This document shows positions 1-64,000 of a stretch of DNA of 64,000 nt, one piece after another; position 1 is the first letter of the stretch, and each line of letters begins with the position of its first letter. The notes under the pieces are model-generated. The model made no database searches. It was given only the letters and a program-made list of their open reading frames with translations, and was not told the origin of the DNA. The stretch is taken from NCBI RefSeq assembly GCF_030464885.1, contig NZ_JALPRJ010000044.1:1-64000 (forward strand), given 5' to 3'. Made by a program: the position numbers and the translations under genes. Source of the DNA: Caballeronia sp. SEWSISQ10-4 2. Its GTDB lineage: Bacteria; Pseudomonadota; Gammaproteobacteria; Burkholderiales; Burkholderiaceae.

Positions 1-541
1 TCTTACCCTCGAAGTTCGCGCCGTCTCCCGGGGCCTGATCATCGTCGCGGCGCACAAAGCTTTTATGACCGGCCCACGCCTGAATCAACGTGCCATCGAC
101 GCTGAAGTGCTCACCGCAAAGCCAGCACTTCTTCTCGGCAATGCCCACAACCTCGTTGAAGAACTCGATGACCGCGTCATGCTTGATCAGGCGCTCGCGG
201 TTCTTGGTGAAGACGGTGGGCACCCACACGGCATCGTCCATCGACAGCCCGATAAACCAACGAAACAGCAGGTTATATTGAACCTGCTCCATCAACTGGC
301 GCTCCGAGCGAACGCTATAGAGCACTTGCAACAGCATCGCGCGCAGCAGCTTCTCCGGGGCAATGCTGGGCCGCCCACCTTTGATCTCAGCCTCGTACAT
401 GCCGGCAAACAAGCGGTCCATCTTGGCCAAAGCTGCGTTGGCCATCTTGCGAATCGAGCGCAGCGGATGATCGGCTGGAACAAAGTCCTCCAACTTACGC
501 AAGGTGAACAAGTTCTCGGTAAAGCTATCGGCGCCGCGCAT
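1..541 (-). CDS. IS5-family transposase, N-terminal part (continues past window edge)
   Basis: This is the first ~180 codons of a DDE transposase read on the minus strand; the frame is open to the left edge of the window. After the start at 541 comes the N-terminal stretch FTLRKLEDFVPADHPLR that is typical of IS5-group transposases, then a helical DNA-binding-like region. The motif SVDGTLIQAW at about residue 150 supplies the first catalytic Asp of the DDE triad. The remaining D and E lie outside the window, so I cannot tell whether the element is intact. The two plus-strand frames over the same bases are antisense shadows. Confidence 0.88.
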   Translation of the reverse strand, partial: MRGADSFTENLFTLRKLEDFVPADHPLRSIRKMANAALAKMDRLFAGMYEAEIKGGRPSIAPEKLLRAMLLQVLYSVRSERQLMEQVQYNLLFRWFIGLSMDDAVWVPTVFTKNRERLIKHDAVIEFFNEVVGIAEKKCWLCGEHFSVDGTLIQAWAGHKSFVRRDDDQAPGDGANFEGK

Positions 542-640
542 CGCTTCTCACAGTTGTGGGGTCTTTACTAACAACGTTTGAACTGACCTTTTGGGTGACT
601 TCGGGGCGAGGTATTTCCGCAGCCTGCTAAGCAGCAGCAA
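1..640 (-). mobile_element. Terminal part of an IS5-type insertion sequence
   Basis: The transposase starts at 541, so the 5' terminal inverted repeat should lie a short distance to its right, roughly between 550 and 640. I cannot fix the exact end or a target duplication because the other end is outside the window. The neighbouring DUF2968 gene appears intact, so the insertion did not disrupt it. Confidence 0.5.
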
Positions 641-705
641 CCCGGCACTGACCCCGACCACCCGCCCCAAAACCCCCAAACAGAACCCCGAGTGCGAACG
701 AAAAA

Positions 706-1416
706 TCACCGCGCCGGCATCAGATCGCCATCTGCCTGACGCTGAAGATCCTGCACCTTGCTCTGCAACGCACGCAATTCGGCTTGCGCCGCGTCCTGCT
801 GGGCACGCAACGTACGAATCGCTTCCTGCTGCTGTGCCTGACGGTCGACCACCAGGCTTTGCTGCGCGCGCGCCACATCGACATCCGCTTGAAGACGGTT
901 CGCTCGCTGCTGCTGCAAAGCGATCAGCCGATCCGCGAAAGCGTTTTCCGCCTGCAATTTCTCACGGCGGATTTCCGAATCCGCTAGCTGAGCCGTGGTC
1001 TTGGCGAAGTCGGCATAGACAACTTCGGCGCGTGTATCGGTCTGCGTCTTGATCACCCGCCAGAACTTCTTTTGCTGGAAAAGCGCGACGTAATACAACA
1101 TCTCATCGGGATAGAACAACAGGCTTGCACCGTAGCTGCCGTTATAAGTGGTGCGCATTTCGACCACCTTGCCGTCGCGGATCATCTGCTGCAACTCGGT
1201 AACATTGCCGTTGCCCTGCGCCTGCGGTTCGTCCGCCGCGCCGTTGATCAGAAGACTGCGCCGCGCGCTCGCGTCGCCGAGGGCATTCCCCGGTGCCGAC
1301 GCCGGATCTTGCGCCGCCACGATGGTTGTCGCGGTTGTTGCAGCGTAAGCCGTCGTGCAGACCACCGCGCATGCCAATAGAACTACCCCGTACGACCATT
1401 TATTATTGGATTTCAT
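706..1416 (-). CDS. DUF2968 family exported coiled-coil protein
   Basis: A 236-residue protein of unknown function of the DUF2968 type seen in Burkholderia and relatives. I start at the ATG at 1416 because it gives a clean signal peptide (MKSNNKWSYG, then a hydrophobic stretch ending CTTAYA); the upstream in-frame ATG at 1482 adds 22 residues that would bury the signal. The central part (about residues 65-120) contains VTELQQMIRDGKVVEMRTTYNGSYGASL-type sequence. The last ~100 residues are rich in A, Q, L, R and D with heptad spacing, which predicts a long coiled coil. It is probably periplasmic. It stands alone, convergent with nothing, between the IS end and a LysR gene. Confidence 0.82.
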   Translation of the reverse strand: MKSNNKWSYGVVLLACAVVCTTAYAATTATTIVAAQDPASAPGNALGDASARRSLLINGAADEPQAQGNGNVTELQQMIRDGKVVEMRTTYNGSYGASLLFYPDEMLYYVALFQQKKFWRVIKTQTDTRAEVVYADFAKTTAQLADSEIRREKLQAENAFADRLIALQQQRANRLQADVDVARAQQSLVVDRQAQQQEAIRTLRAQQDAAQAELRALQSKVQDLQRQADGDLMPAR

Positions 1417-1621
1417 GGAATTTCCGAGTTCTTTGAACAAAGCAAAACCGACGGAATTATGGCAGATAGAATGCCCGGACATTAATGAAGGAAATGGGAG
1501 CGCCGGATAATCCCGGTGCTTGGTAAGACAACTGCAGAGTCAGCTACAGAGTCAGCCGCGACATTTTTCAAACACCTTGCCAAGAACACGGCCCCCGTCC
1601 CGACACCCCGACACCCCGGCA

Positions 1622-2494
1622 TCACCTGAAAATATCCGCAACAAGGTTCGACACCGCCCGGATCCGCTCGCTCCCGCGAAGCGCCGGATGCAGCACCATC
1701 CAGACATCCTGGTCCAGCTCCCTGATATGCGGTTCGACGCAAACAAGATCGCTGGTCGTATCGCCGGCAAGTTGAGCGAGCACGCCTAGCCCTGAGCCGC
1801 CCAGCACGCCGTCGAACACACCCAGGACGTAGCTGCTGCGAAGACTAGGAGCAGGCGCACCCGGCAGTGTCTTCAGCCAGCGGGCTGCAGGATGATCGCC
1901 CCGGCGCTCGTCATAACCCACAAAGGACAGCTTGCTCCATTCCTTTTTCTTGATGGCTACCTTGTGGCGCAGGTAATAGTCCCGCGATGCATACAAGCCA
2001 AAGCGGACTTTACCAATCCGGCGTACATACAGGTCGCCCTCCTCGGGGCATTCCGACCAGATGGCGATATCCGCTTCGCGCCGGGCAAGGTTGTACGGCC
2101 GCTGCGAGGTCAGCACTTCGATAGCCAGTCCAGGAAACCGCTCCTGGAACGAGCCAAGCAGCTTCATCAGGATGTAGGACATCCATTCGACCGCATTGAT
2201 CCTTACCGTCCCTTCCAGCCCATGAGAACCGGTGACGTCTCCTGCGCGTTCGATCTGGTGCGCGAGCGCCTCCATCTGTTCGGCCCACGTAAGCACCCTC
2301 TGCCCGAAAGCCGTTGCTACACACCCGGAAGGCATCCGGTCAATCAGGGGTTCACCTAATCTTCTTTCAAGCTCCGTCAGACGACGCGACAACGTCGCAG
2401 CGCTCAGATCGCAAGCCGTGGCGGCGGCTCTCATGGTTCCTTCGCGGGCGATGGCAAGCAAAATTCGCAGGTCGTCCCAGTCAACGTGTTCCAT
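1622..2494 (-). CDS. LysR-family transcriptional regulator
   Basis: A 290-residue LysR-type regulator. The N-terminal winged helix-turn-helix (about residues 1-60; WDDLRILLAIAREGTM, then LSAATLSRRLTELERRLGEPL) is followed by a periplasmic-binding-like effector domain. The ATG at 2494 begins MEHVDWDDLR, which fits the family; the upstream extension to 2593 adds 33 residues with no family resemblance. The HTH uses SRRLTELERRLG, typical of the subgroup that regulates one divergent gene. Here the divergent neighbour is rbsB, 250 bp away, but LysR control of ribose transport is not usual, so the target is uncertain. Confidence 0.9.
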   Translation of the reverse strand: MEHVDWDDLRILLAIAREGTMRAAATACDLSAATLSRRLTELERRLGEPLIDRMPSGCVATAFGQRVLTWAEQMEALAHQIERAGDVTGSHGLEGTVRINAVEWMSYILMKLLGSFQERFPGLAIEVLTSQRPYNLARREADIAIWSECPEEGDLYVRRIGKVRFGLYASRDYYLRHKVAIKKKEWSKLSFVGYDERRGDHPAARWLKTLPGAPAPSLRSSYVLGVFDGVLGGSGLGVLAQLAGDTTSDLVCVEPHIRELDQDVWMVLHPALRGSERIRAVSNLVADIFR

Positions 2495-2672
2495 TTTTGA
2501 AACGCTCGCTTTCGATTTTAGAGGTAGAATATCGCTAATCGCGAGGATAGCATTAGAGCCCGATGGGCCGGATTGGCACTCGCTATACGCCAAGGCTCAT
2601 GCATCGCCTTTTCTCGATGCGGCGTTAAAGGATGTGCCAATAAGAATGCCCTTCCAAATCGATTAATTAACG

Positions 2673-2696
2673 AATCGACTAACCGACTAAGCGACT
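2673..2696 (+). repeat. Three tandem copies of an 8-bp repeat upstream of rbsB
   Basis: The units AATCGACT, AACCGACT and AAGCGACT follow one another directly, with a degenerate fourth copy after them. They end about 50 bp before the rbsB start. They may be regulator half-sites on one face of the helix or a chance repeat. Confidence 0.4.
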
Positions 2697-2744
2697 CGCC
2701 GGCTATTCACTCAGTAGACCGAAGAGCGAACTAATGGAGACTCT

Positions 2745-3710
2745 ATGACCCGCAAGGCCAACCAAGCACGGCGCCGTGTACTCGCTGCAACCGCCGTATT
2801 CGCCGCATTCTCGCTGCTGCCTGTCTCATCGGCATTCGCTCAGTCGGCGAAAAAACCCACCGTTGCCCTCGTGATGAAATCGCTCGCCAACGAGTTTTTC
2901 CTCACCATGGAAACGGGCGCCAAGGATTATCAGGCCCATAACGCGAGCAAGTTCACGCTCATCACCAACGGCATCAAGGACGAAACCGACACCGCGAACC
3001 AGATTCGCATCGTGGAGCAAATGATCGTCTCGAAGGTCGATGCGCTTGTGATCGCCCCGGCCGATTCGAAAGCTCTGGTCCCGGTCATCAAGAAGGCCGT
3101 GGATGCCGGGATCATTGTGGTGAATATCGATAACCGGCTCGATCCGGACGTGCTCAAGTCGAAAGACCTGAACGTGCCGTTTGTCGGTCCGGATAACGCG
3201 AAGGGTGCGAGAGAGGTGGGCGCCTATCTTGCCAAGAAGCTCAAATCCGGCGATGAAGTCGGCATTATCGAAGGCGTATCGACCACGACCAACGCGCAGC
3301 AACGCACGGCCGGATTCAAGGAGGCGATGCAGGCGGGCGGCATGAAGGTCGTGGCGCTCCAGTCGGGCGACTGGGAAATCGACAAGGGCAACGCAGTGGC
3401 ATCGCAGATCCTGAACGCGAACCCGAACGTGAAAGCATTGCTGTGCGGCAACGACAACATGGCGATCGGCGCGGTTGCTGCAGTGCGGGCGGCCGGCAAG
3501 GCGGGCAAGGTGCAGGTGGTCGGTTACGACAACATCAACGCCATCAAGCCGATGCTCGCCGACGGCCGGGTTCTCGCCACCGCCGATCAATACGCCGCGA
3601 AGCAAGCAGTATTCGGTATCGACACGGCTTTGAAGGCGCTCTCCACGCACCAGAAGCAGTCGGAATTGTCGAGCGTGGTGGAAACGCCGGTCAACCTAGT
3701 CACCAAGTAA
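2745..3710 (+). CDS. rbsB: Ribose-type ABC transporter substrate-binding protein
   Basis: A 321-residue periplasmic sugar-binding protein of the RbsB/LacI-like fold. A signal peptide with twin Arg/Lys-rich start (MTRKANQARRR) and a cleavage region ending SSAFAQ precedes the mature protein. The mature start KPTVALVMKSLANEFF and the hinge motif VVGYDNINA are characteristic of ribose/allose-type binding proteins. A good ribosome site (TGGAGA) lies just before the ATG. It is the first gene of an ABC cluster with rbsA and rbsC downstream and ribokinase nearby, which favours ribose; related pentoses or sugar alcohols cannot be excluded. Confidence 0.93.
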   Translation: MTRKANQARRRVLAATAVFAAFSLLPVSSAFAQSAKKPTVALVMKSLANEFFLTMETGAKDYQAHNASKFTLITNGIKDETDTANQIRIVEQMIVSKVDALVIAPADSKALVPVIKKAVDAGIIVVNIDNRLDPDVLKSKDLNVPFVGPDNAKGAREVGAYLAKKLKSGDEVGIIEGVSTTTNAQQRTAGFKEAMQAGGMKVVALQSGDWEIDKGNAVASQILNANPNVKALLCGNDNMAIGAVAAVRAAGKAGKVQVVGYDNINAIKPMLADGRVLATADQYAAKQAVFGIDTALKALSTHQKQSELSSVVETPVNLVTK

Positions 3711-3722
3711 GCGCATCAAGTC

Positions 3723-3754
3723 ATGCGTCATCGCGGTTAGCTGCGATGACGCAT
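3723..3754 (+). terminator. Intra-operon hairpin between rbsB and rbsA
   Basis: A perfect 12-bp inverted repeat, ATGCGTCATCGC and GCGATGACGCAT, with an 8-nt loop lies 12 bp after the rbsB stop. No T-run follows, so it is unlikely to be a strong intrinsic terminator. In ABC operons such hairpins often stabilise the upstream binding-protein message, giving more binding protein than membrane components; that role is inferred here. Confidence 0.7.
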
Positions 3755-3892
3755 ACATGAACGCTGCATGAGCGTAGAGTGTCCCGACGCGCCTTGTTTT
3801 GGTTTCAAGCGTTCAAACGTGTAGTACGTTCCGGCTCTTTATGGCCGGGGCGGAACTCGCAGTCAAGTACCCTCCCCAGCCTCTCATAAGCG

Positions 3893-5491
3893 ATGCCAAG
3901 TCCAATCGTCCCTTCCGCCGACATAGCGCCAGTGCTGACCATTCACGGGATCGGCAAGACCTACGTCGAACCGGTGCTCGCGGACGTTTCGCTCCATCTG
4001 CGTCCCGGCGAAGTACTCGCGCTGACAGGCGAAAATGGCGCCGGCAAGAGCACGCTGTCGAAGATCGTAGGCGGTCTTGTGACGCCCACGACCGGTTCGA
4101 TGCAGCTGGGAGGCATCTCGTATGCGCCGTCGAGCCGCAGCGACGCCGAAGCGCACGGCGTGCGCATGGTGATGCAGGAACTGAACCTGCTGCCCACGCT
4201 GTCCGTCGCCGAAAATCTCTTTCTGAATCGCCTGCCCAAACGCGGCCTCGGCTGGATCGACCGCGCCACGCTGCGCGAAGATGCGCGTCAGGCGATGGCC
4301 CAGGTCGGGCTCGACGCCATCGACCCGGACACGCTCGTGGGTGAACTCGGCATCGGCCATCAACAGATGGTCGAGATCGCCCGCAACCTGATCGGCGATT
4401 GCCGTGTGCTGATCCTCGATGAACCCACCGCCATGCTCACGGCTCGCGAAGTCGACCTGCTGTTCGAGCAAGTCGACCGCCTGAAATCGCGCGGCGTGGC
4501 GCTGGTCTATATCTCGCATCGGCTGGAAGAATTGGCAAGAATCGCTGAGCGCGCAGCAGTGTTGCGCGACGGCCGGCTCGTCCACGTCGACGCCATGCGT
4601 AACCTCACCAGCGACAAACTCGTCACGCTGATGGTCGGACGCGATATTGGCGAGCGCATCGATCTCGGCGAACGCCGGATCGGCGCAACGGCATTCAAGG
4701 TGCAAGGCATGACGCGCGGTAACGCCGTGCGCGACGTATCGTTTGAAGTCAAGGCCGGTGAGATCTTCGGCATCAGCGGTCTGATCGGCGCAGGACGCAC
4801 CGAACTCATGCGGCTGATCTATGGCGCAGACCGCGCGGATAGCGGCAGCATTGAAGTCGCGCATCGCGGTTCGGCGCTCAAGGCGGTCAGCATCAAATCA
4901 CCATCCGATGCAGTGAATCAAGGTATTGCGCTCATCACCGAAGACCGCAAGGGCGAAGGTTTGCTGCTGCCTCAGCCCATCGCCGCGAATATTTCGTTGG
5001 GCAATATCGGTGCGGTATCGAAGCATGGTTTCATTGACGCCCGCCGGGAAACTGCGCTCGCACAAAAGCAGATCGACGCCATGCGGATTCGCACGTCGAG
5101 TGCCGCGCAGCCGGTGTCCGAGCTCTCGGGCGGCAATCAGCAGAAGGTGGTGATCGGCCGCTGGATGGCACGCGACTGCACGGTGCTGCTCTTCGACGAA
5201 CCCACGCGCGGCATCGACGTCGGTGCCAAGTTCGACATCTATGCACTGATGGGCGCCCAGGCTCGCGAAGGCCGCGCGCTGGTGGTGGTGTCCAGCGACC
5301 TGCGCGAGTTGATGCTGATCTGCGACCGGATCGGCGTCATGTCTGCGGGACGCATGACCGGCGTCTTCGAACGCGATAACTGGTCACAGGACGCGCTACT
5401 CGCTGCAGCATTCGCGGGTTATGCGGGCCGCGATAAAATCCTCAGCGAATCTATCGAGCCAGAAAAACATATTACGGAGCACCAGTCATGA
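3893..5491 (+). CDS. rbsA: Ribose-type ABC transporter ATP-binding protein (fused two-domain)
   Basis: A 532-residue protein with two tandem ABC domains, as in RbsA/XylG/MglA. Domain 1 has Walker A GENGAGKS (46-53), and a Walker B around VLILDEPTAMLT. Domain 2 has the degenerate Walker A usual for this family (GLIGAGRTE) and an intact signature LSGGNQQKVVIGRW followed by LLFDEPTRGID. The protein drives sugar uptake at the inner membrane with RbsC. It follows rbsB by 182 bp including the hairpin, and its stop overlaps the rbsC start by 4 bp (ATGA), showing translational coupling with the permease. Confidence 0.95.
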   Translation: MPSPIVPSADIAPVLTIHGIGKTYVEPVLADVSLHLRPGEVLALTGENGAGKSTLSKIVGGLVTPTTGSMQLGGISYAPSSRSDAEAHGVRMVMQELNLLPTLSVAENLFLNRLPKRGLGWIDRATLREDARQAMAQVGLDAIDPDTLVGELGIGHQQMVEIARNLIGDCRVLILDEPTAMLTAREVDLLFEQVDRLKSRGVALVYISHRLEELARIAERAAVLRDGRLVHVDAMRNLTSDKLVTLMVGRDIGERIDLGERRIGATAFKVQGMTRGNAVRDVSFEVKAGEIFGISGLIGAGRTELMRLIYGADRADSGSIEVAHRGSALKAVSIKSPSDAVNQGIALITEDRKGEGLLLPQPIAANISLGNIGAVSKHGFIDARRETALAQKQIDAMRIRTSSAAQPVSELSGGNQQKVVIGRWMARDCTVLLFDEPTRGIDVGAKFDIYALMGAQAREGRALVVVSSDLRELMLICDRIGVMSAGRMTGVFERDNWSQDALLAAAFAGYAGRDKILSESIEPEKHITEHQS

Positions 5492-6489
5492 CTCTACAAA
5501 CCACTACGCAGAAATCGCAGACGGAGCCGCCCAAAAGCGCGAAGCCGATCGGCACGCGGCTGGGGTTTTCCAATTACCTGGGGCTGCTCGGCGCGCTGAT
5601 CGCGATGATCGCGTTGTTCTCCGTGCTGAGCTCGCACTTCCTGACCTACGACACGTTCAGCACAATCGCGAACCAGATTCCCGATCTGGTCGTGATGTCG
5701 GTGGGCATGACGTTCGTGCTGATCATCGCCGGCATCGATCTGTCAGTGGGTTCGGTGCTGGCGCTAGGCGCGGCCGTCACCAGCGTTGCGGCATTGCAAT
5801 GGCACTGGGGCGCGTTGCCGGCAGCGTTGCTCGGCATGGCCGGCGCCACGCTCACCGGCTGCGTGACCGGCGCCGTGACGGTGGGTTGGCGCATCCCTTC
5901 GTTCATCGTCTCGCTGGGCGTGCTGGAAGCGGCACGCGGCCTTGCCTACCAGATGACGAACTCGCGCACGGCATACATAGGCGACGCCTTCGACTTTCTC
6001 TCGAATCCCATCGCGTTCGGTATTTCTCCGTCGTTCCTGATTGCTATATTCGTGATGGTCGTGGCGCAGCTCGTGCTCACCCGAACGGTTTTTGGCCGCT
6101 ATCTGGTCGGCATCGGCACCAACGAGGAAGCAGTGCGGCTGGCCGGGGTCAACCCACGGCCGTACAAGGTCATCGTGTTCGCGCTGATGGGCCTGCTCTC
6201 GGGTCTCGCGGCGCTGTTCCAGATCTCGCGGCTTGAAGCGGCGGACCCCAACGCGGGCTCGGGGATCGAACTGCAGGTGATCGCGGCGGTGGTGATCGGC
6301 GGCACGAGTCTGATGGGCGGACGCGGTTCTGTCATCAGCACCTTCTTTGGCGTCCTGATCATATCCGTGCTTGCGGCAGGTCTCGCGCAAATAGGCGCGA
6401 ACGAACCGACCAAGCGGATCATCACCGGTGCGGTGATTGTCGTGGCGGTCGTACTCGATACCTATCGCAGCAAACGGCGCATCATGTGA
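5488..6489 (+). CDS. rbsC: Ribose-type ABC transporter permease
   Basis: A 333-residue polytopic membrane protein of the RbsC/AraH/XylH family with roughly eight to ten hydrophobic segments. The motifs GIDLSVGSVLALGA and VIGGTSLMGGRGSV are family hallmarks, the second forming the loop that contacts the ATPase. It begins four bases inside rbsA. A hydrophilic N-terminal tail of ~25 residues rich in Q, K and T precedes the first membrane segment. Together with rbsB and rbsA it makes a complete importer. Confidence 0.95.
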   Translation: MTLQTTTQKSQTEPPKSAKPIGTRLGFSNYLGLLGALIAMIALFSVLSSHFLTYDTFSTIANQIPDLVVMSVGMTFVLIIAGIDLSVGSVLALGAAVTSVAALQWHWGALPAALLGMAGATLTGCVTGAVTVGWRIPSFIVSLGVLEAARGLAYQMTNSRTAYIGDAFDFLSNPIAFGISPSFLIAIFVMVVAQLVLTRTVFGRYLVGIGTNEEAVRLAGVNPRPYKVIVFALMGLLSGLAALFQISRLEAADPNAGSGIELQVIAAVVIGGTSLMGGRGSVISTFFGVLIISVLAAGLAQIGANEPTKRIITGAVIVVAVVLDTYRSKRRIM

Positions 6490-6694
6490 GCCAAGTGTTG
6501 GCAAGCCCGGTGCCTGGCGCTTTTACAGCGGCGCTTTGGACGTTTCATTCGTGGTCAGCAGGTGCGAATGGCGGGCGGCTTGTGAAAGTGCTTCCCTATT
6601 ACCGGCGATGTTCGTGAGGTCAGGCTTGGCTTAGCGTGCTTAATAAGGCGCTTAGGCCCGATGATCCAGATGTTCGCCAGCAGGAGATCTGAAA

Positions 6695-7630
6695 ATGTCC
6701 AAAGAAGTAAAGCAAGGCTCCGTCCTCATCATGGGGAGTATCAATACCGATCTGGTCGCGCGTTCTCCGCATCTGCCCCGGCCGGGCGAGACAATCAGCG
6801 GGCATGAGTTCTCGCAAATCTCCGGCGGCAAGGGGGCAAACCAGGCGGTCGCGGCTGCACGTATCGGCGGTCGTGTGGTCATGGCGGGATGCGTTGGCGC
6901 GGATGCCAACGGCGCGTTGCGGCTGGCCGGTCTCGAAGTGGAAGGCATCGATTGCAGCGCAGTTGAAACCGATCCGTCGGTGCCAACGGGCGTCGCAATC
7001 GTCACGGTGGCGGACGACGGCCAGAATACGATAGTCGTTGTGCCAGGCAGCAACGGCCAGGTTACGCCCGAGATGGTCAAGCGCCATGAAGCGGTGATCA
7101 AAGCCGCGGACGTCGTGGTATGTCAGCTCGAAACACCTTGGGATTCGGTATATGCGACGCTGCTCACCGCGCGAAGGTTCGGCAAGCTGACCGTGTTGAA
7201 TCCAGCACCGGCTACCGGTCCGCTTCCCGCTGAATGGCTGCCGCTCGTCGATTATCTGGTTCCGAACGAAGTCGAAGCCGCCATCCTCGCAGGACTGCCG
7301 GTCGAATCGCAAAGCGGTGCACGCAGGGCCGCGAAAGAACTACAGAGATCGGGCGCGCGTAACGTCATTGTCACGCTCGGGTCGCAAGGCGCTTATCTCT
7401 TGCCTGAAACAGGGGAAGGCACGCACTTCCCTGCCCCCAGGGTTAATGCGGTCGATACGACTGCCGCCGGCGACACCTTCATCGGTGTCTTTGCCGCGCA
7501 GTTAGCGGCACGGCAACCCATAGAAGCCGCGATCAGCCTCGCCCAGCGAGCCGCCGCCATTTCCGTCACGCGCGCGGGCGCACAGCCCTCCATACCGACC
7601 CGAGGGGAAGTCGACAACATGCCCTCCTAG
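6695..7630 (+). CDS. rbsK: Ribokinase
   Basis: A 311-residue PfkB-family kinase. It carries the N-terminal signature GSINTDLVAR, the substrate/diglycine motif GGKGANQA, and the C-terminal anion-hole/catalytic motif DTTAAGDTFIG with the catalytic Asp. It phosphorylates ribose to ribose-5-phosphate in the cytosol. A strong ribosome site (CAGGAGAT) precedes the ATG. The 205-bp gap after rbsC may hold a secondary promoter, but gene order supports co-regulation with the transporter. Length matches the family (about 305-310). Confidence 0.94.
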   Translation: MSKEVKQGSVLIMGSINTDLVARSPHLPRPGETISGHEFSQISGGKGANQAVAAARIGGRVVMAGCVGADANGALRLAGLEVEGIDCSAVETDPSVPTGVAIVTVADDGQNTIVVVPGSNGQVTPEMVKRHEAVIKAADVVVCQLETPWDSVYATLLTARRFGKLTVLNPAPATGPLPAEWLPLVDYLVPNEVEAAILAGLPVESQSGARRAAKELQRSGARNVIVTLGSQGAYLLPETGEGTHFPAPRVNAVDTTAAGDTFIGVFAAQLAARQPIEAAISLAQRAAAISVTRAGAQPSIPTRGEVDNMPS

Positions 7631-7789
7631 TCTGGAATGGTCGCAGGGTTCGGATCACTCGATTTAGATTGAAACGTCGAAAACGTGCTGCCTAATTGCA
7701 GGGGCCACGCACGCTCTCGTCCAAGCTGCGGCATGGCGACATGCCGCAATGGTTTTTCGTCATCCAACCAATCTCGAATGGGAAAAGCA

Positions 7790-8896
7790 ATGAACCTGAG
7801 ACCTGCGTTTGTCCTGATGGCTTCTGTAGTTCTGGCGGCTTGCGGTGGAAACGGAAGCACGAACCCCGGGCCTTTGGCCAATACGCCGAAGGTCATCATG
7901 GATTCGGACTTCAATACGATGGGCGACGATGGCCAGCTCTTCGCAATGACCACGCAGTTAATGGCCCAAGGGAAAGTGAATCTGCTTGGCTTGACCGTGG
8001 TAACCGGCAATGACTGGCTATTGCAGGAACAAGCGGATGCGCTTAAGGCCGTGGAACGAATGGGCGTGCAGAACGTGGTCGGTGTTTATGCCGGCGCGAA
8101 TTACCCGCTGCAATACGATGTCGCCAGCATCCGCGCCCAGCAAGCAGCCAATCCCAACGGATATTTCGGCGCATGGAGCCGACCCGAACCCACTCAGGCT
8201 TCCCAACTGATCGCACCGCCCGATGGCTTCGCCACCAGCACGAAATTGCAGGCGCAGAACGCGTCGGACTTCATGATCGATACGATCAAGCGTTATCCGA
8301 ATCAGGTTACCATTATCGAAGTCGGACCGCCGACCAATCTCGCGACCGCGCTGCGCAAGGCGCCGGAAATCGCACCGCTTATCAAGCGGATTGTTTATAT
8401 GGGCGGCGCCATGGCTGTGCCGGGGAATGCGAATGCCGTGGGTGAGCTGAACTGGTGGTTCGATCCGCTCGCGACCCGCACCGTGCTGCAAACCACCATT
8501 CCTCAGTCCGTGATCCCGCTGGATGTGACTAATACCGTGCAGCTAACCGAAAGCGTCTACGACCAGATCGCCAACAATCCCAGCAAGCAGACCGCCGTCA
8601 CGAAAGCTTATGCGACGACCAATGCCAATGCCTTTGCCACCAATACTCACATCTACGATACGCTGACTATCGCCTATTTCCTCGATGCGACTTACGCGAC
8701 GCAGACAAAAAGCGCGTACCTGGATATAGACACAACCAGCGGCGAGGACCAGGGTCACGTCATGGTCTATCCCGATCAGCCGGTCGCGGGCGCTTCGCCG
8801 CAGAAGATCACCTACGTCACCCAATTCGATAACAACCGGTTCTTCAGTCTTTACATCGATCTGTTGACGCGCCCGGTTCCGGTGACCTTGCCTTAG
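7790..8896 (+). CDS. Lipoprotein nucleoside hydrolase (inosine-uridine type)
   Basis: A 368-residue protein. The ATG at 7790 gives a lipoprotein signal (MNLRPAF..., lipobox VLAAC with the lipidated Cys at residue 18), whereas the longer reading from 7685 does not. The mature part starts with PKVIMDSDFNTMGDDGQ, a variant of the DxDxxxDD calcium-binding motif of nucleoside hydrolases that keeps the key Asp residues. IIEVGPPTNLATALR is the second family motif. It probably splits nucleosides to base and ribose outside the cytoplasm, delivering ribose to the adjacent transporter. This is inferred from context; the exact nucleoside preference is unknown. Confidence 0.88.
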   Translation: MNLRPAFVLMASVVLAACGGNGSTNPGPLANTPKVIMDSDFNTMGDDGQLFAMTTQLMAQGKVNLLGLTVVTGNDWLLQEQADALKAVERMGVQNVVGVYAGANYPLQYDVASIRAQQAANPNGYFGAWSRPEPTQASQLIAPPDGFATSTKLQAQNASDFMIDTIKRYPNQVTIIEVGPPTNLATALRKAPEIAPLIKRIVYMGGAMAVPGNANAVGELNWWFDPLATRTVLQTTIPQSVIPLDVTNTVQLTESVYDQIANNPSKQTAVTKAYATTNANAFATNTHIYDTLTIAYFLDATYATQTKSAYLDIDTTSGEDQGHVMVYPDQPVAGASPQKITYVTQFDNNRFFSLYIDLLTRPVPVTLP

Positions 8897-8901
8897 GTTG
8901 G

Positions 8902-8956
8902 TTTCGCTCGCGCCAGTGGACGGGGTTTGGGTTTTGGTCCGCTGGCGCGAGCGAAA
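8902..8956. terminator. Long hairpin between convergent genes
   Basis: A 15-bp perfect inverted repeat (TTTCGCTCGCGCCAG at 8902-8916 and its complement at 8942-8956) is extended inwards by GGAC/GTCC with one wobble pair. It sits between the convergent nucleoside hydrolase and LysR genes, six bases after the former's stop, and can serve as a bidirectional terminator. A related sequence recurs at 10912. Confidence 0.75.
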
Positions 8957-8968
8957 AACCCGAAAACC

Positions 8969-9871
8969 CTAACCTCCCTTCGGACGCACCGCCCGCACCT
9001 TGATCATGTCATAGAGGGCTTGCGCGGCCGGCGACAACCGCGCAGTCTTACGGACCACCAGCACCAGTGCCCGCGAGACCACCGGATCAACAAGCTCGAT
9101 CGTGCGGATATTCGGATACGCGCCCTTCTGCACCGCGAGCCGCGGCACCACAGCCGCAGCAATCCGCTCGGCAACCAGCCCGACCGCCGTCGAACTGCGC
9201 TGCACCTCATAAAACGACTGCAAACCCAGGCCATTCGCGCCCAGCGCTGTATCGAGCAATGCGCGATTGCCGCTGACCTGCCCCGCGAATATCAGCGGAT
9301 ACGGCTGCAATTGCTTCCAAGCCACGCGCTTGCGTTTGGCGAGCGGATGGTCCTCGTGGCAGATCAGCACGTACTGGTCTTCGAGCAGTGGCACCGTCAT
9401 GAGCTCAGGATGATGCGCGCCCGCAATATTGATACCGAACTCCGCCTCGCGACGCAGCACTGCATCGGCCACAGCCGACGATGCATGATCGAGAATCTTG
9501 ATCCGGTTATTCGGATACCGCGCCGAATACTCCTGCATGATGCGCGGCAAATACTGAACGCCGACCGTGGGTACACAGGCAATGGATACATCGCCGCGCT
9601 CTGCCTTGCCCGTCTCGCGGATCTCAAGCAGCGCGTCCCCCAACTCCTCCAGCAGACGCCGCGCTTGCGGCAGGAAATCGCGGCCGATCAGGCTGAGTGC
9701 GATCGAACGCGTAGTGCGCTCGACCAGCATCACACCAAGAAAGTCCTCGAGCTTGCGCAAGCGCTGGGTGATCGCCGTCTGCGTGACATGCAATGAATCG
9801 GCAGCGTTCTGAAAGCTGCCTTTATCGGCGATGGCAACAAATGCCTGGACCCCGAGGATGTCGATTTTCAT
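8969..9871 (-). CDS. LysR-family transcriptional regulator
   Basis: A 300-residue LysR regulator. The HTH region (residues ~1-60: MKIDILGVQAFVAIADKGSF and VTQTAITQRLRKLEDFLGV) is standard, and the effector domain includes YLPRIMQEYSARYPNNRIKILDH. It ends VRAVRPKGG. It is divergent from a short truncated reading frame at 9973 with only 101 bp between them, the usual spacing for a LysR regulator and its target; the target appears to have been lost. The AT-rich stretch between them (9872-9915) is where the divergent promoters should be. Confidence 0.92.
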   Translation of the reverse strand: MKIDILGVQAFVAIADKGSFQNAADSLHVTQTAITQRLRKLEDFLGVMLVERTTRSIALSLIGRDFLPQARRLLEELGDALLEIRETGKAERGDVSIACVPTVGVQYLPRIMQEYSARYPNNRIKILDHASSAVADAVLRREAEFGINIAGAHHPELMTVPLLEDQYVLICHEDHPLAKRKRVAWKQLQPYPLIFAGQVSGNRALLDTALGANGLGLQSFYEVQRSSTAVGLVAERIAAAVVPRLAVQKGAYPNIRTIELVDPVVSRALVLVVRKTARLSPAAQALYDMIKVRAVRPKGG

Positions 9872-9972
9872 AAGAAATATGAACCAATCAGAATAATAAA
9901 TTCATTTTACGCAAACATCGGCGGTGCGCAAAATGGCGGCACCCCACACCAGTTCCCGCAGAGGAAACCACG

Positions 9973-10074
9973 ATGCCTGCCCAAGACGAATCCCCCATTG
10001 CGATGGCCCCGCGCCTCTATCCCGAGATGGTCCGCAAGCTGGAGATCGTGCACCGGCGTATCGTTCCGGCTTAG
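9973..10074 (+). pseudogene. Truncated gene start (33 codons), possible lost LysR target
   Basis: A frame with a good ribosome site (GAGGAAACCACG before the ATG) encodes only 33 residues, beginning MPAQDESPIAMAPRLYPEMV and ending HRRIVPA before a TAG. The translation looks like the start of a real enzyme or regulator rather than random sequence, and it lies divergent to the LysR gene at 8969. I do not recognise the family. It could also be a genuine small protein, which I consider less likely. Confidence 0.4.
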
Positions 10075-10129
10075 TCAAGCCGGCCGGGCCGCGTTGTACA
10101 CCGTCATTAATCTATTGAGGAATTACACA

Positions 10130-10900
10130 ATGAGCTGGTCTGCCAAGCAATATGTAATCTTTGAAGGCGAGCGTACGCGCCCGATACGCGATCTGCTCGC
10201 GGCCGTTCCGGACATCGACGCATGCTCGGTCGTGGACATAGGGTGCGGTCCTGGCAATTCGACCGAGGTCCTGATGGCGCGTTTTCCCAACGCCGCAATC
10301 AGCGGATTCGACAGTTCGCCCGACATGATCGACGCTGCGCGCAAGCGCCTGCCGCAGGTTCATTTCGAGACGGCAGATATCCAGGCGTGGAACACCCCCG
10401 GCCCTTTCGACGTGATCCTGGCCAACGCCGTTCTTCAATGGTTGCCCGATCACGCCAGCTTGTTACCCAAGCTCGTTGCGAAGCTCTCGCCCGGGGGCAG
10501 TCTGGCTATTCAGATGCCGGACAATCTCGATGAGCCGGCCCACAGGCTGATGCGCGAGATTGCTGCAGACGGGCCTTGGGCCAGCAAGCTGTCCGGGGCG
10601 ACGGAGCTCAGGGCGCCGAGGGCAAGTGCGAGTTGGTACTACGAACTGCTTCGTTCGTGTGGCGCAAAAGCGGATGTCTGGCGGACTACTTACCATCATG
10701 CGCTGGCGGGCGGAGCGGGTGCGGTCGTCGAGTGGTTCAAGGGAAGCGGTCTGCGGCCGTTTCTGGAACCGCTTACTGAAGATGAGCGTCTGGCATTTCT
10801 GGATCGCTATAAGACGGCGGTAGGGCTGGCTTATCCAGCTTTGCCGGACGGTACGGTTTTGCTGCCGTTTCCAAGGCTGTTCGTGGTCGCCAGCCGCTAA
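10130..10900 (+). CDS. tam: Trans-aconitate 2-methyltransferase
   Basis: A 256-residue SAM-dependent methyltransferase. Motif I is VVDIGCGPGNSTEVL and is followed by GFDSSPDMI (acidic SAM-ribose contact region) and NAVLQWLPDH, all matching Tam. Tam methylates trans-aconitate, a spontaneous by-product that inhibits aconitase. The ATG at 10130 has a ribosome site TGAGGA eight bases upstream and the typical Tam start MSWSAKQYVIFE; the upstream 44 codons in the same frame overlap the truncated gene and are not part of it. Length fits the family (about 255). Confidence 0.93.
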   Translation: MSWSAKQYVIFEGERTRPIRDLLAAVPDIDACSVVDIGCGPGNSTEVLMARFPNAAISGFDSSPDMIDAARKRLPQVHFETADIQAWNTPGPFDVILANAVLQWLPDHASLLPKLVAKLSPGGSLAIQMPDNLDEPAHRLMREIAADGPWASKLSGATELRAPRASASWYYELLRSCGAKADVWRTTYHHALAGGAGAVVEWFKGSGLRPFLEPLTEDERLAFLDRYKTAVGLAYPALPDGTVLLPFPRLFVVASR

Positions 10901-10911
10901 GGCTGAGGTCT

Positions 10912-10947
10912 GCTCGCACCGGTGGACGGGGGTTCCTGCCGGCGCGA
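10912..10947. repeat. Second copy of the 8.9-kb hairpin-like element
   Basis: GCTCGCACCGGTGGACGGGG here matches GCTCGCGCCAGTGGACGGGG at 8906-8925 with two differences, and both continue into a GCGCGA...AAACCC..AAAACC tail. Arms 10914-10922 and 10939-10947 can pair with one mismatch. It lies just after the tam stop, as the first copy lies just after a stop. Confidence 0.45.
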
Positions 10948-11010
10948 AAGAAACCCAAAACCTTAGTAGTACCGCACCTCGAAAACCCTTGCGCGAATCA
11001 TCTCAAAAAG

Positions 11011-11020
11011 AGTATATACT
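11011..11020 (+). promoter_or_regulatory. Putative -10 region with palindrome upstream of the Lys/Ala-rich gene
   Basis: AGTATATACT is a perfect 10-bp palindrome whose second half, TATACT, makes a good -10 hexamer. It stands 31 bp before the ATG at 11051, and a TGGAGA ribosome site follows. No convincing -35 at 17 bp was seen. Confidence 0.4.
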
Positions 11021-11050
11021 GTTTGTACTATTACCCTACCTGGAGACTCC

Positions 11051-11497
11051 ATGCCCGGACCCACTACGAAGGCCCCCAGCAAAAAGGCTTTTCATTTCCC
11101 CAAGACGGCGGAAACGGCTGCTGCCGAACCGGCAGTAAGCAAGCGCAAGACGACCAAGGTAGCGGCCGAGGCAGCGCCGGAAACCAAGGTCAAGGCCACG
11201 CAAGCGCCCGTCAAATCGAAGACGAAAGCGGCGCCGGTAGAATCCGCCGCACCCGAAGACAAAGTCAAACGGCCGAAAAAAGAAAAGGTGGTCCGTGACA
11301 GCTTTACGATGCCGAAGTCCGATTACGAAAAAATCGGCCTTCTGAAGCAAAAATGCCTCGCGAACGGCGTGCACGTTAAAAAAGGCGAGCTCTTGCGAGC
11401 CGGTTTGCTCATACTTGAAAGAGCGAACATCGAGCAACTTACTGCGGCTGTCGCCGCCGTCGAAACAGTCAAAACGGGAAGGCCGGGCAAGTCCTGA
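11051..11497 (+). CDS. Lys/Ala-rich tail protein with small conserved C-terminal domain
   Basis: A 148-residue basic protein of unknown function. Residues ~1-80 are low complexity, made almost entirely of A, K, P, T, E and V, in the style of histone-H1-like tails. From about residue 82 (VRDSFTMPKSDYEKIGLLKQ) to ~135 there is a compact segment with predicted helices (VKKGELLRAGLLILERA) that resembles a ribbon-helix-helix or similar DNA-binding module. I have seen comparable hypothetical proteins only in Burkholderia-type genomes. It has its own promoter and a clear TGGAGACTCC ribosome site. A nucleoid-associated role is plausible but unproven. Confidence 0.8.
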   Translation: MPGPTTKAPSKKAFHFPKTAETAAAEPAVSKRKTTKVAAEAAPETKVKATQAPVKSKTKAAPVESAAPEDKVKRPKKEKVVRDSFTMPKSDYEKIGLLKQKCLANGVHVKKGELLRAGLLILERANIEQLTAAVAAVETVKTGRPGKS

Positions 11498-11571
11498 GCG
11501 TACCAAGCGTCCTGATGCCGCCATTCTTGTTTCCGGCCGCCGAGGACGCATCGAAAAAACAGGCCGCGGGC

Positions 11572-12606
11572 ATGAGTACATTACGTTTAGCCTCCGCAAG
11601 CTTTGCGGAGTTCGATGACCTCAATGCCATCCTCGCGGCCGGCGCCTCTTGCTTCGACCTGCGTACGGTCGGTGAAGTGCGCACTGGTACAAACTGCTTC
11701 CCCATATTGACCGCGGCCATCGGCTCGAACGATCCTCAAGCGCCCGCAATCGGCTTCTTTGGCGGCGTGCACGGCCTGGAACGCATCGGTACGCAGTTGA
11801 TCCTCGACTACATGCGCGCGCTGCTGCGGCGCCTCGAATGGGACGAACTGCTGCACGAACAATTGCGCTCGGTGCGGCTCGTTTTCATGCCCATCGTGAA
11901 CCCCGGCGGCATGTGGGCCAATACCCGCTCGAATCCGAACGGCGTCGACCTGATGCGCAATGCCCCTCAAAACGCCGAAGGACGTGTTCCCTTCCTTGCG
12001 GGAGGCCAGCGTATCGGTTCATGGTTGCCGTGGTATCGCGGTCCGGCCAGGGGTTCGCTGGAACTCGAGAGCGCCGCCTTGCTCGACGTCGTGAAGCAGG
12101 AGTTGATGACACGCCCGCTCAGCCTTGCTCTCGACTGTCATTCAGGTTACGGCTGGGGCGACAGCATCTGGTTCCCCTACGCGCGAACCAAACGGCAAAT
12201 GCCTCATCTCCCCGAGATGTACCAACTCAAGACCATGTTCGAACAGGCGTACCCGCATCACGGCTACGCGTTCGAGCCGCAAAGCCACCAATATCTTCTT
12301 CACGGCGACCTGTGGGACTGCGCGTACGATCAGACGCCCGCGCCCAATGTGTTCCTGCCCATGACGCTGGAACTCGGCTCCTGGCGCTGGATCAAGAAGA
12401 ACCCGAGCCAGATCTTTTCCCGCCTGGGCATGTTCAATCCGGTCAAGGCGCACAGGGTTGAACGGGTCTTGCGCCGTCACGTGAACTTCCTGGACTTCCT
12501 GACACGCGCCGCGTTCGCATCGAATAGATGGCTCCCCAAAGGCGATATGCGAAAGCAGATCCTCGAGCGCGCCATGGAACACTGGCAGCGAAAATCCTCG
12601 CGATGA
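11572..12606 (+). CDS. M14-type zinc carboxypeptidase-like protein
   Basis: A 344-residue protein of the zinc carboxypeptidase (M14/succinylglutamate desuccinylase-like) fold. GFFGGVHGLERIG carries the HxxE zinc motif, PIVNPGGMWANTRSNPNGVDLMRN the substrate Asn-Arg region, and LALDCHSGYGWGD the third zinc His. The start is uncertain: I prefer ATG 11572 (MSTLRLAS) over 11515, as the extra 19 residues look unlike a domain or signal peptide; neither has a strong ribosome site. It is probably cytosolic. The stop overlaps the following hydrolase gene by 4 bp, indicating a two-gene unit. Confidence 0.82.
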   Translation: MSTLRLASASFAEFDDLNAILAAGASCFDLRTVGEVRTGTNCFPILTAAIGSNDPQAPAIGFFGGVHGLERIGTQLILDYMRALLRRLEWDELLHEQLRSVRLVFMPIVNPGGMWANTRSNPNGVDLMRNAPQNAEGRVPFLAGGQRIGSWLPWYRGPARGSLELESAALLDVVKQELMTRPLSLALDCHSGYGWGDSIWFPYARTKRQMPHLPEMYQLKTMFEQAYPHHGYAFEPQSHQYLLHGDLWDCAYDQTPAPNVFLPMTLELGSWRWIKKNPSQIFSRLGMFNPVKAHRVERVLRRHVNFLDFLTRAAFASNRWLPKGDMRKQILERAMEHWQRKSSR

Positions 12607-13418
12607 GCACGTGGATCTTGCTGCGCGGACTCACGCGCGAGGGTCGCCACTGGGGATCGTTTCCGAAACAACTGGGCGTTGAAGCGGGCTTCAATCGGGA
12701 CGCGAGCGGACTCACGTTGCTCGACCTCCCGGGGAACGGCCGCGAGAACGCACTGCCGGCGCCACTCAATGTAGAAGACATGATGAAGTTCGTCCGGTCG
12801 CGAGCGGCCGATGCCGGACTGCCGCCACCGTACCGGCTGGTCGCGATGTCACTCGGCGGCATGGTGGCGACCGGCTGGGCGCAACGCCATCCGGAAGAGA
12901 TCGAGCGGCTGGTGCTCATCAACACCAGCATGCGGCCGTTCTGCGCCATGAGCGAGCGCCTTCGACCCGCTGTCTGGCCCGCGCTGATGCGTGCCGCCGC
13001 TTCGTGGTCCGATCCGTTGAGATGCGAAGAGATCATCCATGACCTCACGTGCAATCGCGTGGACACCCAGGCCGGAGACATCGCCGCATGGGCCGGGATT
13101 CGCAGGACTGCCGGTGTGAGCGCGGCGAACGGCCTGCGCCAACTGTGGGCGGCGGCGCGTTTTCGGGCGGATAGTCGCGCTCCGGCCTGCCCTACGCTGC
13201 TGCTTTCATCGAAGGCGGACCGGCTGGTCGATCCGGTCTGCTCCGTTCGCATAGCAACCCGATGGGGCGCGGCTCACGCTGTGCATCCGTGGGCCGGACA
13301 CGATCTGCCTCACGACGATCCGGTCTGGACCAGCAAGGCTATCGCTGACTGGCTGCGTGCGCTGCAAAGACACGCGGACGAACCGCCGGTTGCATCGGAT
13401 GGATGTCCGGCTTTGTGA
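12603..13418 (+). CDS. Alpha/beta hydrolase
   Basis: A 271-residue alpha/beta-hydrolase-fold protein. The nucleophile elbow reads AMSLGGM, so the usual first Gly of GxSxG is Ala, the catalytic Ser remaining. SSKADRLVDP supplies the probable acid and PWAGHDLPHDDP the catalytic His. The oxyanion region LRGLTREGRHWG is near the N-terminus. Its ATG sits within the stop of the M14-like gene (ATGA), so the two are translationally coupled and probably act together on an ester- or amide-bearing substrate. The substrate is not deducible. Confidence 0.85.
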   Translation: MSTWILLRGLTREGRHWGSFPKQLGVEAGFNRDASGLTLLDLPGNGRENALPAPLNVEDMMKFVRSRAADAGLPPPYRLVAMSLGGMVATGWAQRHPEEIERLVLINTSMRPFCAMSERLRPAVWPALMRAAASWSDPLRCEEIIHDLTCNRVDTQAGDIAAWAGIRRTAGVSAANGLRQLWAAARFRADSRAPACPTLLLSSKADRLVDPVCSVRIATRWGAAHAVHPWAGHDLPHDDPVWTSKAIADWLRALQRHADEPPVASDGCPAL

Positions 13419-13476
13419 GCGAACCCGGCGCGAATCATCTCCCACGCCTTGACCGGACTGATCAATAGGTTCCGTA

Positions 13477-14994
13477 TCAAGTATTGGCGACATCCACTTC
13501 CCCTGCCATCTCGATCTTGACTTCCGGCGGTCCTGCGAACCGCGTCCTCACGCCAAGCCCATACCAGAAGACAGCCATCACGACGATGAGGAGCAGGCTG
13601 ATGTAAAGCACCTTCTCGTTAGGCGGCTGAATCCCGACATAAACAAGCACGGCCCCACCGAGCACCGCCAGCAACGCGATGGGCTTCGACCACATGCCAA
13701 GGTTGAACGGCCCCTTGCGCACCCACGTCTTACCTTCGGCGCCTAAGCCCGCCGCGACCGGCATCACGTACGATACGTACAGGAACACCGCACTGCCCGT
13801 CGAGAGCACCGCGAACGCATCGCCATACAACGTCGCTGCAATCGCGAGGATTGAGGAGACCCAGATTGCGGCGCCGGGCGTGCAGTGGGTCTCGTTGACC
13901 TTCTTCAGCCAGTTCGATGCAGGCAGCCCGCCATCGCGCGCAAACGCATACATCATCCGCGAGCACGATGTCAGGCACGCGAGGCCGCACAAATAGTTCG
14001 ACAGGAAGATGCCCATGCCAAGCGCCACGCGCAGCCATGCCGGCAAGGTGCCGAGCAGCGCGTTGAAGAAACCGCCACCCTGCTTCACGCCTTCCTTGAT
14101 GTCCGGCATCACGAGCAGGAATGCGCAGACCATGATGTAGCCGAACAGCGCCGACCAGGCCACCGAGCGCAGCATGCCCTTCGGTACATTGCGCGCGGCG
14201 TCGTGCGTTTCCTCCGAGGTGTGTGCGGAGGCGTCGAAGCCGGTAATGGTGTAGATGGTCAGCAGCAGGCCCGACAGGAACGCGGCCAGCATGCCTTGCT
14301 TGGGCCACGCACCACCATCGAAACCGGTGAAGTTGCTGAAGTCGATCAGCCGTCCGAAGTCGAGCGGCGTCTTGGAAAAACCGAGCAGCGCCAGTGTCAG
14401 CAGCACGGCAATCGCGAAGATCAGGTAGCCCGAGAGATCGGTGAGGATCGTCGTAATCCTGATGCCGCTATGGTTGAGCCACGCCTGGCTCAGCGTCACC
14501 GCCGCGATGAACGCGGTCTGGTGCCAGAACGTGAGCGAGTCGGGATTGATGCCGAACAGCGGCGCGATCAGCGTCTTGAAGAACGGATCGTAGACGCCGA
14601 AATTCACCGACGCCACCACGAAGATCAACCCGAGCAGGTTAAACCACGCGGTCGCCCAACCCCAGCCCTTGTTGCCGAGAATCGAACTCCAGTGATACAG
14701 GCCGCCTGCGGTCGGATAAGACGACGCGATCTGCGCCATGGAAGCCGCGACGACCAACGCAAACAGCGCGCCGACCGGCCAGCCGATACCGATAGAAGCT
14801 CCGCCCACCGCGCTCAATGCCTGCGGAAACGCGGTAATGCCCCCCGCCAAAATACAAATGATTGAAAACGATATCGCGAAGTTCGAAAAACCGCTCATGC
14901 GGCGCGCGAGCTCCTGGGTATAACCCATGCTTTTTAGTTGCCGGGCGTCGTGGTCCAGCGCGGTTGGAGCGTCGGCCTGATTGACTGGTTCCAT
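13477..14994 (-). CDS. APC-superfamily amino acid/GABA permease
   Basis: A 505-residue membrane transporter of the amino acid-polyamine-organocation family with about 12 hydrophobic segments. MSGFSNFAISFSIICILAGGITAF is the family's first membrane region, with the unwound helix preceding TM1b, and GFDASAHTSEET in TM6 is a signature of the GABA/choline-type ACT subfamily. The ATG at 14994 has a GAGGAAAATC ribosome site. The reading frame extends upstream to 15375, but that part overlaps the aldehyde dehydrogenase gene in another frame. It follows that dehydrogenase by 143 bp and likely imports its amine precursor. Confidence 0.92.
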   Translation of the reverse strand: MEPVNQADAPTALDHDARQLKSMGYTQELARRMSGFSNFAISFSIICILAGGITAFPQALSAVGGASIGIGWPVGALFALVVAASMAQIASSYPTAGGLYHWSSILGNKGWGWATAWFNLLGLIFVVASVNFGVYDPFFKTLIAPLFGINPDSLTFWHQTAFIAAVTLSQAWLNHSGIRITTILTDLSGYLIFAIAVLLTLALLGFSKTPLDFGRLIDFSNFTGFDGGAWPKQGMLAAFLSGLLLTIYTITGFDASAHTSEETHDAARNVPKGMLRSVAWSALFGYIMVCAFLLVMPDIKEGVKQGGGFFNALLGTLPAWLRVALGMGIFLSNYLCGLACLTSCSRMMYAFARDGGLPASNWLKKVNETHCTPGAAIWVSSILAIAATLYGDAFAVLSTGSAVFLYVSYVMPVAAGLGAEGKTWVRKGPFNLGMWSKPIALLAVLGGAVLVYVGIQPPNEKVLYISLLLIVVMAVFWYGLGVRTRFAGPPEVKIEMAGEVDVANT

Positions 14995-15137
14995 GATTTT
15001 CCTCTTGCTCGGTTTGACTTCGAAGATTGAAGGACGGGTAAGGACCGGCTTAAAAACGAGAACGGCTGGAACGCATGAAAACCATCTTCCGCAAGGGACC
15101 CGCGGCGAACTTGCCTGGCGGCCGCGAGGTTTGCGTC

Positions 15138-16577
15138 TTACTCGAACTTCGCCATCACATGGCGCGCGCAGGTGTAGTCCTCGAGCGCGTAGACCGACAT
15201 GTCCTTGCCATAACCCGAGCGCTTCATGCCACCATGCGGCATCTCGCTCACGAGCATGAAGTGGGTATTGATCCAGGTGCAGCCATAGTGCAACTCGGCC
15301 GCGACCTTGAACGCGCGGCTCACGTCTGCTGTCCACACGGAACTCGCGAGTCCGAAGTCGGAGTCGTTGGCCCACGTGATCGCCTGAGCGGGGTCGTCGA
15401 AACGGGTCACCGAGACCACGGGTCCGAACACTTCACGCCGCACGATCTCGTCGGTCTGCAACGCGCCCGCGATCACTGTCGGCTCGTAGAAAAATCCACG
15501 CGATGCACCCGCCTTGCCGCCTGCGGTAACTTCAATATGACTCTGGCTCGCGGCGCGCTCGACAAAGCTCGCCACGCGGCTTCTCTGGCGCTCCGATATC
15601 AGCGGCCCCATCTCGACGCCGTCCATATGCTGCTCGCCAACACGGATCGTGCTCACCGCGCTGGAGAGGTCCGCCACGAGCTTCTCGTAGATCTTCGGCC
15701 CCGCGTACACCCGGCACGCCGCCGTGCAATCCTGCCCCGCGTTGTAGTAGCCGAACGTGCGCAGGCCGGCTACGACCTGCTCCAGATCGGCGTCGTCGAA
15801 TACGATCACCGGCGCCTTGCCGCCCAGTTCCAGATGCGTGCGCTTGACGGTGCGCGACGCCGCTTCAAGAATCTTCTGTCCCGTCGATACATCGCCGGTA
15901 ATCGAGATCATGCGTACGTCCGGCTGCGCGATCAGCGGCGCACCGACGGTGTCGCCACGTCCGATCACCACGTTGATCACACCGGGCGGGAAGATCGCGG
16001 CCATGAGTTCGGCGAGCTTCAGCGTGGTGAGGGGCGTCTGCTCGGACGGCTTGAGCACGACCGTGTTACCCGCCGCCACTGCCGGCGCGATCTTCCAGGC
16101 GGCCATCATCAACGGATAGTTCCAGGGCGCGATCGATGCCACCACGCCGAGCGGATCGCGTCGCACCATGCTGGTATATCCCGGCAAATATTCGCCTGCG
16201 AGCTGTCCGTGCTGGGTGCGGCATGCACCTGCGAAAAAACGGAACACATCGGCCACCGCCGGGATCTCGTCATTGAGCGCGCCGAGATAAGGCTTGCCGC
16301 AATTGAGCGATTCGAGCCGCGCAAATTCAGTCGCACGTGCTTCGATGGCATCGGCGAGTTTGAGCAGCAAGTTCGCGCGATCTTTCGGCACGGTCTTCGC
16401 CCACACGGGAAACGCGCGGCTCGCGGCAGCCACCGCCGCTTGCACCTGATCGAGCGATGCCTCGGCAATACGCGCGATGGTGTCGCCCGTTGCCGGGTTC
16501 AGGACGTCTTCCACATCCCCCGCGCCGGGCACGAATTCGCCGCCGATCAGAAGGCTGGTTTGCAAGGTCTGTTCCAT
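15138..16577 (-). CDS. NAD-dependent aldehyde dehydrogenase (aminobutyraldehyde type)
   Basis: A 479-residue ALDH. The nucleotide-fold motif is [10 protein letters not shown], the general-base Glu lies in [17 protein letters not shown], and the catalytic Cys is in [32 protein letters not shown] near the C-terminus is close to gamma-aminobutyraldehyde/betaine aldehyde dehydrogenases (PatD/YdcW type). It oxidises an aldehyde to the acid with NAD. The ATG at 16577 has a GAGAGACC ribosome site; longer frames to 16649 lack support. With the permease downstream and LysR upstream on the same strand, it suggests uptake and oxidation of an amine such as putrescine-derived aminoaldehyde. Confidence 0.92.
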
Positions 16578-16999
16578 ATGTCGGTCTCTCTTGTTGGAAG
16601 AAGCAATGCGGCGCCCGGTTGCTGCGTTACGCGGGCGCTTTCTCGGCAATGGACTCGGACAGCATTTACATCAGGTAAGCAGGAGTCACGAGGAATGCAG
16701 CGATTTTACGGTCGCGATTTTTTTGACCGCCAGCCAGCATCACAGATAGGAGCTATCGATAATTCCGAACGGAATGCATGGTTAGCGCGCATTTGAGCAT
16801 TTTTGGCGCGCACGGTAATTGAGTGAGCAAAGGATGACCAGCAGGTTGCAACGGCCTTTCGCCGCTGCCAGCTTCAGCCGCGGCGCAGGACGCCGCAATG
16901 TGGGTCCTGTGGCCAATGCGTGGTCGTTACGGGATAACCCTCTCCCGACATCGCTCAGAATTCCACAAAACAGAACGCATGCGCTGTTATATCGGAAAA
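16578..16999. other. Non-coding gap with a 6-2-6 palindrome
   Basis: Upstream region of the aldehyde dehydrogenase; no reading frame here looks real. At 16762-16775 the sequence ATTCCG-AA-CGGAAT forms a perfect inverted repeat that could be a regulator site. GCGCGC also recurs 20 bp apart around 16786-16813. Confidence 0.5.
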
Positions 17000-17917
17000 T
17001 CAGATTGACATTTTGGCGTGTCCGCGCGTATGTTCGCGCGCGACAACGAGGAAATTCTGAGCCGTCTCGGACTGTGTGAGCCCGCGCCGCCATGCAATGC
17101 CAATATCGATCTTCGGCATTTCTTCCATGATGTTACGTACTTCGAGCCGGTCGCCATCGAGCGACCATGGGCGATACAGCACATCGGGCAGGATCGACAA
17201 ACCCGCGCCCGTCGCAACAAGACTGCGCACCGCCTCTACCGACGCCGTGCGCATCACCACGTTCGGCTTGAGGCCGGATGCGCGCCAGTAAGTATTGGTG
17301 TTGTCTTCGAGCTCATCGACCTTGAGCATGATCATCGCCTCGTCAGCGATTTCACGCAGAGAGATGCTGCCGAGCCCGCGCAATGCATGGTTCGCCGGCA
17401 GCCATAAACGCCATGCAGCCGTGATGAGCGATTCGGTTTCTATAGCCTGCGTGTTCTCGATGTTCGACACGATCAGCACGGCCACATCGAGCTCGCCATT
17501 CACCAGCAAATGCTCGATGTAGTCACGCTGGTCCTCGATCACGTTGACCTCCACCTTCGGAAACACGCGGCGGTAGTGGTCGAGCAGATAGGGCAGGAAG
17601 TAGCCCGTCATCATGGTCGTGACGCCAATGTTCAGCCGCCCGGTCATGGTGTCGGGCCGAGACGACATCGCCTGCTGTGCGTTGCGCACCGCGGCGAGGA
17701 TCTGGTGCGCATGGCGCAGGAACTGATGCCCCGCGTGCGTGAGGACCATGCCACGCGCGTGGCGCACGAAAAGCTGCGCGCCGACTTCGGTCTCGAGTCC
17801 CTTGATGGCGTCGGTGATGACCGACTGCGAAATATTCAGCGACTGGGTCGCGCCCGTCACCGATTCAGCTTCGGCGACGGCGATGAAATAGCGCACGCTT
17901 CTGAGTGACAGGCTCAT
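17000..17917 (-). CDS. LysR-family transcriptional regulator (Nac/CysB-like HTH)
   Basis: A 305-residue LysR regulator with HTH at residues ~1-60 (SLRSVRYFIAVAEAESVT, SQSVITDAIKGLETEVG) and an effector domain beginning GRLNIGVTTMMTGYFLP. It lies immediately upstream of, and on the same strand as, the aldehyde dehydrogenase and permease, and probably controls them. It is similar in style to regulators of nitrogen and amine catabolism. The start at 17917 (MSLSLRSVRYF) is the standard position for the family; no alternative is needed. Confidence 0.9.
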   Translation of the reverse strand: MSLSLRSVRYFIAVAEAESVTGATQSLNISQSVITDAIKGLETEVGAQLFVRHARGMVLTHAGHQFLRHAHQILAAVRNAQQAMSSRPDTMTGRLNIGVTTMMTGYFLPYLLDHYRRVFPKVEVNVIEDQRDYIEHLLVNGELDVAVLIVSNIENTQAIETESLITAAWRLWLPANHALRGLGSISLREIADEAMIMLKVDELEDNTNTYWRASGLKPNVVMRTASVEAVRSLVATGAGLSILPDVLYRPWSLDGDRLEVRNIMEEMPKIDIGIAWRRGLTQSETAQNFLVVAREHTRGHAKMSI

Positions 17918-17994
17918 GGGACTCCGGCGTCGAAACGGTTAAGCCGCGACTATAGCCGAGCCGATAAAAGCACGGACCCTCGTGTGTCACGTAA

Positions 17995-18237
17995 TGGCTG
18001 TCTTCGCCGGCTCCGCCGAATCCGAATCATCGCGTTGAGCTTACGAGCGTCACAAGTCCGATACCGGGACCCGGCGCGTTGATCTCAGTCGATGGCGACG
18101 AATACGTAATCACGCTGGCGCCCGATCAGCATGCGAACGCGTCGTTATGGCGTGTGTTCGAGAGCATCAAGCGTCTGGAGGGACGTCCCGCCGCCGATAC
18201 GAAAAAGCTCGACGTTGCAAAACCGGACACGAATTAA
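17995..18237 (+). pseudogene. Open reading fragment without start codon
   Basis: From the TAA at 17992 to the TAA at 18235 one frame is open for 80 codons and its second half (GALISVDGDEYVITLAPDQ, then LWRVFESIKRLEG) looks like a genuine protein. There is no ATG or GTG start in the frame; only a TTG at 18079 could serve. It may be the 3' remnant of a deleted gene or a small gene with a TTG start. I do not recognise the family. Confidence 0.35.
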
Positions 18238-18393
18238 TCCAACCGTCGCACTACCTGCCGGAAGGGCTTATTGTCAGGAATTTCCCTAAAGTCTTCCGTC
18301 GATCTGCCGATACCTTAGGGAGCAGGTTCGGACCCATTTTCGGAGTTCAAAAAAGGGCACTTACACGCCGGCGGCGTCACTATTCGACTTCAT

Positions 18394-18687
18394 ATGTTGC
18401 AAAAAAATACACCACTCACGCTCACGGCGGTCCTGCTGGGCGTGTTTGCATCGGACGTGTCGCCCACAGAACTGACAACGCTGTCGGTTAGCCTGGTCGT
18501 GCAGGAAAGCTGCGTGATCCAGTCGGCCGCCGAGCCCTCGGCCATCGCAAAGCCCAGCGTGTCCTGCCTGCACGGCCAGCCTTATGACATCGCGCTCGTG
18601 GCGGTGGATCCAACCCAAGCCCCTGCTACTGTGCAGTACGCCAATCGCGGCGCTGCACAGTCCACGGTGTGGATGGTGGGCTTCTGA
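18394..18687 (+). CDS. Short secreted SCPU-like protein
   Basis: A 97-residue protein with a hydrophobic N-terminus (MLQKNTPLTLTAVLLGVFAS). The body has two Cys, in VVQESCVIQSA and PSVSCLHGQPYDIAL. This spacing recalls the start of the spore-coat-U/Csu pilin domain, which has an early Cys pair and an xxC.NG.PY turn. It ends VWMVGF, shorter than a full pilin (~150). It is convergent with the Csu tip gene at 18726, suggesting a decayed or minimal pilin-like accessory protein. Function unknown; the gene itself is moderately likely. Confidence 0.5.
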   Translation: MLQKNTPLTLTAVLLGVFASDVSPTELTTLSVSLVVQESCVIQSAAEPSAIAKPSVSCLHGQPYDIALVAVDPTQAPATVQYANRGAAQSTVWMVGF

Positions 18688-18725
18688 ATTCTGGAATGCA
18701 CGCGCCGCGCTGACGCAATGCGGTC

Positions 18726-19697
18726 TTAAAAGCTGATCGTGGCGGTAATCGTGTCCGTGTACGCGCCCGGCGCGGGCGTGGTTTGCGCGGGCACCACGCC
18801 GTACACGGTGAGCGCCTGCGAATTTCCCGTGCCGGTGCCGGTCGCCTGAGTGGTGCCCGCAGTGCCGTCGCCCCACGTTGTGGTCAAGCCCGCATCGAGA
18901 TAGAGTCGATAGTTCACCGTGCCCCCTCCTCCTGTGCGTGTCATCTGCCGCGCCGCTACCGTGCCATTCGTGCCGCCGTTCAACGCGATCCGGTACGCGT
19001 CTCCATTGGTGCATTGCGCGGTAATCGAAGCGGTGGCGTTCAACGCGCTGCTCAGCACCCCGGTGGCCGCAAAATTAAGGTTGGTTGCACTGATGTTGCA
19101 GTTGTTCACGACCGTCGCGGTAGCGTTGAATGGAAACGTGCCGGCGGATGCAGTCAGCGACGCGCAAGTCGGCGCCCCAAGCAGATAAAAGCCTGTGTTA
19201 ATCGATGTCTGGCCGCCGCCAAACCCTTGTGTGTATATCGTGCTGGCGTTGCCGACAGTGGGCACCGTGGGTTGATTGGCTGCGATCTGTCCGTAGATCG
19301 TCACGGACTGGGTCGCGCTCGTGCTGAGCGCGGGTTTGACCAGCGTGAGCGAGATTGGATTGGTGCCGGAATAGATCGAACCCCACGCCAGCGAGTGGGC
19401 CGCGTCCTGATACAGGTCGTACTGCAACTGATTCGTACCGTTAGTCATCGAGCGAGGACTGGTTCCCCCCAGGTTCAGGCATACCTGGGCGTTCGGCACC
19501 AGTGTGATTGCGGGCCATGTACACGTCACGCTGACGCTCCCCGTCGTGGCGACAGCCGCGCTGCTGATCGGACTCACCGACCCGAAACTGATCGCCGATG
19601 CAACCGCCGAGCAGCTCTGCGCACTCGCGCGGTTCGGCATACCCAGCGCCAGCGCCACGGCGAACACGAGGCACACGAGGAACAGGATCCGGCTCAT
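18726..19697 (-). CDS. csuE: Csu-type pilus two-domain tip adhesin (SCPU protein)
   Basis: A 323-residue exported protein with two spore-coat-U domains, matching the CsuE tip adhesin layout. The signal peptide ends ANRASA-like (MSRILFLVCLVF...NRASAQS). Domain 1 starts SCSAVASAISFGSVSP and domain 2 starts at about residue 180 with NCNISATNLNFAATG. It ends TDTITATISF, the alternating donor-like strand seen at the end of these pilins. The ATG at 19697 overlaps the usher stop by 4 bp, so translation is coupled; the frame to 19790 lies within the usher gene and is not used. Confidence 0.88.
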   Translation of the reverse strand: MSRILFLVCLVFAVALALGMPNRASAQSCSAVASAISFGSVSPISSAAVATTGSVSVTCTWPAITLVPNAQVCLNLGGTSPRSMTNGTNQLQYDLYQDAAHSLAWGSIYSGTNPISLTLVKPALSTSATQSVTIYGQIAANQPTVPTVGNASTIYTQGFGGGQTSINTGFYLLGAPTCASLTASAGTFPFNATATVVNNCNISATNLNFAATGVLSSALNATASITAQCTNGDAYRIALNGGTNGTVAARQMTRTGGGGTVNYRLYLDAGLTTTWGDGTAGTTQATGTGTGNSQALTVYGVVPAQTTPAPGAYTDTITATISF

Positions 19698-22057
19698 CGT
19701 GTGGCCCCTGCTTGTGGACGGCACGTCAACGGGCCTATCGTCGGCAGCGAGCCATCGACCGGACGCGCGTAAGCAAATTCCACCACGCAATGCAGCGGAC
19801 CGCTCTCGATGACCAGGTGATTGTCTTGCTGCAAGCCCTCGATGAAGGTCAGCCCGTCGTAGCCTACGATCGTATCCTTGCCGCTTTCCTCGTGATGCAC
19901 AGCCGCTCCGGGCGGCAGCACGCGGCCATCGGGACCCTGCAGGATCACCGATGCAGCGCTGTAGCGAGTCAGCCCGAAACGGGCGAGCACACCCGACTGC
20001 GCCTGCGGCACAAGATTCATCGAGGTGGTGTCGATGCGCGCGTCGGCGGGCAGCTTCATGCTGTCGATGGCCACCTGATTGTCCTGATACGAGTTGAGAT
20101 CGGGAACCAGGAAATGGCCGCCGCGATCGGTGACGCCGATCACGCGGTTTTCATGCAGCACGGGAATGCCGGCGACACCATCGGTCGATACCAGCGCGAA
20201 GCCGTCATAAATGCGGCGCGACGGCTGCACGCTGCCGTCCATCAGCACCACGGTGCCGGTGACATCGAGCGACGCGGTACCGTGGCCCGCGATGTCCTGC
20301 GCCACGGCCGTCACCTGTCCGCCCTTGCCGAGATATTGCACCTGAGCCTGCCGATAAGCCGCGGCGCCCGCGTCGCCGGCCTGCACGCCCCAACCCCAGC
20401 CGCCGTCGTAATCGGGCGGGCGTGTAGCGTTGACGTTGTAGTTCGACTGCCCGTTCTGTCTGCCGACGTTCGCGTTGACCGAGGTATTGTTGCCCAGTCC
20501 GAAACTCACGCTCAGGAACACACCGCGCGAGTCGCGCTGCTTGAAATCCTTGTAGGCGCTGAGATTGAGCGACGCTATGTTGCCGATGTTCAGCGTGTAC
20601 GACGCGGATCCAATCTGCGAAGGCTGCGCCTGCGGAAACTTGAAGCCGATATAGCTGAGCGAAAAAGTCTGGCTGTTGAAGATCGGCAGGGCCAGCGTCA
20701 CGCGGTCGGTCGTGGTCGGCACAGGCGTGCCATCCCGGGCAGCGAGATCGCCATAGTTGCCGAATGCGCGAATGGTCTGTGCATCGATGGAAAAATGCGG
20801 CTCGATCAGTTCATAACCAAAGCTTGCCTGGGTACCGGCAAGACGCCCCGCACTCGCCGACAGCGAGCCGTTAACAACGCCCGCCATGCCTAGCCGCACG
20901 AGCGCCCCGCCACCGGCGTTGTAGACCCCGCTAGTCGCCTCGGTGTGCGCTTCGACTGTCAGGAGGTCAGTGACGCCGTAGCGAGCCGATCCGCTGACCG
21001 CAGGCCGCGGATCATAGTCGAACGAATTCAGGCCGTATGCACGGCGCAGGAAACCCGCCTCGAACGAATAGCTGGACAGTCCGGTTGCGAGAAGACGTGT
21101 GTCCACGTAGAGCGGCACCGACGTCGCAACCGTGCGGCCCAGCGCGTCGCGCGTGATCACGGTCGCCTGGCCGCCCCCTGTGATGCCGGGCACGTTGTTG
21201 ACGATGAACGGCCCGCTTGGCACATTGCCGCTGAATTGCCGGATGCTGTTGATATACAGGTCCACCGACGACGGCACCACCGCCGACCCCGCGAACGCGG
21301 GCACGGGAAACGTCACGAGGTCCGGGCGCAACGCGAAATTGCTGCGCCACTGGAATCCGCCGATGCGCACCGAGCGCGACCACGCAAGCGACGACGAGAT
21401 GGTGTCGCCGAACTGCGTCGTGCTCAGCTTGACGGGATCCGACATGCTCCACGACGTGTCGTAGCGCGTATAGCGGCGGTCGTTGCGATACAAATACATG
21501 ATGCCGGTATTGCTGAATACGCCAGTGGGATCGAAGTAACGCTCCTCGCTCCAGATCGCTAGCTGCGCGTCCGTGTTGCTTTGCGCGTAGGCGTCGTAGT
21601 TGATGAGCAACCCACGCGACGAGGTAGCCGGGGGCGTCTTGATCTGCGCGCGTGTGTCGAAGCTATAGGGCTTGCGAAGGTTGTCCGGGACTTGCAGGGA
21701 TACAATCTGGCGCGCGGCGTCGTAGGTGTAATGGAGCCCGGGGATGGAATCCAGTTGCACCTCGGCGGTCTCCACAATACCGAGCCGGTCGAGCGCGAAT
21801 CCCATGTTGTCCAGGTCCTTGGCCGTGGCGGCGAGATGCCCGCCCAACTCACGAAACTGGGCGATCACCGAGGTGCGCTGGCCATTGAGTTCCACTTCCA
21901 GATACACGTCATGCGGGACGTTCGCGCTCACGGGCAAGGCAAGCTGCGGCGCTTGTCCGTAGACGGGCGAGCAGGCGAAGACGACGTTCATCCCCGTTGC
22001 GACTAGCGCTATGCGGAGGTGGTGCAGATGACGTGTTGACCGTCGTCGGATTCTCAT
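19694..22057 (-). CDS. csuD: Csu-type outer membrane usher
   Basis: A 787-residue fimbrial usher, the outer-membrane pore that polymerises pilins. After an Arg-rich signal region ending SPVYGQA comes an N-terminal domain (LPVSANVPHDVYLEVELNG). A plug/beta-barrel core follows, containing GNVPSGPFIVNNVPGITGGGQATVI and VFSNTGIMYLYRNDRR. The C-terminal part has PDLNSYQDNQVAID, a conserved usher motif. It lies between chaperone and tip adhesin genes, 71 bp after the former and overlapping the latter. Length fits CsuD-type ushers. Confidence 0.94.
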   Translation of the reverse strand: MRIRRRSTRHLHHLRIALVATGMNVVFACSPVYGQAPQLALPVSANVPHDVYLEVELNGQRTSVIAQFRELGGHLAATAKDLDNMGFALDRLGIVETAEVQLDSIPGLHYTYDAARQIVSLQVPDNLRKPYSFDTRAQIKTPPATSSRGLLINYDAYAQSNTDAQLAIWSEERYFDPTGVFSNTGIMYLYRNDRRYTRYDTSWSMSDPVKLSTTQFGDTISSSLAWSRSVRIGGFQWRSNFALRPDLVTFPVPAFAGSAVVPSSVDLYINSIRQFSGNVPSGPFIVNNVPGITGGGQATVITRDALGRTVATSVPLYVDTRLLATGLSSYSFEAGFLRRAYGLNSFDYDPRPAVSGSARYGVTDLLTVEAHTEATSGVYNAGGGALVRLGMAGVVNGSLSASAGRLAGTQASFGYELIEPHFSIDAQTIRAFGNYGDLAARDGTPVPTTTDRVTLALPIFNSQTFSLSYIGFKFPQAQPSQIGSASYTLNIGNIASLNLSAYKDFKQRDSRGVFLSVSFGLGNNTSVNANVGRQNGQSNYNVNATRPPDYDGGWGWGVQAGDAGAAAYRQAQVQYLGKGGQVTAVAQDIAGHGTASLDVTGTVVLMDGSVQPSRRIYDGFALVSTDGVAGIPVLHENRVIGVTDRGGHFLVPDLNSYQDNQVAIDSMKLPADARIDTTSMNLVPQAQSGVLARFGLTRYSAASVILQGPDGRVLPPGAAVHHEESGKDTIVGYDGLTFIEGLQQDNHLVIESGPLHCVVEFAYARPVDGSLPTIGPLTCRPQAGATR

Positions 22058-22128
22058 CGATTGAATTGGGATGCATCATGTCAACGCCCGGCAGTACACA
22101 GGCATGCAGCGATGAAGTCATGCGTTGC

Positions 22129-22854
22129 CTAACCCGGCTGCCCAACCGTGACGGCGGCTTCGGACGGCAGCGAGTTGACCGCGGCCCGCACCTTCACCGT
22201 GCCGCGCATGTCGGCGTCAGCCGGCAGCGGCACCGGCCACTGGCGTGCACTTCCAGCCAGTGCGTAGCCGAGCAATCCCTTGTTGATCTCATAGACCTTG
22301 CCCGCGCTGTCCACCAGTTGAACAGCAGCGATCTGCGCACGCTTCTGACCGCCGTTATCGACGCGCAACACCCAGCCGTTGTCGGTACGAACGAGGTGCC
22401 AGGAAAGCACGGGCTGAGGCGCCTTGCCGGCCGGTTCCACGAACACGGGTACGGAATAACGCAGGCGGATCATCACGCCGCTAGTAGGCGCTGCGTCCGG
22501 TGAAGGCAGTTCGTCGATCAGGATCCGGTAGCTCTGCTCGGCCGTGACCGGAGCGGGCGCGGTGCGCACCAGCCGGACGAGCTGGTCAGCCTGCGCGCCG
22601 ATCTGGATCAACGGTGGGCTCGCTACCAGTTCCTGCGTGGGTGTCAGCGTGTCCTCGTGACCGGACTGGTCCCAGCGAAACACGCGCACCTGGCCATACA
22701 GCGGCCGGTCACCGGGGTTGCGAAGCGTAATGCCCGTTGCACTCTCGTTCGACTGGAGATCCACCATCACCGGCGAAATCTGCAACGTTGCCGCCTGCGC
22801 AGTCAGCGCTGCCGCGAACAACAAGAGCGCAAAGACGGTCGAGGTCCTCATCAT
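22129..22854 (-). CDS. csuC: Csu-type periplasmic pilus chaperone
   Basis: A 241-residue PapD-like chaperone. The signal peptide is MMRTSTVFALLLFAAALTAQA, and the mature protein begins ATLQISPVMVDLQSNES, the first strand that donates to pilins. SYRILIDELPSP and VMIRLRYSVPVFVEP are the classic conserved chaperone strand motifs. The ATG at 22854 has AGGCGG upstream; a TTG at 22875 overlapping the previous stop is less likely. It holds pilins in the periplasm and delivers them to the usher. Confidence 0.92.
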   Translation of the reverse strand: MMRTSTVFALLLFAAALTAQAATLQISPVMVDLQSNESATGITLRNPGDRPLYGQVRVFRWDQSGHEDTLTPTQELVASPPLIQIGAQADQLVRLVRTAPAPVTAEQSYRILIDELPSPDAAPTSGVMIRLRYSVPVFVEPAGKAPQPVLSWHLVRTDNGWVLRVDNGGQKRAQIAAVQLVDSAGKVYEINKGLLGYALAGSARQWPVPLPADADMRGTVKVRAAVNSLPSEAAVTVGQPG

Positions 22855-22871
22855 GAGACCGCCTGGGCGGA

Positions 22872-23396
22872 TCAAAAATAGACCGTTGCAGTGACGGTGG
22901 TCTGATAGAGATCAGGCTTCGGCGTGGCTTGCGGGGGTACCTGGCCATAAACAGTAAGTGACTGTGCGGACCCGGTGCCCGTCCCGGCCACGGTATTCGT
23001 GCCCTGGGTCGTGCCCCATACGGTCGTGCGGCCGGCGTCCTGATAGAGCTGGAAACCTACGGTCGTGCCGGTGTTCCCCGTGGCCGTACCGGCTAACAAA
23101 CGGCTTGTGACAGTTGAACCCGCCACCGTGCCGCCGTCCAGTCCGACGTTGTAGGGCGTGGTGTTCGTGCAGGTGACCGCGAGGCTGGTTTGCTGATTGA
23201 GCGCGGTAGCTAGCACGCCATTCGTGCCGAAACTCAGCGGTGTGGCCGTAATCGTGCAATTGGCTTGCAGCGTCAGCGTGACATTGAACGTGGCCGTGGC
23301 CGTGCCGTTTGAATAGATGGCGGCATTGGCAACGGGCATGACCTGTGCAGAAAGCAGAACGCCGGTGAGCGCGGACAAAATGAGTTTTGGTTTCAT
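22872..23396 (-). CDS. Csu-type major pilin (spore coat U domain)
   Basis: A 174-residue secreted pilin, the first gene of the pilus operon. The signal peptide ends MPVANA; the mature protein has the SCPU pattern NCTITATPLSFGTNG, VTCTNTTPYNVGLDGG and VYGQVPPQATPKPDLYQTT, ending VTATVYF. The ATG at 23396 follows a GTG at 23399; GAGGG lies 5' of both. The stop is 17 bp before the chaperone start. It is probably the main structural subunit. Canonical csu loci have three pilin genes before the chaperone; only this one is present. Confidence 0.9.
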   Translation of the reverse strand: MKPKLILSALTGVLLSAQVMPVANAAIYSNGTATATFNVTLTLQANCTITATPLSFGTNGVLATALNQQTSLAVTCTNTTPYNVGLDGGTVAGSTVTSRLLAGTATGNTGTTVGFQLYQDAGRTTVWGTTQGTNTVAGTGTGSAQSLTVYGQVPPQATPKPDLYQTTVTATVYF

Positions 23397-23399
23397 CAC

Positions 23400-24289
23400 G
23401 TTAACCCTCTATATGCGCTGTTGCTATTTACACGGCAAAGCCGATCTCAAGCTTCAGAATCATATTACCTTTTGAACACATCCTCTCCAAATTAAATAAT
23501 TTTTAACAGTATTTGACCTAATGATGATGCAGATCATAGTGCGGCTTAACTGCCGGCTAACGGTTTCGCGATCTATTCCGTCATGACCTTGGGGCGCTTG
23601 GGAAGTTTGGGAAGTTTGGGAAGTTTGGGAAGTTTGGGAAGTTTGGGCGTCTATTAAACGACTTTATCGCTGCATGCACGGAAGTTATCTCCCGATCCGG
23701 TATTTGTCGCGACGTCAAGCAGCCCTCTTTGCTACGGTTATTTGATGTACCGGAATTGAATATTATTGAAAGGCCCGTAGGCAGCGGCCGCAGAGCGCGA
23801 GTTCCATAGGTACTTTATTCAAACGGAAAAGATAGTGTCGTGAATTTATTTCCGCGACTTCACTGTCTGTCGCACAATTGTGCACCGGGGAGGTTAATCG
23901 CTTAATCCGATCGGCAAAATATCGCTCCACATTACAAAGGGTTGGCGTATTTCCCGCCTGAAGCCAAAGCCCGATATTCAGGGTAGACACGGATATCGCA
24001 GACATTGATTTCTCTTTGTAATCTCGGACGGCCCTCCTTCATCAACTGGGATTTAGTCCTGGCGCGTCGAAGCCAGGGCTTTAAATGACGCTCGCCATGA
24101 AGAATTCAAAGAGCGAGTGGAGTGCGAAAGCCCTGCGAAGCTGGCTGTTTTTAAAATGGAAACGGAGTTAGAAGCGTAGTCGAACAAACTGCAGTGCGCA
24201 AAACCGCCGATTATTCGAGACCGGCCCGCAGGTCGTCGATTGCGCGGTATGTACACTCGACAACCTCCGGCCCTCTGTCACCCTGCTGT
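23400..24289. other. AT-rich region without a convincing gene
   Basis: This ~890-bp stretch is visibly poorer in G and C than its surroundings. It holds the pilus promoter (in the AT-rich 23440-23530 area), the 9-bp tandem repeat at 23597, and a weak minus-strand frame of 80 codons at 23763-24005 (with Cys pairs NCATD and LCGRC) that I do not accept as a gene without homologues. It may be acquired DNA. Confidence 0.5.
23597..23647 (+). repeat. 9-bp tandem repeat (TTTGGGAAG), five copies plus a partial
   Basis: The unit TTTGGGAAG occurs at 23606, 23615, 23624 and 23633 perfectly, preceded by CTTGGGAAG at 23597 and followed by a partial TTTGGG at 23642. It lies 200-250 bp upstream of the major pilin start. 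Such short repeats are prone to slippage. Confidence 0.95.
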
Positions 24290-24730
24290 CTAGTCCTCCC
24301 CTTGCGCCGCGATCAATTTGGCCAGTATCTTCCCGAGCGCCTCCCGCTCTGCCTGACCCAGCGCTGCGAGGATATCGTCATTGCGCGCCTTCGCGATCGC
24401 CGCGGCGCGTGTGTATGTCTTCTTGCCCTTGGCAGTCAAGGTAACGGCCACACCCCGTCCGTCCGTGGCGCTCGACGCTTTCTCGACCAGGCCCTTTCGT
24501 TCAAGTATGTCCGTGGCGCGGCTTGCCTGACTGCGATCGAGATTCGATGCCTTGCCAAGATCCGATACCGAAAGCGTACCGAACGAACCCACGCTTAGCA
24601 GGACACGAGCCTCCGTTAGCGTCAGCGCTATTTCATCGGTAAATGCTTCGTTCATCGTCCGGTCGGTCTGCTTCTTAAGCACGTGCAACCGATAGGTAAA
24701 CAAGCCCTCGATCACGTTTCGATTCTTCAT
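24290..24730 (-). CDS. MarR-family transcriptional regulator
   Basis: A 146-residue winged-helix regulator. The recognition region is LSVSDLGKASNLDRSQASRATDILERKGLVEK and the wing is SATDGRGVAVTLTAKGKK, both characteristic of MarR. It likely binds DNA as a dimer and responds to a small aromatic or acidic ligand. It is divergent from the class II aldolase gene, with 217 bp between starts and a palindrome at 24814, which makes the aldolase operon its probable target. Confidence 0.92.
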   Translation of the reverse strand: MKNRNVIEGLFTYRLHVLKKQTDRTMNEAFTDEIALTLTEARVLLSVGSFGTLSVSDLGKASNLDRSQASRATDILERKGLVEKASSATDGRGVAVTLTAKGKKTYTRAAAIAKARNDDILAALGQAEREALGKILAKLIAAQGED

Positions 24731-24813
24731 TCTCTCCCTCGACTATTCGTTGCCCTTCATCTGCACGCAAGCAGCATATCACCCAGAATAGCGCTTACCG
24801 TAAGCATTTCCTT

Positions 24814-24828
24814 AAGCATTATATGCTT
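24814..24828. promoter_or_regulatory. Putative MarR operator
   Basis: AAGCAT-TAT-ATGCTT is a perfect 6-3-6 inverted repeat, preceded at 24802 by another AAGCAT-like half site (TAAGCATTTCCTTAAGCAT). It lies midway between the divergent MarR and aldolase starts. MarR proteins bind pseudo-palindromes of about this size. Confidence 0.55.
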
Positions 24829-24947
24829 GCGCACGCATCAATTTATCGCTAGCATCGGGTTAGTTTTTTCAACGGCGTCATACTATGAGCCTGGCTGCCG
24901 CCTGCGAATTTCAGTCAATGCAGCGGAGCAGAATAGGGAGACACATC

Positions 24948-25724
24948 ATGGCCCATTCCGAACTTGGCACTCCGCCCTCACCCGCCTGGTGTTCGCCTGA
25001 AGAATGGGAGGCCCGCCTCAAACTTGCCGCAACGTACCGCGTATTTCATTTGCTCGGCTGGACCGAGTTGATCTTCAACCACATTACGTTGCGTGTGCCC
25101 GGGCCCGACAAACACTTCCTGATCAACCCTTTCGGGCTGACATTCGACGAAGTCGCCGCGTCCAATCTGGTCAAGATCGACTTGGGTGGGAAAATCCTGA
25201 GCCCGTCCGATTACCCTATCAATCCAGCAGGATTTGTCATCCACAGTGCGATTCACGAGCATGTGGAGGATGCACATTGCGTCATGCATACTCATACGAC
25301 CGCGGGGCTATCGGTTGCATGCATGGAGGACGGTTTGTCGTACACGAACTTCTACTCCGCTCAGCTGCACAACATGGTTGCCTACCATCCGTTCGAAGGC
25401 ATCACCGTTCACGACGAGGAGAAGTCGAGGCTACTGAGCTCGATGGGCAACAAGCGCCTGCTGATTCTTCGAAACCACGGACTGCTCTCGCATGGAACCA
25501 CGATCGCTCACGCGTTCGCCTTGCTGTGGACCCTGAACCGCGCGTGCGAGATTCAGGTCGTCACGCACTGCATGCGTGGCAACACGCTGCCCATCAGCGA
25601 TGAAATCGTGAAAGGCACTACGCGGGATTCACTACAGTTCTCGCCCGCACACGGCGCCGGCGAGAATGTTCTGGCCGCACTTATTCGACGCGTCGATCGC
25701 ATCGACGCTTCGTACAGGAGATAG
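24948..25724 (+). CDS. Class II aldolase/adducin family protein
   Basis: A 258-residue class II aldolase-fold protein. HSAIHEHVEDAHCVMHTHTTAG carries the metal-binding His pair (HTH), the third His is in LLILRNHGLL, and RLKLAATYRVFHLLGWTELIFNHITLR is the family N-terminus. It probably cleaves or decarboxylates a hydroxy-acid or sugar acid using a divalent metal. The ATG at 24948 has AGGGAGACACATC before it; the upstream ATG at 24885 does not. It is followed 2 bp later by a ketopantoate-reductase-like gene, forming an operon. Confidence 0.88.
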   Translation: MAHSELGTPPSPAWCSPEEWEARLKLAATYRVFHLLGWTELIFNHITLRVPGPDKHFLINPFGLTFDEVAASNLVKIDLGGKILSPSDYPINPAGFVIHSAIHEHVEDAHCVMHTHTTAGLSVACMEDGLSYTNFYSAQLHNMVAYHPFEGITVHDEEKSRLLSSMGNKRLLILRNHGLLSHGTTIAHAFALLWTLNRACEIQVVTHCMRGNTLPISDEIVKGTTRDSLQFSPAHGAGENVLAALIRRVDRIDASYRR

Positions 25725-25726
25725 AT

Positions 25727-26791
25727 TTGAATCAGCAAGCCGTCAAAATCACCGTGGTCGGCGGGGGCGCAATCGGCGGGATCGTTGCTGCCCGTCTCGC
25801 GCGTGTGGGCATTGCCGTGAACCTCTTGGCGCGCGGCCCGCATCTTGACGCGATACAACGCAATGGCCTGAGCGTCATCGAAGGAGACGAGCGTTATGTC
25901 GTCAACGTCAACGCGACCGATCAACCCGCCACGCTCGGTGTTCAAGACCTGCTGTTTGTCTGCCTGAAGGGACCGGCGCTGATACAGGCGGCGAGATCGC
26001 TGGCGCCGCTGGTTGACGGCAACACGCACATTGTCTCTGCCATGAATGGCGTGCCGTGGTGGTTCCTCAACGGGTTCGGTGGGCGTCTTGCGGGGCAACG
26101 GCTCGAATCGGTCGATCCGGGGGGCATCGTGTCGTCTGCACTACCGCCATCGCAGGTCTCGGGCTGCTCCGTGCATATTTCCTCGTCGATCGCCGGACCG
26201 GGCGTCATTAGAAAGGGGTATGGCAATCAACTCATTGTCGGGCCGGGCTCTGCCGGAGTCGTCGATCAGGCGGCCCACGCAATCGAACTGTTACGGCTCG
26301 CCCAGTTCGACGTGACGGTATCGAACCAGATTCGCAGCGATATCTGGGCCAAGCTGTGGGGCAACATGACCATGAACCCCATCAGCGCGATCACGCGTTC
26401 AACTGGCGATGTGATTCTCGATGACCCGTTGACGGAGCAACTGGTCGTTTCGATCATGGAGGAGGCGCGGCTGATCGGAGAGCAGATCGGGATTAAACTG
26501 AACATGACCGCCCAGGCGCGCAACGCACAAACGCGCAAGCTCGGTGCGTTCAAGACATCGATGCTTCAGGACGTGGAAGCAGGCCGTCCGATGGAGATCG
26601 AAGCGATCCTTGGCGCGCCTCATGAACTCGCAGCAAAAGCCGGAGTGCCGGTGCCGTTTCTTAGCGTGTTGTATGGACTCGCGAGCCAGTTGAATACGAA
26701 TTTAAGCGCCAACCAGCGCGTCGACGCGCTAAGCATCGACGCCTCAGCCACGCGCCCGTATTTCATCAGAAAATCTTGCCCGGATTCATGA
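25727..26791 (+). CDS. Ketopantoate reductase-like (ApbA/PanE family) dehydrogenase
   Basis: A 354-residue NAD(P)-dependent reductase. The Rossmann motif is ITVVGGGAIGGIVAARLA, and IRSDIWAKLWGNMTMNPISAITR contains the conserved Lys/Asn-Ser core of ketopantoate reductases. The start is a TTG at 25727 (ribosome site AGGAG seven bases upstream, no ATG nearby), immediately after the aldolase stop. The true substrate is probably a 2-keto acid related to the aldolase product, not ketopantoate. It overlaps the convergent FAD gene by 26 bp at its 3' end. Confidence 0.9.
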   Translation: MNQQAVKITVVGGGAIGGIVAARLARVGIAVNLLARGPHLDAIQRNGLSVIEGDERYVVNVNATDQPATLGVQDLLFVCLKGPALIQAARSLAPLVDGNTHIVSAMNGVPWWFLNGFGGRLAGQRLESVDPGGIVSSALPPSQVSGCSVHISSSIAGPGVIRKGYGNQLIVGPGSAGVVDQAAHAIELLRLAQFDVTVSNQIRSDIWAKLWGNMTMNPISAITRSTGDVILDDPLTEQLVVSIMEEARLIGEQIGIKLNMTAQARNAQTRKLGAFKTSMLQDVEAGRPMEIEAILGAPHELAAKAGVPVPFLSVLYGLASQLNTNLSANQRVDALSIDASATRPYFIRKSCPDS

Positions 26792-28178
26792 TGCCGTGGG
26801 GATCGAAAACCTTTCGAACCTCGCGCATGAGGCGAATTTCCAGCGGGTCTTTATAGCGGCTGAAATACTCGCGCTTAAGTTGTCCAATGCCATGTTCGGC
26901 GCTGATGCTGCCGCCGTAACGTGCCACTTCGTCCAGCACTTCGGCGGTCAATCCCTCGCCGTGTTGCGTGAAGAAATCGCGCGGTGCGCCGGTCGGACGC
27001 GAGAGATTGTAGTGAAGATTGCCATCGCCGAAATGACCGAACACGATCAGGCGCACGCCCGCGTGATGCTTGCCGATACGCTCTCCCGCAGACGCAAGGA
27101 ACGCCGGAATCGATGCAATCGGCAGCGAGACGTCATGTTTCACGTGCGGACCGTCCGCGCGCTGCGCTTCGGAGATTTCCTCGCGAAGCCGCCACATGCT
27201 GTTCACCTGCGCAATTGATTCGGATACCGCAGCATCCACGCACAGCTCCCGTTCCAGTGCCTCGCCAATGACCGTCTCCACGAGTTCGCGCAAAGCCGCT
27301 TCATCGACAGTATCGGCGAGTTCGATCAGCACGTAGCCGGGATGACGTTCCGCGAACGGAGCGCGCATGCCCTCGACCTGTTCGAGCACCATGTCCAGGC
27401 ATTCGGCTGTGAAGAACTCGAACGCCTGCATGCGCGGGCCGCCGCGTTCGAACAGGAGTTCGAACAGATCGAGCGCCTGCTGCGACGAGTTCACGGCCGC
27501 CAGCACGACCACGCGCACGTCGTTGCGCGGATAGAGCCGCAGCGCCGCAGCGGTGATGATGCCCAGCGTCCCCTCCGCGCCGATCAGCAATTGCTTCAGG
27601 TCGTAACCCGTGTTGTCCTTGCGCAGGGTGCGCAAGCCGTGAAAGATTTCGCCGTTCGGCAGCACGGCTTCAAGACCCAGCACCAGTTCCCGCGTCATGC
27701 CGTAGCGCACGACATTGACGCCGCCCGCATTCGTCGACAGATTCCCGCCCAGCTGACACGAATCTTCGGCGGCGAGACTGAGCGGCAGCAGGCGATGTTC
27801 ATCGGCGGCGGCGCGCCGTAGGTTGCCGAGAATGCAGCCGGCTTCGGCGACCAGCGTATTGCCGATCGTATCGATGCTGCGAATCGCGTGCATGCGGTCC
27901 AGGCTCAGGATCACGTTCGCGGGGCTGGCGTCGGGTGTCGCGCCGCCGCACAGGCCCGTGTTGCCGCCGCGCGGCACGACCGGCACGCGGGCTTCCGAGC
28001 ACAGCGCGAGGCACGTTGCAACGTCGGCTGTACTTGAGGGGCGCACGACCGCCTGCGCGTGGCCTGTATATAGACCGCGCCAGTCCGACAGCCACGGAGC
28101 GATTGCGTCCGGTGCCGTGACAACGGTGTCGGGGCCGAGCTGGTCGATCAGACGTTGGGAGAAAGTGGAGTCGGTCAT
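26766..28178 (-). CDS. FAD-binding D-2-hydroxyacid/lactate-type dehydrogenase
   Basis: A 470-residue FAD-linked oxidoreductase of the GlcD/D-2-hydroxyglutarate dehydrogenase group. The PCMH FAD-binding motifs VVPRGGNTGLCGG and EDSCQLGGNLSTNAGG lie in the N-terminal half. Its C-terminal cap has FGHFGDGNLHYNLS (substrate/metal His) and ends FDPHGIMNPGKIF, which is diagnostic. It would oxidise a D-hydroxy acid and pass electrons to quinone or cytochrome. Its start overlaps the stop of the GntR gene by 4 bp, so the regulator is co-transcribed. Confidence 0.93.
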   Translation of the reverse strand: MTDSTFSQRLIDQLGPDTVVTAPDAIAPWLSDWRGLYTGHAQAVVRPSSTADVATCLALCSEARVPVVPRGGNTGLCGGATPDASPANVILSLDRMHAIRSIDTIGNTLVAEAGCILGNLRRAAADEHRLLPLSLAAEDSCQLGGNLSTNAGGVNVVRYGMTRELVLGLEAVLPNGEIFHGLRTLRKDNTGYDLKQLLIGAEGTLGIITAAALRLYPRNDVRVVVLAAVNSSQQALDLFELLFERGGPRMQAFEFFTAECLDMVLEQVEGMRAPFAERHPGYVLIELADTVDEAALRELVETVIGEALERELCVDAAVSESIAQVNSMWRLREEISEAQRADGPHVKHDVSLPIASIPAFLASAGERIGKHHAGVRLIVFGHFGDGNLHYNLSRPTGAPRDFFTQHGEGLTAEVLDEVARYGGSISAEHGIGQLKREYFSRYKDPLEIRLMREVRKVFDPHGIMNPGKIF

Positions 28179-28921
28179 TTATTGGCGGTCGATGAGTTTA
28201 GGGTGGCGGCGCCGGTGAGCGCGTCGCGGCCGGGAATCTTCAGGTTGAGACGGGCAGCGGCGCGCCGCAGGTGCGAGGTCGCGGCGATGCGGGCCGCCCG
28301 CGAATCGCCGGCGCGGATTGCTTCGAATACGCGGACGTGTTCGCGCTGCACTTCGTCCGGCAGGCGCTGACTTGCGAGCGAATGCGTGCGGGCCGTCTGC
28401 ACGGCCTGGCGGATCTGGAGGTTGAGGTACTGGAGCAGGTCGACGTAGTAGCGGTTGTGGGTGGCTTCAGCGATCGCCACATGAAAAGCGATGTCCAGCT
28501 CCACCGCCTGATCCGGGGTGTAGAGATTATCGGAGAGCGATCTGAGAATGGCCGCCAGCGCGTCGATGTCGGCGTCGGTCCGGCGCTCTGCTGCCAGCGC
28601 CGCTGCCGCGCCCTCCAGATCGAGCCGAAGTTCATACACGTCGGCAAGATCCGCCCGGTCCGCCCCGACCGCGTGGGAGACGCGGAAACCTCCCGCTTCC
28701 GTGCGCGCCTTTACGGTGCAGCCCGCGCCCTGCCGGCTGTCGATCAGGCCGTTTGAGCGCAAACGCTCCGTCACTTCGCGGATAACCGACTGGCTTACGC
28801 CAAAGCGGGTGGCGAGATCCTTGCCGGACGGAAGTTTGGTACCGACCGGGTAGACCCCGTCGCGGATGTCGCCGGTCATTTGCTCGGCGACCTGCTGGGT
28901 CAGGGTTAGCGCTTTCGTCAC
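28175..28921 (-). CDS. GntR-family (FCD/FadR subfamily) regulator
   Basis: A 248-residue regulator with an N-terminal GntR winged helix (LPSGKDLATRFGVSQSVIREVTERLRSNGLI) and a C-terminal FCD domain (ELRLDLEGAAAALAAERR, DIAFHVAIAEATHN, EHVRVFEAIRAGD) whose Asp/His residues bind a metal and organic acid ligand. Overlapping the FAD-dehydrogenase start by 4 bp, it most likely controls that gene in response to a hydroxy acid. Start MTKALTLTQQVAEQM has no rival. Confidence 0.93.
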   Translation of the reverse strand: MTKALTLTQQVAEQMTGDIRDGVYPVGTKLPSGKDLATRFGVSQSVIREVTERLRSNGLIDSRQGAGCTVKARTEAGGFRVSHAVGADRADLADVYELRLDLEGAAAALAAERRTDADIDALAAILRSLSDNLYTPDQAVELDIAFHVAIAEATHNRYYVDLLQYLNLQIRQAVQTARTHSLASQRLPDEVQREHVRVFEAIRAGDSRAARIAATSHLRRAAARLNLKIPGRDALTGAATLNSSTANK

Positions 28922-29497
28922 GAGGGGTGCAGGCGTTTCCGCCGTCCGTTTTCAGGTTATCCGGTTTGCATGTTATATGAAAACTTTTGACAAGTGAATG
29001 GGGAATGCTCCTACGCTCCGACCAGGTTCGTGAGCGGACGGGTCCCGCAAAGCTGGCGCAAGCACCCCAAGCGAACGATGAACGTCTTTACGGCTGAATG
29101 CTCTTCAAATTGGTTCTGAATTTTCCAGAATTTTCCAGCGTTTCAATAAATTGTTGTCCAAATAATACGAGTCCGGACCAATCTCCAGCGCGCAAACGTA
29201 TGTAAATTCCTTTTCATATAAATGAAACTGAGCCGCTTTAAGGTTCGTGCAGCCGGACGCCCAGCAGCCTTCGACAGCCTTAAAAATAGGGGCTGCCGGG
29301 CAATTTTCCTGCTTGTGGTCGGACGGCCTGCGAACCAGAAGATTTGGGTTGCCAATTATTTCAACCAAGATTTCCGCCAGGTAATTTTTTGGAATATTGC
29401 TGTTTAAAGCAATGGAATAGGCATGCCATCAAAACGCTTCTGGACCTTCCGACATCATTAACGAGGATCAATCCTCTTCTAGAACTGAAAAGAACAG
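28922..29497. other. AT-rich promoter region of the porin with a doubtful small frame
   Basis: This 576-bp gap is unusually AT-rich from 29100 onwards. A direct repeat GAATTTTCCA occurs twice in tandem (29118-29137). A minus-strand frame at 29105-29368 (87 codons, start MVEIIGNPNLLVRR, containing CPAAPIF and GCWASGC) could be a small acquired gene, but it has no ribosome site that I can see and no recognisable domain. Confidence 0.45.
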
Positions 29498-30697
29498 ATG
29501 AAAATTCAAAAGACCACGGCTGCCATCCTGACGATGGCCGCATTTGCGGGCGCCGCACACGCACAAAGCAGCGTGACCTTGTACGGCATTGCCGACGGCG
29601 GGCTGCTCTTCAACAACAACGTCAAGGGTGCAAAGCTGTACTCGTTCTCCAGCGCCAACTCGTCGCGTTGGGGCTTGCAAGGCGCTGAAGACCTAGGCGG
29701 CGGCCTCAAGGCGATCTTCACCCTGGAAAACGGTTATACCCTCGGCACCGGCACCTTGAGCCAGGGTGGGCTGGAGTTTGGACGGAAGGCCTTTGTCGGC
29801 TTGAAGAGCGATACCTACGGTACGGTCACGTTGGGCCGCCAGTATTCGGCGAGCAACGACGCCACCGCCTCGTTCGCATCCGGCGCCGACTGGGCTGCAT
29901 CCGGCCTCGGTTACGGTACGCGTGCAGGCGACGTCGATAACGTGGATACGTCGAACCGCGTTCAGAACGCCCTCAAGTACACGAGCCCCAACTACCGTGG
30001 TCTGACGGTCGGCTTCCTGTACAGCCTGGGCGGCCAGGCCGGCCAGTTCTCGCGGAACGAAGTCACCGACGCAGGCGTGTCGTACGCAAACGGCCCGATC
30101 AAGCTCGGCGCGAGCTACATGTTCACCAAGGACCCGTATTACGCGACGTTCGGCAATCAGGGCAACTCGTCGACGCCGTCGTCGTCGGCCACGGGTGCGA
30201 ACAACAACATGCCAAGCCGCATTTACGGTGGCTATGCATCGGCGGGATCGCAGCAGATCATCACGGCTGGCGGTTCGTACGTGCTGGGAGCGGCGACGAT
30301 TGCTGTGCTGTACTCCAACACGCAGTTCCAGAACCTCGGTTCGGTCAGCGCGGTGGGCAGCTTTGGCACCAAGTACAACGGCGGAACCGCTACGTTCAAT
30401 TCGGGCGAACTGAACGTGAAGTACGCGCTGACCCCTGCCCTGACGCTTGCCGGCGCCTACATCTATACGCATAACAGCGGCGCCGACGGCGTTGGCAGCG
30501 CCAAGTACAACCAGTTCAACCTTGGCACCATCTATTCGTTGTCCAAGCGTACGTCGTTCTACGCGATCGGCTTCTTCGAGACCGCTTCGGGTGTTGATTC
30601 GACGGGCAAATCGGCTGTTGCGGACTTTAGCGGCTCGTCCTTCTCGTCCAATAATCATCAGTTGGCGGCCATCATCGGCATGACCCACAGGTTCTAA
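29498..30697 (+). CDS. Gram-negative trimeric porin
   Basis: A 399-residue outer-membrane general porin of the Burkholderia OmpC/Opc type. The signal peptide MKIQKTTAAILTMAAFAGAAHA is followed by the family start QSSVTLYGIADGGLLF. SRWGLQGAEDLGGGLKAIF and FGRKAFVGLKSDTYGTVTLGRQY are conserved strands around the constriction loop, and the protein ends in the C-terminal Phe (GMTHRF) needed for BAM-dependent insertion. It is monocistronic with a strong terminator behind it. Substrate selectivity cannot be read from sequence. Confidence 0.95.
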   Translation: MKIQKTTAAILTMAAFAGAAHAQSSVTLYGIADGGLLFNNNVKGAKLYSFSSANSSRWGLQGAEDLGGGLKAIFTLENGYTLGTGTLSQGGLEFGRKAFVGLKSDTYGTVTLGRQYSASNDATASFASGADWAASGLGYGTRAGDVDNVDTSNRVQNALKYTSPNYRGLTVGFLYSLGGQAGQFSRNEVTDAGVSYANGPIKLGASYMFTKDPYYATFGNQGNSSTPSSSATGANNNMPSRIYGGYASAGSQQIITAGGSYVLGAATIAVLYSNTQFQNLGSVSAVGSFGTKYNGGTATFNSGELNVKYALTPALTLAGAYIYTHNSGADGVGSAKYNQFNLGTIYSLSKRTSFYAIGFFETASGVDSTGKSAVADFSGSSFSSNNHQLAAIIGMTHRF

Positions 30698-30758
30698 GCA
30701 ATGGCCTGACGCTTCGGCCGGTACATCCGGCGGCATTTCTTGAAGCGTTAAGGCGATT

Positions 30759-30808
30759 CCGGCCTTCCCCGCACGGTTCTTACCGGGCAAGGGAAGGCCG
30801 GTTTTTTT
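30759..30808 (+). terminator. Rho-independent terminator of the porin gene
   Basis: CCGGCCTTCCC (30759-30769) pairs perfectly with GGGAAGGCCGG (30791-30801) and is followed by seven T. It lies 61 bp after the porin stop. The rest of the gap to 31047 shows nothing convincing. Confidence 0.93.
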
Positions 30809-31047
30809 GGGCCATGCGTTTCGCTCGCCCCTTGCGGGAAATTCTTCTGCTGCAGGACAAATACCCAAAGAAAAACGATATGAGCGCTCGGCCCATATCG
30901 CCCACTCACGCCTTCGTGGGAAAAATTTCTGACGGGTGGAGACGCCAGCAAATTGGTAATCTTTGGCGCAAGATGAATGCGCTGCGTGCCGCCGAACGAC
31001 TCGCGCGATTCGATAAGTTCGAGCGGCGCGGGCTTTTCAGTACGGCC

Positions 31048-32154
31048 TCAGTACAACACTACCGAGCGGATCGACTCACCCTTCTTCATCAAATCGAAAC
31101 CTTCGTTGATGCGCTCGAGCGGCAGCGTGTGCGTGATCAGGTCGTCGATATTGATCTTGCCTTCCATGTACCAGTCCACGATCTTCGGCACATCGGTACG
31201 GCCGCGCGCGCCGCCGAACGCCGAGCCCTTCCATTCACGGCCCGTGACCAACTGGAACGGCCGTGTGCTGATCTCTTCGCCCGCTGCCGCCACGCCGATA
31301 ATGAACGACTGGCCCCAGCCCTTATGCGTGCATTCCAGCGCCTGACGCATCACTTTCGTATTGCCGATACATTCGAACGAATAGTCCGCGCCGCCATCGG
31401 TGAGTTGCACGATGTGATCGACGACATTCGGCACTTCGTTCGGGTTGATGAAGTGCGTCATGCCGAACTTCTCCGCGAGCTCCACGCGGCGCGGATTCAG
31501 ATCGACGCCGATGATCTTGTCCGCTCCGACCATCTTCGCGCCCTGGATCACGTTCAAGCCGATGCCGCCCAGCCCGAACACGACCACGTTCGCGCCCGCC
31601 TCGACCTTCGCCGAATACACGACCGCGCCCACGCCCGTTGTCACGCCGCAGCCGATGTAGCAAATCTTGTCGAAGGGTGCATCTTCACGCACCTTCGCCA
31701 CCGCGATCTCCGGCACCACGATGTAATTGGAAAACGTCGATGTCCCCATGTAATGGAACAGCGGTTTGCCATCGATGGAAAACCGCGACGTCGCATCGGG
31801 CATCAGGCCGCGGCCTTGCGTCGAACGGATCGCCTGGCACAGGTTGGTCTTGCGCGACAGGCAGAACTTGCACTGCCGGCACTCGGGCGTGTAGAGCGGA
31901 ATGACGTGATCGCCCTTCCTTAACGTGCCTACGCCCGGACCGACATCCACAACAATACCCGCGCCTTCATGCCCGAGAATCGCCGGGAAAATGCCTTCCG
32001 GGTCCGCGCCCGACAGCGTGTAGTAGTCGGTGTGGCAAATGCCGGTCGCCTTCACTTCGATCAGCACTTCGCCGGCGCGCGGCCCTTCGAGATCCACTTC
32101 CTCGATCGTCAACGGCGCCCCGGCTTTCCACGCGATTGCTGCCTTTGTTTTCAT
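31048..32154 (-). CDS. frmA: S-(hydroxymethyl)glutathione dehydrogenase (class III alcohol dehydrogenase)
   Basis: A 368-residue zinc alcohol dehydrogenase of class III. It has the catalytic zinc Cys in GICHTDYYTLSGADPEG, the conserved GHEGAGIVVDVGPGV, structural zinc ligands in CRQCKFCLSRKTNLC, and the NAD motif GLGGIGLNVIQGAKM. The LMPDATSRFSIDGKPLFHYMGTS-type loop is specific to class III. It oxidises the glutathione adduct of formaldehyde. It is last in a row with mocD-, mocE- and mocB-like genes (165 bp gap), so it may remove formaldehyde released by that pathway. Confidence 0.93.
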   Translation of the reverse strand: MKTKAAIAWKAGAPLTIEEVDLEGPRAGEVLIEVKATGICHTDYYTLSGADPEGIFPAILGHEGAGIVVDVGPGVGTLRKGDHVIPLYTPECRQCKFCLSRKTNLCQAIRSTQGRGLMPDATSRFSIDGKPLFHYMGTSTFSNYIVVPEIAVAKVREDAPFDKICYIGCGVTTGVGAVVYSAKVEAGANVVVFGLGGIGLNVIQGAKMVGADKIIGVDLNPRRVELAEKFGMTHFINPNEVPNVVDHIVQLTDGGADYSFECIGNTKVMRQALECTHKGWGQSFIIGVAAAGEEISTRPFQLVTGREWKGSAFGGARGRTDVPKIVDWYMEGKINIDDLITHTLPLERINEGFDLMKKGESIRSVVLY

Positions 32155-32319
32155 CGTGCTCGTTCCCGCTAACGCGTTTGTTATTCCGATGCCGTGCCGG
32201 CTGCCGGTTGCACGTTAGGCTCCACATCGTTGACTCATTGCGCCTCGGCGACCAGCAGCGACCGCAGCTTCATATCGCGATCTGCGACCAGCCCCGGCCC
32301 TGCAAGCTCCCCTTCGAGA

Positions 32320-33354
32320 CTACCGGTACTGGCCTGCGAGCGCCGATACCTGCCCGATGTTCTGCGGCGTGATGAAGCCCGGTCCGGAGCTGATGTTGCG
32401 CGCCTCGTAGACCGGTTTCAGCCCATAGTCCTGCAGACGCTTGGCGAACTTCGGATCCTTCTCCAGCTCGGAGCGGGCCTGTATGACGTCTGCATTGTGA
32501 TTCTTGTGCATGATCGCCAGCATGGCGACGGGGATATAGCCTTGCAAATAGGGCTGCTGATCAGTGCAAAACTTGATGGTGCCGTCCTTGATCGCCTTGG
32601 CAACGTCGGCATCGATATCAAAGGTCGCGAACCAGATCTTACCGGCGAGTCCCATCTTGGTGACCGAGCGAATGGTGGGATCGGCGGAAGTCGGCCCGAG
32701 CGTCAAGACGGCCTGAGTGTTCGGGTGAGTACGCAGAAAGGCGCTGACCTTCGCTTCGATGTCCGTAGGATCCGTGCCTGCATCGAGCACGGATGCTTTC
32801 ATATCCGCGCCGATTGCCTCGGCGAATCCGCGGCAACGCTCAAACGACAGCGGATTGGTCGCGTAGTGGTTCACGCAGACAAATGTCTTGATGCCGTCGG
32901 CCTTGGCGCGCAGTCCGGCTTCCTTGCCGGCCAGGTACTCGGGCTGCCCCACGTGCAGCAATGCGCCGAGCTCCGCGCTTTGCTTTTCCGTACCAGTATT
33001 GGCGGTGATAAACGGGATGTTCTTCGCTTTCAGCCGTGAGACCGAGCCCTTGAGCAGGTCGAAGTCCGCGATGGTTGTGACAACACCGTCATAGTTGCGC
33101 GCTGCCGCCTGATCGACCAGCCGGACCATGTCGGCAATATCGCCGTTGGGCGGATTGCGGTAGTCGGTCGTGACATTGAAATCCTCGTCGGCCTGCTTGA
33201 TGCCGTTCTTGACCGTGTTCCACCATGCATCCGAGTCCGGCGCGTGGGTGATGAAATCAAAATGTGCCACAGGTTCTGCGTAAGCGCCGGTACCGAGTCC
33301 CAGACTCAGAATTGCAGCGGCAACGCCAAGCGCCTTCCGGATAGTGGATTTCAT
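32320..33354 (-). CDS. Sugar/inositol-type ABC substrate-binding protein (rhizopine-binding-like)
   Basis: A 344-residue periplasmic binding protein of the type I sugar fold. The signal peptide ends GTGAYA; the mature start EPVAHFDFITHAPDSDAWWNT differs from common ribose binders. TTIADFDLLKGSVSRLKAKNIPFITANTGT and VLTLGPTSADPTIRS are the interdomain and ligand regions. No ABC ATPase or permease gene is beside it, so it must share components encoded elsewhere or work in sensing. Its place beside MocD- and MocE-like genes suggests a methylated inositol or amino-sugar ligand, as for MocB of rhizobia. That is an inference. Confidence 0.85.
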   Translation of the reverse strand: MKSTIRKALGVAAAILSLGLGTGAYAEPVAHFDFITHAPDSDAWWNTVKNGIKQADEDFNVTTDYRNPPNGDIADMVRLVDQAAARNYDGVVTTIADFDLLKGSVSRLKAKNIPFITANTGTEKQSAELGALLHVGQPEYLAGKEAGLRAKADGIKTFVCVNHYATNPLSFERCRGFAEAIGADMKASVLDAGTDPTDIEAKVSAFLRTHPNTQAVLTLGPTSADPTIRSVTKMGLAGKIWFATFDIDADVAKAIKDGTIKFCTDQQPYLQGYIPVAMLAIMHKNHNADVIQARSELEKDPKFAKRLQDYGLKPVYEARNISSGPGFITPQNIGQVSALAGQYR

Positions 33355-33439
33355 GGTTGTCTCCTTGTTTATTTATGGTCTGTTTGCCGATGTGGGGCTA
33401 TCGGGCGTGGTCGCTTTGCCTCGGTTTCGGGCGCCGCGT

Positions 33440-33763
33440 TCAATCTACTGGCAAGCCGATGAAGACTTTACCGTCTTCGGTTTTTACCGGGTGCGTAACG
33501 AGATTGATGCACACAGGCGCCCCCTTCGCTGCGCCGGTAGGAATGTGAAAGCGTCCCATATGCATCGGACATTCGATGACCTCGCCAAACACGAAGCCCT
33601 CCGTAAGACGCGCAGTTTCATGCGTGCAAAGACCGGCCGATGCGTAAAAGCCGCTCGGCGTGTGATAGACCGCATAAAGCTTGCCGTCGTGCTGGAACTC
33701 GATCACATCTTCTTCGTCGATGTCATCGCACGCGCAGACGTGATGCCACTGGAGGATGTTCAT
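33440..33763 (-). CDS. mocE: MocE-type Rieske [2Fe-2S] ferredoxin
   Basis: A 107-residue Rieske ferredoxin. Ligands are Cys46-x-His48 (GLCTHE) and Cys65-x2-His68 (ECPMHMG), separated by 16 residues, the classic Rieske pattern. The start MNILQWHHVCACDDI and the EFQHDGKLYAVYHT segment are typical of MocE and non-haem oxygenase ferredoxins. It would pass electrons to the adjacent MocD-like oxygenase, 17 bp upstream. A matching ferredoxin reductase (MocF) gene is not in the window. Ribosome site AAAGAGACAC precedes the ATG. Confidence 0.92.
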   Translation of the reverse strand: MNILQWHHVCACDDIDEEDVIEFQHDGKLYAVYHTPSGFYASAGLCTHETARLTEGFVFGEVIECPMHMGRFHIPTGAAKGAPVCINLVTHPVKTEDGKVFIGLPVD

Positions 33764-33780
33764 TGCGTGTCTCTTTACGG

Positions 33781-34839
33781 TTAGCGTGCTTGAGCCACGA
33801 ACGGCGTATCGTCGGTTCGCTCTGCGTCGACGGCGGCTGATTTTCCGGGCACGCGGGGCGTCACCATGTAGTCGGGATCACGCCGCTGCATCCTGAAGAC
33901 GTGCAGGATTTCGCTCCATGTGCTCAACAGGCCGTCGTAGGCAGGCGCCAGATCCGCTTCGATCGCCTTGCGCAGTTGCGGCAGCGCGTGAAACGGCACG
34001 TTCGGATACATGTGGTGCTCGACGTGATAGTTCATGTTCCAGTAAAGGAACTGCAGGAATCGGTTCAGCTTGATGGTTCGCGTGGAGTAGCGGTGATCGA
34101 GCTCGTTCTCACGCAGCCCGGTGTGCTGGGTGATCGCCAGCAATTCGTGCAGCCATGCGCCGTAGGATCGTGGCAGCAGGAGAAACACGACTGGCAACCA
34201 GCTGTGCGCGACGATTGCCCACGCCGCCACGCCCGCGTATAGCGTCAGGATCACGCGCGAATTCGTGCACATCGCCCGATATTCGGTGACCGGGACCACG
34301 GCTTTCGCGCTTTTGGAAACGGTGCCGAAGCTGTGCAGGACGACGTTGCCCAGGTGATGGATGCCGTGAGAAACACGCAAGAAATCGGTGGCAAGCTTGA
34401 GGTAGTTCGGCGGACGCTTGACAGCGATTTCAACATCGGATGGCACGGTGGCCGTCAGATGCGTGTACGTGTGATGTTGCGCGTGGGACCATCGGCTGTA
34501 GATCTGCTCGCGCCATGTCATGAAGCAGATCAGCCAGTGCACCGACTCGTTCAGCCATTCACTCTTGAACGGCGTACGGTGGCGCAATTCGTGTTCGATC
34601 GCCTCGGCGAAAGCATAGAGCGTCCCGTAAAGGAGGAACGCCGGCACGCACCAGAGCGTGCCGAGCGACAGCCAGGCGAGCACGCCGCTTCCCACTACCA
34701 ATCCCATGAAGCCGGCGAAGTGCAGGAGAGCGTCCCGGTCGTTGCGCCGCGTGACCTCTTTGAGCACCTTTCTGTCGAGCCGGCATTTATACCAGTCGTC
34801 CATGGTGATCACTTTCGTGTTGTCTTGCTGTACGGACAT
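33781..34839 (-). CDS. mocD: MocD-type membrane di-iron oxygenase/desaturase
   Basis: A 352-residue membrane protein of the fatty acid desaturase/hydroxylase superfamily. The histidine boxes are His83-x3-His87 (EHELRH), His119-x2-HisHis (HAQHHTYTH) and a late HVEHH (about residue 275). Two or more hydrophobic hairpins surround them. In rhizobia MocD with MocE and MocF removes the methyl group of a rhizopine. I start at ATG 34839 (MSVQQDNTKV); a GTG at 34848 is possible. It is the first gene of the four-gene minus-strand operon, divergent from a LacI regulator. Confidence 0.9.
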   Translation of the reverse strand: MSVQQDNTKVITMDDWYKCRLDRKVLKEVTRRNDRDALLHFAGFMGLVVGSGVLAWLSLGTLWCVPAFLLYGTLYAFAEAIEHELRHRTPFKSEWLNESVHWLICFMTWREQIYSRWSHAQHHTYTHLTATVPSDVEIAVKRPPNYLKLATDFLRVSHGIHHLGNVVLHSFGTVSKSAKAVVPVTEYRAMCTNSRVILTLYAGVAAWAIVAHSWLPVVFLLLPRSYGAWLHELLAITQHTGLRENELDHRYSTRTIKLNRFLQFLYWNMNYHVEHHMYPNVPFHALPQLRKAIEADLAPAYDGLLSTWSEILHVFRMQRRDPDYMVTPRVPGKSAAVDAERTDDTPFVAQAR

Positions 34840-34915
34840 GAGTTGCACCCAGTGTTTGATGTTTGACCGAGCGATGAACCGGGTGAAGCATTGCTCATCG
34901 TTGAGTGCATTTAAG

Positions 34916-34928
34916 ACTCTTAATGAGT
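34916..34928. promoter_or_regulatory. Imperfect half-site palindrome (ACTC-TTAAT-GAGT)
   Basis: ACTC and GAGT flank five bases, sharing the ACTC/GAGT half-site with the stronger palindrome 19 bp away. It lies about 80 bp from the mocD start and may be an accessory operator. Confidence 0.35.
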
Positions 34929-34946
34929 ACTCGTCAAAGATTAAAA

Positions 34947-34963
34947 TGACTCATTTTGAGTCA
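34947..34963. promoter_or_regulatory. Putative LacI operator (7-3-7 perfect inverted repeat)
   Basis: TGACTCA-TTT-TGAGTCA is a perfect inverted repeat with a 3-nt spacer, located between the divergent mocD-like operon and the LacI gene. LacI family dimers bind such sites. Confidence 0.6.
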
Positions 34964-35038
34964 CCAGGGGTATTCCACGAGACTTGGATGCGGGCTCGGG
35001 TTTCAAATCGTCGGGCTTACTTAAGAAAGACCGCAATA

Positions 35039-35053
35039 GCCTCAAATTGAGGC
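35039..35053. promoter_or_regulatory. Putative second LacI operator (7-1-7 inverted repeat)
   Basis: GCCTCAA-A-TTGAGGC is a perfect inverted repeat with a single central base, 54 bp before the LacI start. A central odd base is not the classic LacI CpG layout, so either this or the 34947 site may be the true operator; possibly both form a loop. Confidence 0.55.
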
Positions 35054-35106
35054 AAAATGAGGGCTGCGCGGGCGCCTCGGCCCGCACGACAGTCTGAGGA
35101 CATACG

Positions 35107-36132
35107 ATGAAAGGCAAGCCGACGCTCAAGCAACTGATGGAGGTCACGCAGCTCAGCCGCGCGACCATCGATCGCGCGCTGAATGACCGGCCCGGTGTGC
35201 ATCCACGCACGCGAAGCGCTGTTGAAGCAGCGTTGAGGCAATTGAGCTCCGGCTCGCCGGCACGGTCGTCAACTCGTGCGAGGCAGAGTACCTACGATTT
35301 CAGGTTGTTGGCTCAGGCAGGAGACGCATTCACCGACGAGCTGACACGCACTGCAGCTGAACTCGAACCTGAATTTGTCGCGTCCGGGGCGCGTCTGGAC
35401 ATCGTGAGGTGCGTTGGAGCATCCGATGACGAGGTAGCTGCCAGAGTGCGCGAGACGACCACCGAAGCCGACGGCATCGGCATCATCTGCACGAACACCG
35501 CAGCGACAACCACAGCACTGCGCGAATGCATGGCCGCGGGCAAGCCGGTCGTCACGCTGATCACTGACGTCGATGCCGATGCGCGGCATACGTATGTCGG
35601 GGTCAACAACCGGGCAGCCGGACAGTCAGCTGCATTTCTCATGGGGCGGCATCTGCAGGCGCACACATCCCCGGATGTGGCGGTGGTCGTCGCAACGTTT
35701 TCGTACACATGCCACGAGGATCGCGAGATCGGGTTCCGTTCACTGCTAAGGCAGCGATTCCCGAACGTGAATCTGATTGAAGTGATCAAGGGCGCTGATT
35801 CCGGGACCGCGACCTACGAAGCGACCAGACGCTTTCTGGACGAGCACAAGAAGCTCGATGGCATTTACAACGTTGCGGGAGGAAACGAAGGATTGGCGGC
35901 GGCGCTGCGCGAACGCGATCTTACGGGCCGGACAATCTACGTGACCCATGAAGTCAACCGGGTAACAGAACCGCTGTTGCGTTCCGACGCGATCGACTAT
36001 TTGCTGACACAGGACCTTCGGCTTCTGTTGCGTACCGCTGTCGAACACTTGCGGTCTGCACGCGAAGGCGGGAACGTTCCCACGCAAGCGATCATCCCGA
36101 TAGAGACGTATTCACGCTACTCGTTGTATTGA
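35107..36132 (+). CDS. LacI-family transcriptional regulator
   Basis: A 341-residue LacI-type regulator. The HTH is PTLKQLMEVTQLSRATIDRALNDRPGVHPRTRSAV (residues ~5-40) and the effector domain resembles sugar-binding proteins (DGIGIICTN, PVVTLITDVD, TYVGVNNRAAGQSAAF, GIYNVAGGNEG). It probably represses the divergent MocD/E operon until a methylated sugar or inositol binds. Three candidate palindromes lie in the 267-bp intergenic gap. The ATG at 35107 fits the family start. Confidence 0.93.
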   Translation: MKGKPTLKQLMEVTQLSRATIDRALNDRPGVHPRTRSAVEAALRQLSSGSPARSSTRARQSTYDFRLLAQAGDAFTDELTRTAAELEPEFVASGARLDIVRCVGASDDEVAARVRETTTEADGIGIICTNTAATTTALRECMAAGKPVVTLITDVDADARHTYVGVNNRAAGQSAAFLMGRHLQAHTSPDVAVVVATFSYTCHEDREIGFRSLLRQRFPNVNLIEVIKGADSGTATYEATRRFLDEHKKLDGIYNVAGGNEGLAAALRERDLTGRTIYVTHEVNRVTEPLLRSDAIDYLLTQDLRLLLRTAVEHLRSAREGGNVPTQAIIPIETYSRYSLY

Positions 36133-36438
36133 CTTGAAACTCAATAATTCCTCGCGAAAAGAGCAACGATGCTTCCAGGCTTTCCGCAGATAACACATCC
36201 CGAGCCAGCGTCGAGCGATTGATTGATCGAACGGAAGACATCGGATCGTTACGTTCAGCGTCTCCTTAGCCCAACGCTCGCAAGTCCTGGCGCCGCACCA
36301 CGCAGCGAGGGCGAAACCGCCGCGGGTATCGGCTATCGGCATCGAAGTGTTGCTCTGCTACCGGCTTGAAAAATTTCTCGAACTCACCTCTTTCTGAAAT
36401 CCGCAGTGACCGATGGTTTAGGCGAACGGCCGACTTCA
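36133..36438. other. Gap with a short open stretch, no accepted gene
   Basis: About 300 bp after the LacI stop. One plus-strand frame stays open from ~36280 to the TGA at 36395 (PHHAARAKPP, GIEVLLCYRLEKFLE) but has no start. It may be a gene remnant. Nothing else was seen. Confidence 0.4.
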
Positions 36439-37197
36439 TCACCACTGGATCGTTTTGTTTTCCCAGCGCGTGAACGTCCCTGTCGGGCTGTCCGGGCCCA
36501 GCAGCGCGACGCGCACCGCCTCGCGAGCGCCTTCCTCGACAGTCTCCGTGCCTGCATATCCGTTGAGGTTCGTCTTGGTAAAGCCCGGGGAGACGGCGTT
36601 GACCTTGATCCCCTCCGACTGCAGCTCGATCGCCATGGCGACCGTCAAAGCGTTGAGAGCCGTCTTGGACGCTGGGTAGACAGGGCCGAAGATCGCGCGG
36701 TATGCGAAGGCCGGGTCCGAGTTCGTCGTCAGAGACCCAACCCCGCTCGACACGTTGACGATGCGGGCTGCCGGCGCCTGGCGCAGGAGCGGCAGCATCG
36801 CCTGGTAAACGGCGAGGACGCCAAACACGTTGGTGTCCCAGACCGCGCGCATTTCGTCGAGGGACACGTTGCTCGGGCGGGTCGTCTTTGCGTACTCCTC
36901 GACGGATTGGCCGGGCTGCTTATTCGTATTCGAGATCGCCGCGTTGTTGACGAGCACGTCGAGGCGACCAAGCTCCCTGCGGACGCGCTCCGCCGCAGCA
37001 GCGATCGAAACCTGATCCGTCACGTCGAGTTGGAGCGCGCGTGCGTCCGGCCCAATCTCCTTGGCCGCCGCCTCGCCGCGCTCGAGATTGCGCGACCCGA
37101 CCAGCACAGTGAAGCCGTGTGCCACGAGATTCTTTGCGATCTGAAGACCGATTCCTTGATTAGCCCCGGTGACCAGGGCGACGGGTTTGTCCTGCAT
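36439..37197 (-). CDS. Short-chain dehydrogenase/reductase
   Basis: A 252-residue SDR oxidoreductase. The cofactor motif is TGANQGIG, followed by NNAAIS (NNAG-like), a Ser in VSSGVGS and the catalytic YPASK (Tyr and Lys). The extended region EYAKTTRPSNVSLDEMRAVWDTNVFGVLAV is usual for small ketone/aldehyde reductases of the carbonyl-reductase type. ATG 37197 has the ribosome site AAGGAGATTG. It is 77 bp behind another SDR and divergent from an AraC regulator, which likely controls both. Confidence 0.92.
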   Translation of the reverse strand: MQDKPVALVTGANQGIGLQIAKNLVAHGFTVLVGSRNLERGEAAAKEIGPDARALQLDVTDQVSIAAAAERVRRELGRLDVLVNNAAISNTNKQPGQSVEEYAKTTRPSNVSLDEMRAVWDTNVFGVLAVYQAMLPLLRQAPAARIVNVSSGVGSLTTNSDPAFAYRAIFGPVYPASKTALNALTVAMAIELQSEGIKVNAVSPGFTKTNLNGYAGTETVEEGAREAVRVALLGPDSPTGTFTRWENKTIQW

Positions 37198-37274
37198 AGC
37201 AATCTCCTTCGCGTTGCGCTGTAGCGCGCAGAAACCATTTCCGTTTTTCAGAACAGGGCGGTGGCGACGGTCAG

Positions 37275-38024
37275 TCAGCGAACCTCGGCCGCCCACGCTT
37301 CGGCGTCGGCGCCGGCCGGGATGCGCATCGGTGATGACGGGTCGGTCGCCGCGCGCCACACGGCTTCGGCGACGTCCTGTGCCCGGGTGATCGGGGAAGA
37401 CGTATCCCCCAGCCGTGCGAAGACGTCCTTGACTAGCTCGGCATAGGCCTCGTGGTCGAGGCCGTGCATGTGGGTGCGCGCGTTCTCTCCGAAGCGGGTA
37501 TCGGGCGCACGGCCCGGCAGCACCAGGCGTGCCCGCACGCCGAACTGCTCGAGCTCCAGCGCCATCGACTCGGTGAATGCGTTCACCGCCGCCTTGCTTG
37601 CACGGTACGCGGCGATCAGGGGCAGTGCCTTCAGCGTCACGCTCGACGTAACGTTCACGACGACGCCGGCCTTGCGCTGCCGAAACTGGGGCAGCACCGC
37701 TTGCGTCAATGCGATCGTGCCGATGGTGTTGGTCTCGAAAATCTCGCGCACCGTCGCGATCGGGACGAGTTCGGCCGGGGAAGCGGCGCCGAAGCCCGCG
37801 TTGTTGACGAGGACGTCGATCGGGCCTGCGCCCTCGACAGCCTCGCGAATGCTCTCCGGATTCGTGACGTCGAGCCCCAGCACGCGCAGGCGGTCTGAAG
37901 GCGGCAGCACGTCGGCGTGCGGCGTGCGCATCGTGGCGACGACCTGCCAGTCGCGGGCCAGGAAGCAGCGGGCGATCTCGAGGCCGAATCCGGAAGAGCA
38001 GCCGGTGATGAGGACGGTTTTCAT
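37275..38024 (-). CDS. Short-chain dehydrogenase/reductase
   Basis: A 249-residue SDR with cofactor motif TGCSSGFG, NNAGFG, the catalytic Ser in NVTSSVT and Tyr-x3-Lys in YRASK. Residues GLDVTNPESI indicate an Asp that favours NAD-type dinucleotide recognition. It is the first gene of the pair transcribed away from the AraC regulator at 38126. Its substrate is unknown; similar genes often reduce quinones, ketones or reactive carbonyls. Confidence 0.92.
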   Translation of the reverse strand: MKTVLITGCSSGFGLEIARCFLARDWQVVATMRTPHADVLPPSDRLRVLGLDVTNPESIREAVEGAGPIDVLVNNAGFGAASPAELVPIATVREIFETNTIGTIALTQAVLPQFRQRKAGVVVNVTSSVTLKALPLIAAYRASKAAVNAFTESMALELEQFGVRARLVLPGRAPDTRFGENARTHMHGLDHEAYAELVKDVFARLGDTSSPITRAQDVAEAVWRAATDPSSPMRIPAGADAEAWAAEVR

Positions 38025-38125
38025 TGGGGATCCTTTAGGGTGGCTGACGTGTGCCCCTACGATAGATCGCCGAGACCGTACTTGCTACAATAAAAAATCC
38101 AAATTTCATTAGCAGGAGTCCGGCA

Positions 38126-39043
38126 ATGATCGATCCGTTGGCCGAAGTGGTGATGCTGCTGCAGCCGGGTGCCCGGTTCTCCAAACTCGTCCACGGCGCG
38201 AGCCCCTGGCGCATCAGCCGCTCGGATGCCGGCCAACCGTTCTATTGCGTGATCCTCGCGGGCGGGTGCCGCATCGCGATCGACGGACACGAGCCAATCG
38301 ATCTCCTGTCGGGTGACTTCGCCCTGATTCCCGCGGCCTACAGTGTCGCGATATCCAGCCTCGAACCACCACCGCCGGGCGTCGAGACGCCGGCGCCCGT
38401 CGCGCTGGGCAACGGTGAATTCAGAATCGGCGCCCCAGACAGCCCGATCGACGTGCGCATGATGGTGGGTCACTGCAGCTTCGGTTCGCCGGATGCGTCC
38501 CTGCTGGTCTCACTGCTACCACAACTCGTGCACGTCCGCAGCGAACAGCGACTGGCCACGCTCGTGCAACTCGTGCGGGAGGAATCACGCGAGCAGCGGC
38601 CCGCGCGCGAAGTCGTGCTCTCACGACTGCTGGAAGTGCTGCTTATCGAAGCGCTGCGGTCCACGGCAGGAACGACCGCGTCACCGGGCCTGGTGCGCGG
38701 GCTCGCCGACTGCCGCCTCGCAGCCGCGATCCGCGGGATGCACGAACACCCAACGCACGCGTGGACGGTGGCCGACCTCGCGAAGGAGGCCGCGCTCTCG
38801 CGCTCGACCTTTTTTGAGCGCTTCAGCCGCGCGGTCGGCCTCACGCCGATGGAATATCTGCTTACCTGGCGCATGGCGCTCGCGAAGAACCTGCTGCGCC
38901 GCAACGAAGGCCGGATCGCCGAGATCGCGGAGCGTGTCGGCTACGGTTCCGCAAGCACGTTCAGCGTCGCCTTCACGCGGCACGTCGGCCGGCCGCCGGC
39001 TCAGTACGCGCGCGAGGAGCAGGCGGTCGCGAGCGGCGCGTAA
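38126..39043 (+). CDS. AraC-family transcriptional regulator (cupin type)
   Basis: A 305-residue AraC-type activator. The N-terminal half (residues 1-~180) is a cupin-like ligand domain (FYCVILAGGCRIAIDG, LLSGDFALIPAAY), of the kind seen in regulators of SDR/alcohol genes. The C-terminal half has two HTH motifs (WTVADLAKEAALSRSTFFERFSRAVG and IAEIAERVGYGSASTFSVAFTRHVG). The ATG has an AGGAG ribosome site. Divergent placement, 101 bp from the SDR pair, makes these the likely targets. Confidence 0.93.
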   Translation: MIDPLAEVVMLLQPGARFSKLVHGASPWRISRSDAGQPFYCVILAGGCRIAIDGHEPIDLLSGDFALIPAAYSVAISSLEPPPPGVETPAPVALGNGEFRIGAPDSPIDVRMMVGHCSFGSPDASLLVSLLPQLVHVRSEQRLATLVQLVREESREQRPAREVVLSRLLEVLLIEALRSTAGTTASPGLVRGLADCRLAAAIRGMHEHPTHAWTVADLAKEAALSRSTFFERFSRAVGLTPMEYLLTWRMALAKNLLRRNEGRIAEIAERVGYGSASTFSVAFTRHVGRPPAQYAREEQAVASGA

Positions 39044-39460
39044 GACGGCGCGAACAGGCTGCTCTCAGATCTGGACGCGCTTCCCTGGCTTAACCACGTC
39101 CCACACGCGCGTGTTGCGCGATCGCCGGATAGCTCGGTCGCGCACGGGTATTCGCTTTTCGCTTTCGAGTTTGACGAGTGGAACGGCTGCAACGGGTCGA
39201 AGGACTGAAACCGTTCGCGCGGTGAGTGGACGCCGCATCGACTTTGCGGCCTAACAGCTAGGGAGTAACAACAAATTTCGCGCCGTTCTCTTTAATTCGT
39301 AGAGCGACCGCGCAACCCACGGGTGGCCAATGGCCGCTAAGGCCGAGGAGCCCGTGCCTCAAGGCGACTCATAAAGAAGGTGTGAGCCGTCACGGCTATT
39401 TCGGCAGTCGGCTTTATGGGCCGGGTACCAGCCGCTTCACGCGGCCGGATTTATCGACGA
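39044..39460. other. Non-coding gap of 417 bp
   Basis: Lies between the AraC stop and the CBS-BON stop, so both neighbours end here. Frames are short and GC-shadow-like. There is a GC-rich dyad around 39325-39350 (GGTGGCCAATGGCCGC) and GCCG-rich repeats at 39420-39450 which could terminate the converging transcripts. No gene or RNA was recognised. Confidence 0.5.
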
Positions 39461-40153
39461 TTACATCGCGGGAATCATCACCGGAACATCGGTATGGTCC
39501 TCCACGCCCTTGACGCCCTGCACTTTTTCCGCAGCGATGCACATGGCACGCGCTTGCTCGGACGAAGTGACGACGCCCCATAAATGAACCGTGCCTTCAT
39601 TCACAATGACGTTCTCGGCGGGAACGGCCCAGCGGTGACCGCTAAGTTCTCGAAGGACTGCCTCGCGGATGGATTGATCGGCGGCCACCACTTTCACCCC
39701 CGATTCCTTTGGCGCACTCGCCAACGCCTTCACCAGATTCGCCCTGCTAACGATTCCAAGAAGCTCGCCGTCGTAGAGCACCGGAACACGCTTGATTCGA
39801 TGCCGCTCAAGAAGATCGGCTATTTCACGCATCGGTGTTGTCTCTTTCACGGTAATCACCTCGGGCGTCATGACGTCCCTCACCAATCGCGCGTTTTCCT
39901 TGATATAGGCCACGGCAAGATCCTGAGTCGACGAAAATAATTCGAGCCACCACGAACGTCGCCGGGCTTGCGTTCCGATCTCCGTTCTATGGAGCAAGTC
40001 GCCCTCGGTGAGCATGCCGAGCAGCCGGCCCTCGTCGTCCACTACCGGCGCACCGCTGATGTGATTGTCCGCCAGTAGACGGGCTGCCTCTCGCACTGTC
40101 GTCCCGGGCCCCACGGTGATGACAGTTCTGGTCATGATATCGACTGCTCGCAT
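39461..40153 (-). CDS. Tandem CBS-domain protein with C-terminal BON domain
   Basis: A 230-residue protein. Two CBS repeats (MTRTVITVGPGTTVREAARLL and MTPEVITVKETTPMREIADLL) form a nucleotide-sensing Bateman module, and the C-terminal ~70 residues (VKVVAADQSIREAVLRELSG, IVNEGTVHLWGVV) are a BON domain. It may sense adenylate energy state and touch a membrane or partner. I start at ATG 40153 with a GAGGAG ribosome site. Homologues are typical of low-oxygen loci, and an FNR-type site lies 107 bp upstream. Confidence 0.93.
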   Translation of the reverse strand: MRAVDIMTRTVITVGPGTTVREAARLLADNHISGAPVVDDEGRLLGMLTEGDLLHRTEIGTQARRRSWWLELFSSTQDLAVAYIKENARLVRDVMTPEVITVKETTPMREIADLLERHRIKRVPVLYDGELLGIVSRANLVKALASAPKESGVKVVAADQSIREAVLRELSGHRWAVPAENVIVNEGTVHLWGVVTSSEQARAMCIAAEKVQGVKGVEDHTDVPVMIPAM

Positions 40154-40259
40154 GTGCTTCTCCTCAATGTGATCGAGCGAGCGCTTGAAAGAGGAAAGAA
40201 CCTCCCTCATCAGGACTCGCCTACAGTAGGAATGCTAGTGAAGGATCGCGCCCCGGACT

Positions 40260-40273
40260 TGACTCAGATCAAC
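40260..40273. promoter_or_regulatory. FNR-type box upstream of the CBS-BON gene
   Basis: TTGAC-TCAG-ATCAA matches the FNR consensus TTGAT-N4-ATCAA with one change. On the minus strand a -10-like TAGCAT (40238-40233) sits 31 bp from the box centre, the class II activation geometry. Confidence 0.75.
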
Positions 40274-40321
40274 CGTGCCGCCGTTCACCCCGCCAACAAC
40301 GCGACAACAACGCAACCACGA

Positions 40322-40936
40322 CTAGAAACGCATCCCCACGCCAACGCCGACTACCAGCGGGTCGATCTTGAGCGACCCCAGGGCGACACCGTCCGCCGAC
40401 GCGCTGGTGCGCATCCAGATTTTCTTGATGTCGAAGTTGACAAACAGATCGTGCGCAACCTGCACGTCTACGCCCGCTTGCAGCGCTGGCCCGAAACTTG
40501 AGTTCTTGATCGAGACAGGCGTATCTCCGGCGTGAAGCCCGTTGTTGTAGAACAGCGTGTAGTTCACGCCTGCGCCGACATAAGGGCGGACCTTCCCCGC
40601 AGCGTTGAAATAGTACTGAAGCAAGAGCGTGGGCGGCAAAACGTTCACGCCGCCAAGCGCCCCGCTGTTCGAGCTGACCTGATGGCGCGACGTGGCGAGA
40701 ATCAACTCAATACCAATGCTCGGGCGCACCATATAAACAAAATCGAGTTCGGGGACGATCGTGTTCTTGGCCCCCGTCCCGAAGCTTCCAAGCGTGCCGC
40801 CCGCGGAGACTTCGGGCTCGATGCTGATTGCCCTGACTCGCGCGAGGATGTCGCCTTGATCGGCCTGGGCCGGCAGGCATACCGCCGATAACGCCGCGCT
40901 CAATAAAGCCGCTGCAAGTAATGAATGTTTTCTCAC
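40322..40936 (-). CDS. OmpW-family outer membrane protein
   Basis: A 204-residue small beta-barrel protein. I choose GTG at 40936, preceded by GGGGAAG, because it gives a signal peptide MRKHSLLAAALLSAALSAVCLPAQA; the frame continues upstream to 41215 but adds ~93 unrelated residues. The body PEVSAGGTLGSFG..., YVGAGVNYTLFYNNG, VHDLFVNFDIKKIWM and the final VGVGMRF match OmpW (C-terminal Phe). OmpW makes a hydrophobic channel. It lies between the CBS-BON gene and a histidine kinase. Confidence 0.85.
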   Translation of the reverse strand: MRKHSLLAAALLSAALSAVCLPAQADQGDILARVRAISIEPEVSAGGTLGSFGTGAKNTIVPELDFVYMVRPSIGIELILATSRHQVSSNSGALGGVNVLPPTLLLQYYFNAAGKVRPYVGAGVNYTLFYNNGLHAGDTPVSIKNSSFGPALQAGVDVQVAHDLFVNFDIKKIWMRTSASADGVALGSLKIDPLVVGVGVGMRF

Positions 40937-41246
40937 CAATCTTCCCCTGTTTTTTCCGGTCGCGAATGCGTTTTCCGTTTCTGGATTTTCCGAATGCCGC
41001 CGGCGTTGCGCCATGACGTGGATCAGAAAACCGGCATAACAAGGGTGCGGGGTATTGCGCATTTCCAGAGAGAGGCGCCGTCCGCTTTCCACACCGGCGT
41101 CAAGCCCATTCCCGGCTGGCCACCCGGCGTACCGCGCCGTATACAATTGATCCCGGGCGAACATGCTCTCAGCCAGTCCATGCATCGAGCGGGCGGCGGG
41201 CCGGCGGTTTAACAAGCCATACGAGCAATCCGAGCGGGAGAACCAC
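40937..41246. other. Divergent promoter region of OmpW and the PAS kinase
   Basis: 310 bp between GTG starts. The sequence is moderately AT-rich near 40940-40990 (OmpW side). No perfect FNR-type palindrome was found here; only half sites such as GTGGATCA at 41022. Nothing else was recognised. Confidence 0.45.
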
Positions 41247-42443
41247 GTGCCAAGCGATCCATTGTCTTCACCTCAGCCGGACAGCGCGCCAGCGAGCGAC
41301 GAACTGGCAAGCAAGGCCTTCCCGCATACGTTGAGCGATACCCATTTCAGGCTGCTGGTCGACTCGGTACAGGACTACGCCATCTTCATGCTGGATCCTG
41401 ATGGGCGTGTCGTGAGCTGGAACCGCGGCGCGCAAAGCATCAAAGGCTACGTTGCCGGGGAAATCGTCGGACAGCACTTTTCGGTGTTCTATACACCCGA
41501 AGATGTTGCGAGCGGCAAGCCGCACGCGGAACTGGCGCTGGCCGCATCGGAAGGTCGCATTGAAGACGAAGGCTGGCGCATGCGCAAGGACGGCTCGCGC
41601 CTTTGGGCGAACGTAACGATCACCGCAATCCGCGCACCAGATGGCGCGCTTCACGGTTTCGCCAAAGTGACACGCGATATGACCGATCGCCTGCGGCTGA
41701 TTGAGCTTCAGCAAGCGAGCGAGTTGTCCTCACATGTGCAAGGCGCACGCGAGGAAGAAAGAACCCGGATCGCGCGCGAGCTTCACGACGATCTAGGCCA
41801 GCAACTGGTCGCACTCAAGATGGACGTCGCTTTGCTGGATCAGGCCGCGACGGGCGACGGCAAGACCGCGTGTCACGCCATCTCGCAGACGATCGCGTTG
41901 CAGAGGCAAATCGATTCGATCATCGCCTCGGCACGGCGCATTGCCGGAGGTCTGCGTCCACCCATGCTCGACGATCTGGGCCTCGCGGCCGCGCTCGAGT
42001 GGCTCGCTGCGGAATTCCGTAACCGTTACGGCCTGGTCGTCGCCGTGCAAAACACAACGGGTCAACTGTCATTGTCGGCAACGGCCGCAACCGCGATGTT
42101 TCGAGTGGTGCAGGAAGCACTGGCCAACGTAACGCGTCACGCTGAAGCCACCCAGGTACGCGTCGAAATGCGGCTCGCGCAAAATGAATTCCGGCTGCAC
42201 GTCGAGGATGACGGAAAAGGGACCACGCTCGACGGTAACCGAAGCAACGAGAATTTCGGATTGCTCGGCATGCAGGAGCGAGTGCGTCAGTTGCGCGGGA
42301 AGATCGCCTTTGACAGCGCGCCTGGCGATGGATTTCGAATCGACGTCCGATTACCCATCGAAGTGGTTAAAGCAAAAGACGACGGCAACCAAGACGCCTC
42401 TCTTGCACGCCGGGCTACAGATGAATCGTTTCCGAGCGCTTGA
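41247..42443 (+). CDS. PAS-domain sensor histidine kinase (HisKA_3 type)
   Basis: A 398-residue soluble kinase. The PAS domain (LVDSVQDYAIFMLDPDGRVVSWN ... GEIVGQHFSVFYTPEDV) ends in a PAC region with MRKDGSRLWANVTITAIR. The dimerisation motif EEERTRIARELHDDLGQQL contains the phosphoacceptor His. The ATPase has VVQEALANVTRHAEAT and VEDDGKG, then a FGLLGMQERV G-box. It starts with GTG at 41247 (GGGAGAACCAC upstream). No membrane segment was seen. No response regulator lies next to it; a similar kinase and regulator are at 46203/47486, so the two may share an output. Confidence 0.93.
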   Translation: MPSDPLSSPQPDSAPASDELASKAFPHTLSDTHFRLLVDSVQDYAIFMLDPDGRVVSWNRGAQSIKGYVAGEIVGQHFSVFYTPEDVASGKPHAELALAASEGRIEDEGWRMRKDGSRLWANVTITAIRAPDGALHGFAKVTRDMTDRLRLIELQQASELSSHVQGAREEERTRIARELHDDLGQQLVALKMDVALLDQAATGDGKTACHAISQTIALQRQIDSIIASARRIAGGLRPPMLDDLGLAAALEWLAAEFRNRYGLVVAVQNTTGQLSLSATAATAMFRVVQEALANVTRHAEATQVRVEMRLAQNEFRLHVEDDGKGTTLDGNRSNENFGLLGMQERVRQLRGKIAFDSAPGDGFRIDVRLPIEVVKAKDDGNQDASLARRATDESFPSA

Positions 42444-42651
42444 GCTGGATCCATACCATGCCCTCGCGCAGGCCATCGAGCACCGTCTCGCACTCGGTTG
42501 TGAAGATTTCCGAGTGCCGGAATCGATGCTTGAATTCACCACTCGCGCCACCGTGGCCAACGTACACTTCGCAGCCAAAGCCGCCGTCGACCGGGAAAGT
42601 CTGGGAGGAAACGATCCAGTCGTCCCCAGTCACTTGACCCGTGATGGCCAT
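42415..42651 (-). CDS. Small conserved hypothetical protein
   Basis: A 78-residue protein starting MAITGQVTGDDWIVSSQTFP, with GGFGCEVYVGHGG and ending SETIHL. A strong ribosome site AGGGAGAAACGAC lies before the ATG, and the codon pattern differs from an antisense shadow. It overlaps the kinase by 29 bp at its 3' end, on the opposite strand. I recognise no domain; similar small proteins occur near stress genes in Burkholderia. Function unknown. Confidence 0.7.
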   Translation of the reverse strand: MAITGQVTGDDWIVSSQTFPVDGGFGCEVYVGHGGASGEFKHRFRHSEIFTTECETVLDGLREGMVWIQLKRSETIHL

Positions 42652-42736
42652 GTCGTTTCTCCCTTACTCTGCGACCGGACGGTCGCCCGTTTTTGGCTGC
42701 ATCGACGCCCGCAACGACGGAACCGCATCAGCTTCG

Positions 42737-43774
42737 TTACGCCTCGATGATCACCTTCAGCGCATGCGTATCGGCGGCCTGAGCGAAGGTATCGTAGGCC
42801 TTGATGACGTCGTTCAGGCCGAACCGGTGGGTAATGAGCTTGCCCGCTTCCAGGCGCCCTGAACGCACGGTCTTGAGCAGCATGGGCGTGCTGACAGTAT
42901 CGACCAGCCGTGTCGTAATCGAGATGTTGCGGTCCCACAGGCATTCCATATGCAGGTCGACTTTCACGCCATGCACGCCGACATTGGCGATGGTGCCCCC
43001 GGGCGCAATGATCGATTCGCATAACTCGAAGCTGGCCGGCACGCCAACCGCTTCGATCGCGCAATCCACGCCAACGTTGCCGGTCAGGTTCATGATCTCG
43101 GCGACCGGATCGCCACTCGAATTGTTCACGCACGCCGTCGCGCCGAAGGTTCGCGCCACTTCCAGCCGGTTCGCATCGCGGTCGATCATGATGATTTGCG
43201 CCGGTGCATAGAACTGCGCCGTGAGCAATGCAGCAAGGCCAATAGGACCTGAGCCGACAATGGCGACCGTGCTGCCCGGCTGCACTTTCCCGTTGAGCAC
43301 ACCGCACTCGAAACCGGTCGGAAGAATGTCCGACAGCATGACGAGTGCTTCTTCGTCAGCACCGGCGGGGATGGGATACAGGCTCGTTTCCGCGTGCGGA
43401 ATGCGCACATATTCGGCTTGCGTGCCGTCGATCCGGTTGCCGAGAATCCAGCCACCTGTCGTGCAATGGGAGTACATGCCACGGCGGCAGTAATCACATT
43501 TCCCACACGACGTGATGCAAGAAATAAGGACGTGGTCGCCGGGTTTGAACGTCGAAACCGCTGCCCCCACTTGCTCGATTACGCCGACGCCCTCGTGTCC
43601 CAGGATGCGGCCCGGCTCACAGGTTGACACGTCACCTTTCAGGATGTGCAGATCGGTACCGCAAATCGTCGTGCGCGTGACTCTGACGATTGCGTCCGTG
43701 GCCGACATGAGCTTCGGCATCGGCCGTTCGTCGAGAGATTTTCTGCCGGGTCCGTGATACACGAGTGCCTTCAT
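42737..43774 (-). CDS. Zinc-dependent alcohol dehydrogenase (medium-chain)
   Basis: A 345-residue MDR-family dehydrogenase. Zinc and catalytic motifs are TICGTDLHILKG, GHEGVGVIEQVG and the structural cluster CGKCDYCRRGMYSHC; the NAD fold has AIVGSGPIGLAALL. ATG 43774 (MKALVYHGPG) is the family start. It probably interconverts an alcohol and aldehyde with NAD(H), likely during low-oxygen fermentation or alcohol use. An FNR-type box 71 bp upstream, with a -10-like TAAAGT properly placed, supports anaerobic induction. Confidence 0.92.
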   Translation of the reverse strand: MKALVYHGPGRKSLDERPMPKLMSATDAIVRVTRTTICGTDLHILKGDVSTCEPGRILGHEGVGVIEQVGAAVSTFKPGDHVLISCITSCGKCDYCRRGMYSHCTTGGWILGNRIDGTQAEYVRIPHAETSLYPIPAGADEEALVMLSDILPTGFECGVLNGKVQPGSTVAIVGSGPIGLAALLTAQFYAPAQIIMIDRDANRLEVARTFGATACVNNSSGDPVAEIMNLTGNVGVDCAIEAVGVPASFELCESIIAPGGTIANVGVHGVKVDLHMECLWDRNISITTRLVDTVSTPMLLKTVRSGRLEAGKLITHRFGLNDVIKAYDTFAQAADTHALKVIIEA

Positions 43775-43844
43775 CGTCAATCTCCATTTGTCGGGGGAAA
43801 GGGGCTTCCATGACAAAACTTTAGGCTCGCGGACGGCGGCGCGG

Positions 43845-43858
43845 TTGACCTATATCAA
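43845..43858. promoter_or_regulatory. FNR-type box upstream of the alcohol dehydrogenase
   Basis: TTGAC-CTAT-ATCAA matches the FNR consensus with one change. The minus-strand -10-like TAAAGT (43823-43818) is 31 bp from its centre. Confidence 0.8.
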
Positions 43859-43951
43859 CCGATAAGGACATGGGCGGAGAGGCCGGCCTGGTGAGAATGG
43901 AGAACGGAGGATGGCAACGGGTCCGTTCAAGATGCGCCGGTATGCGCTTGC

Positions 43952-43965
43952 TTGATCTGCGTCAA
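43952..43965. promoter_or_regulatory. FNR-type box upstream of the universal stress protein
   Basis: TTGAT-CTGC-GTCAA matches the FNR consensus with one change. A plus-strand -10-like TAGACT (43987-43992) is 31 bp from its centre. Confidence 0.8.
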
Positions 43966-44095
43966 CGGAAAAAAAGCGCGAAGTCATAGACTTTTTGTAA
44001 GCGTCCGCGGATCTGGACAGATTCTGGACCAACTCCGGTTGCTTACTCAGTCACAGACTCACCGGCCCCCCAAGCCCACCAACGGAGTATTTGCG

Positions 44096-44935
44096 ATGAG
44101 CTACAAGAGCATTGTCGTTCAACTCGACATGAGCGCGCGCGCCCATCCCCGCCTCGAATATGCGATGCGTCTCGCCAGGCAGTTCGGCGCACACCTCACC
44201 GGCGTGTTCTCGGCATTCACCCCTGACCCGCGTTCCTTCTACATCATGGCCGGCGCGGCCGACTACTATGAAGCGCACCGCCAGTCCCGTCAGGAGCGCC
44301 ACGGCGCACTCGAGCGGATCTTTCACGCGGAATTGTTGCGGGCGGGCGTGACGGGGCAATGGATCGACCACCACGATTCCGCGAGCGAAGCGATCCCTCG
44401 CTATGCGCGCTACGCGGATCTGGTCGTGGCCGGACAGGACGATCCGGACGATCCGGAATCGTTTATCGCCGATCACTTCCCCGAAACGCTCGTCATGTCC
44501 GCGGGCCGGCCTGTGCTCTTCATTCCCTATACAGGCGTGTTTCCCACGCTCGGCGCGAATATCATGGTTGCGTGGAACGGCAGCCGCGAGTCGGCTCGTG
44601 CTGTCCACGATGCCCTGCCGCTGCTGCAGCGGGCCGAAAACGTCACCGTTGTCAGACTCAACGAACACAAAGACGAGCTGCGTGACAGCCGCATTCCGGG
44701 AGCCGACATCGCGCTCATGCTGGCGCGGCACGGCGTCAAGGCGGAAGTGGCGGCACTCGACGGTGTCGGCAACCTGCCGCTGGGCGACGTACTGCTTTCG
44801 CGCGCGTCAGACCTGGGCGCCGACCTCGTGGTCATGGGCGCGTATGGCCACTCGCGCTGGCAGGAACTCGTGATGGGCGGTGCGACGCGCGGCATGCTGG
44901 AGTCCATGACGGTGCCGGTTTTGATGTCGCATTGA
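44096..44935 (+). CDS. Tandem universal stress protein
   Basis: A 279-residue protein with two UspA domains. Domain 1 starts MSYKSIVVQLDMSARAHPRL. Domain 2 begins near residue 155 (NIMVAWNGSRESARAVHDALPLL) and has the ATP-binding motif VMGAYGHSRWQELVMGGATRGML (G-2x-G-9x-G(S/T)). It likely binds ATP and aids survival in stress. ATG 44096 has a GGAG ribosome site. An upstream FNR-type box suggests oxygen control. It is 28 bp before another Usp gene. Confidence 0.93.
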   Translation: MSYKSIVVQLDMSARAHPRLEYAMRLARQFGAHLTGVFSAFTPDPRSFYIMAGAADYYEAHRQSRQERHGALERIFHAELLRAGVTGQWIDHHDSASEAIPRYARYADLVVAGQDDPDDPESFIADHFPETLVMSAGRPVLFIPYTGVFPTLGANIMVAWNGSRESARAVHDALPLLQRAENVTVVRLNEHKDELRDSRIPGADIALMLARHGVKAEVAALDGVGNLPLGDVLLSRASDLGADLVVMGAYGHSRWQELVMGGATRGMLESMTVPVLMSH

Positions 44936-44963
44936 TGATCCGTTGAAGCCAAGGAGATTCTTC

Positions 44964-45437
44964 ATGTACGCCCGCATTCTTGTGCCGATCGACGGCAGCG
45001 AAACGTCGGCGCACGCCCTCGACGCCGCTTTGGAACTAGCCCGCGAACACGACGCGGAACTCAAGCCGATTTATGTGGTGGACGCACCGCAACTGATGTA
45101 TTCGGGGCCGGTCAGCGATCCTTCGGTCATCCGCGAAGCCTTGGTCAAGGAGGGCGAGCACGTGCTCGCCGACGCTACCGCGAAGATGCTGCGCGCGGGT
45201 GTCAAAGGCTCGACACGCGTCCTCGAAGTCGAACTTGTCGGTGACGACATCTCGCAGCAGATCACGGCCGCCGCGAAAGAGTTCGGCGCCGATCTTGTGG
45301 TCATGGGCACACACGGGCGGCGCGGATGGCGGCGGCTCGTGCTGGGCAGCGTCTCCGAGCGCTTCTTGCGGATTTCAACCCTGCCGGTGCTGCTGGTTCC
45401 GCTGAATTCCGCGGAAAAGAGGGACCTCGCGCGGTGA
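44964..45437 (+). CDS. Universal stress protein (single domain)
   Basis: A 157-residue UspA domain protein: MYARILVPIDGSETSAHALD at the N-terminus, and VMGTHGRRGWRRLVLGSVSERFLR as the nucleotide-binding loop, with a typical final STLPVLLVP. The ATG has AAGGAGATTC before it; a TTG 21 bp upstream is less likely. Likely in one operon with the tandem Usp. Confidence 0.94.
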   Translation: MYARILVPIDGSETSAHALDAALELAREHDAELKPIYVVDAPQLMYSGPVSDPSVIREALVKEGEHVLADATAKMLRAGVKGSTRVLEVELVGDDISQQITAAAKEFGADLVVMGTHGRRGWRRLVLGSVSERFLRISTLPVLLVPLNSAEKRDLAR

Positions 45438-45465
45438 GCATACCGGACGTTGCCGGCGCATCCTT

Positions 45466-45537
45466 ATGAGCGATAAGACTATCCTGATCCATCTCGATGC
45501 CCGAGCGAAGCCGCACGGCCTACCCAAACCGCGCTAG
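45466..45537 (+). pseudogene. Truncated universal stress protein start
   Basis: Twenty-three codons, MSDKTILIHLDARAKPHGLP..., ending at a TAG. It resembles the first residues of the tandem Usp at 44096 (MSYKSIVVQLDMSARAHPRL): same start, hydrophobic strand and LD/ARAxxH pattern. It seems to be the 5' stub of a deleted Usp gene. It ends inside the tail of the opposite-strand Usp gene. Confidence 0.5.
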
Positions 45538-45992
45538 GACGCCAGTGCCACGTCACGTTGATCGTCACGAACGGTGAGGACCGGAACATGACTCGATCGC
45601 AAAACCGTTTCCGCAACGCTGCCCAGCAGATGCCGGCGCACGGCACGCGGTCCATGCGCGCCCATCACGATGAGATCCGCTCCGAATGCCTGAGCAGCTT
45701 GCATGAGCGCACCGGGAACGCTCGCACCGTGCGCATCGATTATCTGGGTGACGCCACGTATCCGGTTTCGCGCGCAGAAGTCGCGCGCGTGATCGAGTTG
45801 CCGGCGTACGGTCACATCGACCGCTTCTGCTTCAACAACCCCAAGCGCGGAATCGCAAATAGACACGTCGTGCGAGACAACGCGCGCCACCATCAACATC
45901 GCATCGGCGGCCTGCGCCAGCTTGAGCGCCTCTTTGAGCGCAAGACGCGCGCTGAGGCTGCCGTCGAGAGCCACGAGAATTCGTTTGTACAA
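45534..45992 (-). CDS. Universal stress protein (single domain)
   Basis: A 152-residue Usp: MYKRILVALDGSLSARLALKE at the start, VMGAHGPRAVRRHLLGSVAETVLR as the ATP loop and SSHVPVLTVRD at the end. It is divergent from the histidine kinase at 46203, with an FNR-type box between them. Confidence 0.93.
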   Translation of the reverse strand: MYKRILVALDGSLSARLALKEALKLAQAADAMLMVARVVSHDVSICDSALGVVEAEAVDVTVRRQLDHARDFCARNRIRGVTQIIDAHGASVPGALMQAAQAFGADLIVMGAHGPRAVRRHLLGSVAETVLRSSHVPVLTVRDDQRDVALAS

Positions 45993-46060
45993 AATCTGCT
46001 CCCCGGATATCGTCTACGCTTTAGTAAGCTTCAGTGTCCGCGCACAGGTCCGCTCGCCGC

Positions 46061-46074
46061 TTGATCCACATCAA
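46061..46074. promoter_or_regulatory. Perfect FNR-type box between Usp and histidine kinase
   Basis: TTGAT-CCAC-ATCAA matches the FNR consensus in all ten bases. The -10 hexamers are weaker: a minus-strand GACACT about 32 bp from the centre is the best candidate for the Usp gene. Confidence 0.85.
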
Positions 46075-46202
46075 TTCACACTGTCGGCTGGCTCATGACA
46101 TGGAGCTTCACGTCTGCCCGCCGCACGGAACAGATCGAGAACGGCACGGGCTGTTCAGCGCAATCTCGGCCTCGCGCGTTTTTTTCCTTTCTCGGAGACA
46201 CC

Positions 46203-47489
46203 ATGTCCGGGCCACCCACCGCACGGCGTAACACGGCACCGCAGCGTAGCAATCGTCGACGGACTCGCTACGCCCGCGCAACTGGCATTGCCGGGATGGC
46301 CGGCGCCCTTCTGCTCGCCGCAAGCGCGGGCTCCATGGCGCGCAGGCGCAAGACGAAGGATCAAGTGCCCTCCACTCCGTCACCGCTTGGCGAAGCACGA
46401 TTGCTCGGCATCATCCGGTCGTCGATGGAAGCGATCATCACCATCGACGAAAACCAGCGTATCGTCATGTTCAATCCGATGGCCGAGCGTTTGTTCGACT
46501 GTCCGGCGGCAGAGGCGATCGGGACCTCGCTTGCCCGCTTCGTGCCCGAGCGTTTTCGCGCCGGGCACGCCGCGCACGTTCGTCAGTTCGGCGTGACCGG
46601 CGTGTCAGACCGGCAGATGGGCGGCCGGCGCATACTGTACGGCTTGCGCACGAATGGCGACGAGTTCCCGTTCGAAGCATCGATTTCTCAATTCGACGAC
46701 GAAGACGGCAAGCTTTACACGGTGATGTTGCGCGACATCAGCCCGCAAGTCGACGCAGAACGTTCGCTGCAGCACTCGCACGAGGAACTGCGGGAGCTCT
46801 CCGCGAACCTGCTGAACATCCGTGAAGAAGAAAAATCACGCATCGCGAGGGAATTGCATGACGACCTGGGCCAGCAACTGACCGCGCTGAAAATGGATAT
46901 ATCCTCACTCGAACTTGCACCCGGAACGGATGCAGAAGCGCGCGCGCAATTACGCGGCATGCAGCGCCTGATCGATGCGACCGTGGCCTCGATGCGCCGG
47001 ATTGCCGCCGACCTGCGGCCCGTGATGCTCGACGACCTAGGGCTGGTGCCGGCCATAGACTGGCTGGCGATCGACTTTACGAACCGATACGGTATCGACG
47101 TCGAGCGGCGGATCGACGCGAGGCATACCATTTTCAGCCGCGACGGCGCTACCGCCGTGTTCCGGATCGTGCAGGAGGCGCTCACCAACGTGGCGCGCCA
47201 TGCACAAGCCACGCACGTCGATCTGTCGTTGTATCTGGAAGAGGACCGCTGCATCCTGCGCATCGCTGACGACGGCATCGGCGCGCATGAGCGTGCCGAT
47301 GCCGGGCGCAAGTCGTTCGGCCTGATCGGCATACGCGAGCGGGCGCACCGGCTGGATGGTTCGGTCGCGATCGAGTCCGGTGCCGGAAAAGGCTTCACGT
47401 TGACCGTGACCTTCCCGCTGATCACCTTGCAACAGGACGGCCCTTTCTCCGACGATCCCGAGAACACCGAGGAAGAACCACTGCAATGA
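46203..47489 (+). CDS. PAS-domain sensor histidine kinase (HisKA_3 type), one predicted membrane segment
   Basis: A 428-residue kinase. After a basic start, a hydrophobic run (ATGIAGMAGALLLAASAGS) predicts one membrane segment or signal anchor, then a PAS domain (GIIRSSMEAIITIDENQRIVMFN, FDCPAAEAIG). The His motif is EEEKSRIARELHDDLGQQL, ATPase motifs include IVQEALTNVARHAQAT and ADDGIGAH. ATG 46203 has CGGAGACACC upstream; longer starts are less likely. Its stop overlaps the response regulator start by 4 bp, so these two are partners. It is homologous to the kinase at 41247. Confidence 0.93.
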   Translation: MSGPPTARRNTAPQRSNRRRTRYARATGIAGMAGALLLAASAGSMARRRKTKDQVPSTPSPLGEARLLGIIRSSMEAIITIDENQRIVMFNPMAERLFDCPAAEAIGTSLARFVPERFRAGHAAHVRQFGVTGVSDRQMGGRRILYGLRTNGDEFPFEASISQFDDEDGKLYTVMLRDISPQVDAERSLQHSHEELRELSANLLNIREEEKSRIARELHDDLGQQLTALKMDISSLELAPGTDAEARAQLRGMQRLIDATVASMRRIAADLRPVMLDDLGLVPAIDWLAIDFTNRYGIDVERRIDARHTIFSRDGATAVFRIVQEALTNVARHAQATHVDLSLYLEEDRCILRIADDGIGAHERADAGRKSFGLIGIRERAHRLDGSVAIESGAGKGFTLTVTFPLITLQQDGPFSDDPENTEEEPLQ

Positions 47490-48133
47490 CCCGAGTATTG
47501 ATCGCCGATGACCACGCCCTCGTGCGCGACGGACTGCGCCATATCCTGCGCAGCGCGAGCGGCCTGGAGGTGGCTGGCGAAGCCAGCGACGGCGCCACCA
47601 CCATTGCCATGATCCGCGCCACCGCGGCAGACGTGCTGGTGCTCGACTTGTCGATGCCGGGCAGGAACGGGGTCGAACTGCTCAAACAGATCAAGGACGA
47701 AAAACCGGCGCTGCGCATTCTCGTCTTGACGATGCATGCGGAACAGCAATATGCGGTGCGCGCGTTCAAGGCAGGGGCGTCAGGTTATCTGACCAAGGAA
47801 AGCGCGAGCGCTGAACTCGTCACAGCCGTCAGCAAGGTCGCCGCGGGCGGGGTGTACGTCAGCCTGGCCATGGCCGAGCGGCTCGCACAAAGCTTGAATG
47901 AACCGGCCGATGATCTGCCGCACCAGCGACTTTCCGACCGCGAATTCGAAGTCTTTCGACGGATCGCGGCGGGCGAAACGATCACGCAAATCGCGCAGGC
48001 GCTGTCGGTCAGCGCCAAGACAGTCAGCACATACAAGACCCGCATCCTCGAGAAAATGCAGATGCCGCACGAAACGGCCCTGGTCCGCTACGCAATGCGG
48101 CACAAGCTCTTCGACGACGACTGCGACGACTGA
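47486..48133 (+). CDS. NarL/FixJ-family response regulator
   Basis: A 215-residue response regulator. The receiver has acidic DD near residue 9 (IADDHALVRDGL), the phospho-acceptor Asp in VLVLDLSMPG, and Lys in YLTKESASAEL. The C-terminal LuxR-type HTH is LSDREFEVFRRIAAGETITQIAQALSVSAKTVSTYKTRI. Phosphorylation by the overlapping kinase should turn on DNA binding. Its target promoters are unknown but the neighbouring stress genes are candidates. Confidence 0.95.
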   Translation: MTRVLIADDHALVRDGLRHILRSASGLEVAGEASDGATTIAMIRATAADVLVLDLSMPGRNGVELLKQIKDEKPALRILVLTMHAEQQYAVRAFKAGASGYLTKESASAELVTAVSKVAAGGVYVSLAMAERLAQSLNEPADDLPHQRLSDREFEVFRRIAAGETITQIAQALSVSAKTVSTYKTRILEKMQMPHETALVRYAMRHKLFDDDCDD

Positions 48134-48290
48134 TAAGCCTCATACGCTTGCGCCCCTCTCGCGCTGCCCGCGTGTAGTCCGATCCCTACACAGCTTCTCA
48201 AACCCCTACATCACGTCTGGCCGCCCGCCGATTTTATTTTGAGATAGCCAGGAAGATACTTTCAGGCATGAACTCAAACGGTTGCCCGCC

Positions 48291-48701
48291 ATGCTGAAGA
48301 TCTTCCTTGTCGATGACTCCGGCCTTGTGCGTCGCCGTCTCTCTACCCTGATTAGCGCGCTGGCCGGCGTGGTGATCGTCGGCGAGTCGGAAGAAGCCGA
48401 CACCGCGCTAGGGTGCATCCACATGACCCGCGCCGACCTCGTGATCGTTGACCCGCATCTGGCAGGAGGCAACGGCATGGAGATTGTCGAGTCGCTGGCA
48501 CGCGCCACCCCGCCCGTCCTTACCATGGTGTTGACCAACCATTCGGGACCGGCGTTTCGTGCCGCCTGCCGCCGCGCCGGTGCGGACTATTTTTTCGACA
48601 AGACCTGCGAATACGAACTGGCCCGCGACACGATCGAGCGATTGGCCAATGGATTGACCGATAAGCCCTGCGCCGAGCCGACGCCATGCGAGCCAGCATG
48701 A
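48291..48701 (+). CDS. Stand-alone receiver-domain response regulator
   Basis: A 136-residue protein consisting of a receiver domain only: VDDSGLVRRRL with acidic pair, acceptor Asp in LVIVDPHLAGG, Lys in FFDKTCEYEL. It lacks any DNA-binding or enzyme domain. I prefer the ATG at 48291 (MLKIFLVDDS) over a TTG at 48282; ribosome site is weak for both. It may divert or fine-tune the phosphate flow between the two kinases. It lies between the NarL-type regulator and the FNR gene. Confidence 0.88.
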   Translation: MLKIFLVDDSGLVRRRLSTLISALAGVVIVGESEEADTALGCIHMTRADLVIVDPHLAGGNGMEIVESLARATPPVLTMVLTNHSGPAFRAACRRAGADYFFDKTCEYELARDTIERLANGLTDKPCAEPTPCEPA

Positions 48702-48773
48702 CGAACCCGCTCTCAACCCGCACAGCTCGCCAAGCCCCCATTCACTGATCACCCGGCTCTTCTGGAGACAGGC

Positions 48774-49559
48774 ATGACCTCAGCTACCGCTTGCGCGTCC
48801 GCAGCTTCGAACGTGGCGCCTTCTACTTATATGGCCCACGCGGCCAGCATGAATTCGCCGCCGGCGGCTACCCGCCCGGACACGAACTGCTCCGCTTGTT
48901 CCTTGCATTCCATCTGCATGCCGTCTCAGTTGAGCGCGACCGAACTGGCCCGGCTCGATGCCATTGTCTGCTCCACGCGGCTGGTACGGCGCGGTGAGAC
49001 GCTGTACCGCGCCGGCGATGCGTTCAAAAGCATCTACGCCGTGCGGGTCGGCTGCTTCAAGACCGTCATCACGCATCGCGACGGCCACGAGCAGGTCACC
49101 GGGTTTCATATCGCGGGCGAACCGCTGGGACTCGACGGCGTATGCTCCGATGAACAGAATTGCGACGCGATCGCGCTCGAGGACAGCAAGGTGTGCGTCA
49201 TCCCGTTCGACTTGCTCGAGGATCTGTGCCACGACGTGAAAGCCATGCAGCAGCATGTGCATCGCATGATGAGCGGCGAAATCGTGCGTGAATCGGGACT
49301 CATGATGATGCTCGGCACCATGACCGCCCAGCAGCGCGTCGCTGCGTTCCTGATCAATCTTTCGTCCAGGATGAAAATACGGGGCTACTCCGCCGCGCAA
49401 TTCAACCTGCGCATGACGCGGGAAGAGATCGGCAGCTATCTCGGGCTGAAACTCGAAACCGTGAGCCGGATGTTCTCGAAGCTGCAGAAAGCAGGTGTTA
49501 TCGACACAAACGGCAAGCAAGTACATATTCTCGACAGCGAGAAGCTCGCTGGGGTCTGA
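48774..49559 (+). CDS. fnr: FNR-type [4Fe-4S] oxygen-sensing Crp/Fnr regulator
   Basis: A 261-residue regulator. Cys39, Cys42 and Cys48 (CSACSLHSIC) keep the Cx2Cx5C spacing of Escherichia coli FNR, and Cys141 in SKVCVIPF matches its fourth ligand, so it can hold an oxygen-sensitive [4Fe-4S] cluster. The effector/beta-roll portion has TVITHRDGHEQVTGFHIAGEPLGLDG. The recognition helix ETVSRMFSKLQ belongs to the group that reads TTGAT-N4-ATCAA. Five such boxes lie in the surrounding promoters. The N-terminus is longer than in E. coli by about 20 residues, with an A/S/P-rich extension. Ribosome site GGAGAC. Confidence 0.95.
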   Translation: MTSATACASAASNVAPSTYMAHAASMNSPPAATRPDTNCSACSLHSICMPSQLSATELARLDAIVCSTRLVRRGETLYRAGDAFKSIYAVRVGCFKTVITHRDGHEQVTGFHIAGEPLGLDGVCSDEQNCDAIALEDSKVCVIPFDLLEDLCHDVKAMQQHVHRMMSGEIVRESGLMMMLGTMTAQQRVAAFLINLSSRMKIRGYSAAQFNLRMTREEIGSYLGLKLETVSRMFSKLQKAGVIDTNGKQVHILDSEKLAGV

Positions 49560-49572
49560 TCGAAGCGCACAC

Positions 49573-50322
49573 ATGCCCATAGAGTATCTGCGAAGTTTCA
49601 CCCGGCCGGAGCGCACCGACCAGAATAACCGGCGCCTTGGACGCTGGCTTGCGTTTATCGCGGGCGCGGCCAACGCTGGCGGCTTTCTGGCCGTCGGGCA
49701 GTACACCTCGCATATGTCGGGGATCGTGTCGGCACTCGCCGATAACCTCTCGGTAGGCGAGATCGGTCTCGTGGTCGCAGGATTCAGTTCGCTCGCGGCG
49801 TTCATGGCCGGCGCCGCCACCTCCGCGATCATGATCAACTGGGGCCGGCGGCGCCGCGCACAAAGCGAATACGCGCTGCCGTTGATATTGGAAGCCGTGC
49901 TACTGCTTGTCTTCGGTCTGCTCGGCTCGAATCTGGAAAACAACCGGATCCTGTTCGTGCCCGCTACCGTGGCGTTGCTGTGCTACGTGATGGGCCTGCA
50001 GAACGCGATGATCACGAAGATCTCCAAAGCCGAGATCCGCACCACGCACGTGACCGGCCTCGTCACGGATATCGGCATCGAACTCGGCAAACTATTCTAT
50101 TGGAACGTGTCGGAGTCAGGGCACGGTATTGTCGTTGTCAAGGCAGACCGGTCGAGGCTCCGGCTCCTGGCATCGCTGCTCGGCATGTTTTTTATCGGCG
50201 GCCTCGCAGGCGCGCTGGGCTTCAAGTATGTGGGTTTTATATCGACCCTGCCGCTTTCGGCAATGCTGGTCGTACTGGCGGTCGTGCCGCTGATGGACGA
50301 TCTGGTAGGCCAGCGCCGGTAG
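49573..50322 (+). CDS. DUF1275 (YoaK-type) membrane protein
   Basis: A 249-residue integral membrane protein with about six hydrophobic segments, starting LAFIAGAANAGGFLAVGQYTSHMSG, the signature of the DUF1275/YoaK family. KAEIRTTHVTGLVTDIGIELGK is the second conserved segment. Function of the family is unknown; some members appear in sulfonate or stress loci. The gene starts 13 bp after the FNR stop and is probably cotranscribed with it. Start at 49573 (MPIEYLRSFT), because the longer frame overlaps FNR. Confidence 0.88.
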   Translation: MPIEYLRSFTRPERTDQNNRRLGRWLAFIAGAANAGGFLAVGQYTSHMSGIVSALADNLSVGEIGLVVAGFSSLAAFMAGAATSAIMINWGRRRRAQSEYALPLILEAVLLLVFGLLGSNLENNRILFVPATVALLCYVMGLQNAMITKISKAEIRTTHVTGLVTDIGIELGKLFYWNVSESGHGIVVVKADRSRLRLLASLLGMFFIGGLAGALGFKYVGFISTLPLSAMLVVLAVVPLMDDLVGQRR

Positions 50323-50370
50323 CAGTCTGAGCGCTTGGCCGAGCTTGGCGGTTGCGTCTGTCCTGCCTGT

Positions 50371-50384
50371 TTGACTTGTATCAA
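50371..50384. promoter_or_regulatory. FNR-type box upstream of acetyl-CoA synthetase
   Basis: TTGAC-TTGT-ATCAA matches the FNR consensus with one change. A -10-like CATAGT (50407-50412) is 32 bp from its centre. The acs start is 190 bp downstream, leaving room for a long leader. Confidence 0.75.
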
Positions 50385-50574
50385 AGCGATATCCATTGGA
50401 CAAACGCATAGTCGGCTAACGGCTGCGCCTTTTCGACAAGCGCCGGCCGCGCGCAGCCGGTGCACTCCCTGACGCGGACACTACGCGGGCTGGATCCATT
50501 CGGGCCATCAAGAGCCCTTCCCCAAGCGACGATCCCTGCTGGCTCGCCGACCTCACGATTAAAGCGAGGAGACT

Positions 50575-52548
50575 ATGTCTACCATCGAAACGAGCCCTCA
50601 CGTCCCTGCTCAGGACATTCCTTTGGCAAGCCATGCCATGATTGAGAGCATGGAGGCTTACCGCGCGCTCGTGGCTGAGGCCGCGCAGGATCACGAAGCC
50701 TTCTGGGCGCGGCTTGCCCGCGAGCACCTGAGCTGGCGCCGTCCGTTCACGCAGATTCTCGACGACAAGAATGCGCCGTTCTACAAGTGGTTCGAGGACG
50801 GGGAACTGAACGCGTCGTACAACTGCCTCGACCGCAATCTGGCCAGCGGCAACGCGAACAAAACCGCGATCATTTTCGAGTCGGACGACGGCCGGGTTTC
50901 GACCGTCACCTATCAGGCGCTGTATCACCGGGTATGCCGGCTCGCCAACGCGCTGCGCGCTCGCGGCGTGAAGAAAGGCGACCGGGTAGTCATCTATCTG
51001 CCGATGTCGGTCGAAGGTGTTGTCGCGATGCAAGCATGCGCGCGTATTGGTGCACCGCATTGCGTCGTGTTCGGCGGGTTTTCCGCGAAGTCGCTTCATG
51101 AGCGGATAACGAACGTTGGCGCTGTGGCGATCATTACGGCGGACGAACAGGTTCGCGCCGGCAAGACCTTGCCGCTGAAGAGCATTGTTGACGAGGCGCT
51201 GGCGATGGGCGGCACCGACGCCGTCAAGACCGTCGTCATCTACCGGCGCACGGGCGGCCGGATTCCATGGATCGGCGGCCGCGATAATTGGCTGCACGAG
51301 CTGGAGCACGCGCAGCCGGACACCTGCGAGCCCGAATGGGTGAGCGCCGAGCATCCGCTGTTCGTGTTGTACACGTCGGGCTCCACCGGCGCGCCGAAGG
51401 GCGTGCAGCACAGTACGGGCGGCTATTTGCTGTGGGCCGCCGTCACCATGAAGTGGACCTTCGACATCAAGCCGGACGATGTCTTCTGGTGTACCGCGGA
51501 CATCGGCTGGATCACGGGGCATACGTACATCTGCTATGGGCCGACTGCCGTCGGTGCGACCCAGGTCATTTTCGAGGGCGTGCCGACTTACCCGAACGCG
51601 GGCCGCTTCTGGGACATGATCCAGCGCCACAAGGTGACGATTTTCTACACCGCGCCCACGGCCATCCGGTCTCTGATCAAGAGCGCTGACGCGGACCGCG
51701 CGGTGCATCCCGGGAGCTACGACCTGAGCACGCTGCGTATCCTCGGCACGGTCGGCGAACCAATCAACCCGAGCGCCTGGACGTGGTATGCAGAGCATGT
51801 CGGCGGCGGCAAGTGCCCCGTCCTCGACACGTTCTGGCAGACCGAAACAGGCGGTCACATGATCACGCCGTTGCCGGGTATTACCCCGCTCGTGCCGGGA
51901 TCGTGCACGCTGCCGCTGCCTGGCATAGATGCCGCGATCGTCGATGAAACCGGCCAGGAGGTACCGAACGGGCAAGGCGGCGTGCTGGTCATCAGAAAGC
52001 CCTGGCCTTCGATGATCCGCACCGTATGGGGCAACCCGGAGCGCTTTCGAAAGGGTTATTACCCCGACGAACTGGGCGGCAATCTGTATCTCGCCGGAGA
52101 TGGCGCGATTCGCGATCCCGGCACGGGTTATTTCACGATCACCGGCCGTGTTGACGATGTGCTGAATGTATCGGGACACCGGATGGGCACGATGGAAATC
52201 GAGTCGGCGCTGGCGGCCTGCCCGTTGGTCGCGGAAGCGGCGGTCGTCGGACGGCCGGACGAAACCTTCGGCGAAGCCATCGTTGCATTCGTTGTGCTGA
52301 AGGGTGAACGACCTGTCGGCGCCGACATAAAACGCGTGGCCGACGAGTTGCGCGCGTGGGTCGGCAAGGAGATCGGCCCGATTGCAAAACCGAAAGAGAT
52401 CCGCTTCGGCGACGCGATGCCAAAGACGCGCTCCGGGAAGGTCGTGCGCCGCCTGTTGCGCTCGGTCGCGAAGGGCGAAACGATCTCGCAAGACACGTCG
52501 ACAGTCGAAAATCCGGACGTGATCGCGCAGTTCGCCGATCCCTCGTAA
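50575..52548 (+). CDS. acs: Acetyl-CoA synthetase
   Basis: A 657-residue AMP-forming acetyl-CoA synthetase. The P-loop-like [16 protein letters not shown], the hinge/adenylate motif FWQTETGG, and the C-terminal [14 protein letters not shown] with the acetylatable Lys are all present. Acetate is activated to acetyl-CoA with ATP and CoA. The ATG has GAGGAGACT upstream, the length is standard (~650). It is followed by the N-ATPase operon in the same orientation (103 bp gap, no clear terminator). Confidence 0.96.
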
Positions 52549-52618
52549 CGCACCTGACTCAAGCTGCCGCGTGCACTTCATGTTCACGACGAGCCAATGG
52601 ATGCATGCCCCTTTTTAG

Positions 52619-54657
<2,039 letters not shown>

Positions 54658-54665
54658 GCCGAACC

Positions 54666-55001
54666 ATGACACAGCCCTCACCTGACGACATCGATCCCAA
54701 GCGCGACGCTGAACCTGACACCGACCGCATGGCCCGCGTTGCCCGGCAAGCGGTACAGCGCGAACGCCAGGCGCAGGAAGAACCGGAACCATCGCTCGGT
54801 GCCCGTCTCGGTCAGATCGGCATTCTCGGTTGGACCATCGTCGTGCCGACGCTGCTTGGGCTCGTGCTTGGCCACTGGCTCGACCGGTACTTCAACACCG
54901 GCGTGTTTTTCTCCGCTCCGTTGCTGATGGCCGGTGCGGCTATCGGTCTGTGGTCGGCATGGAAATGGATGCATCGGCAAACCCGGAGTGACCGGCAATG
55001 A
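54666..55001 (+). CDS. atpQ: N-ATPase AtpQ (AtpI/AtpZ-like membrane subunit)
   Basis: A 111-residue small membrane protein. A charged N-terminal region (~45 residues) precedes two hydrophobic helices (ILGWTIVVPTLLGLVLGHWL and FFSAPLLMAGAAIGLW). It is a characteristic third gene of N-ATPase operons. It probably helps assemble the c-ring. Its stop overlaps atpR by 4 bp. Confidence 0.9.
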   Translation: MTQPSPDDIDPKRDAEPDTDRMARVARQAVQRERQAQEEPEPSLGARLGQIGILGWTIVVPTLLGLVLGHWLDRYFNTGVFFSAPLLMAGAAIGLWSAWKWMHRQTRSDRQ

Positions 55002-55276
55002 CATATCACTTCCCGCTGGCAGCCCAGATCGCGATTGGCTTGTGTGTCGGCCTTGCCGCCGGTGCGATCCACTTCGCGACCTTGCGCTGGAATGTCCGGC
55101 TGCTGATCGCCGGCACCCCGGCCAAGGCAATCGGGCTGCAACTCCTGCGCCTCGCGGGCGTGGCCGTCCTGTTCGCCGCGCTGGCGAAGCTTGGCGCGTG
55201 GCCGCTCCTATGCGGCGCGGCCGGGCTGCTGCTGGCAAGAGGCCTCATCCTGCGGCGTGTCCAGGTGACATCATGA
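54998..55276 (+). CDS. atpR: N-ATPase AtpR
   Basis: A 92-residue protein with three hydrophobic segments and conserved-looking Arg residues inside them (FATLRWNVRLL, LQLLRLAGVAVLF). AtpR is an N-ATPase-specific membrane protein thought to interact with the c-ring through such Arg. It overlaps atpQ and atpB by 4 bp each. Confidence 0.9.
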   Translation: MTYHFPLAAQIAIGLCVGLAAGAIHFATLRWNVRLLIAGTPAKAIGLQLLRLAGVAVLFAALAKLGAWPLLCGAAGLLLARGLILRRVQVTS

Positions 55277-55971
55277 TTGCTTCGCCTCTCGCCACTGCCA
55301 CCCTCTTCGATATCGGCCCGATCGGTATCTCGGCACCCGTAGTGGCGACGTGGGTCATCATGGCCCTGCTCGCGGGCGGCTTCGCCTGGATCACCCGCCG
55401 GTTGTCGCTCACGCCGTCGAAAATGCAGACAGTGCTCGAACTGCTGGTCAGCACGATCGACGACCAGATTCGCGACACGATGCAAGCCGAGCCCGAACGA
55501 TATCGCGCGCTGGTGGGCACGCTCTTTCTTTTCATTCTGGTCAGCAACTGGTCGTCGCTCCTGCCCGGTGTCGAGCCTCCTACCGCTCACGTTGAAACCG
55601 ATGCCGCGCTAGCTTTGATCGTGTTCTGCGCGACCATTTTCTACGGCGTACGCACGCGTGGTCTCGGCCGTTACCTCGCCACCTTTGCCGAACCCACGTG
55701 GATCATGATTCCGCTCAACGTGGTCGAGCAGATCACGCGGACCTTCTCGCTGGTGGTGCGTCTGTTCGGCAACGTGATGAGCGGTGTCTTCGTCGTCGGC
55801 ATTGTGCTGTCGCTCGCCGGGCTGCTCGTGCCCATCCCGTTGATGGCGCTCGACCTGCTGACCGGCGCGGTACAGGCCTACATCTTCAGCGTGCTGGCAA
55901 TGGTCTTCATTGGCGCAGCGCTAGCCGAAAACTCCGCAAACACTTCCAGCAAACAGGCAGGCCGGCAATGA
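55273..55971 (+). CDS. atpB: N-type F-ATPase subunit a
   Basis: A 232-residue membrane subunit a. SLVVRLFGNVMSG includes the essential Arg of the ion channel and LTGAVQAYIFSVLAMVFIGAA the C-terminal helices. The ATG at 55273 overlaps atpR by 4 bp; the upstream frame to 54934 is not used. Its stop overlaps the c-subunit start. Confidence 0.95.
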   Translation: MIASPLATATLFDIGPIGISAPVVATWVIMALLAGGFAWITRRLSLTPSKMQTVLELLVSTIDDQIRDTMQAEPERYRALVGTLFLFILVSNWSSLLPGVEPPTAHVETDAALALIVFCATIFYGVRTRGLGRYLATFAEPTWIMIPLNVVEQITRTFSLVVRLFGNVMSGVFVVGIVLSLAGLLVPIPLMALDLLTGAVQAYIFSVLAMVFIGAALAENSANTSSKQAGRQ

Positions 55972-56216
55972 ACAATCTGATCCAGGTAGTGAGCATTCTC
56001 GCCGCGGCGCTCGCCGTTTCATTCGGCGCGATAGGACCGGCGCTCGGCGAAGGCCGCGCGGTCGCGGCCGCGATGGATGCGCTCGCGCGCCAGCCGGAGT
56101 CGGCCGGCGCGATTTCGCGGACGCTGTTCGTCGGCCTTGCGATGATCGAGACCATGGCGATCTACTGCCTGGTGATCGCCTTGCTCGTGTTGTTTGCGAA
56201 TCCGTTCGTGAAGTGA
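55968..56216 (+). CDS. atpE: N-type F-ATPase subunit c
   Basis: An 82-residue c subunit with two hydrophobic helices and a polar loop (ALARQPESAG). The ion-binding Glu lies in helix 2 (AMIETMAIYCL). ARQPE supplies the Gln and ETMAIY the Glu, Thr and Tyr expected at a Na+-type site, but the position after Thr is Met rather than Thr as in Ilyobacter. This makes Na+ coupling likely for the family but not certain here. Confidence 0.95.
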   Translation: MNNLIQVVSILAAALAVSFGAIGPALGEGRAVAAAMDALARQPESAGAISRTLFVGLAMIETMAIYCLVIALLVLFANPFVK

Positions 56217-56229
56217 GCGAGCACTGATC

Positions 56230-56964
56230 ATGCACATCGACTGGTGGACTCTTCTGCTGCAGACCGTTAACGCGCTGGTGCTCGTCTGGTTGTTGGCGCG
56301 CTTTCTGTTTCGCCCGGTGGCGAAGATCGTAGCCGAGCGCCAGCATGCAGCCGCGGCGCTGATGGCCGATGCCGCCGCAGCAAAAGCCGCGGCGCTCGAC
56401 GAACAGCAGAAGGCCGCCGCCGATAGCGCTCAAGTCGCAGCGCTGCGCGCACATCTGCTCGATGCAGCGACAGCCGAAGCCGCGCAACTCAAGGCGTCGC
56501 TCGAGAACGCGGCACGTACCGACACAGAGCAGATGCGCGCGGCCGCGCAAACCGCGATCGACGCCAGCCGGCGTGAAGCCGCTGCTGCCGACTCCGATCG
56601 CGCATCGCAATTCGCACTCGATGTCACGGCGCGGCTCCTCGATCGCCTGCCCGCCGAGGCACGGATCGCGGGTTTCATCGACGGACTGGCGCGTGAGCTC
56701 GCCGCACTGCCCGAGGCTACCCGGGCACAGCTGACCGGCGACGGTGAAGCAGTCCGCCTGATCGCGCCTCGCGCACTCACCGTCGACGAACTGGCCGCGT
56801 GTCACACGGCGTTCACTCAGGCGCTCGGCCACCCGTTGCAGGTTCAGGTCACGGTCGATCCCGCCGTGATCGCAGGACTTGAACTGGAAGCGCCGCATGC
56901 GCTCGTGCGCAACAGTTTTCGCCACGATCTCGCCGGCCTGAAAACGGAGCTCCTCGGCTCATGA
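56230..56964 (+). CDS. atpF: N-type F-ATPase b subunit with delta-like C-terminal domain
   Basis: A 244-residue b-type subunit, longer than housekeeping b (~156). One membrane helix ([20 protein letters not shown]) is followed by a long Ala/Glu/Arg-rich coiled coil. The last ~90 residues ([19 protein letters not shown] ... [15 protein letters not shown] ... [12 protein letters not shown]) resemble the C-terminal domain of delta (SVDPxLIGGxxxxxGDxxxDGSxRxxL). Since no atpH gene lies in the operon, this domain probably joins the stalk to F1. Overlaps atpA by 4 bp. Confidence 0.93.
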
Positions 56965-58520
56965 CATCCATCCAGCCCGACCTGGCTTTGAGCGACAACG
57001 ACTGGCTCGTCAGCAGCCGCGCCACCCTCGCTCGCTCGCGGTTTGTCGCCAAGGCTGAAAGCGTCGGGCGCGTGGAGCACGTGTCCGATGGCATCGCGTC
57101 CGTCTCAGGCCTGCTCGATGTGCGGTTAAACGAACTGCTGCGCTTCGAGGGCGGCCGGCTCGGCTTTGCTCTCACGCTCGATGCCGATGCCATCGGCGCG
57201 GTTCTGCTCGACGACGGCGATGCGATTTCCGCCGGTTCCCGCGTCACCGGAACGGGGCAAGTGGTCGAAGTGCCGGTCGGTCCCGGACTGCTCGGACGAG
57301 TGGTCGATCCGCTCGGCCGGCCGCTTGATAGCGACGAGCCGGTGCCCGCCGAGATGCACCTGCCAATCGAGCGGCCTGCGCCTTCCATCATCGACCGGGC
57401 TCTTGTCGCGCAACCGGTCGCCACCGGCATCCTGCTGATCGACGCGTTGTTCGCAATCGGGCGCGGCCAGCGCGAGTTGATCATCGGCGACCGGGCGACC
57501 GGCAAGACCTCCATCGCCATCGACACGATCGTCAACCAGAAGCACTCCGACATGATCTGCGTGTATGTGGCGATCGGTCAGCGCGCCACTGCCGTGCAGC
57601 GAGTCATCGACGCCGTGCGCCGTCACGGCGCGCCCGAACGGTGCGTATTCGTGGTCGCGCCGGCGGCGGCCTCGCCGGGTTTGCAATGGATTGCTCCGTT
57701 CAGCGGAGTCTCTATCGCTGAATATTTTCGTGACCGCGGACAGCATGCGCTCATCGTCATCGACGATCTGAGCAAGCACGCCGCGACGCATCGCGAACTC
57801 GCCTTGCTCACGCGCGAACCGCCCGGTCGCGAGGCGTATCCCGGCGACATTTTCTACCTGCATGCCCGGCTGCTGGAGCGCGCGGCGAAGCTGTCCCCGG
57901 AACTGGGCGGCGGTTCGCTCACGGCCTTGCCGATCGCGGAAACCGATGCCGGCAATCTGTCCGCCTACATTCCCACCAACCTGATCTCGATCACCGATGG
58001 CCAGATCATGCTCGACGCAGCGCTTTTCGCAGCCAACCAGCGCCCCGCGGTGGACGTTGGCTTGAGCGTAAGCCGGGTCGGCGGCAAGGCGCAGTTGCCC
58101 GCGTTGCGCAAGGTATCCGGACGTCTGCGGCTCGATTATTCGCAGTTTCTGGAGCTCGAAATGTTTACGCGCTTTGGCGGCGCGATGGAGCCGAGGGTCA
58201 AGGTGCAAGTGGCCCGCGGCGAGCGCATTCGCGCATTGATCACGCAGCCGCGCTTTGCGCCGCTTCGTCCTGTCGATGAAATCGCACTGCTGGCCGCCCT
58301 CGCCGATGGCGTGTTCGATACGCTGCCAGTCAGTTGCATTGCGGCGGTTCGCACCCGTCTCGCCGCACATCTCGATACGCACGGCGGCCCTGCTGCTGCA
58401 GCGGCTCTCGTCGCCACGGGCTCGCTCGATGCGCCCGCGCTGGCCGAGCTAGCCACGGCCGTACGCGATCTTGCCGTACAAGTTGGCGCAGCGCCTGCGC
58501 CGGAGGCCGCTTCGACATGA
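56961..58520 (+). CDS. atpA: N-type F-ATPase alpha subunit
   Basis: A 519-residue alpha subunit. The P-loop is GDRATGKT (normally GDRQTGKT) and the arginine-finger region is [31 protein letters not shown] at the N-terminus deviates from housekeeping alpha. It overlaps atpG by 4 bp. Confidence 0.96.
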
Positions 58521-59449
58521 GTAACAAACTCAGCGAAGTCCAGGCGCGCATGAACGGCGTGCACGGACTCGAATCCGTGGTCGGTGCAATGCGTGGCATC
58601 GCTGCAGCACGCTCGCGTAAAGCGCGCAGCCGTCTGGACGGTATTCGGGCGTGCGCGCAGATAGTCGGAGCGGCGATCGGCGACGCGCTGCTGCTGATTG
58701 ACGAACACACGACGCACGACGCCACGGACCTGGATCGAGGTGCAGATCGGGACGCAGCCGTGGTGATCGTCCTGTGCGCAGAACAGGGTTTTGTCGGTAC
58801 GTTCAACGAGCATGCCATCGACGCGGCGCTTGCATCGGCCGCCGCATCAACGCGATCCTCGTCGACGGAATATCTGGTGCTCGGCGGCCGCGGAATCGTG
58901 ACGGCGGCCGAACGCGGCCTAAGCGTTGGCTGGTCGGCGCCGATGGTCACCCATGCCGACGAAGTGCCGGCGCTCGCCGATCGCCTCGCCAGTGCTCTGT
59001 TCCAGCGTCTCAACGCCGGGCGGGCGACCCGCGTAACTGTGGTCCACGCAACACCGAACCCGTCAGCAAGCGTCGAGATCGTGGAACAAACATTGCTGCC
59101 GTTTGACTTCGGGCGATTCCCGATCACACCGCGTCGCGACCCACCCCTCATTACCGTCGCGCCCCGGCGCTTGCTGACGCAGCTCGCGGACGAATACATC
59201 TTCGCTCAGCTGTGCGAGGCCATCATGCTGTCGTTCGCCGCTGAGAACGACGCGCGTATGAGGGCCATGATCGCCGCACGCACGAACGTGCATGACAGAC
59301 TCGAAGCATTGACCGGTGACTTTCGCCGGCTGAGGCAAGAGGAGATCACGTCGGAAATCGTCGAGCTTTCCGCAGGAAGCATTACCGCCGGCAGACTTTC
59401 AAAAAAACCGCGCCCGCGCAACGGACACAGATCCAACCCCGCCTTCTGA
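58517..59449 (+). CDS. atpG: N-type F-ATPase gamma subunit
   Basis: A 310-residue gamma subunit. The N-terminal coiled helix ([36 protein letters not shown]) and C-terminal helix ([37 protein letters not shown]) form the rotor shaft. Start at ATG 58517 overlaps atpA by 4 bp. It is longer than E. coli gamma, with a basic C-terminal tail (KKPRPRNGH). Confidence 0.94.
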
Positions 59450-59464
59450 CTACATCGAGCCATC

Positions 59465-60772
59465 ATGGACGAGCCTGCCCAAGAATACGACGCAGAGGGC
59501 CCTGACCCGGTTATCGGCCCTACCAAACCCCATTTGCTGGGCGTGCTGGGGCCAGGCCTCATCACAGGCGCCTCCGATGACGATCCCAGCGGCATCGCCA
59601 CCTACAGTCAAGTGGGCGCGGCCTTTGGCTACGGACTGTCCTGGACGCTTCTGTTCAGCTACCCGCTGATGGTCGCTATCCAGATGATCAGCGCGCGCAT
59701 CGGACGCACGACGGGCCACGGCATAGCAGGCGTATTGCGCCTGCACTACTCGACATGGCTGCTGCAGTGGATCGTGGCGCTGCTGCTGATTGCGAATATC
59801 GTCAATCTGGGCGCGGATCTGGGTGCAATGGCCGATGCTCTCGCGCTTCTGCTGCCCGGTCCCAAATGGCTTTATGTACTGCTGTTCTCAGTGATTTGCG
59901 TCGCGATGCAGTTGTTGCTGCAATACACGCGCTACGTGGCCGTGCTGAAGTGGTTCACCCTGTCCCTCTTCGCTTACTTTGCCGTGCTGGCGGTGGCGCA
60001 TGTCGATTGGGGCCATCTTGCCAGTAGTCTGTTCCTGCCGCGTCCGGTCTGGACGTCGGCGTATCTGACTGCCGTCGTGGCAGTGTTCGGCACCACGATT
60101 AGTCCGTACCTGTTTTTTTGGCAATCCGGTGAGGAAGTCGAGGACATGCGCGTGCATCCACGGCGGCTGGATCTATTCGATGCGCCTGAACAAGGTCCTG
60201 CGGCACTGCATCGTATCGAGGTCGATACCGTCGCCGGCATGGGATTGTCCAACGTGGTCGCGCTTGCCATTCTGGCTACCACGGCCGCTACGCTTCACGC
60301 TGGTGGAATCGTCGATATTGAAACGTCGGCTCAGGCGGCGCAGGCTTTGCGGCCTATCGCCGGGCCCTTCGCAGCGCTGTTTTTCACGGTTGGCCTGATC
60401 GGGACCGGTCTGCTGGCTGTGCCTGTGCTCGCCGGGTCGGCGGCGTATGCGATCGGCGAAGCGCGCAACTGGCCGGTCGGTTTCACCCGCAAAATGCAGG
60501 AAGCAAAGGCTTTTTACGCCACGATCGCGATCGCTACGCTGATCGGCATGATCATCAATTTCACCTCCATCAATCCGATCAAGGCGCTCTACTGGAGCGC
60601 GGTACTCAACGGCGTTGTCGCTGTGCCGGTAATGTTCGTGATGATGAAAATAGTATCCCGGCCGGACATCATGGGAAAGTTTGCGGCCCGGGGCTGGCTG
60701 CGGGCGCTGGGTTGGCTGGCGACTGCCGTCATGCTGGTGATTTCGGCCGCGATGCTGGTTACCTCGATCTGA
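59465..60772 (+). CDS. Nramp-family divalent metal transporter-like protein (atypical motifs)
   Basis: A 435-residue 11-12 TM protein of the Nramp (SLC11) fold. TM1 reads DDDPSGIATYSQ instead of the canonical DPGN, and TM6 reads GTTISPYLFFWQ instead of MPHN. These residues bind the transition metal in classical Nramps, so specificity may differ (for example Mg-type or other). The start at 59465 (MDEPAQEYDAEGPD) has an acidic tail. It lies 15 bp after atpG on the same strand and could be read through from the ATPase operon. Confidence 0.88.
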   Translation: MDEPAQEYDAEGPDPVIGPTKPHLLGVLGPGLITGASDDDPSGIATYSQVGAAFGYGLSWTLLFSYPLMVAIQMISARIGRTTGHGIAGVLRLHYSTWLLQWIVALLLIANIVNLGADLGAMADALALLLPGPKWLYVLLFSVICVAMQLLLQYTRYVAVLKWFTLSLFAYFAVLAVAHVDWGHLASSLFLPRPVWTSAYLTAVVAVFGTTISPYLFFWQSGEEVEDMRVHPRRLDLFDAPEQGPAALHRIEVDTVAGMGLSNVVALAILATTAATLHAGGIVDIETSAQAAQALRPIAGPFAALFFTVGLIGTGLLAVPVLAGSAAYAIGEARNWPVGFTRKMQEAKAFYATIAIATLIGMIINFTSINPIKALYWSAVLNGVVAVPVMFVMMKIVSRPDIMGKFAARGWLRALGWLATAVMLVISAAMLVTSI

Positions 60773-60944
60773 GGCGGCATCGTTGCTACTGCGAGCGCGC
60801 GCAATCGCTGCTCATGCACCCGAGCGGCTGGCCAATTTTTCGCCCGGCGCTGCATTGACCTACACTCATTGAACGACGTGCCACCCGCCGTCGCAGCGCT
60901 TCAGCTCAGACGAAAACTCGTTCTCCTTCTCTTTTAGGTCTCAC

Positions 60945-61874
60945 ATGAAATTCAAGGACTATTACGAAGCCTTGGGAGTCGAACGCACCGCGACACATGC
61001 GGACATCAAGAAGGCTTATCGCAAGCTCGCCCACAAATATCATCCCGACGTTTCGGCGGAACCGGACAACGAAGCGAAATTCAAGGACGTCGCAGAGGCT
61101 TATGCCACGTTGAAAGATCCAGAAAAGCGCGAAGCCTACGACAACCTAGGCAAACATCCGGCCGGCGAATCATTCACGCCGCCACCGGACTGGCAGCAAC
61201 ATTTCCATACGGGCGAAGCGGGCCTCGACGACGTCGACCTCGCCGATCTTTTTTCAGCTTTTGGCCGTACCCGCGGCGGCAGTCAACGAAGACAAAGCTT
61301 TCCTGTCCCGGGACAGGACTATGAGATCGTCGCACCGGTTTCGCTTGAGCAGATCTATCTCGGCGAAGACATCGAACTGAGCGCCGAGCTTCCCGAGTAC
61401 GACGCAAATGGCCTCGCGCATCGCGTCGCGCGGACCTTTCGAATCACGATTCCGAAAGCGGCGGCCAATGGCCAGCGCCTGCGGCTGGCCGGCAAGGGCG
61501 GCCCAGGTTTCAATGGCGGCCGGCCCGGCGATCTGTATGTGTCACTTGCCCTGCAGCCGCATCCGCTCTATCGGCCTGATGGCCGCGACCTCTATATCGA
61601 TCTGCCGCTTGCGCCCTGGGAAGCCGTGTTGGGGGCGAGCGTGCACGTACCGACTCTTGCGGGAACGGTGGAGCTCACCGTCAAACCGGGCACTATTGCA
61701 GGGCAAAAATTGCGGCTCGCCAAACGCGGACTTGCAGCGGCCGACGGCAGCGTCGGAGCGCTCTATGCCGTGGTCAGGATAGAAGTGCCAAAAACGGTCG
61801 GCGCTCGTGAACACGAGTTGCTGGAACAACTGGCGGCGGCATCGAACTTCAACCCCCGCAAGCATTTTGCGTAA
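60945..61874 (+). CDS. cbpA: Curved DNA-binding protein CbpA (DnaJ family)
   Basis: A 309-residue J-domain protein. The J domain spans residues ~1-70 ([37 protein letters not shown], with HPD). A short G/F-type linker with [12 protein letters not shown] follows, then the C-terminal substrate-binding domain ([37 protein letters not shown]). There is no zinc finger, as in CbpA. It acts as DnaK co-chaperone and DNA binder; its modulator cbpM follows 11 bp later. Confidence 0.94.
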
Positions 61875-61885
61875 GGAGCAAAGCC

Positions 61886-62209
61886 ATGAGCACACCATTG
61901 AGCGATTCGATCTGGCTTAACGACGTGGACCTTTGCCCGCTTGAACATCTGGCCGAGGTGTCGGGCCTGTCGATCGATGAAATCGAAGACCTCATAGACA
62001 CCGACGTCATCAAGCCGGTTGACACCGGTTCACAGACGCGCATGTTCCAGCTTCGTTGCGTCGTGACGGTCAAGACAGCACGGCGGCTGCGCGACGACTT
62101 CGAACTCGATCGGCAAGGTCTTGCACTAGCGCTATCGCTGTTGCAACGCATCGATGAACTGCAAGCGGAGATACACGCGACGAAGGCGCGGCTCGGACGC
62201 CCCCGATGA
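61886..62209 (+). CDS. cbpM: CbpA modulator CbpM
   Basis: A 107-residue MerR-like helix-rich protein with LAEVSGLSIDEIEDLIDTDVIKPV and RRLRDDFELDRQGLALALSLLQRIDELQAEI, the shape and length of CbpM, which binds the CbpA J domain and blocks it. The cbpA-cbpM order is conserved in many proteobacteria. Confidence 0.92.
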   Translation: MSTPLSDSIWLNDVDLCPLEHLAEVSGLSIDEIEDLIDTDVIKPVDTGSQTRMFQLRCVVTVKTARRLRDDFELDRQGLALALSLLQRIDELQAEIHATKARLGRPR

Positions 62210-62212
62210 GCC

Positions 62213-62533
62213 TTATGCGAATTGCACAGCTTGCTGCGAGGCCGTTGACGGCGCGGAATGCTCCGCAGCGATGTCGGCCCTGTACGGCGATTTTGTCAAA
62301 GCAGACAGCATCGCGTAATCATTGAAGCGAAACGAGCAAAGCAGATGATTCGACGCCGCGAATTTCACTGCTTGAGCCGAGGTAAGGTTAGCCAAAATAT
62401 CGGCGACTTCCTTTGACAGCCCGAGGCGTAGCATTCCGACAGGACCATCCTCTTGTAGCAGCCGCCGCGCAAGCGTGATGTACGAGAGGTTAAGTTCTCG
62501 AATTGATTCCAGCGTGTCATTAAACGTTTTCAC
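62213..62533 (-). CDS. flhD: Flagellar regulator FlhD (lone copy)
   Basis: A 106-residue FlhD homologue: ESIRELNLSYITLARRLLQEDGPVGMLRLGLSKEVADIL and LTSAQAVKFAASNHLLCSFRF with the conserved Cys. FlhD joins FlhC to activate flagellar genes; no flhC lies beside it, so this is a stand-alone paralogue that may act with a remote FlhC or alone on metabolic genes. It converges tail-to-tail with cbpM (3 bp gap). Confidence 0.93.
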   Translation of the reverse strand: MKTFNDTLESIRELNLSYITLARRLLQEDGPVGMLRLGLSKEVADILANLTSAQAVKFAASNHLLCSFRFNDYAMLSALTKSPYRADIAAEHSAPSTASQQAVQFA

Positions 62534-62919
62534 AGCGTCCCCGCGATCGCTTCCGGACGCGTCACGCTGTCAGACGGCATGGCCTGAGAAAGCGTAACGT
62601 CTCGTTACAGTTTGTAACATGTTGCGGATTCTGCGGTCGCCGCAAACGTTCAGCAAGGGCTTTAGAGGGTATTTTTCGATGTTGTGTGAGGACCACGGCA
62701 CAAATTACGCATTACGGAATTATTAACCGACGCATGGCTCGCGTTGGGCTGAGATCGCCGGCCACGATTGCACTCAACTTGCAGGCAACGGGCTTGCGGG
62801 GTGCTGCACGAATCTCGGGCAAGCAGTCAGCATGGCAACATGCCATGTCCCTGCCCGAGACCCCTGAAGACTTTGCCCCCGCGCCCGAAGACATCTTCAA
62901 CGAACCGGCTTGTGTACTG
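62534..62919. other. Gap of 386 bp with a perfect palindrome
   Basis: Lies between the flhD start and the stop of the phosphatase. It holds an AT-rich stretch (62660-62730) that should carry the flhD promoter and the palindrome at 62831. A plus-strand frame over the palindrome is a shadow of the phosphatase. Confidence 0.5.
62831..62847. promoter_or_regulatory. Perfect 7-3-7 inverted repeat
   Basis: CATGGCA-ACA-TGCCATG. It stands 73 bp after the phosphatase stop (minus strand), so it may form a hairpin in that transcript (no T-run) or be a protein-binding site for flhD or other genes. Confidence 0.55.
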
Positions 62920-64000
62920 CTAGTGGTCGATCCCGAGACCTGGCAGGACTCTCGTCCCTTCTTGCGCGACCGAATGCAGCAGTTCCGGGTCAAGATCGAG
63001 TACGCCCAGGATCGTCGGTGCGACCTGTGTGGTCAGGACGGGCCTGGAGACGGTTCGACCGTGCTGGATTCCCTGGAACGACACGACAAGACCCAGATGG
63101 CTGTCGTCAGGCGCATTGCCGCCGTGCTCCTCGTCCTTCGCCGTGCTGGACGTGTAGATCACGCCCGGGTTCGGCTGCACGATGATGTCCGGCGTACGGC
63201 CTTGTGCCGGATCGCCGAACCGTGACGCGAGGCTCGGGCCGTACAGGATGTACGCCGCGGGACCATCCGCACAGATGCCGGGGGCATTGCAGCTGAGATT
63301 GTCCTTGAGCGTCGTCACCGCCGCGTCCAGCTGAGTGCGGTCACGCAGCCAGATGAGCCCGACGTCGTCGGTTTGCACCATGCCGGTGTCGACGAGCCCC
63401 GTACCGTCGTTCAGATTGCCCGACTTCGTGGCGTTCTGGCCGAAGTTGCCGTTGGGATCCAGATAGTTATTGGCTTCCAGGAGCTTGGACAGCGTATCGC
63501 CGTTCTTGACCAGTTTCGTGTGGTCGGTCGGCGACTGGCCGTGCTTGGCCGTGACGATGATGACAGTGGACGAATAAAGGTGTTGTTCCTTCAGCTCGGA
63601 CACAATGCGGCCCAGCGCGTCATCCAGGTATTCAATCGCGCCTGCGACCTGCGGGCCCGGCGTGAAATCCGCGTCGAGGTAACCCCCGCCCGCTGCCACA
63701 GTTGCCTTTTGGGCCACGCTCAAAGTCTGGAAGTTCGTACCGAACACCGTGGGCACTTGAGCGCTTTTTCCGGTCGAGTCACGGCCGTTGATCTGGTTGA
63801 TGAGCACCCGCACGTGATAGTTGTCGAATTTCTCCGTGTGCGTATAGGTGTCGAGGTAGTCGGTCTTCGTCGCAGGATCGATCGAGTTGATCTCGGTGCG
63901 CGCCAGATCGTCCACACCGCGGCCGGACGGTCCGTTTAGCCAGTCATAACCCCATGCGTGCTTGTCGGCCCAGGCGGTTCGAGCACCGCGAATGTGCTCC
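62920..64000 (-). CDS. Alkaline phosphatase-superfamily protein, C-terminal part (starts beyond window)
   Basis: The frame is open to the right window edge and ends at 62920; about 360 codons are seen. AGAIEYLDDALGRIVSELKEQ, VTAKHGQSPTDHTK (the metal-binding His with Lys in place of the usual Asp-His-Gly Asp), and the late DEEHGGNAPDDSHLGLVVS and TTQVAPTILGVLDLDP motifs are typical of the nucleotide pyrophosphatase/phosphodiesterase-alkaline phosphatase fold. It is probably exported; its signal peptide would be outside. Substrate not known. Confidence 0.85.
   Translation of the reverse strand, partial: EHIRGARTAWADKHAWGYDWLNGPSGRGVDDLARTEINSIDPATKTDYLDTYTHTEKFDNYHVRVLINQINGRDSTGKSAQVPTVFGTNFQTLSVAQKATVAAGGGYLDADFTPGPQVAGAIEYLDDALGRIVSELKEQHLYSSTVIIVTAKHGQSPTDHTKLVKNGDTLSKLLEANNYLDPNGNFGQNATKSGNLNDGTGLVDTGMVQTDDVGLIWLRDRTQLDAAVTTLKDNLSCNAPGICADGPAAYILYGPSLASRFGDPAQGRTPDIIVQPNPGVIYTSSTAKDEEHGGNAPDDSHLGLVVSFQGIQHGRTVSRPVLTTQVAPTILGVLDLDPELLHSVAQEGTRVLPGLGIDH

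Follow-up and report, generated by a model that had tools for sequence, protein, structure and literature searches.

Within the window, the 64-kb stretch of DNA analysed here, genes for a CBS-BON protein, an alcohol dehydrogenase, universal stress proteins, a PAS histidine kinase with response regulators and an FNR-type regulator are followed by an acetyl-CoA synthetase gene and an alternate F1Fo ATPase operon, and exact matches to the palindrome TTGAY-N4-RTCAA (FNR-type boxes) lie between these genes (Table 1). The original prediction, made from the letters alone, had described an oxygen-responsive regulon of five such palindromes around an FNR gene at 48774. All five are present, the first beginning at 40259, one base to the left of the position 40260 given for it, and the predicted gene (48774-49559) is confirmed as coding for an FNR-type protein with four cluster cysteines and an ExxSR recognition helix.

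Table 1. Genes and FNR-type boxes of the block, with positions in the window; distances of -10-like hexamers are from the box centre.
Feature	Position	Strand	Remarks
CBS-BON protein gene, predicted FNR target	39461..40153	-	Pfam CBS x2, BON
FNR-type box of CBS-BON gene	40259..40272	-	TAGCAT centred 31 bp downstream; 105 bp before start
Zinc-type alcohol dehydrogenase (ADH) gene, predicted FNR target	42737..43774	-	Pfam ADH_N, ADH_zinc_N
FNR-type box of ADH gene	43845..43858	-	TAAAGT at 31 bp
FNR-type box of tandem Usp genes	43952..43965	+	TAGACT at 31 bp
Two-domain universal stress protein (Usp)	44096..44935	+	Pfam Usp
Universal stress protein, probably one operon with 44096..44935	44964..45437	+	Pfam Usp
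Universal stress protein, likelier target of box 46061	45534..45992	-	Pfam Usp; GACACT at 32 bp
FNR-type box between Usp (-) and histidine kinase (+)	46061..46074	-	Exact pattern
PAS histidine kinase, HisKA_3	46212..47489	+	PAS resembles FixL haem PAS
NarL/FixJ-type response regulator	47486..48133	+	Pfam Response_reg + GerE
Receiver-only response regulator	48282..48701	+	Pfam Response_reg
Four-cysteine FNR-type regulator (fnr)	48774..49559	+	Cys39, 42, 48, 141; helix LETVSR
DUF1275 (YoaK-type) membrane protein	49573..50322	+	
FNR-type box of acs	50371..50384	+	CATAGT at 32 bp
Acetyl-CoA synthetase (acetate-CoA ligase), acs	50575..52548	+	TIGR02188 936 bits, cut-off 725
Alternate F1Fo ATPase operon	52652..59449	+	D, C, B, E, F, A, G recognised

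Five boxes compare with a mean of 0.18 in 100 dinucleotide shuffles of the window, the comparison that had been named as able to refute the prediction; the largest number in any shuffle was 2, and five were reached in 0/100. The excess sits in the exact sites, because with one mismatch permitted it is slight (9 boxes versus 4.15 expected, 4 of the 100 shuffles reaching 9). The boxes also occupy promoter gaps, as had been claimed: all five are intergenic in a block (39461-52548) that is only 14% intergenic, so that this placing would arise by chance with a probability of ca. 5e-5. A genome-wide search, likewise proposed and run here with the exact pattern, gave a modest excess, with 32 boxes in the source genome (9.44 Mb, 212 contigs; 5 of them in the window) versus 15 for a reversed-pattern control. 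By a rough codon-model gene caller, 14 of the 27 boxes outside the window lie between genes and 13 inside them, and one of the 14 (L010) falls within an 838-aa open frame; because about half of the 27 are thus found inside open reading frames, a strict box is in itself no proof of function.

Conservation of the boxes was assessed in 36 loci with relatives of the window FNR, to which SBC2 was added. The ADH box and the tandem Usp box (43952) are exact in all nine close relatives (L021-L028, L048), box 46061 is exact in L021-L028 (8/8) and carries one mismatch in L048, and the acs box is kept in the eight relatives that have acs (L021-L028). The CBS-BON box is exact in six relatives (L021, L022, L024, L025, L026, L028) and has one mismatch in L023, its region being cut off or unalignable in L027 and L048. 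Over 8-9 aligned loci (without L048 throughout, and without L027 at the CBS-BON promoter), 45 of 50 half-site columns are invariant, compared with 282 of 844 other promoter columns. The -10-like hexamers claimed 31-32 bp from the centre of four boxes are found at the CBS-BON, ADH, tandem Usp and acs boxes, where, scored with weights devised for the present analysis, they recur in every locus with an exact box (7/7, 9/9, 10/10 and 9/9, respectively). What is thus supported, as a prediction, is that promoters with class II FNR geometry, conserved across related loci, accompany the gene of an FNR-type regulator. The CBS-BON gene, ADH, Usp genes and acs stand as predicted targets, and the proposed assignment of box 46061 to the histidine kinase is not supported: on the kinase side the nine loci share no -10-like hexamer at 31-32 bp, and the kinase was rejected as a class II target, while the weak GACACT at 32 bp on the other side is kept in 9/9 loci, for which reason the box is better assigned to the leftward Usp gene.

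Blocks of this kind are found elsewhere in the genus and beyond it. At 98% identity, the window FNR protein matches one of C. mineralivorans PML1(12), and plasmids of Caballeronia sp. SBC1/SBC2 match the 46-52 kb stretch at 87% over 94% of the query. The 37 loci around an FNR of the window type (L021-L057, 696 kb) contain 99 exact boxes versus 1 reversed control, a number that describes local density only, because the loci were chosen by their FNR. On a single contig of a congener (G005, C25), 100 kb contain 26 exact boxes, which extend over 89 kb, and the reversed control gives 0; the gene caller of the present analysis places 24 of the 26 between genes, and the mean -10 score peaks at 32 bp (3.85) and 31 bp (3.69), versus a mean over distances of 2.65. 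The FNR, regulator and kinase genes are accompanied on this contig by several genes for Usp proteins, two for CBS-BON proteins and the ATPase operon, and its further products include PHB synthase, a PEP-utilising kinase and a protein of the phosphate acetyltransferase type. On plasmid pOLGA1 of Paraburkholderia phytofirmans OLGA172, 11 boxes were counted in 31 kb, none within an annotated CDS, and a conjugative plasmid of P. graminis has 4 in 31 kb, one of them within a CDS.

The inner spacer of the boxes is biased towards YYRN or its complement, giving the refined motif TTGAYYYRNRTCAA. The five boxes of the window are no test of this spacer rule, because it was read from them; among the boxes of L029-L047 it holds for 38 of 43 (16 of 21 distinct; uniform expectation 0.19), for 10 of 15 on the two Paraburkholderia plasmids, for 2 of 9 in the distant loci L049-L057, and for 6 of 27 elsewhere in the source genome, which is about chance (uniform expectation 0.19). 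Among 57 Caballeronia genomes, the median number of refined-motif matches is 16 in those with an island-type FNR (n=37; called at a best E <1e-80, a threshold chosen for the present analysis) and 3 in those without (n=20), the controls averaging 0.84 and 0.5, respectively; symmetric sites count twice in these totals because both strands were summed. Matches per Mb differ accordingly (Mann-Whitney p 5e-7, kinship uncorrected), as they do among genomes of at least 5.5 Mb (median 16 versus 3.5, 37 versus 10 genomes; p 2e-5, kinship uncorrected). Exceptions are G042, which has the FNR and 3 matches, G023, which lacks it and has 9, and G054, which has a broken relative and 11. In 11 genomes with complete site lists and an island-type FNR, 64 of the 165 refined sites are found no further than 45 kb from that FNR, compared with 2.4 expected; in this count placeholders stood for the six sites that the source genome has beyond the window, and G013 (complete list, 630 contigs) was left out. 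The idea that FNR boxes in the genus occur on the island alone was rejected as stated, since only 1 of 20 refined sites in G037 and 7 of 28 in G041 are near the FNR.

One interpretation, which we put forward tentatively and to which we give somewhat less than an even chance, is that Caballeronia and Paraburkholderia spread an oxygen response as portable, self-regulating islands that bring their own FNR together with class II boxes in front of many of their operons (up to 26 boxes in 89 kb); a large part of the regulon would therefore have been acquired rather than built on the core genome. With the same reserve, these islands would often reside on plasmids or secondary replicons, have the alternate ATPase as a standard member and share the YYRN spacer.

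The window FNR retains the features expected of an oxygen-sensing regulator. Cys39, 42 and 48 are found in 36/36 sequences with letters at these positions and Cys141 in 39/39 (the source copy counted twice and the paralogue included), and the recognition helix is ETVSR or ETISR among the 39 sequences listed. Helices of the ExxSR form read TTGAT half-sites. Residues 37-259 (223 residues) align with FNR chains of the PDB, and the protein scores narrowly above the cut-off of the NCBIfam Fnr model NF008365 (230.9 versus 228 bits). A second four-cysteine FNR, adjoining a Usp gene, is encoded elsewhere in the same genome (C75:2612; 45% identity), and its identical ETVSR helix should read the same box as the local protein. 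Furthermore, no exact box lies directly upstream of fnr, and none with class II geometry precedes its probable operon. For both reasons the description of the regulon as lying around "its own" FNR gene is unproved. The boxes might be served mainly by the C75 protein or by both proteins, the local fnr being a minor sensor or one of different sensitivity, an arrangement that we regard as possible, at well under an even chance. The cluster cysteines and helix of the C75 FNR agree with it, as do the several FNR proteins present in Pseudomonas putida and Herbaspirillum, the published descriptions of multiple FNR proteins of differing oxygen sensitivity (PMC4505428, PMC5934665) and the reported death under anoxia of B. 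cenocepacia H111 lacking both anr genes (PMC9104464); against it, the number of refined boxes across the 57 Caballeronia genomes goes with the presence of the island-type FNR and not with that of the core paralogue (kinship uncorrected). FixK/Anr-type paralogues could also use these boxes.

The gene order before fnr (PAS kinase, NarL-type regulator, receiver-only protein) raises the question of control at a higher level. The PAS domain of the kinase aligns with that of FixL (E 4e-8), and the histidine aligned with the FixL histidine, which we take to be the haem ligand, is kept in 15/15 sequences with letters there. In a cascade of the FixLJ-FixK kind, the kinase would sense oxygen through haem, the NarL-type regulator would raise fnr, and FNR would drive the targets. 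The order of kinase, regulator, receiver and fnr genes and the conserved PAS histidine speak for such a cascade, and low-oxygen induction of fixK by FixLJ is described in B. dolosa (PMC5234846); the kinase core, however, is of the HisKA_3/DesK-like type, and likeness of a PAS domain is no proof of haem. We regard the cascade as less likely than not. In both systems a gene of the CRP/FNR family is preceded by genes for a kinase and a regulator; they differ in that the window FNR retains the cluster cysteines and the window kinase is of the HisKA_3 type. The receiver-only protein (48282-48701) was also considered as an Fe-S receiver like FixT, proteins described as having a four-cysteine motif around residues 53-64 (PMC7078487), and was rejected because this motif is absent; its Cys96 and Cys136 are conserved in 12/12 and 10/10 sequences, respectively. 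That the boxes are chance or unrelated sequence, as the modest genome-wide excess (32 versus 15) might suggest, is highly improbable given that they are clustered, intergenic, conserved and of class II geometry.

The boxes are thus real and very probably FNR-family sites, and the regulon itself is a prediction; what the sequence establishes is the boxes with their placing, conservation and geometry, and the residues of the FNR. On these grounds we consider it likely that the block is a compact island for survival at low oxygen, of the lxa kind (described below), with FNR-controlled class II promoters, in a Caballeronia-like bacterium. By analogy with the FNR family, from which oxygen sensing, DNA binding and activation are inferred for the window protein, FNR would lose its iron-sulphur cluster in air; at low oxygen it would bind the TTGAY-N4-RTCAA boxes, whose centres would lie ~41 bp before the start of the transcript, and activate RNA polymerase directly in the class II manner. 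Predicted to respond are the CBS-BON gene, ADH, the operon of tandem Usp genes, the Usp gene that points leftward, and acs together with the alternate ATPase operon that follows it; the FNR level may in turn be set by the FixL-like kinase and the regulator encoded before fnr. Such a mechanism would supply a testable list of promoters by which obligately aerobic soil- and plant-associated Burkholderiaceae could outlast the loss of oxygen, and would tie acetate use and the alternate ATPase to the FNR switch. The block also suggests that a regulator, its sites and survival genes travel together, and comparing the box count of a genome with the presence of an island allows the growth of a global regulon through gene transfer to be studied directly.

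Compared with known systems, the block is a good example, judged from its genes and sites, of a kind already described. The lxa locus of B. cenocepacia is reported to comprise 50 clustered genes (BCAM0275-BCAM0323), among them six for Usp proteins and one for a BON protein (PMC6127331), and to include the FNR protein BCAM0287, 17-fold induced at low oxygen (PMC4505428). The likeness in content to this low-oxygen-activated locus that had been noted from the window holds against these published descriptions (of strain J2315), the Usp cluster, BON protein and FNR gene being shared. The B. cenocepacia locus whose FNR is nearest among those compared (L072) differs in having far fewer strict boxes, with 2 in 41 kb (control 0), or 5 versus 1 control with one mismatch permitted, which counts against the reading given above; another B. 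cenocepacia locus (L071) was rejected as related, since only acs matched and the context was unrelated. Among the papers listed in a literature search that covers few subscription journals, none was seen to describe FNR boxes in such islands. With the Anr/FNR class II regulons of Pseudomonas and Escherichia the window shares the box sequence, the -10 spacing, the four-cysteine sensor and Usp targets; it differs in having the regulator gene and many boxes together in one block and in the YYRN spacer bias. Anr-dependent Usp genes are described in P. aeruginosa (PMC8509486), and activation of cyd by Anr in B. cenocepacia H111 (PMC11742914).

The ATPase operon resembles the alternate (N-type) F1Fo ATPase in its gene order (D, C, .., B, E, F, A, G) and in its epsilon subunit, which exceeds the cut-off of the NCBIfam alternate-ATPase model (TIGR03166, 116 versus 100.1), and differs in that the beta, alpha, A, C, B and gamma subunits match their alternate models below the cut-offs. 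Seven loci have acs followed by an alternate F1Fo ATPase, and in five of these (L021, L023, L024, L025, L026) atpD is preceded by an exact box, with a -10-like hexamer 31 bp away in 5/5. No exact box precedes atpD in the window or in L022, its closest relative, and the acs-atpD gap measures 107 bp and 136 bp in these two versus 263-1032 bp in the box-bearing loci; in the window, the ATPase operon may be read through from acs. The "defined regulon" read from the box layout is supported as a prediction and is incomplete, since the predicted regulon extends beyond the block to the ATPase operon in relatives and to a permease gene elsewhere in the source genome. The latter, a YaaH-type gene, is preceded by a box at C168:152073 with TAGGAT at 31 bp, and an acetate permease at this position would fit acetate use.

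A strict FNR box with a -10-like hexamer precedes the alternate F1Fo ATPase operon in five of the relatives' copies of the low-oxygen block (L021 and L023-L026). The acs-atpD gap of the window lacks both this box and its -10 element, as does that of a further relative, L022, and it is in these two loci, the ones without the ATPase box, that the gap is short. In the block copy of an uncultured Caballeronia symbiont (L048), the Usp3 box carries one mismatch; several genes of this copy are broken into pieces, in a decay-like manner.

At the level of sequence, the PAS domain of the window's PAS kinase is matched by the haem PAS chains of FixL, and the histidine aligned to FixL is conserved among relatives.

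Elsewhere in the same genome, an exact box lies upstream of a GPR1/FUN34/YaaH-family gene, which is likely an acetate permease. A congener, G005, carries an island of 26 strict boxes within 100 kb, with FNR, Usp, CBS-BON, PHB and ATPase genes. The island on plasmid pOLGA1 of Paraburkholderia phytofirmans OLGA172 (L073) contains 11 boxes, none of the 11 inside an annotated CDS, and also carries genes for arginine deiminase as well as Usp, fnr, acs, YaaH and hemerythrin.

Coordinates of the features discussed
Feature	Position	Remark
acs-atpD gap, window	52549-52651	
PAS kinase, window	46212-47489	
Exact FNR box, own genome	L066:1074-1087 (C168:152073)	TAGGAT at 31 bp
Box-rich island, congener	G005:C25:1-100000	L075-L079
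Open frame, beta-lactamase-fold domain match then NamZ muramidase domains	L075:8751-11177	adjoins island boxes
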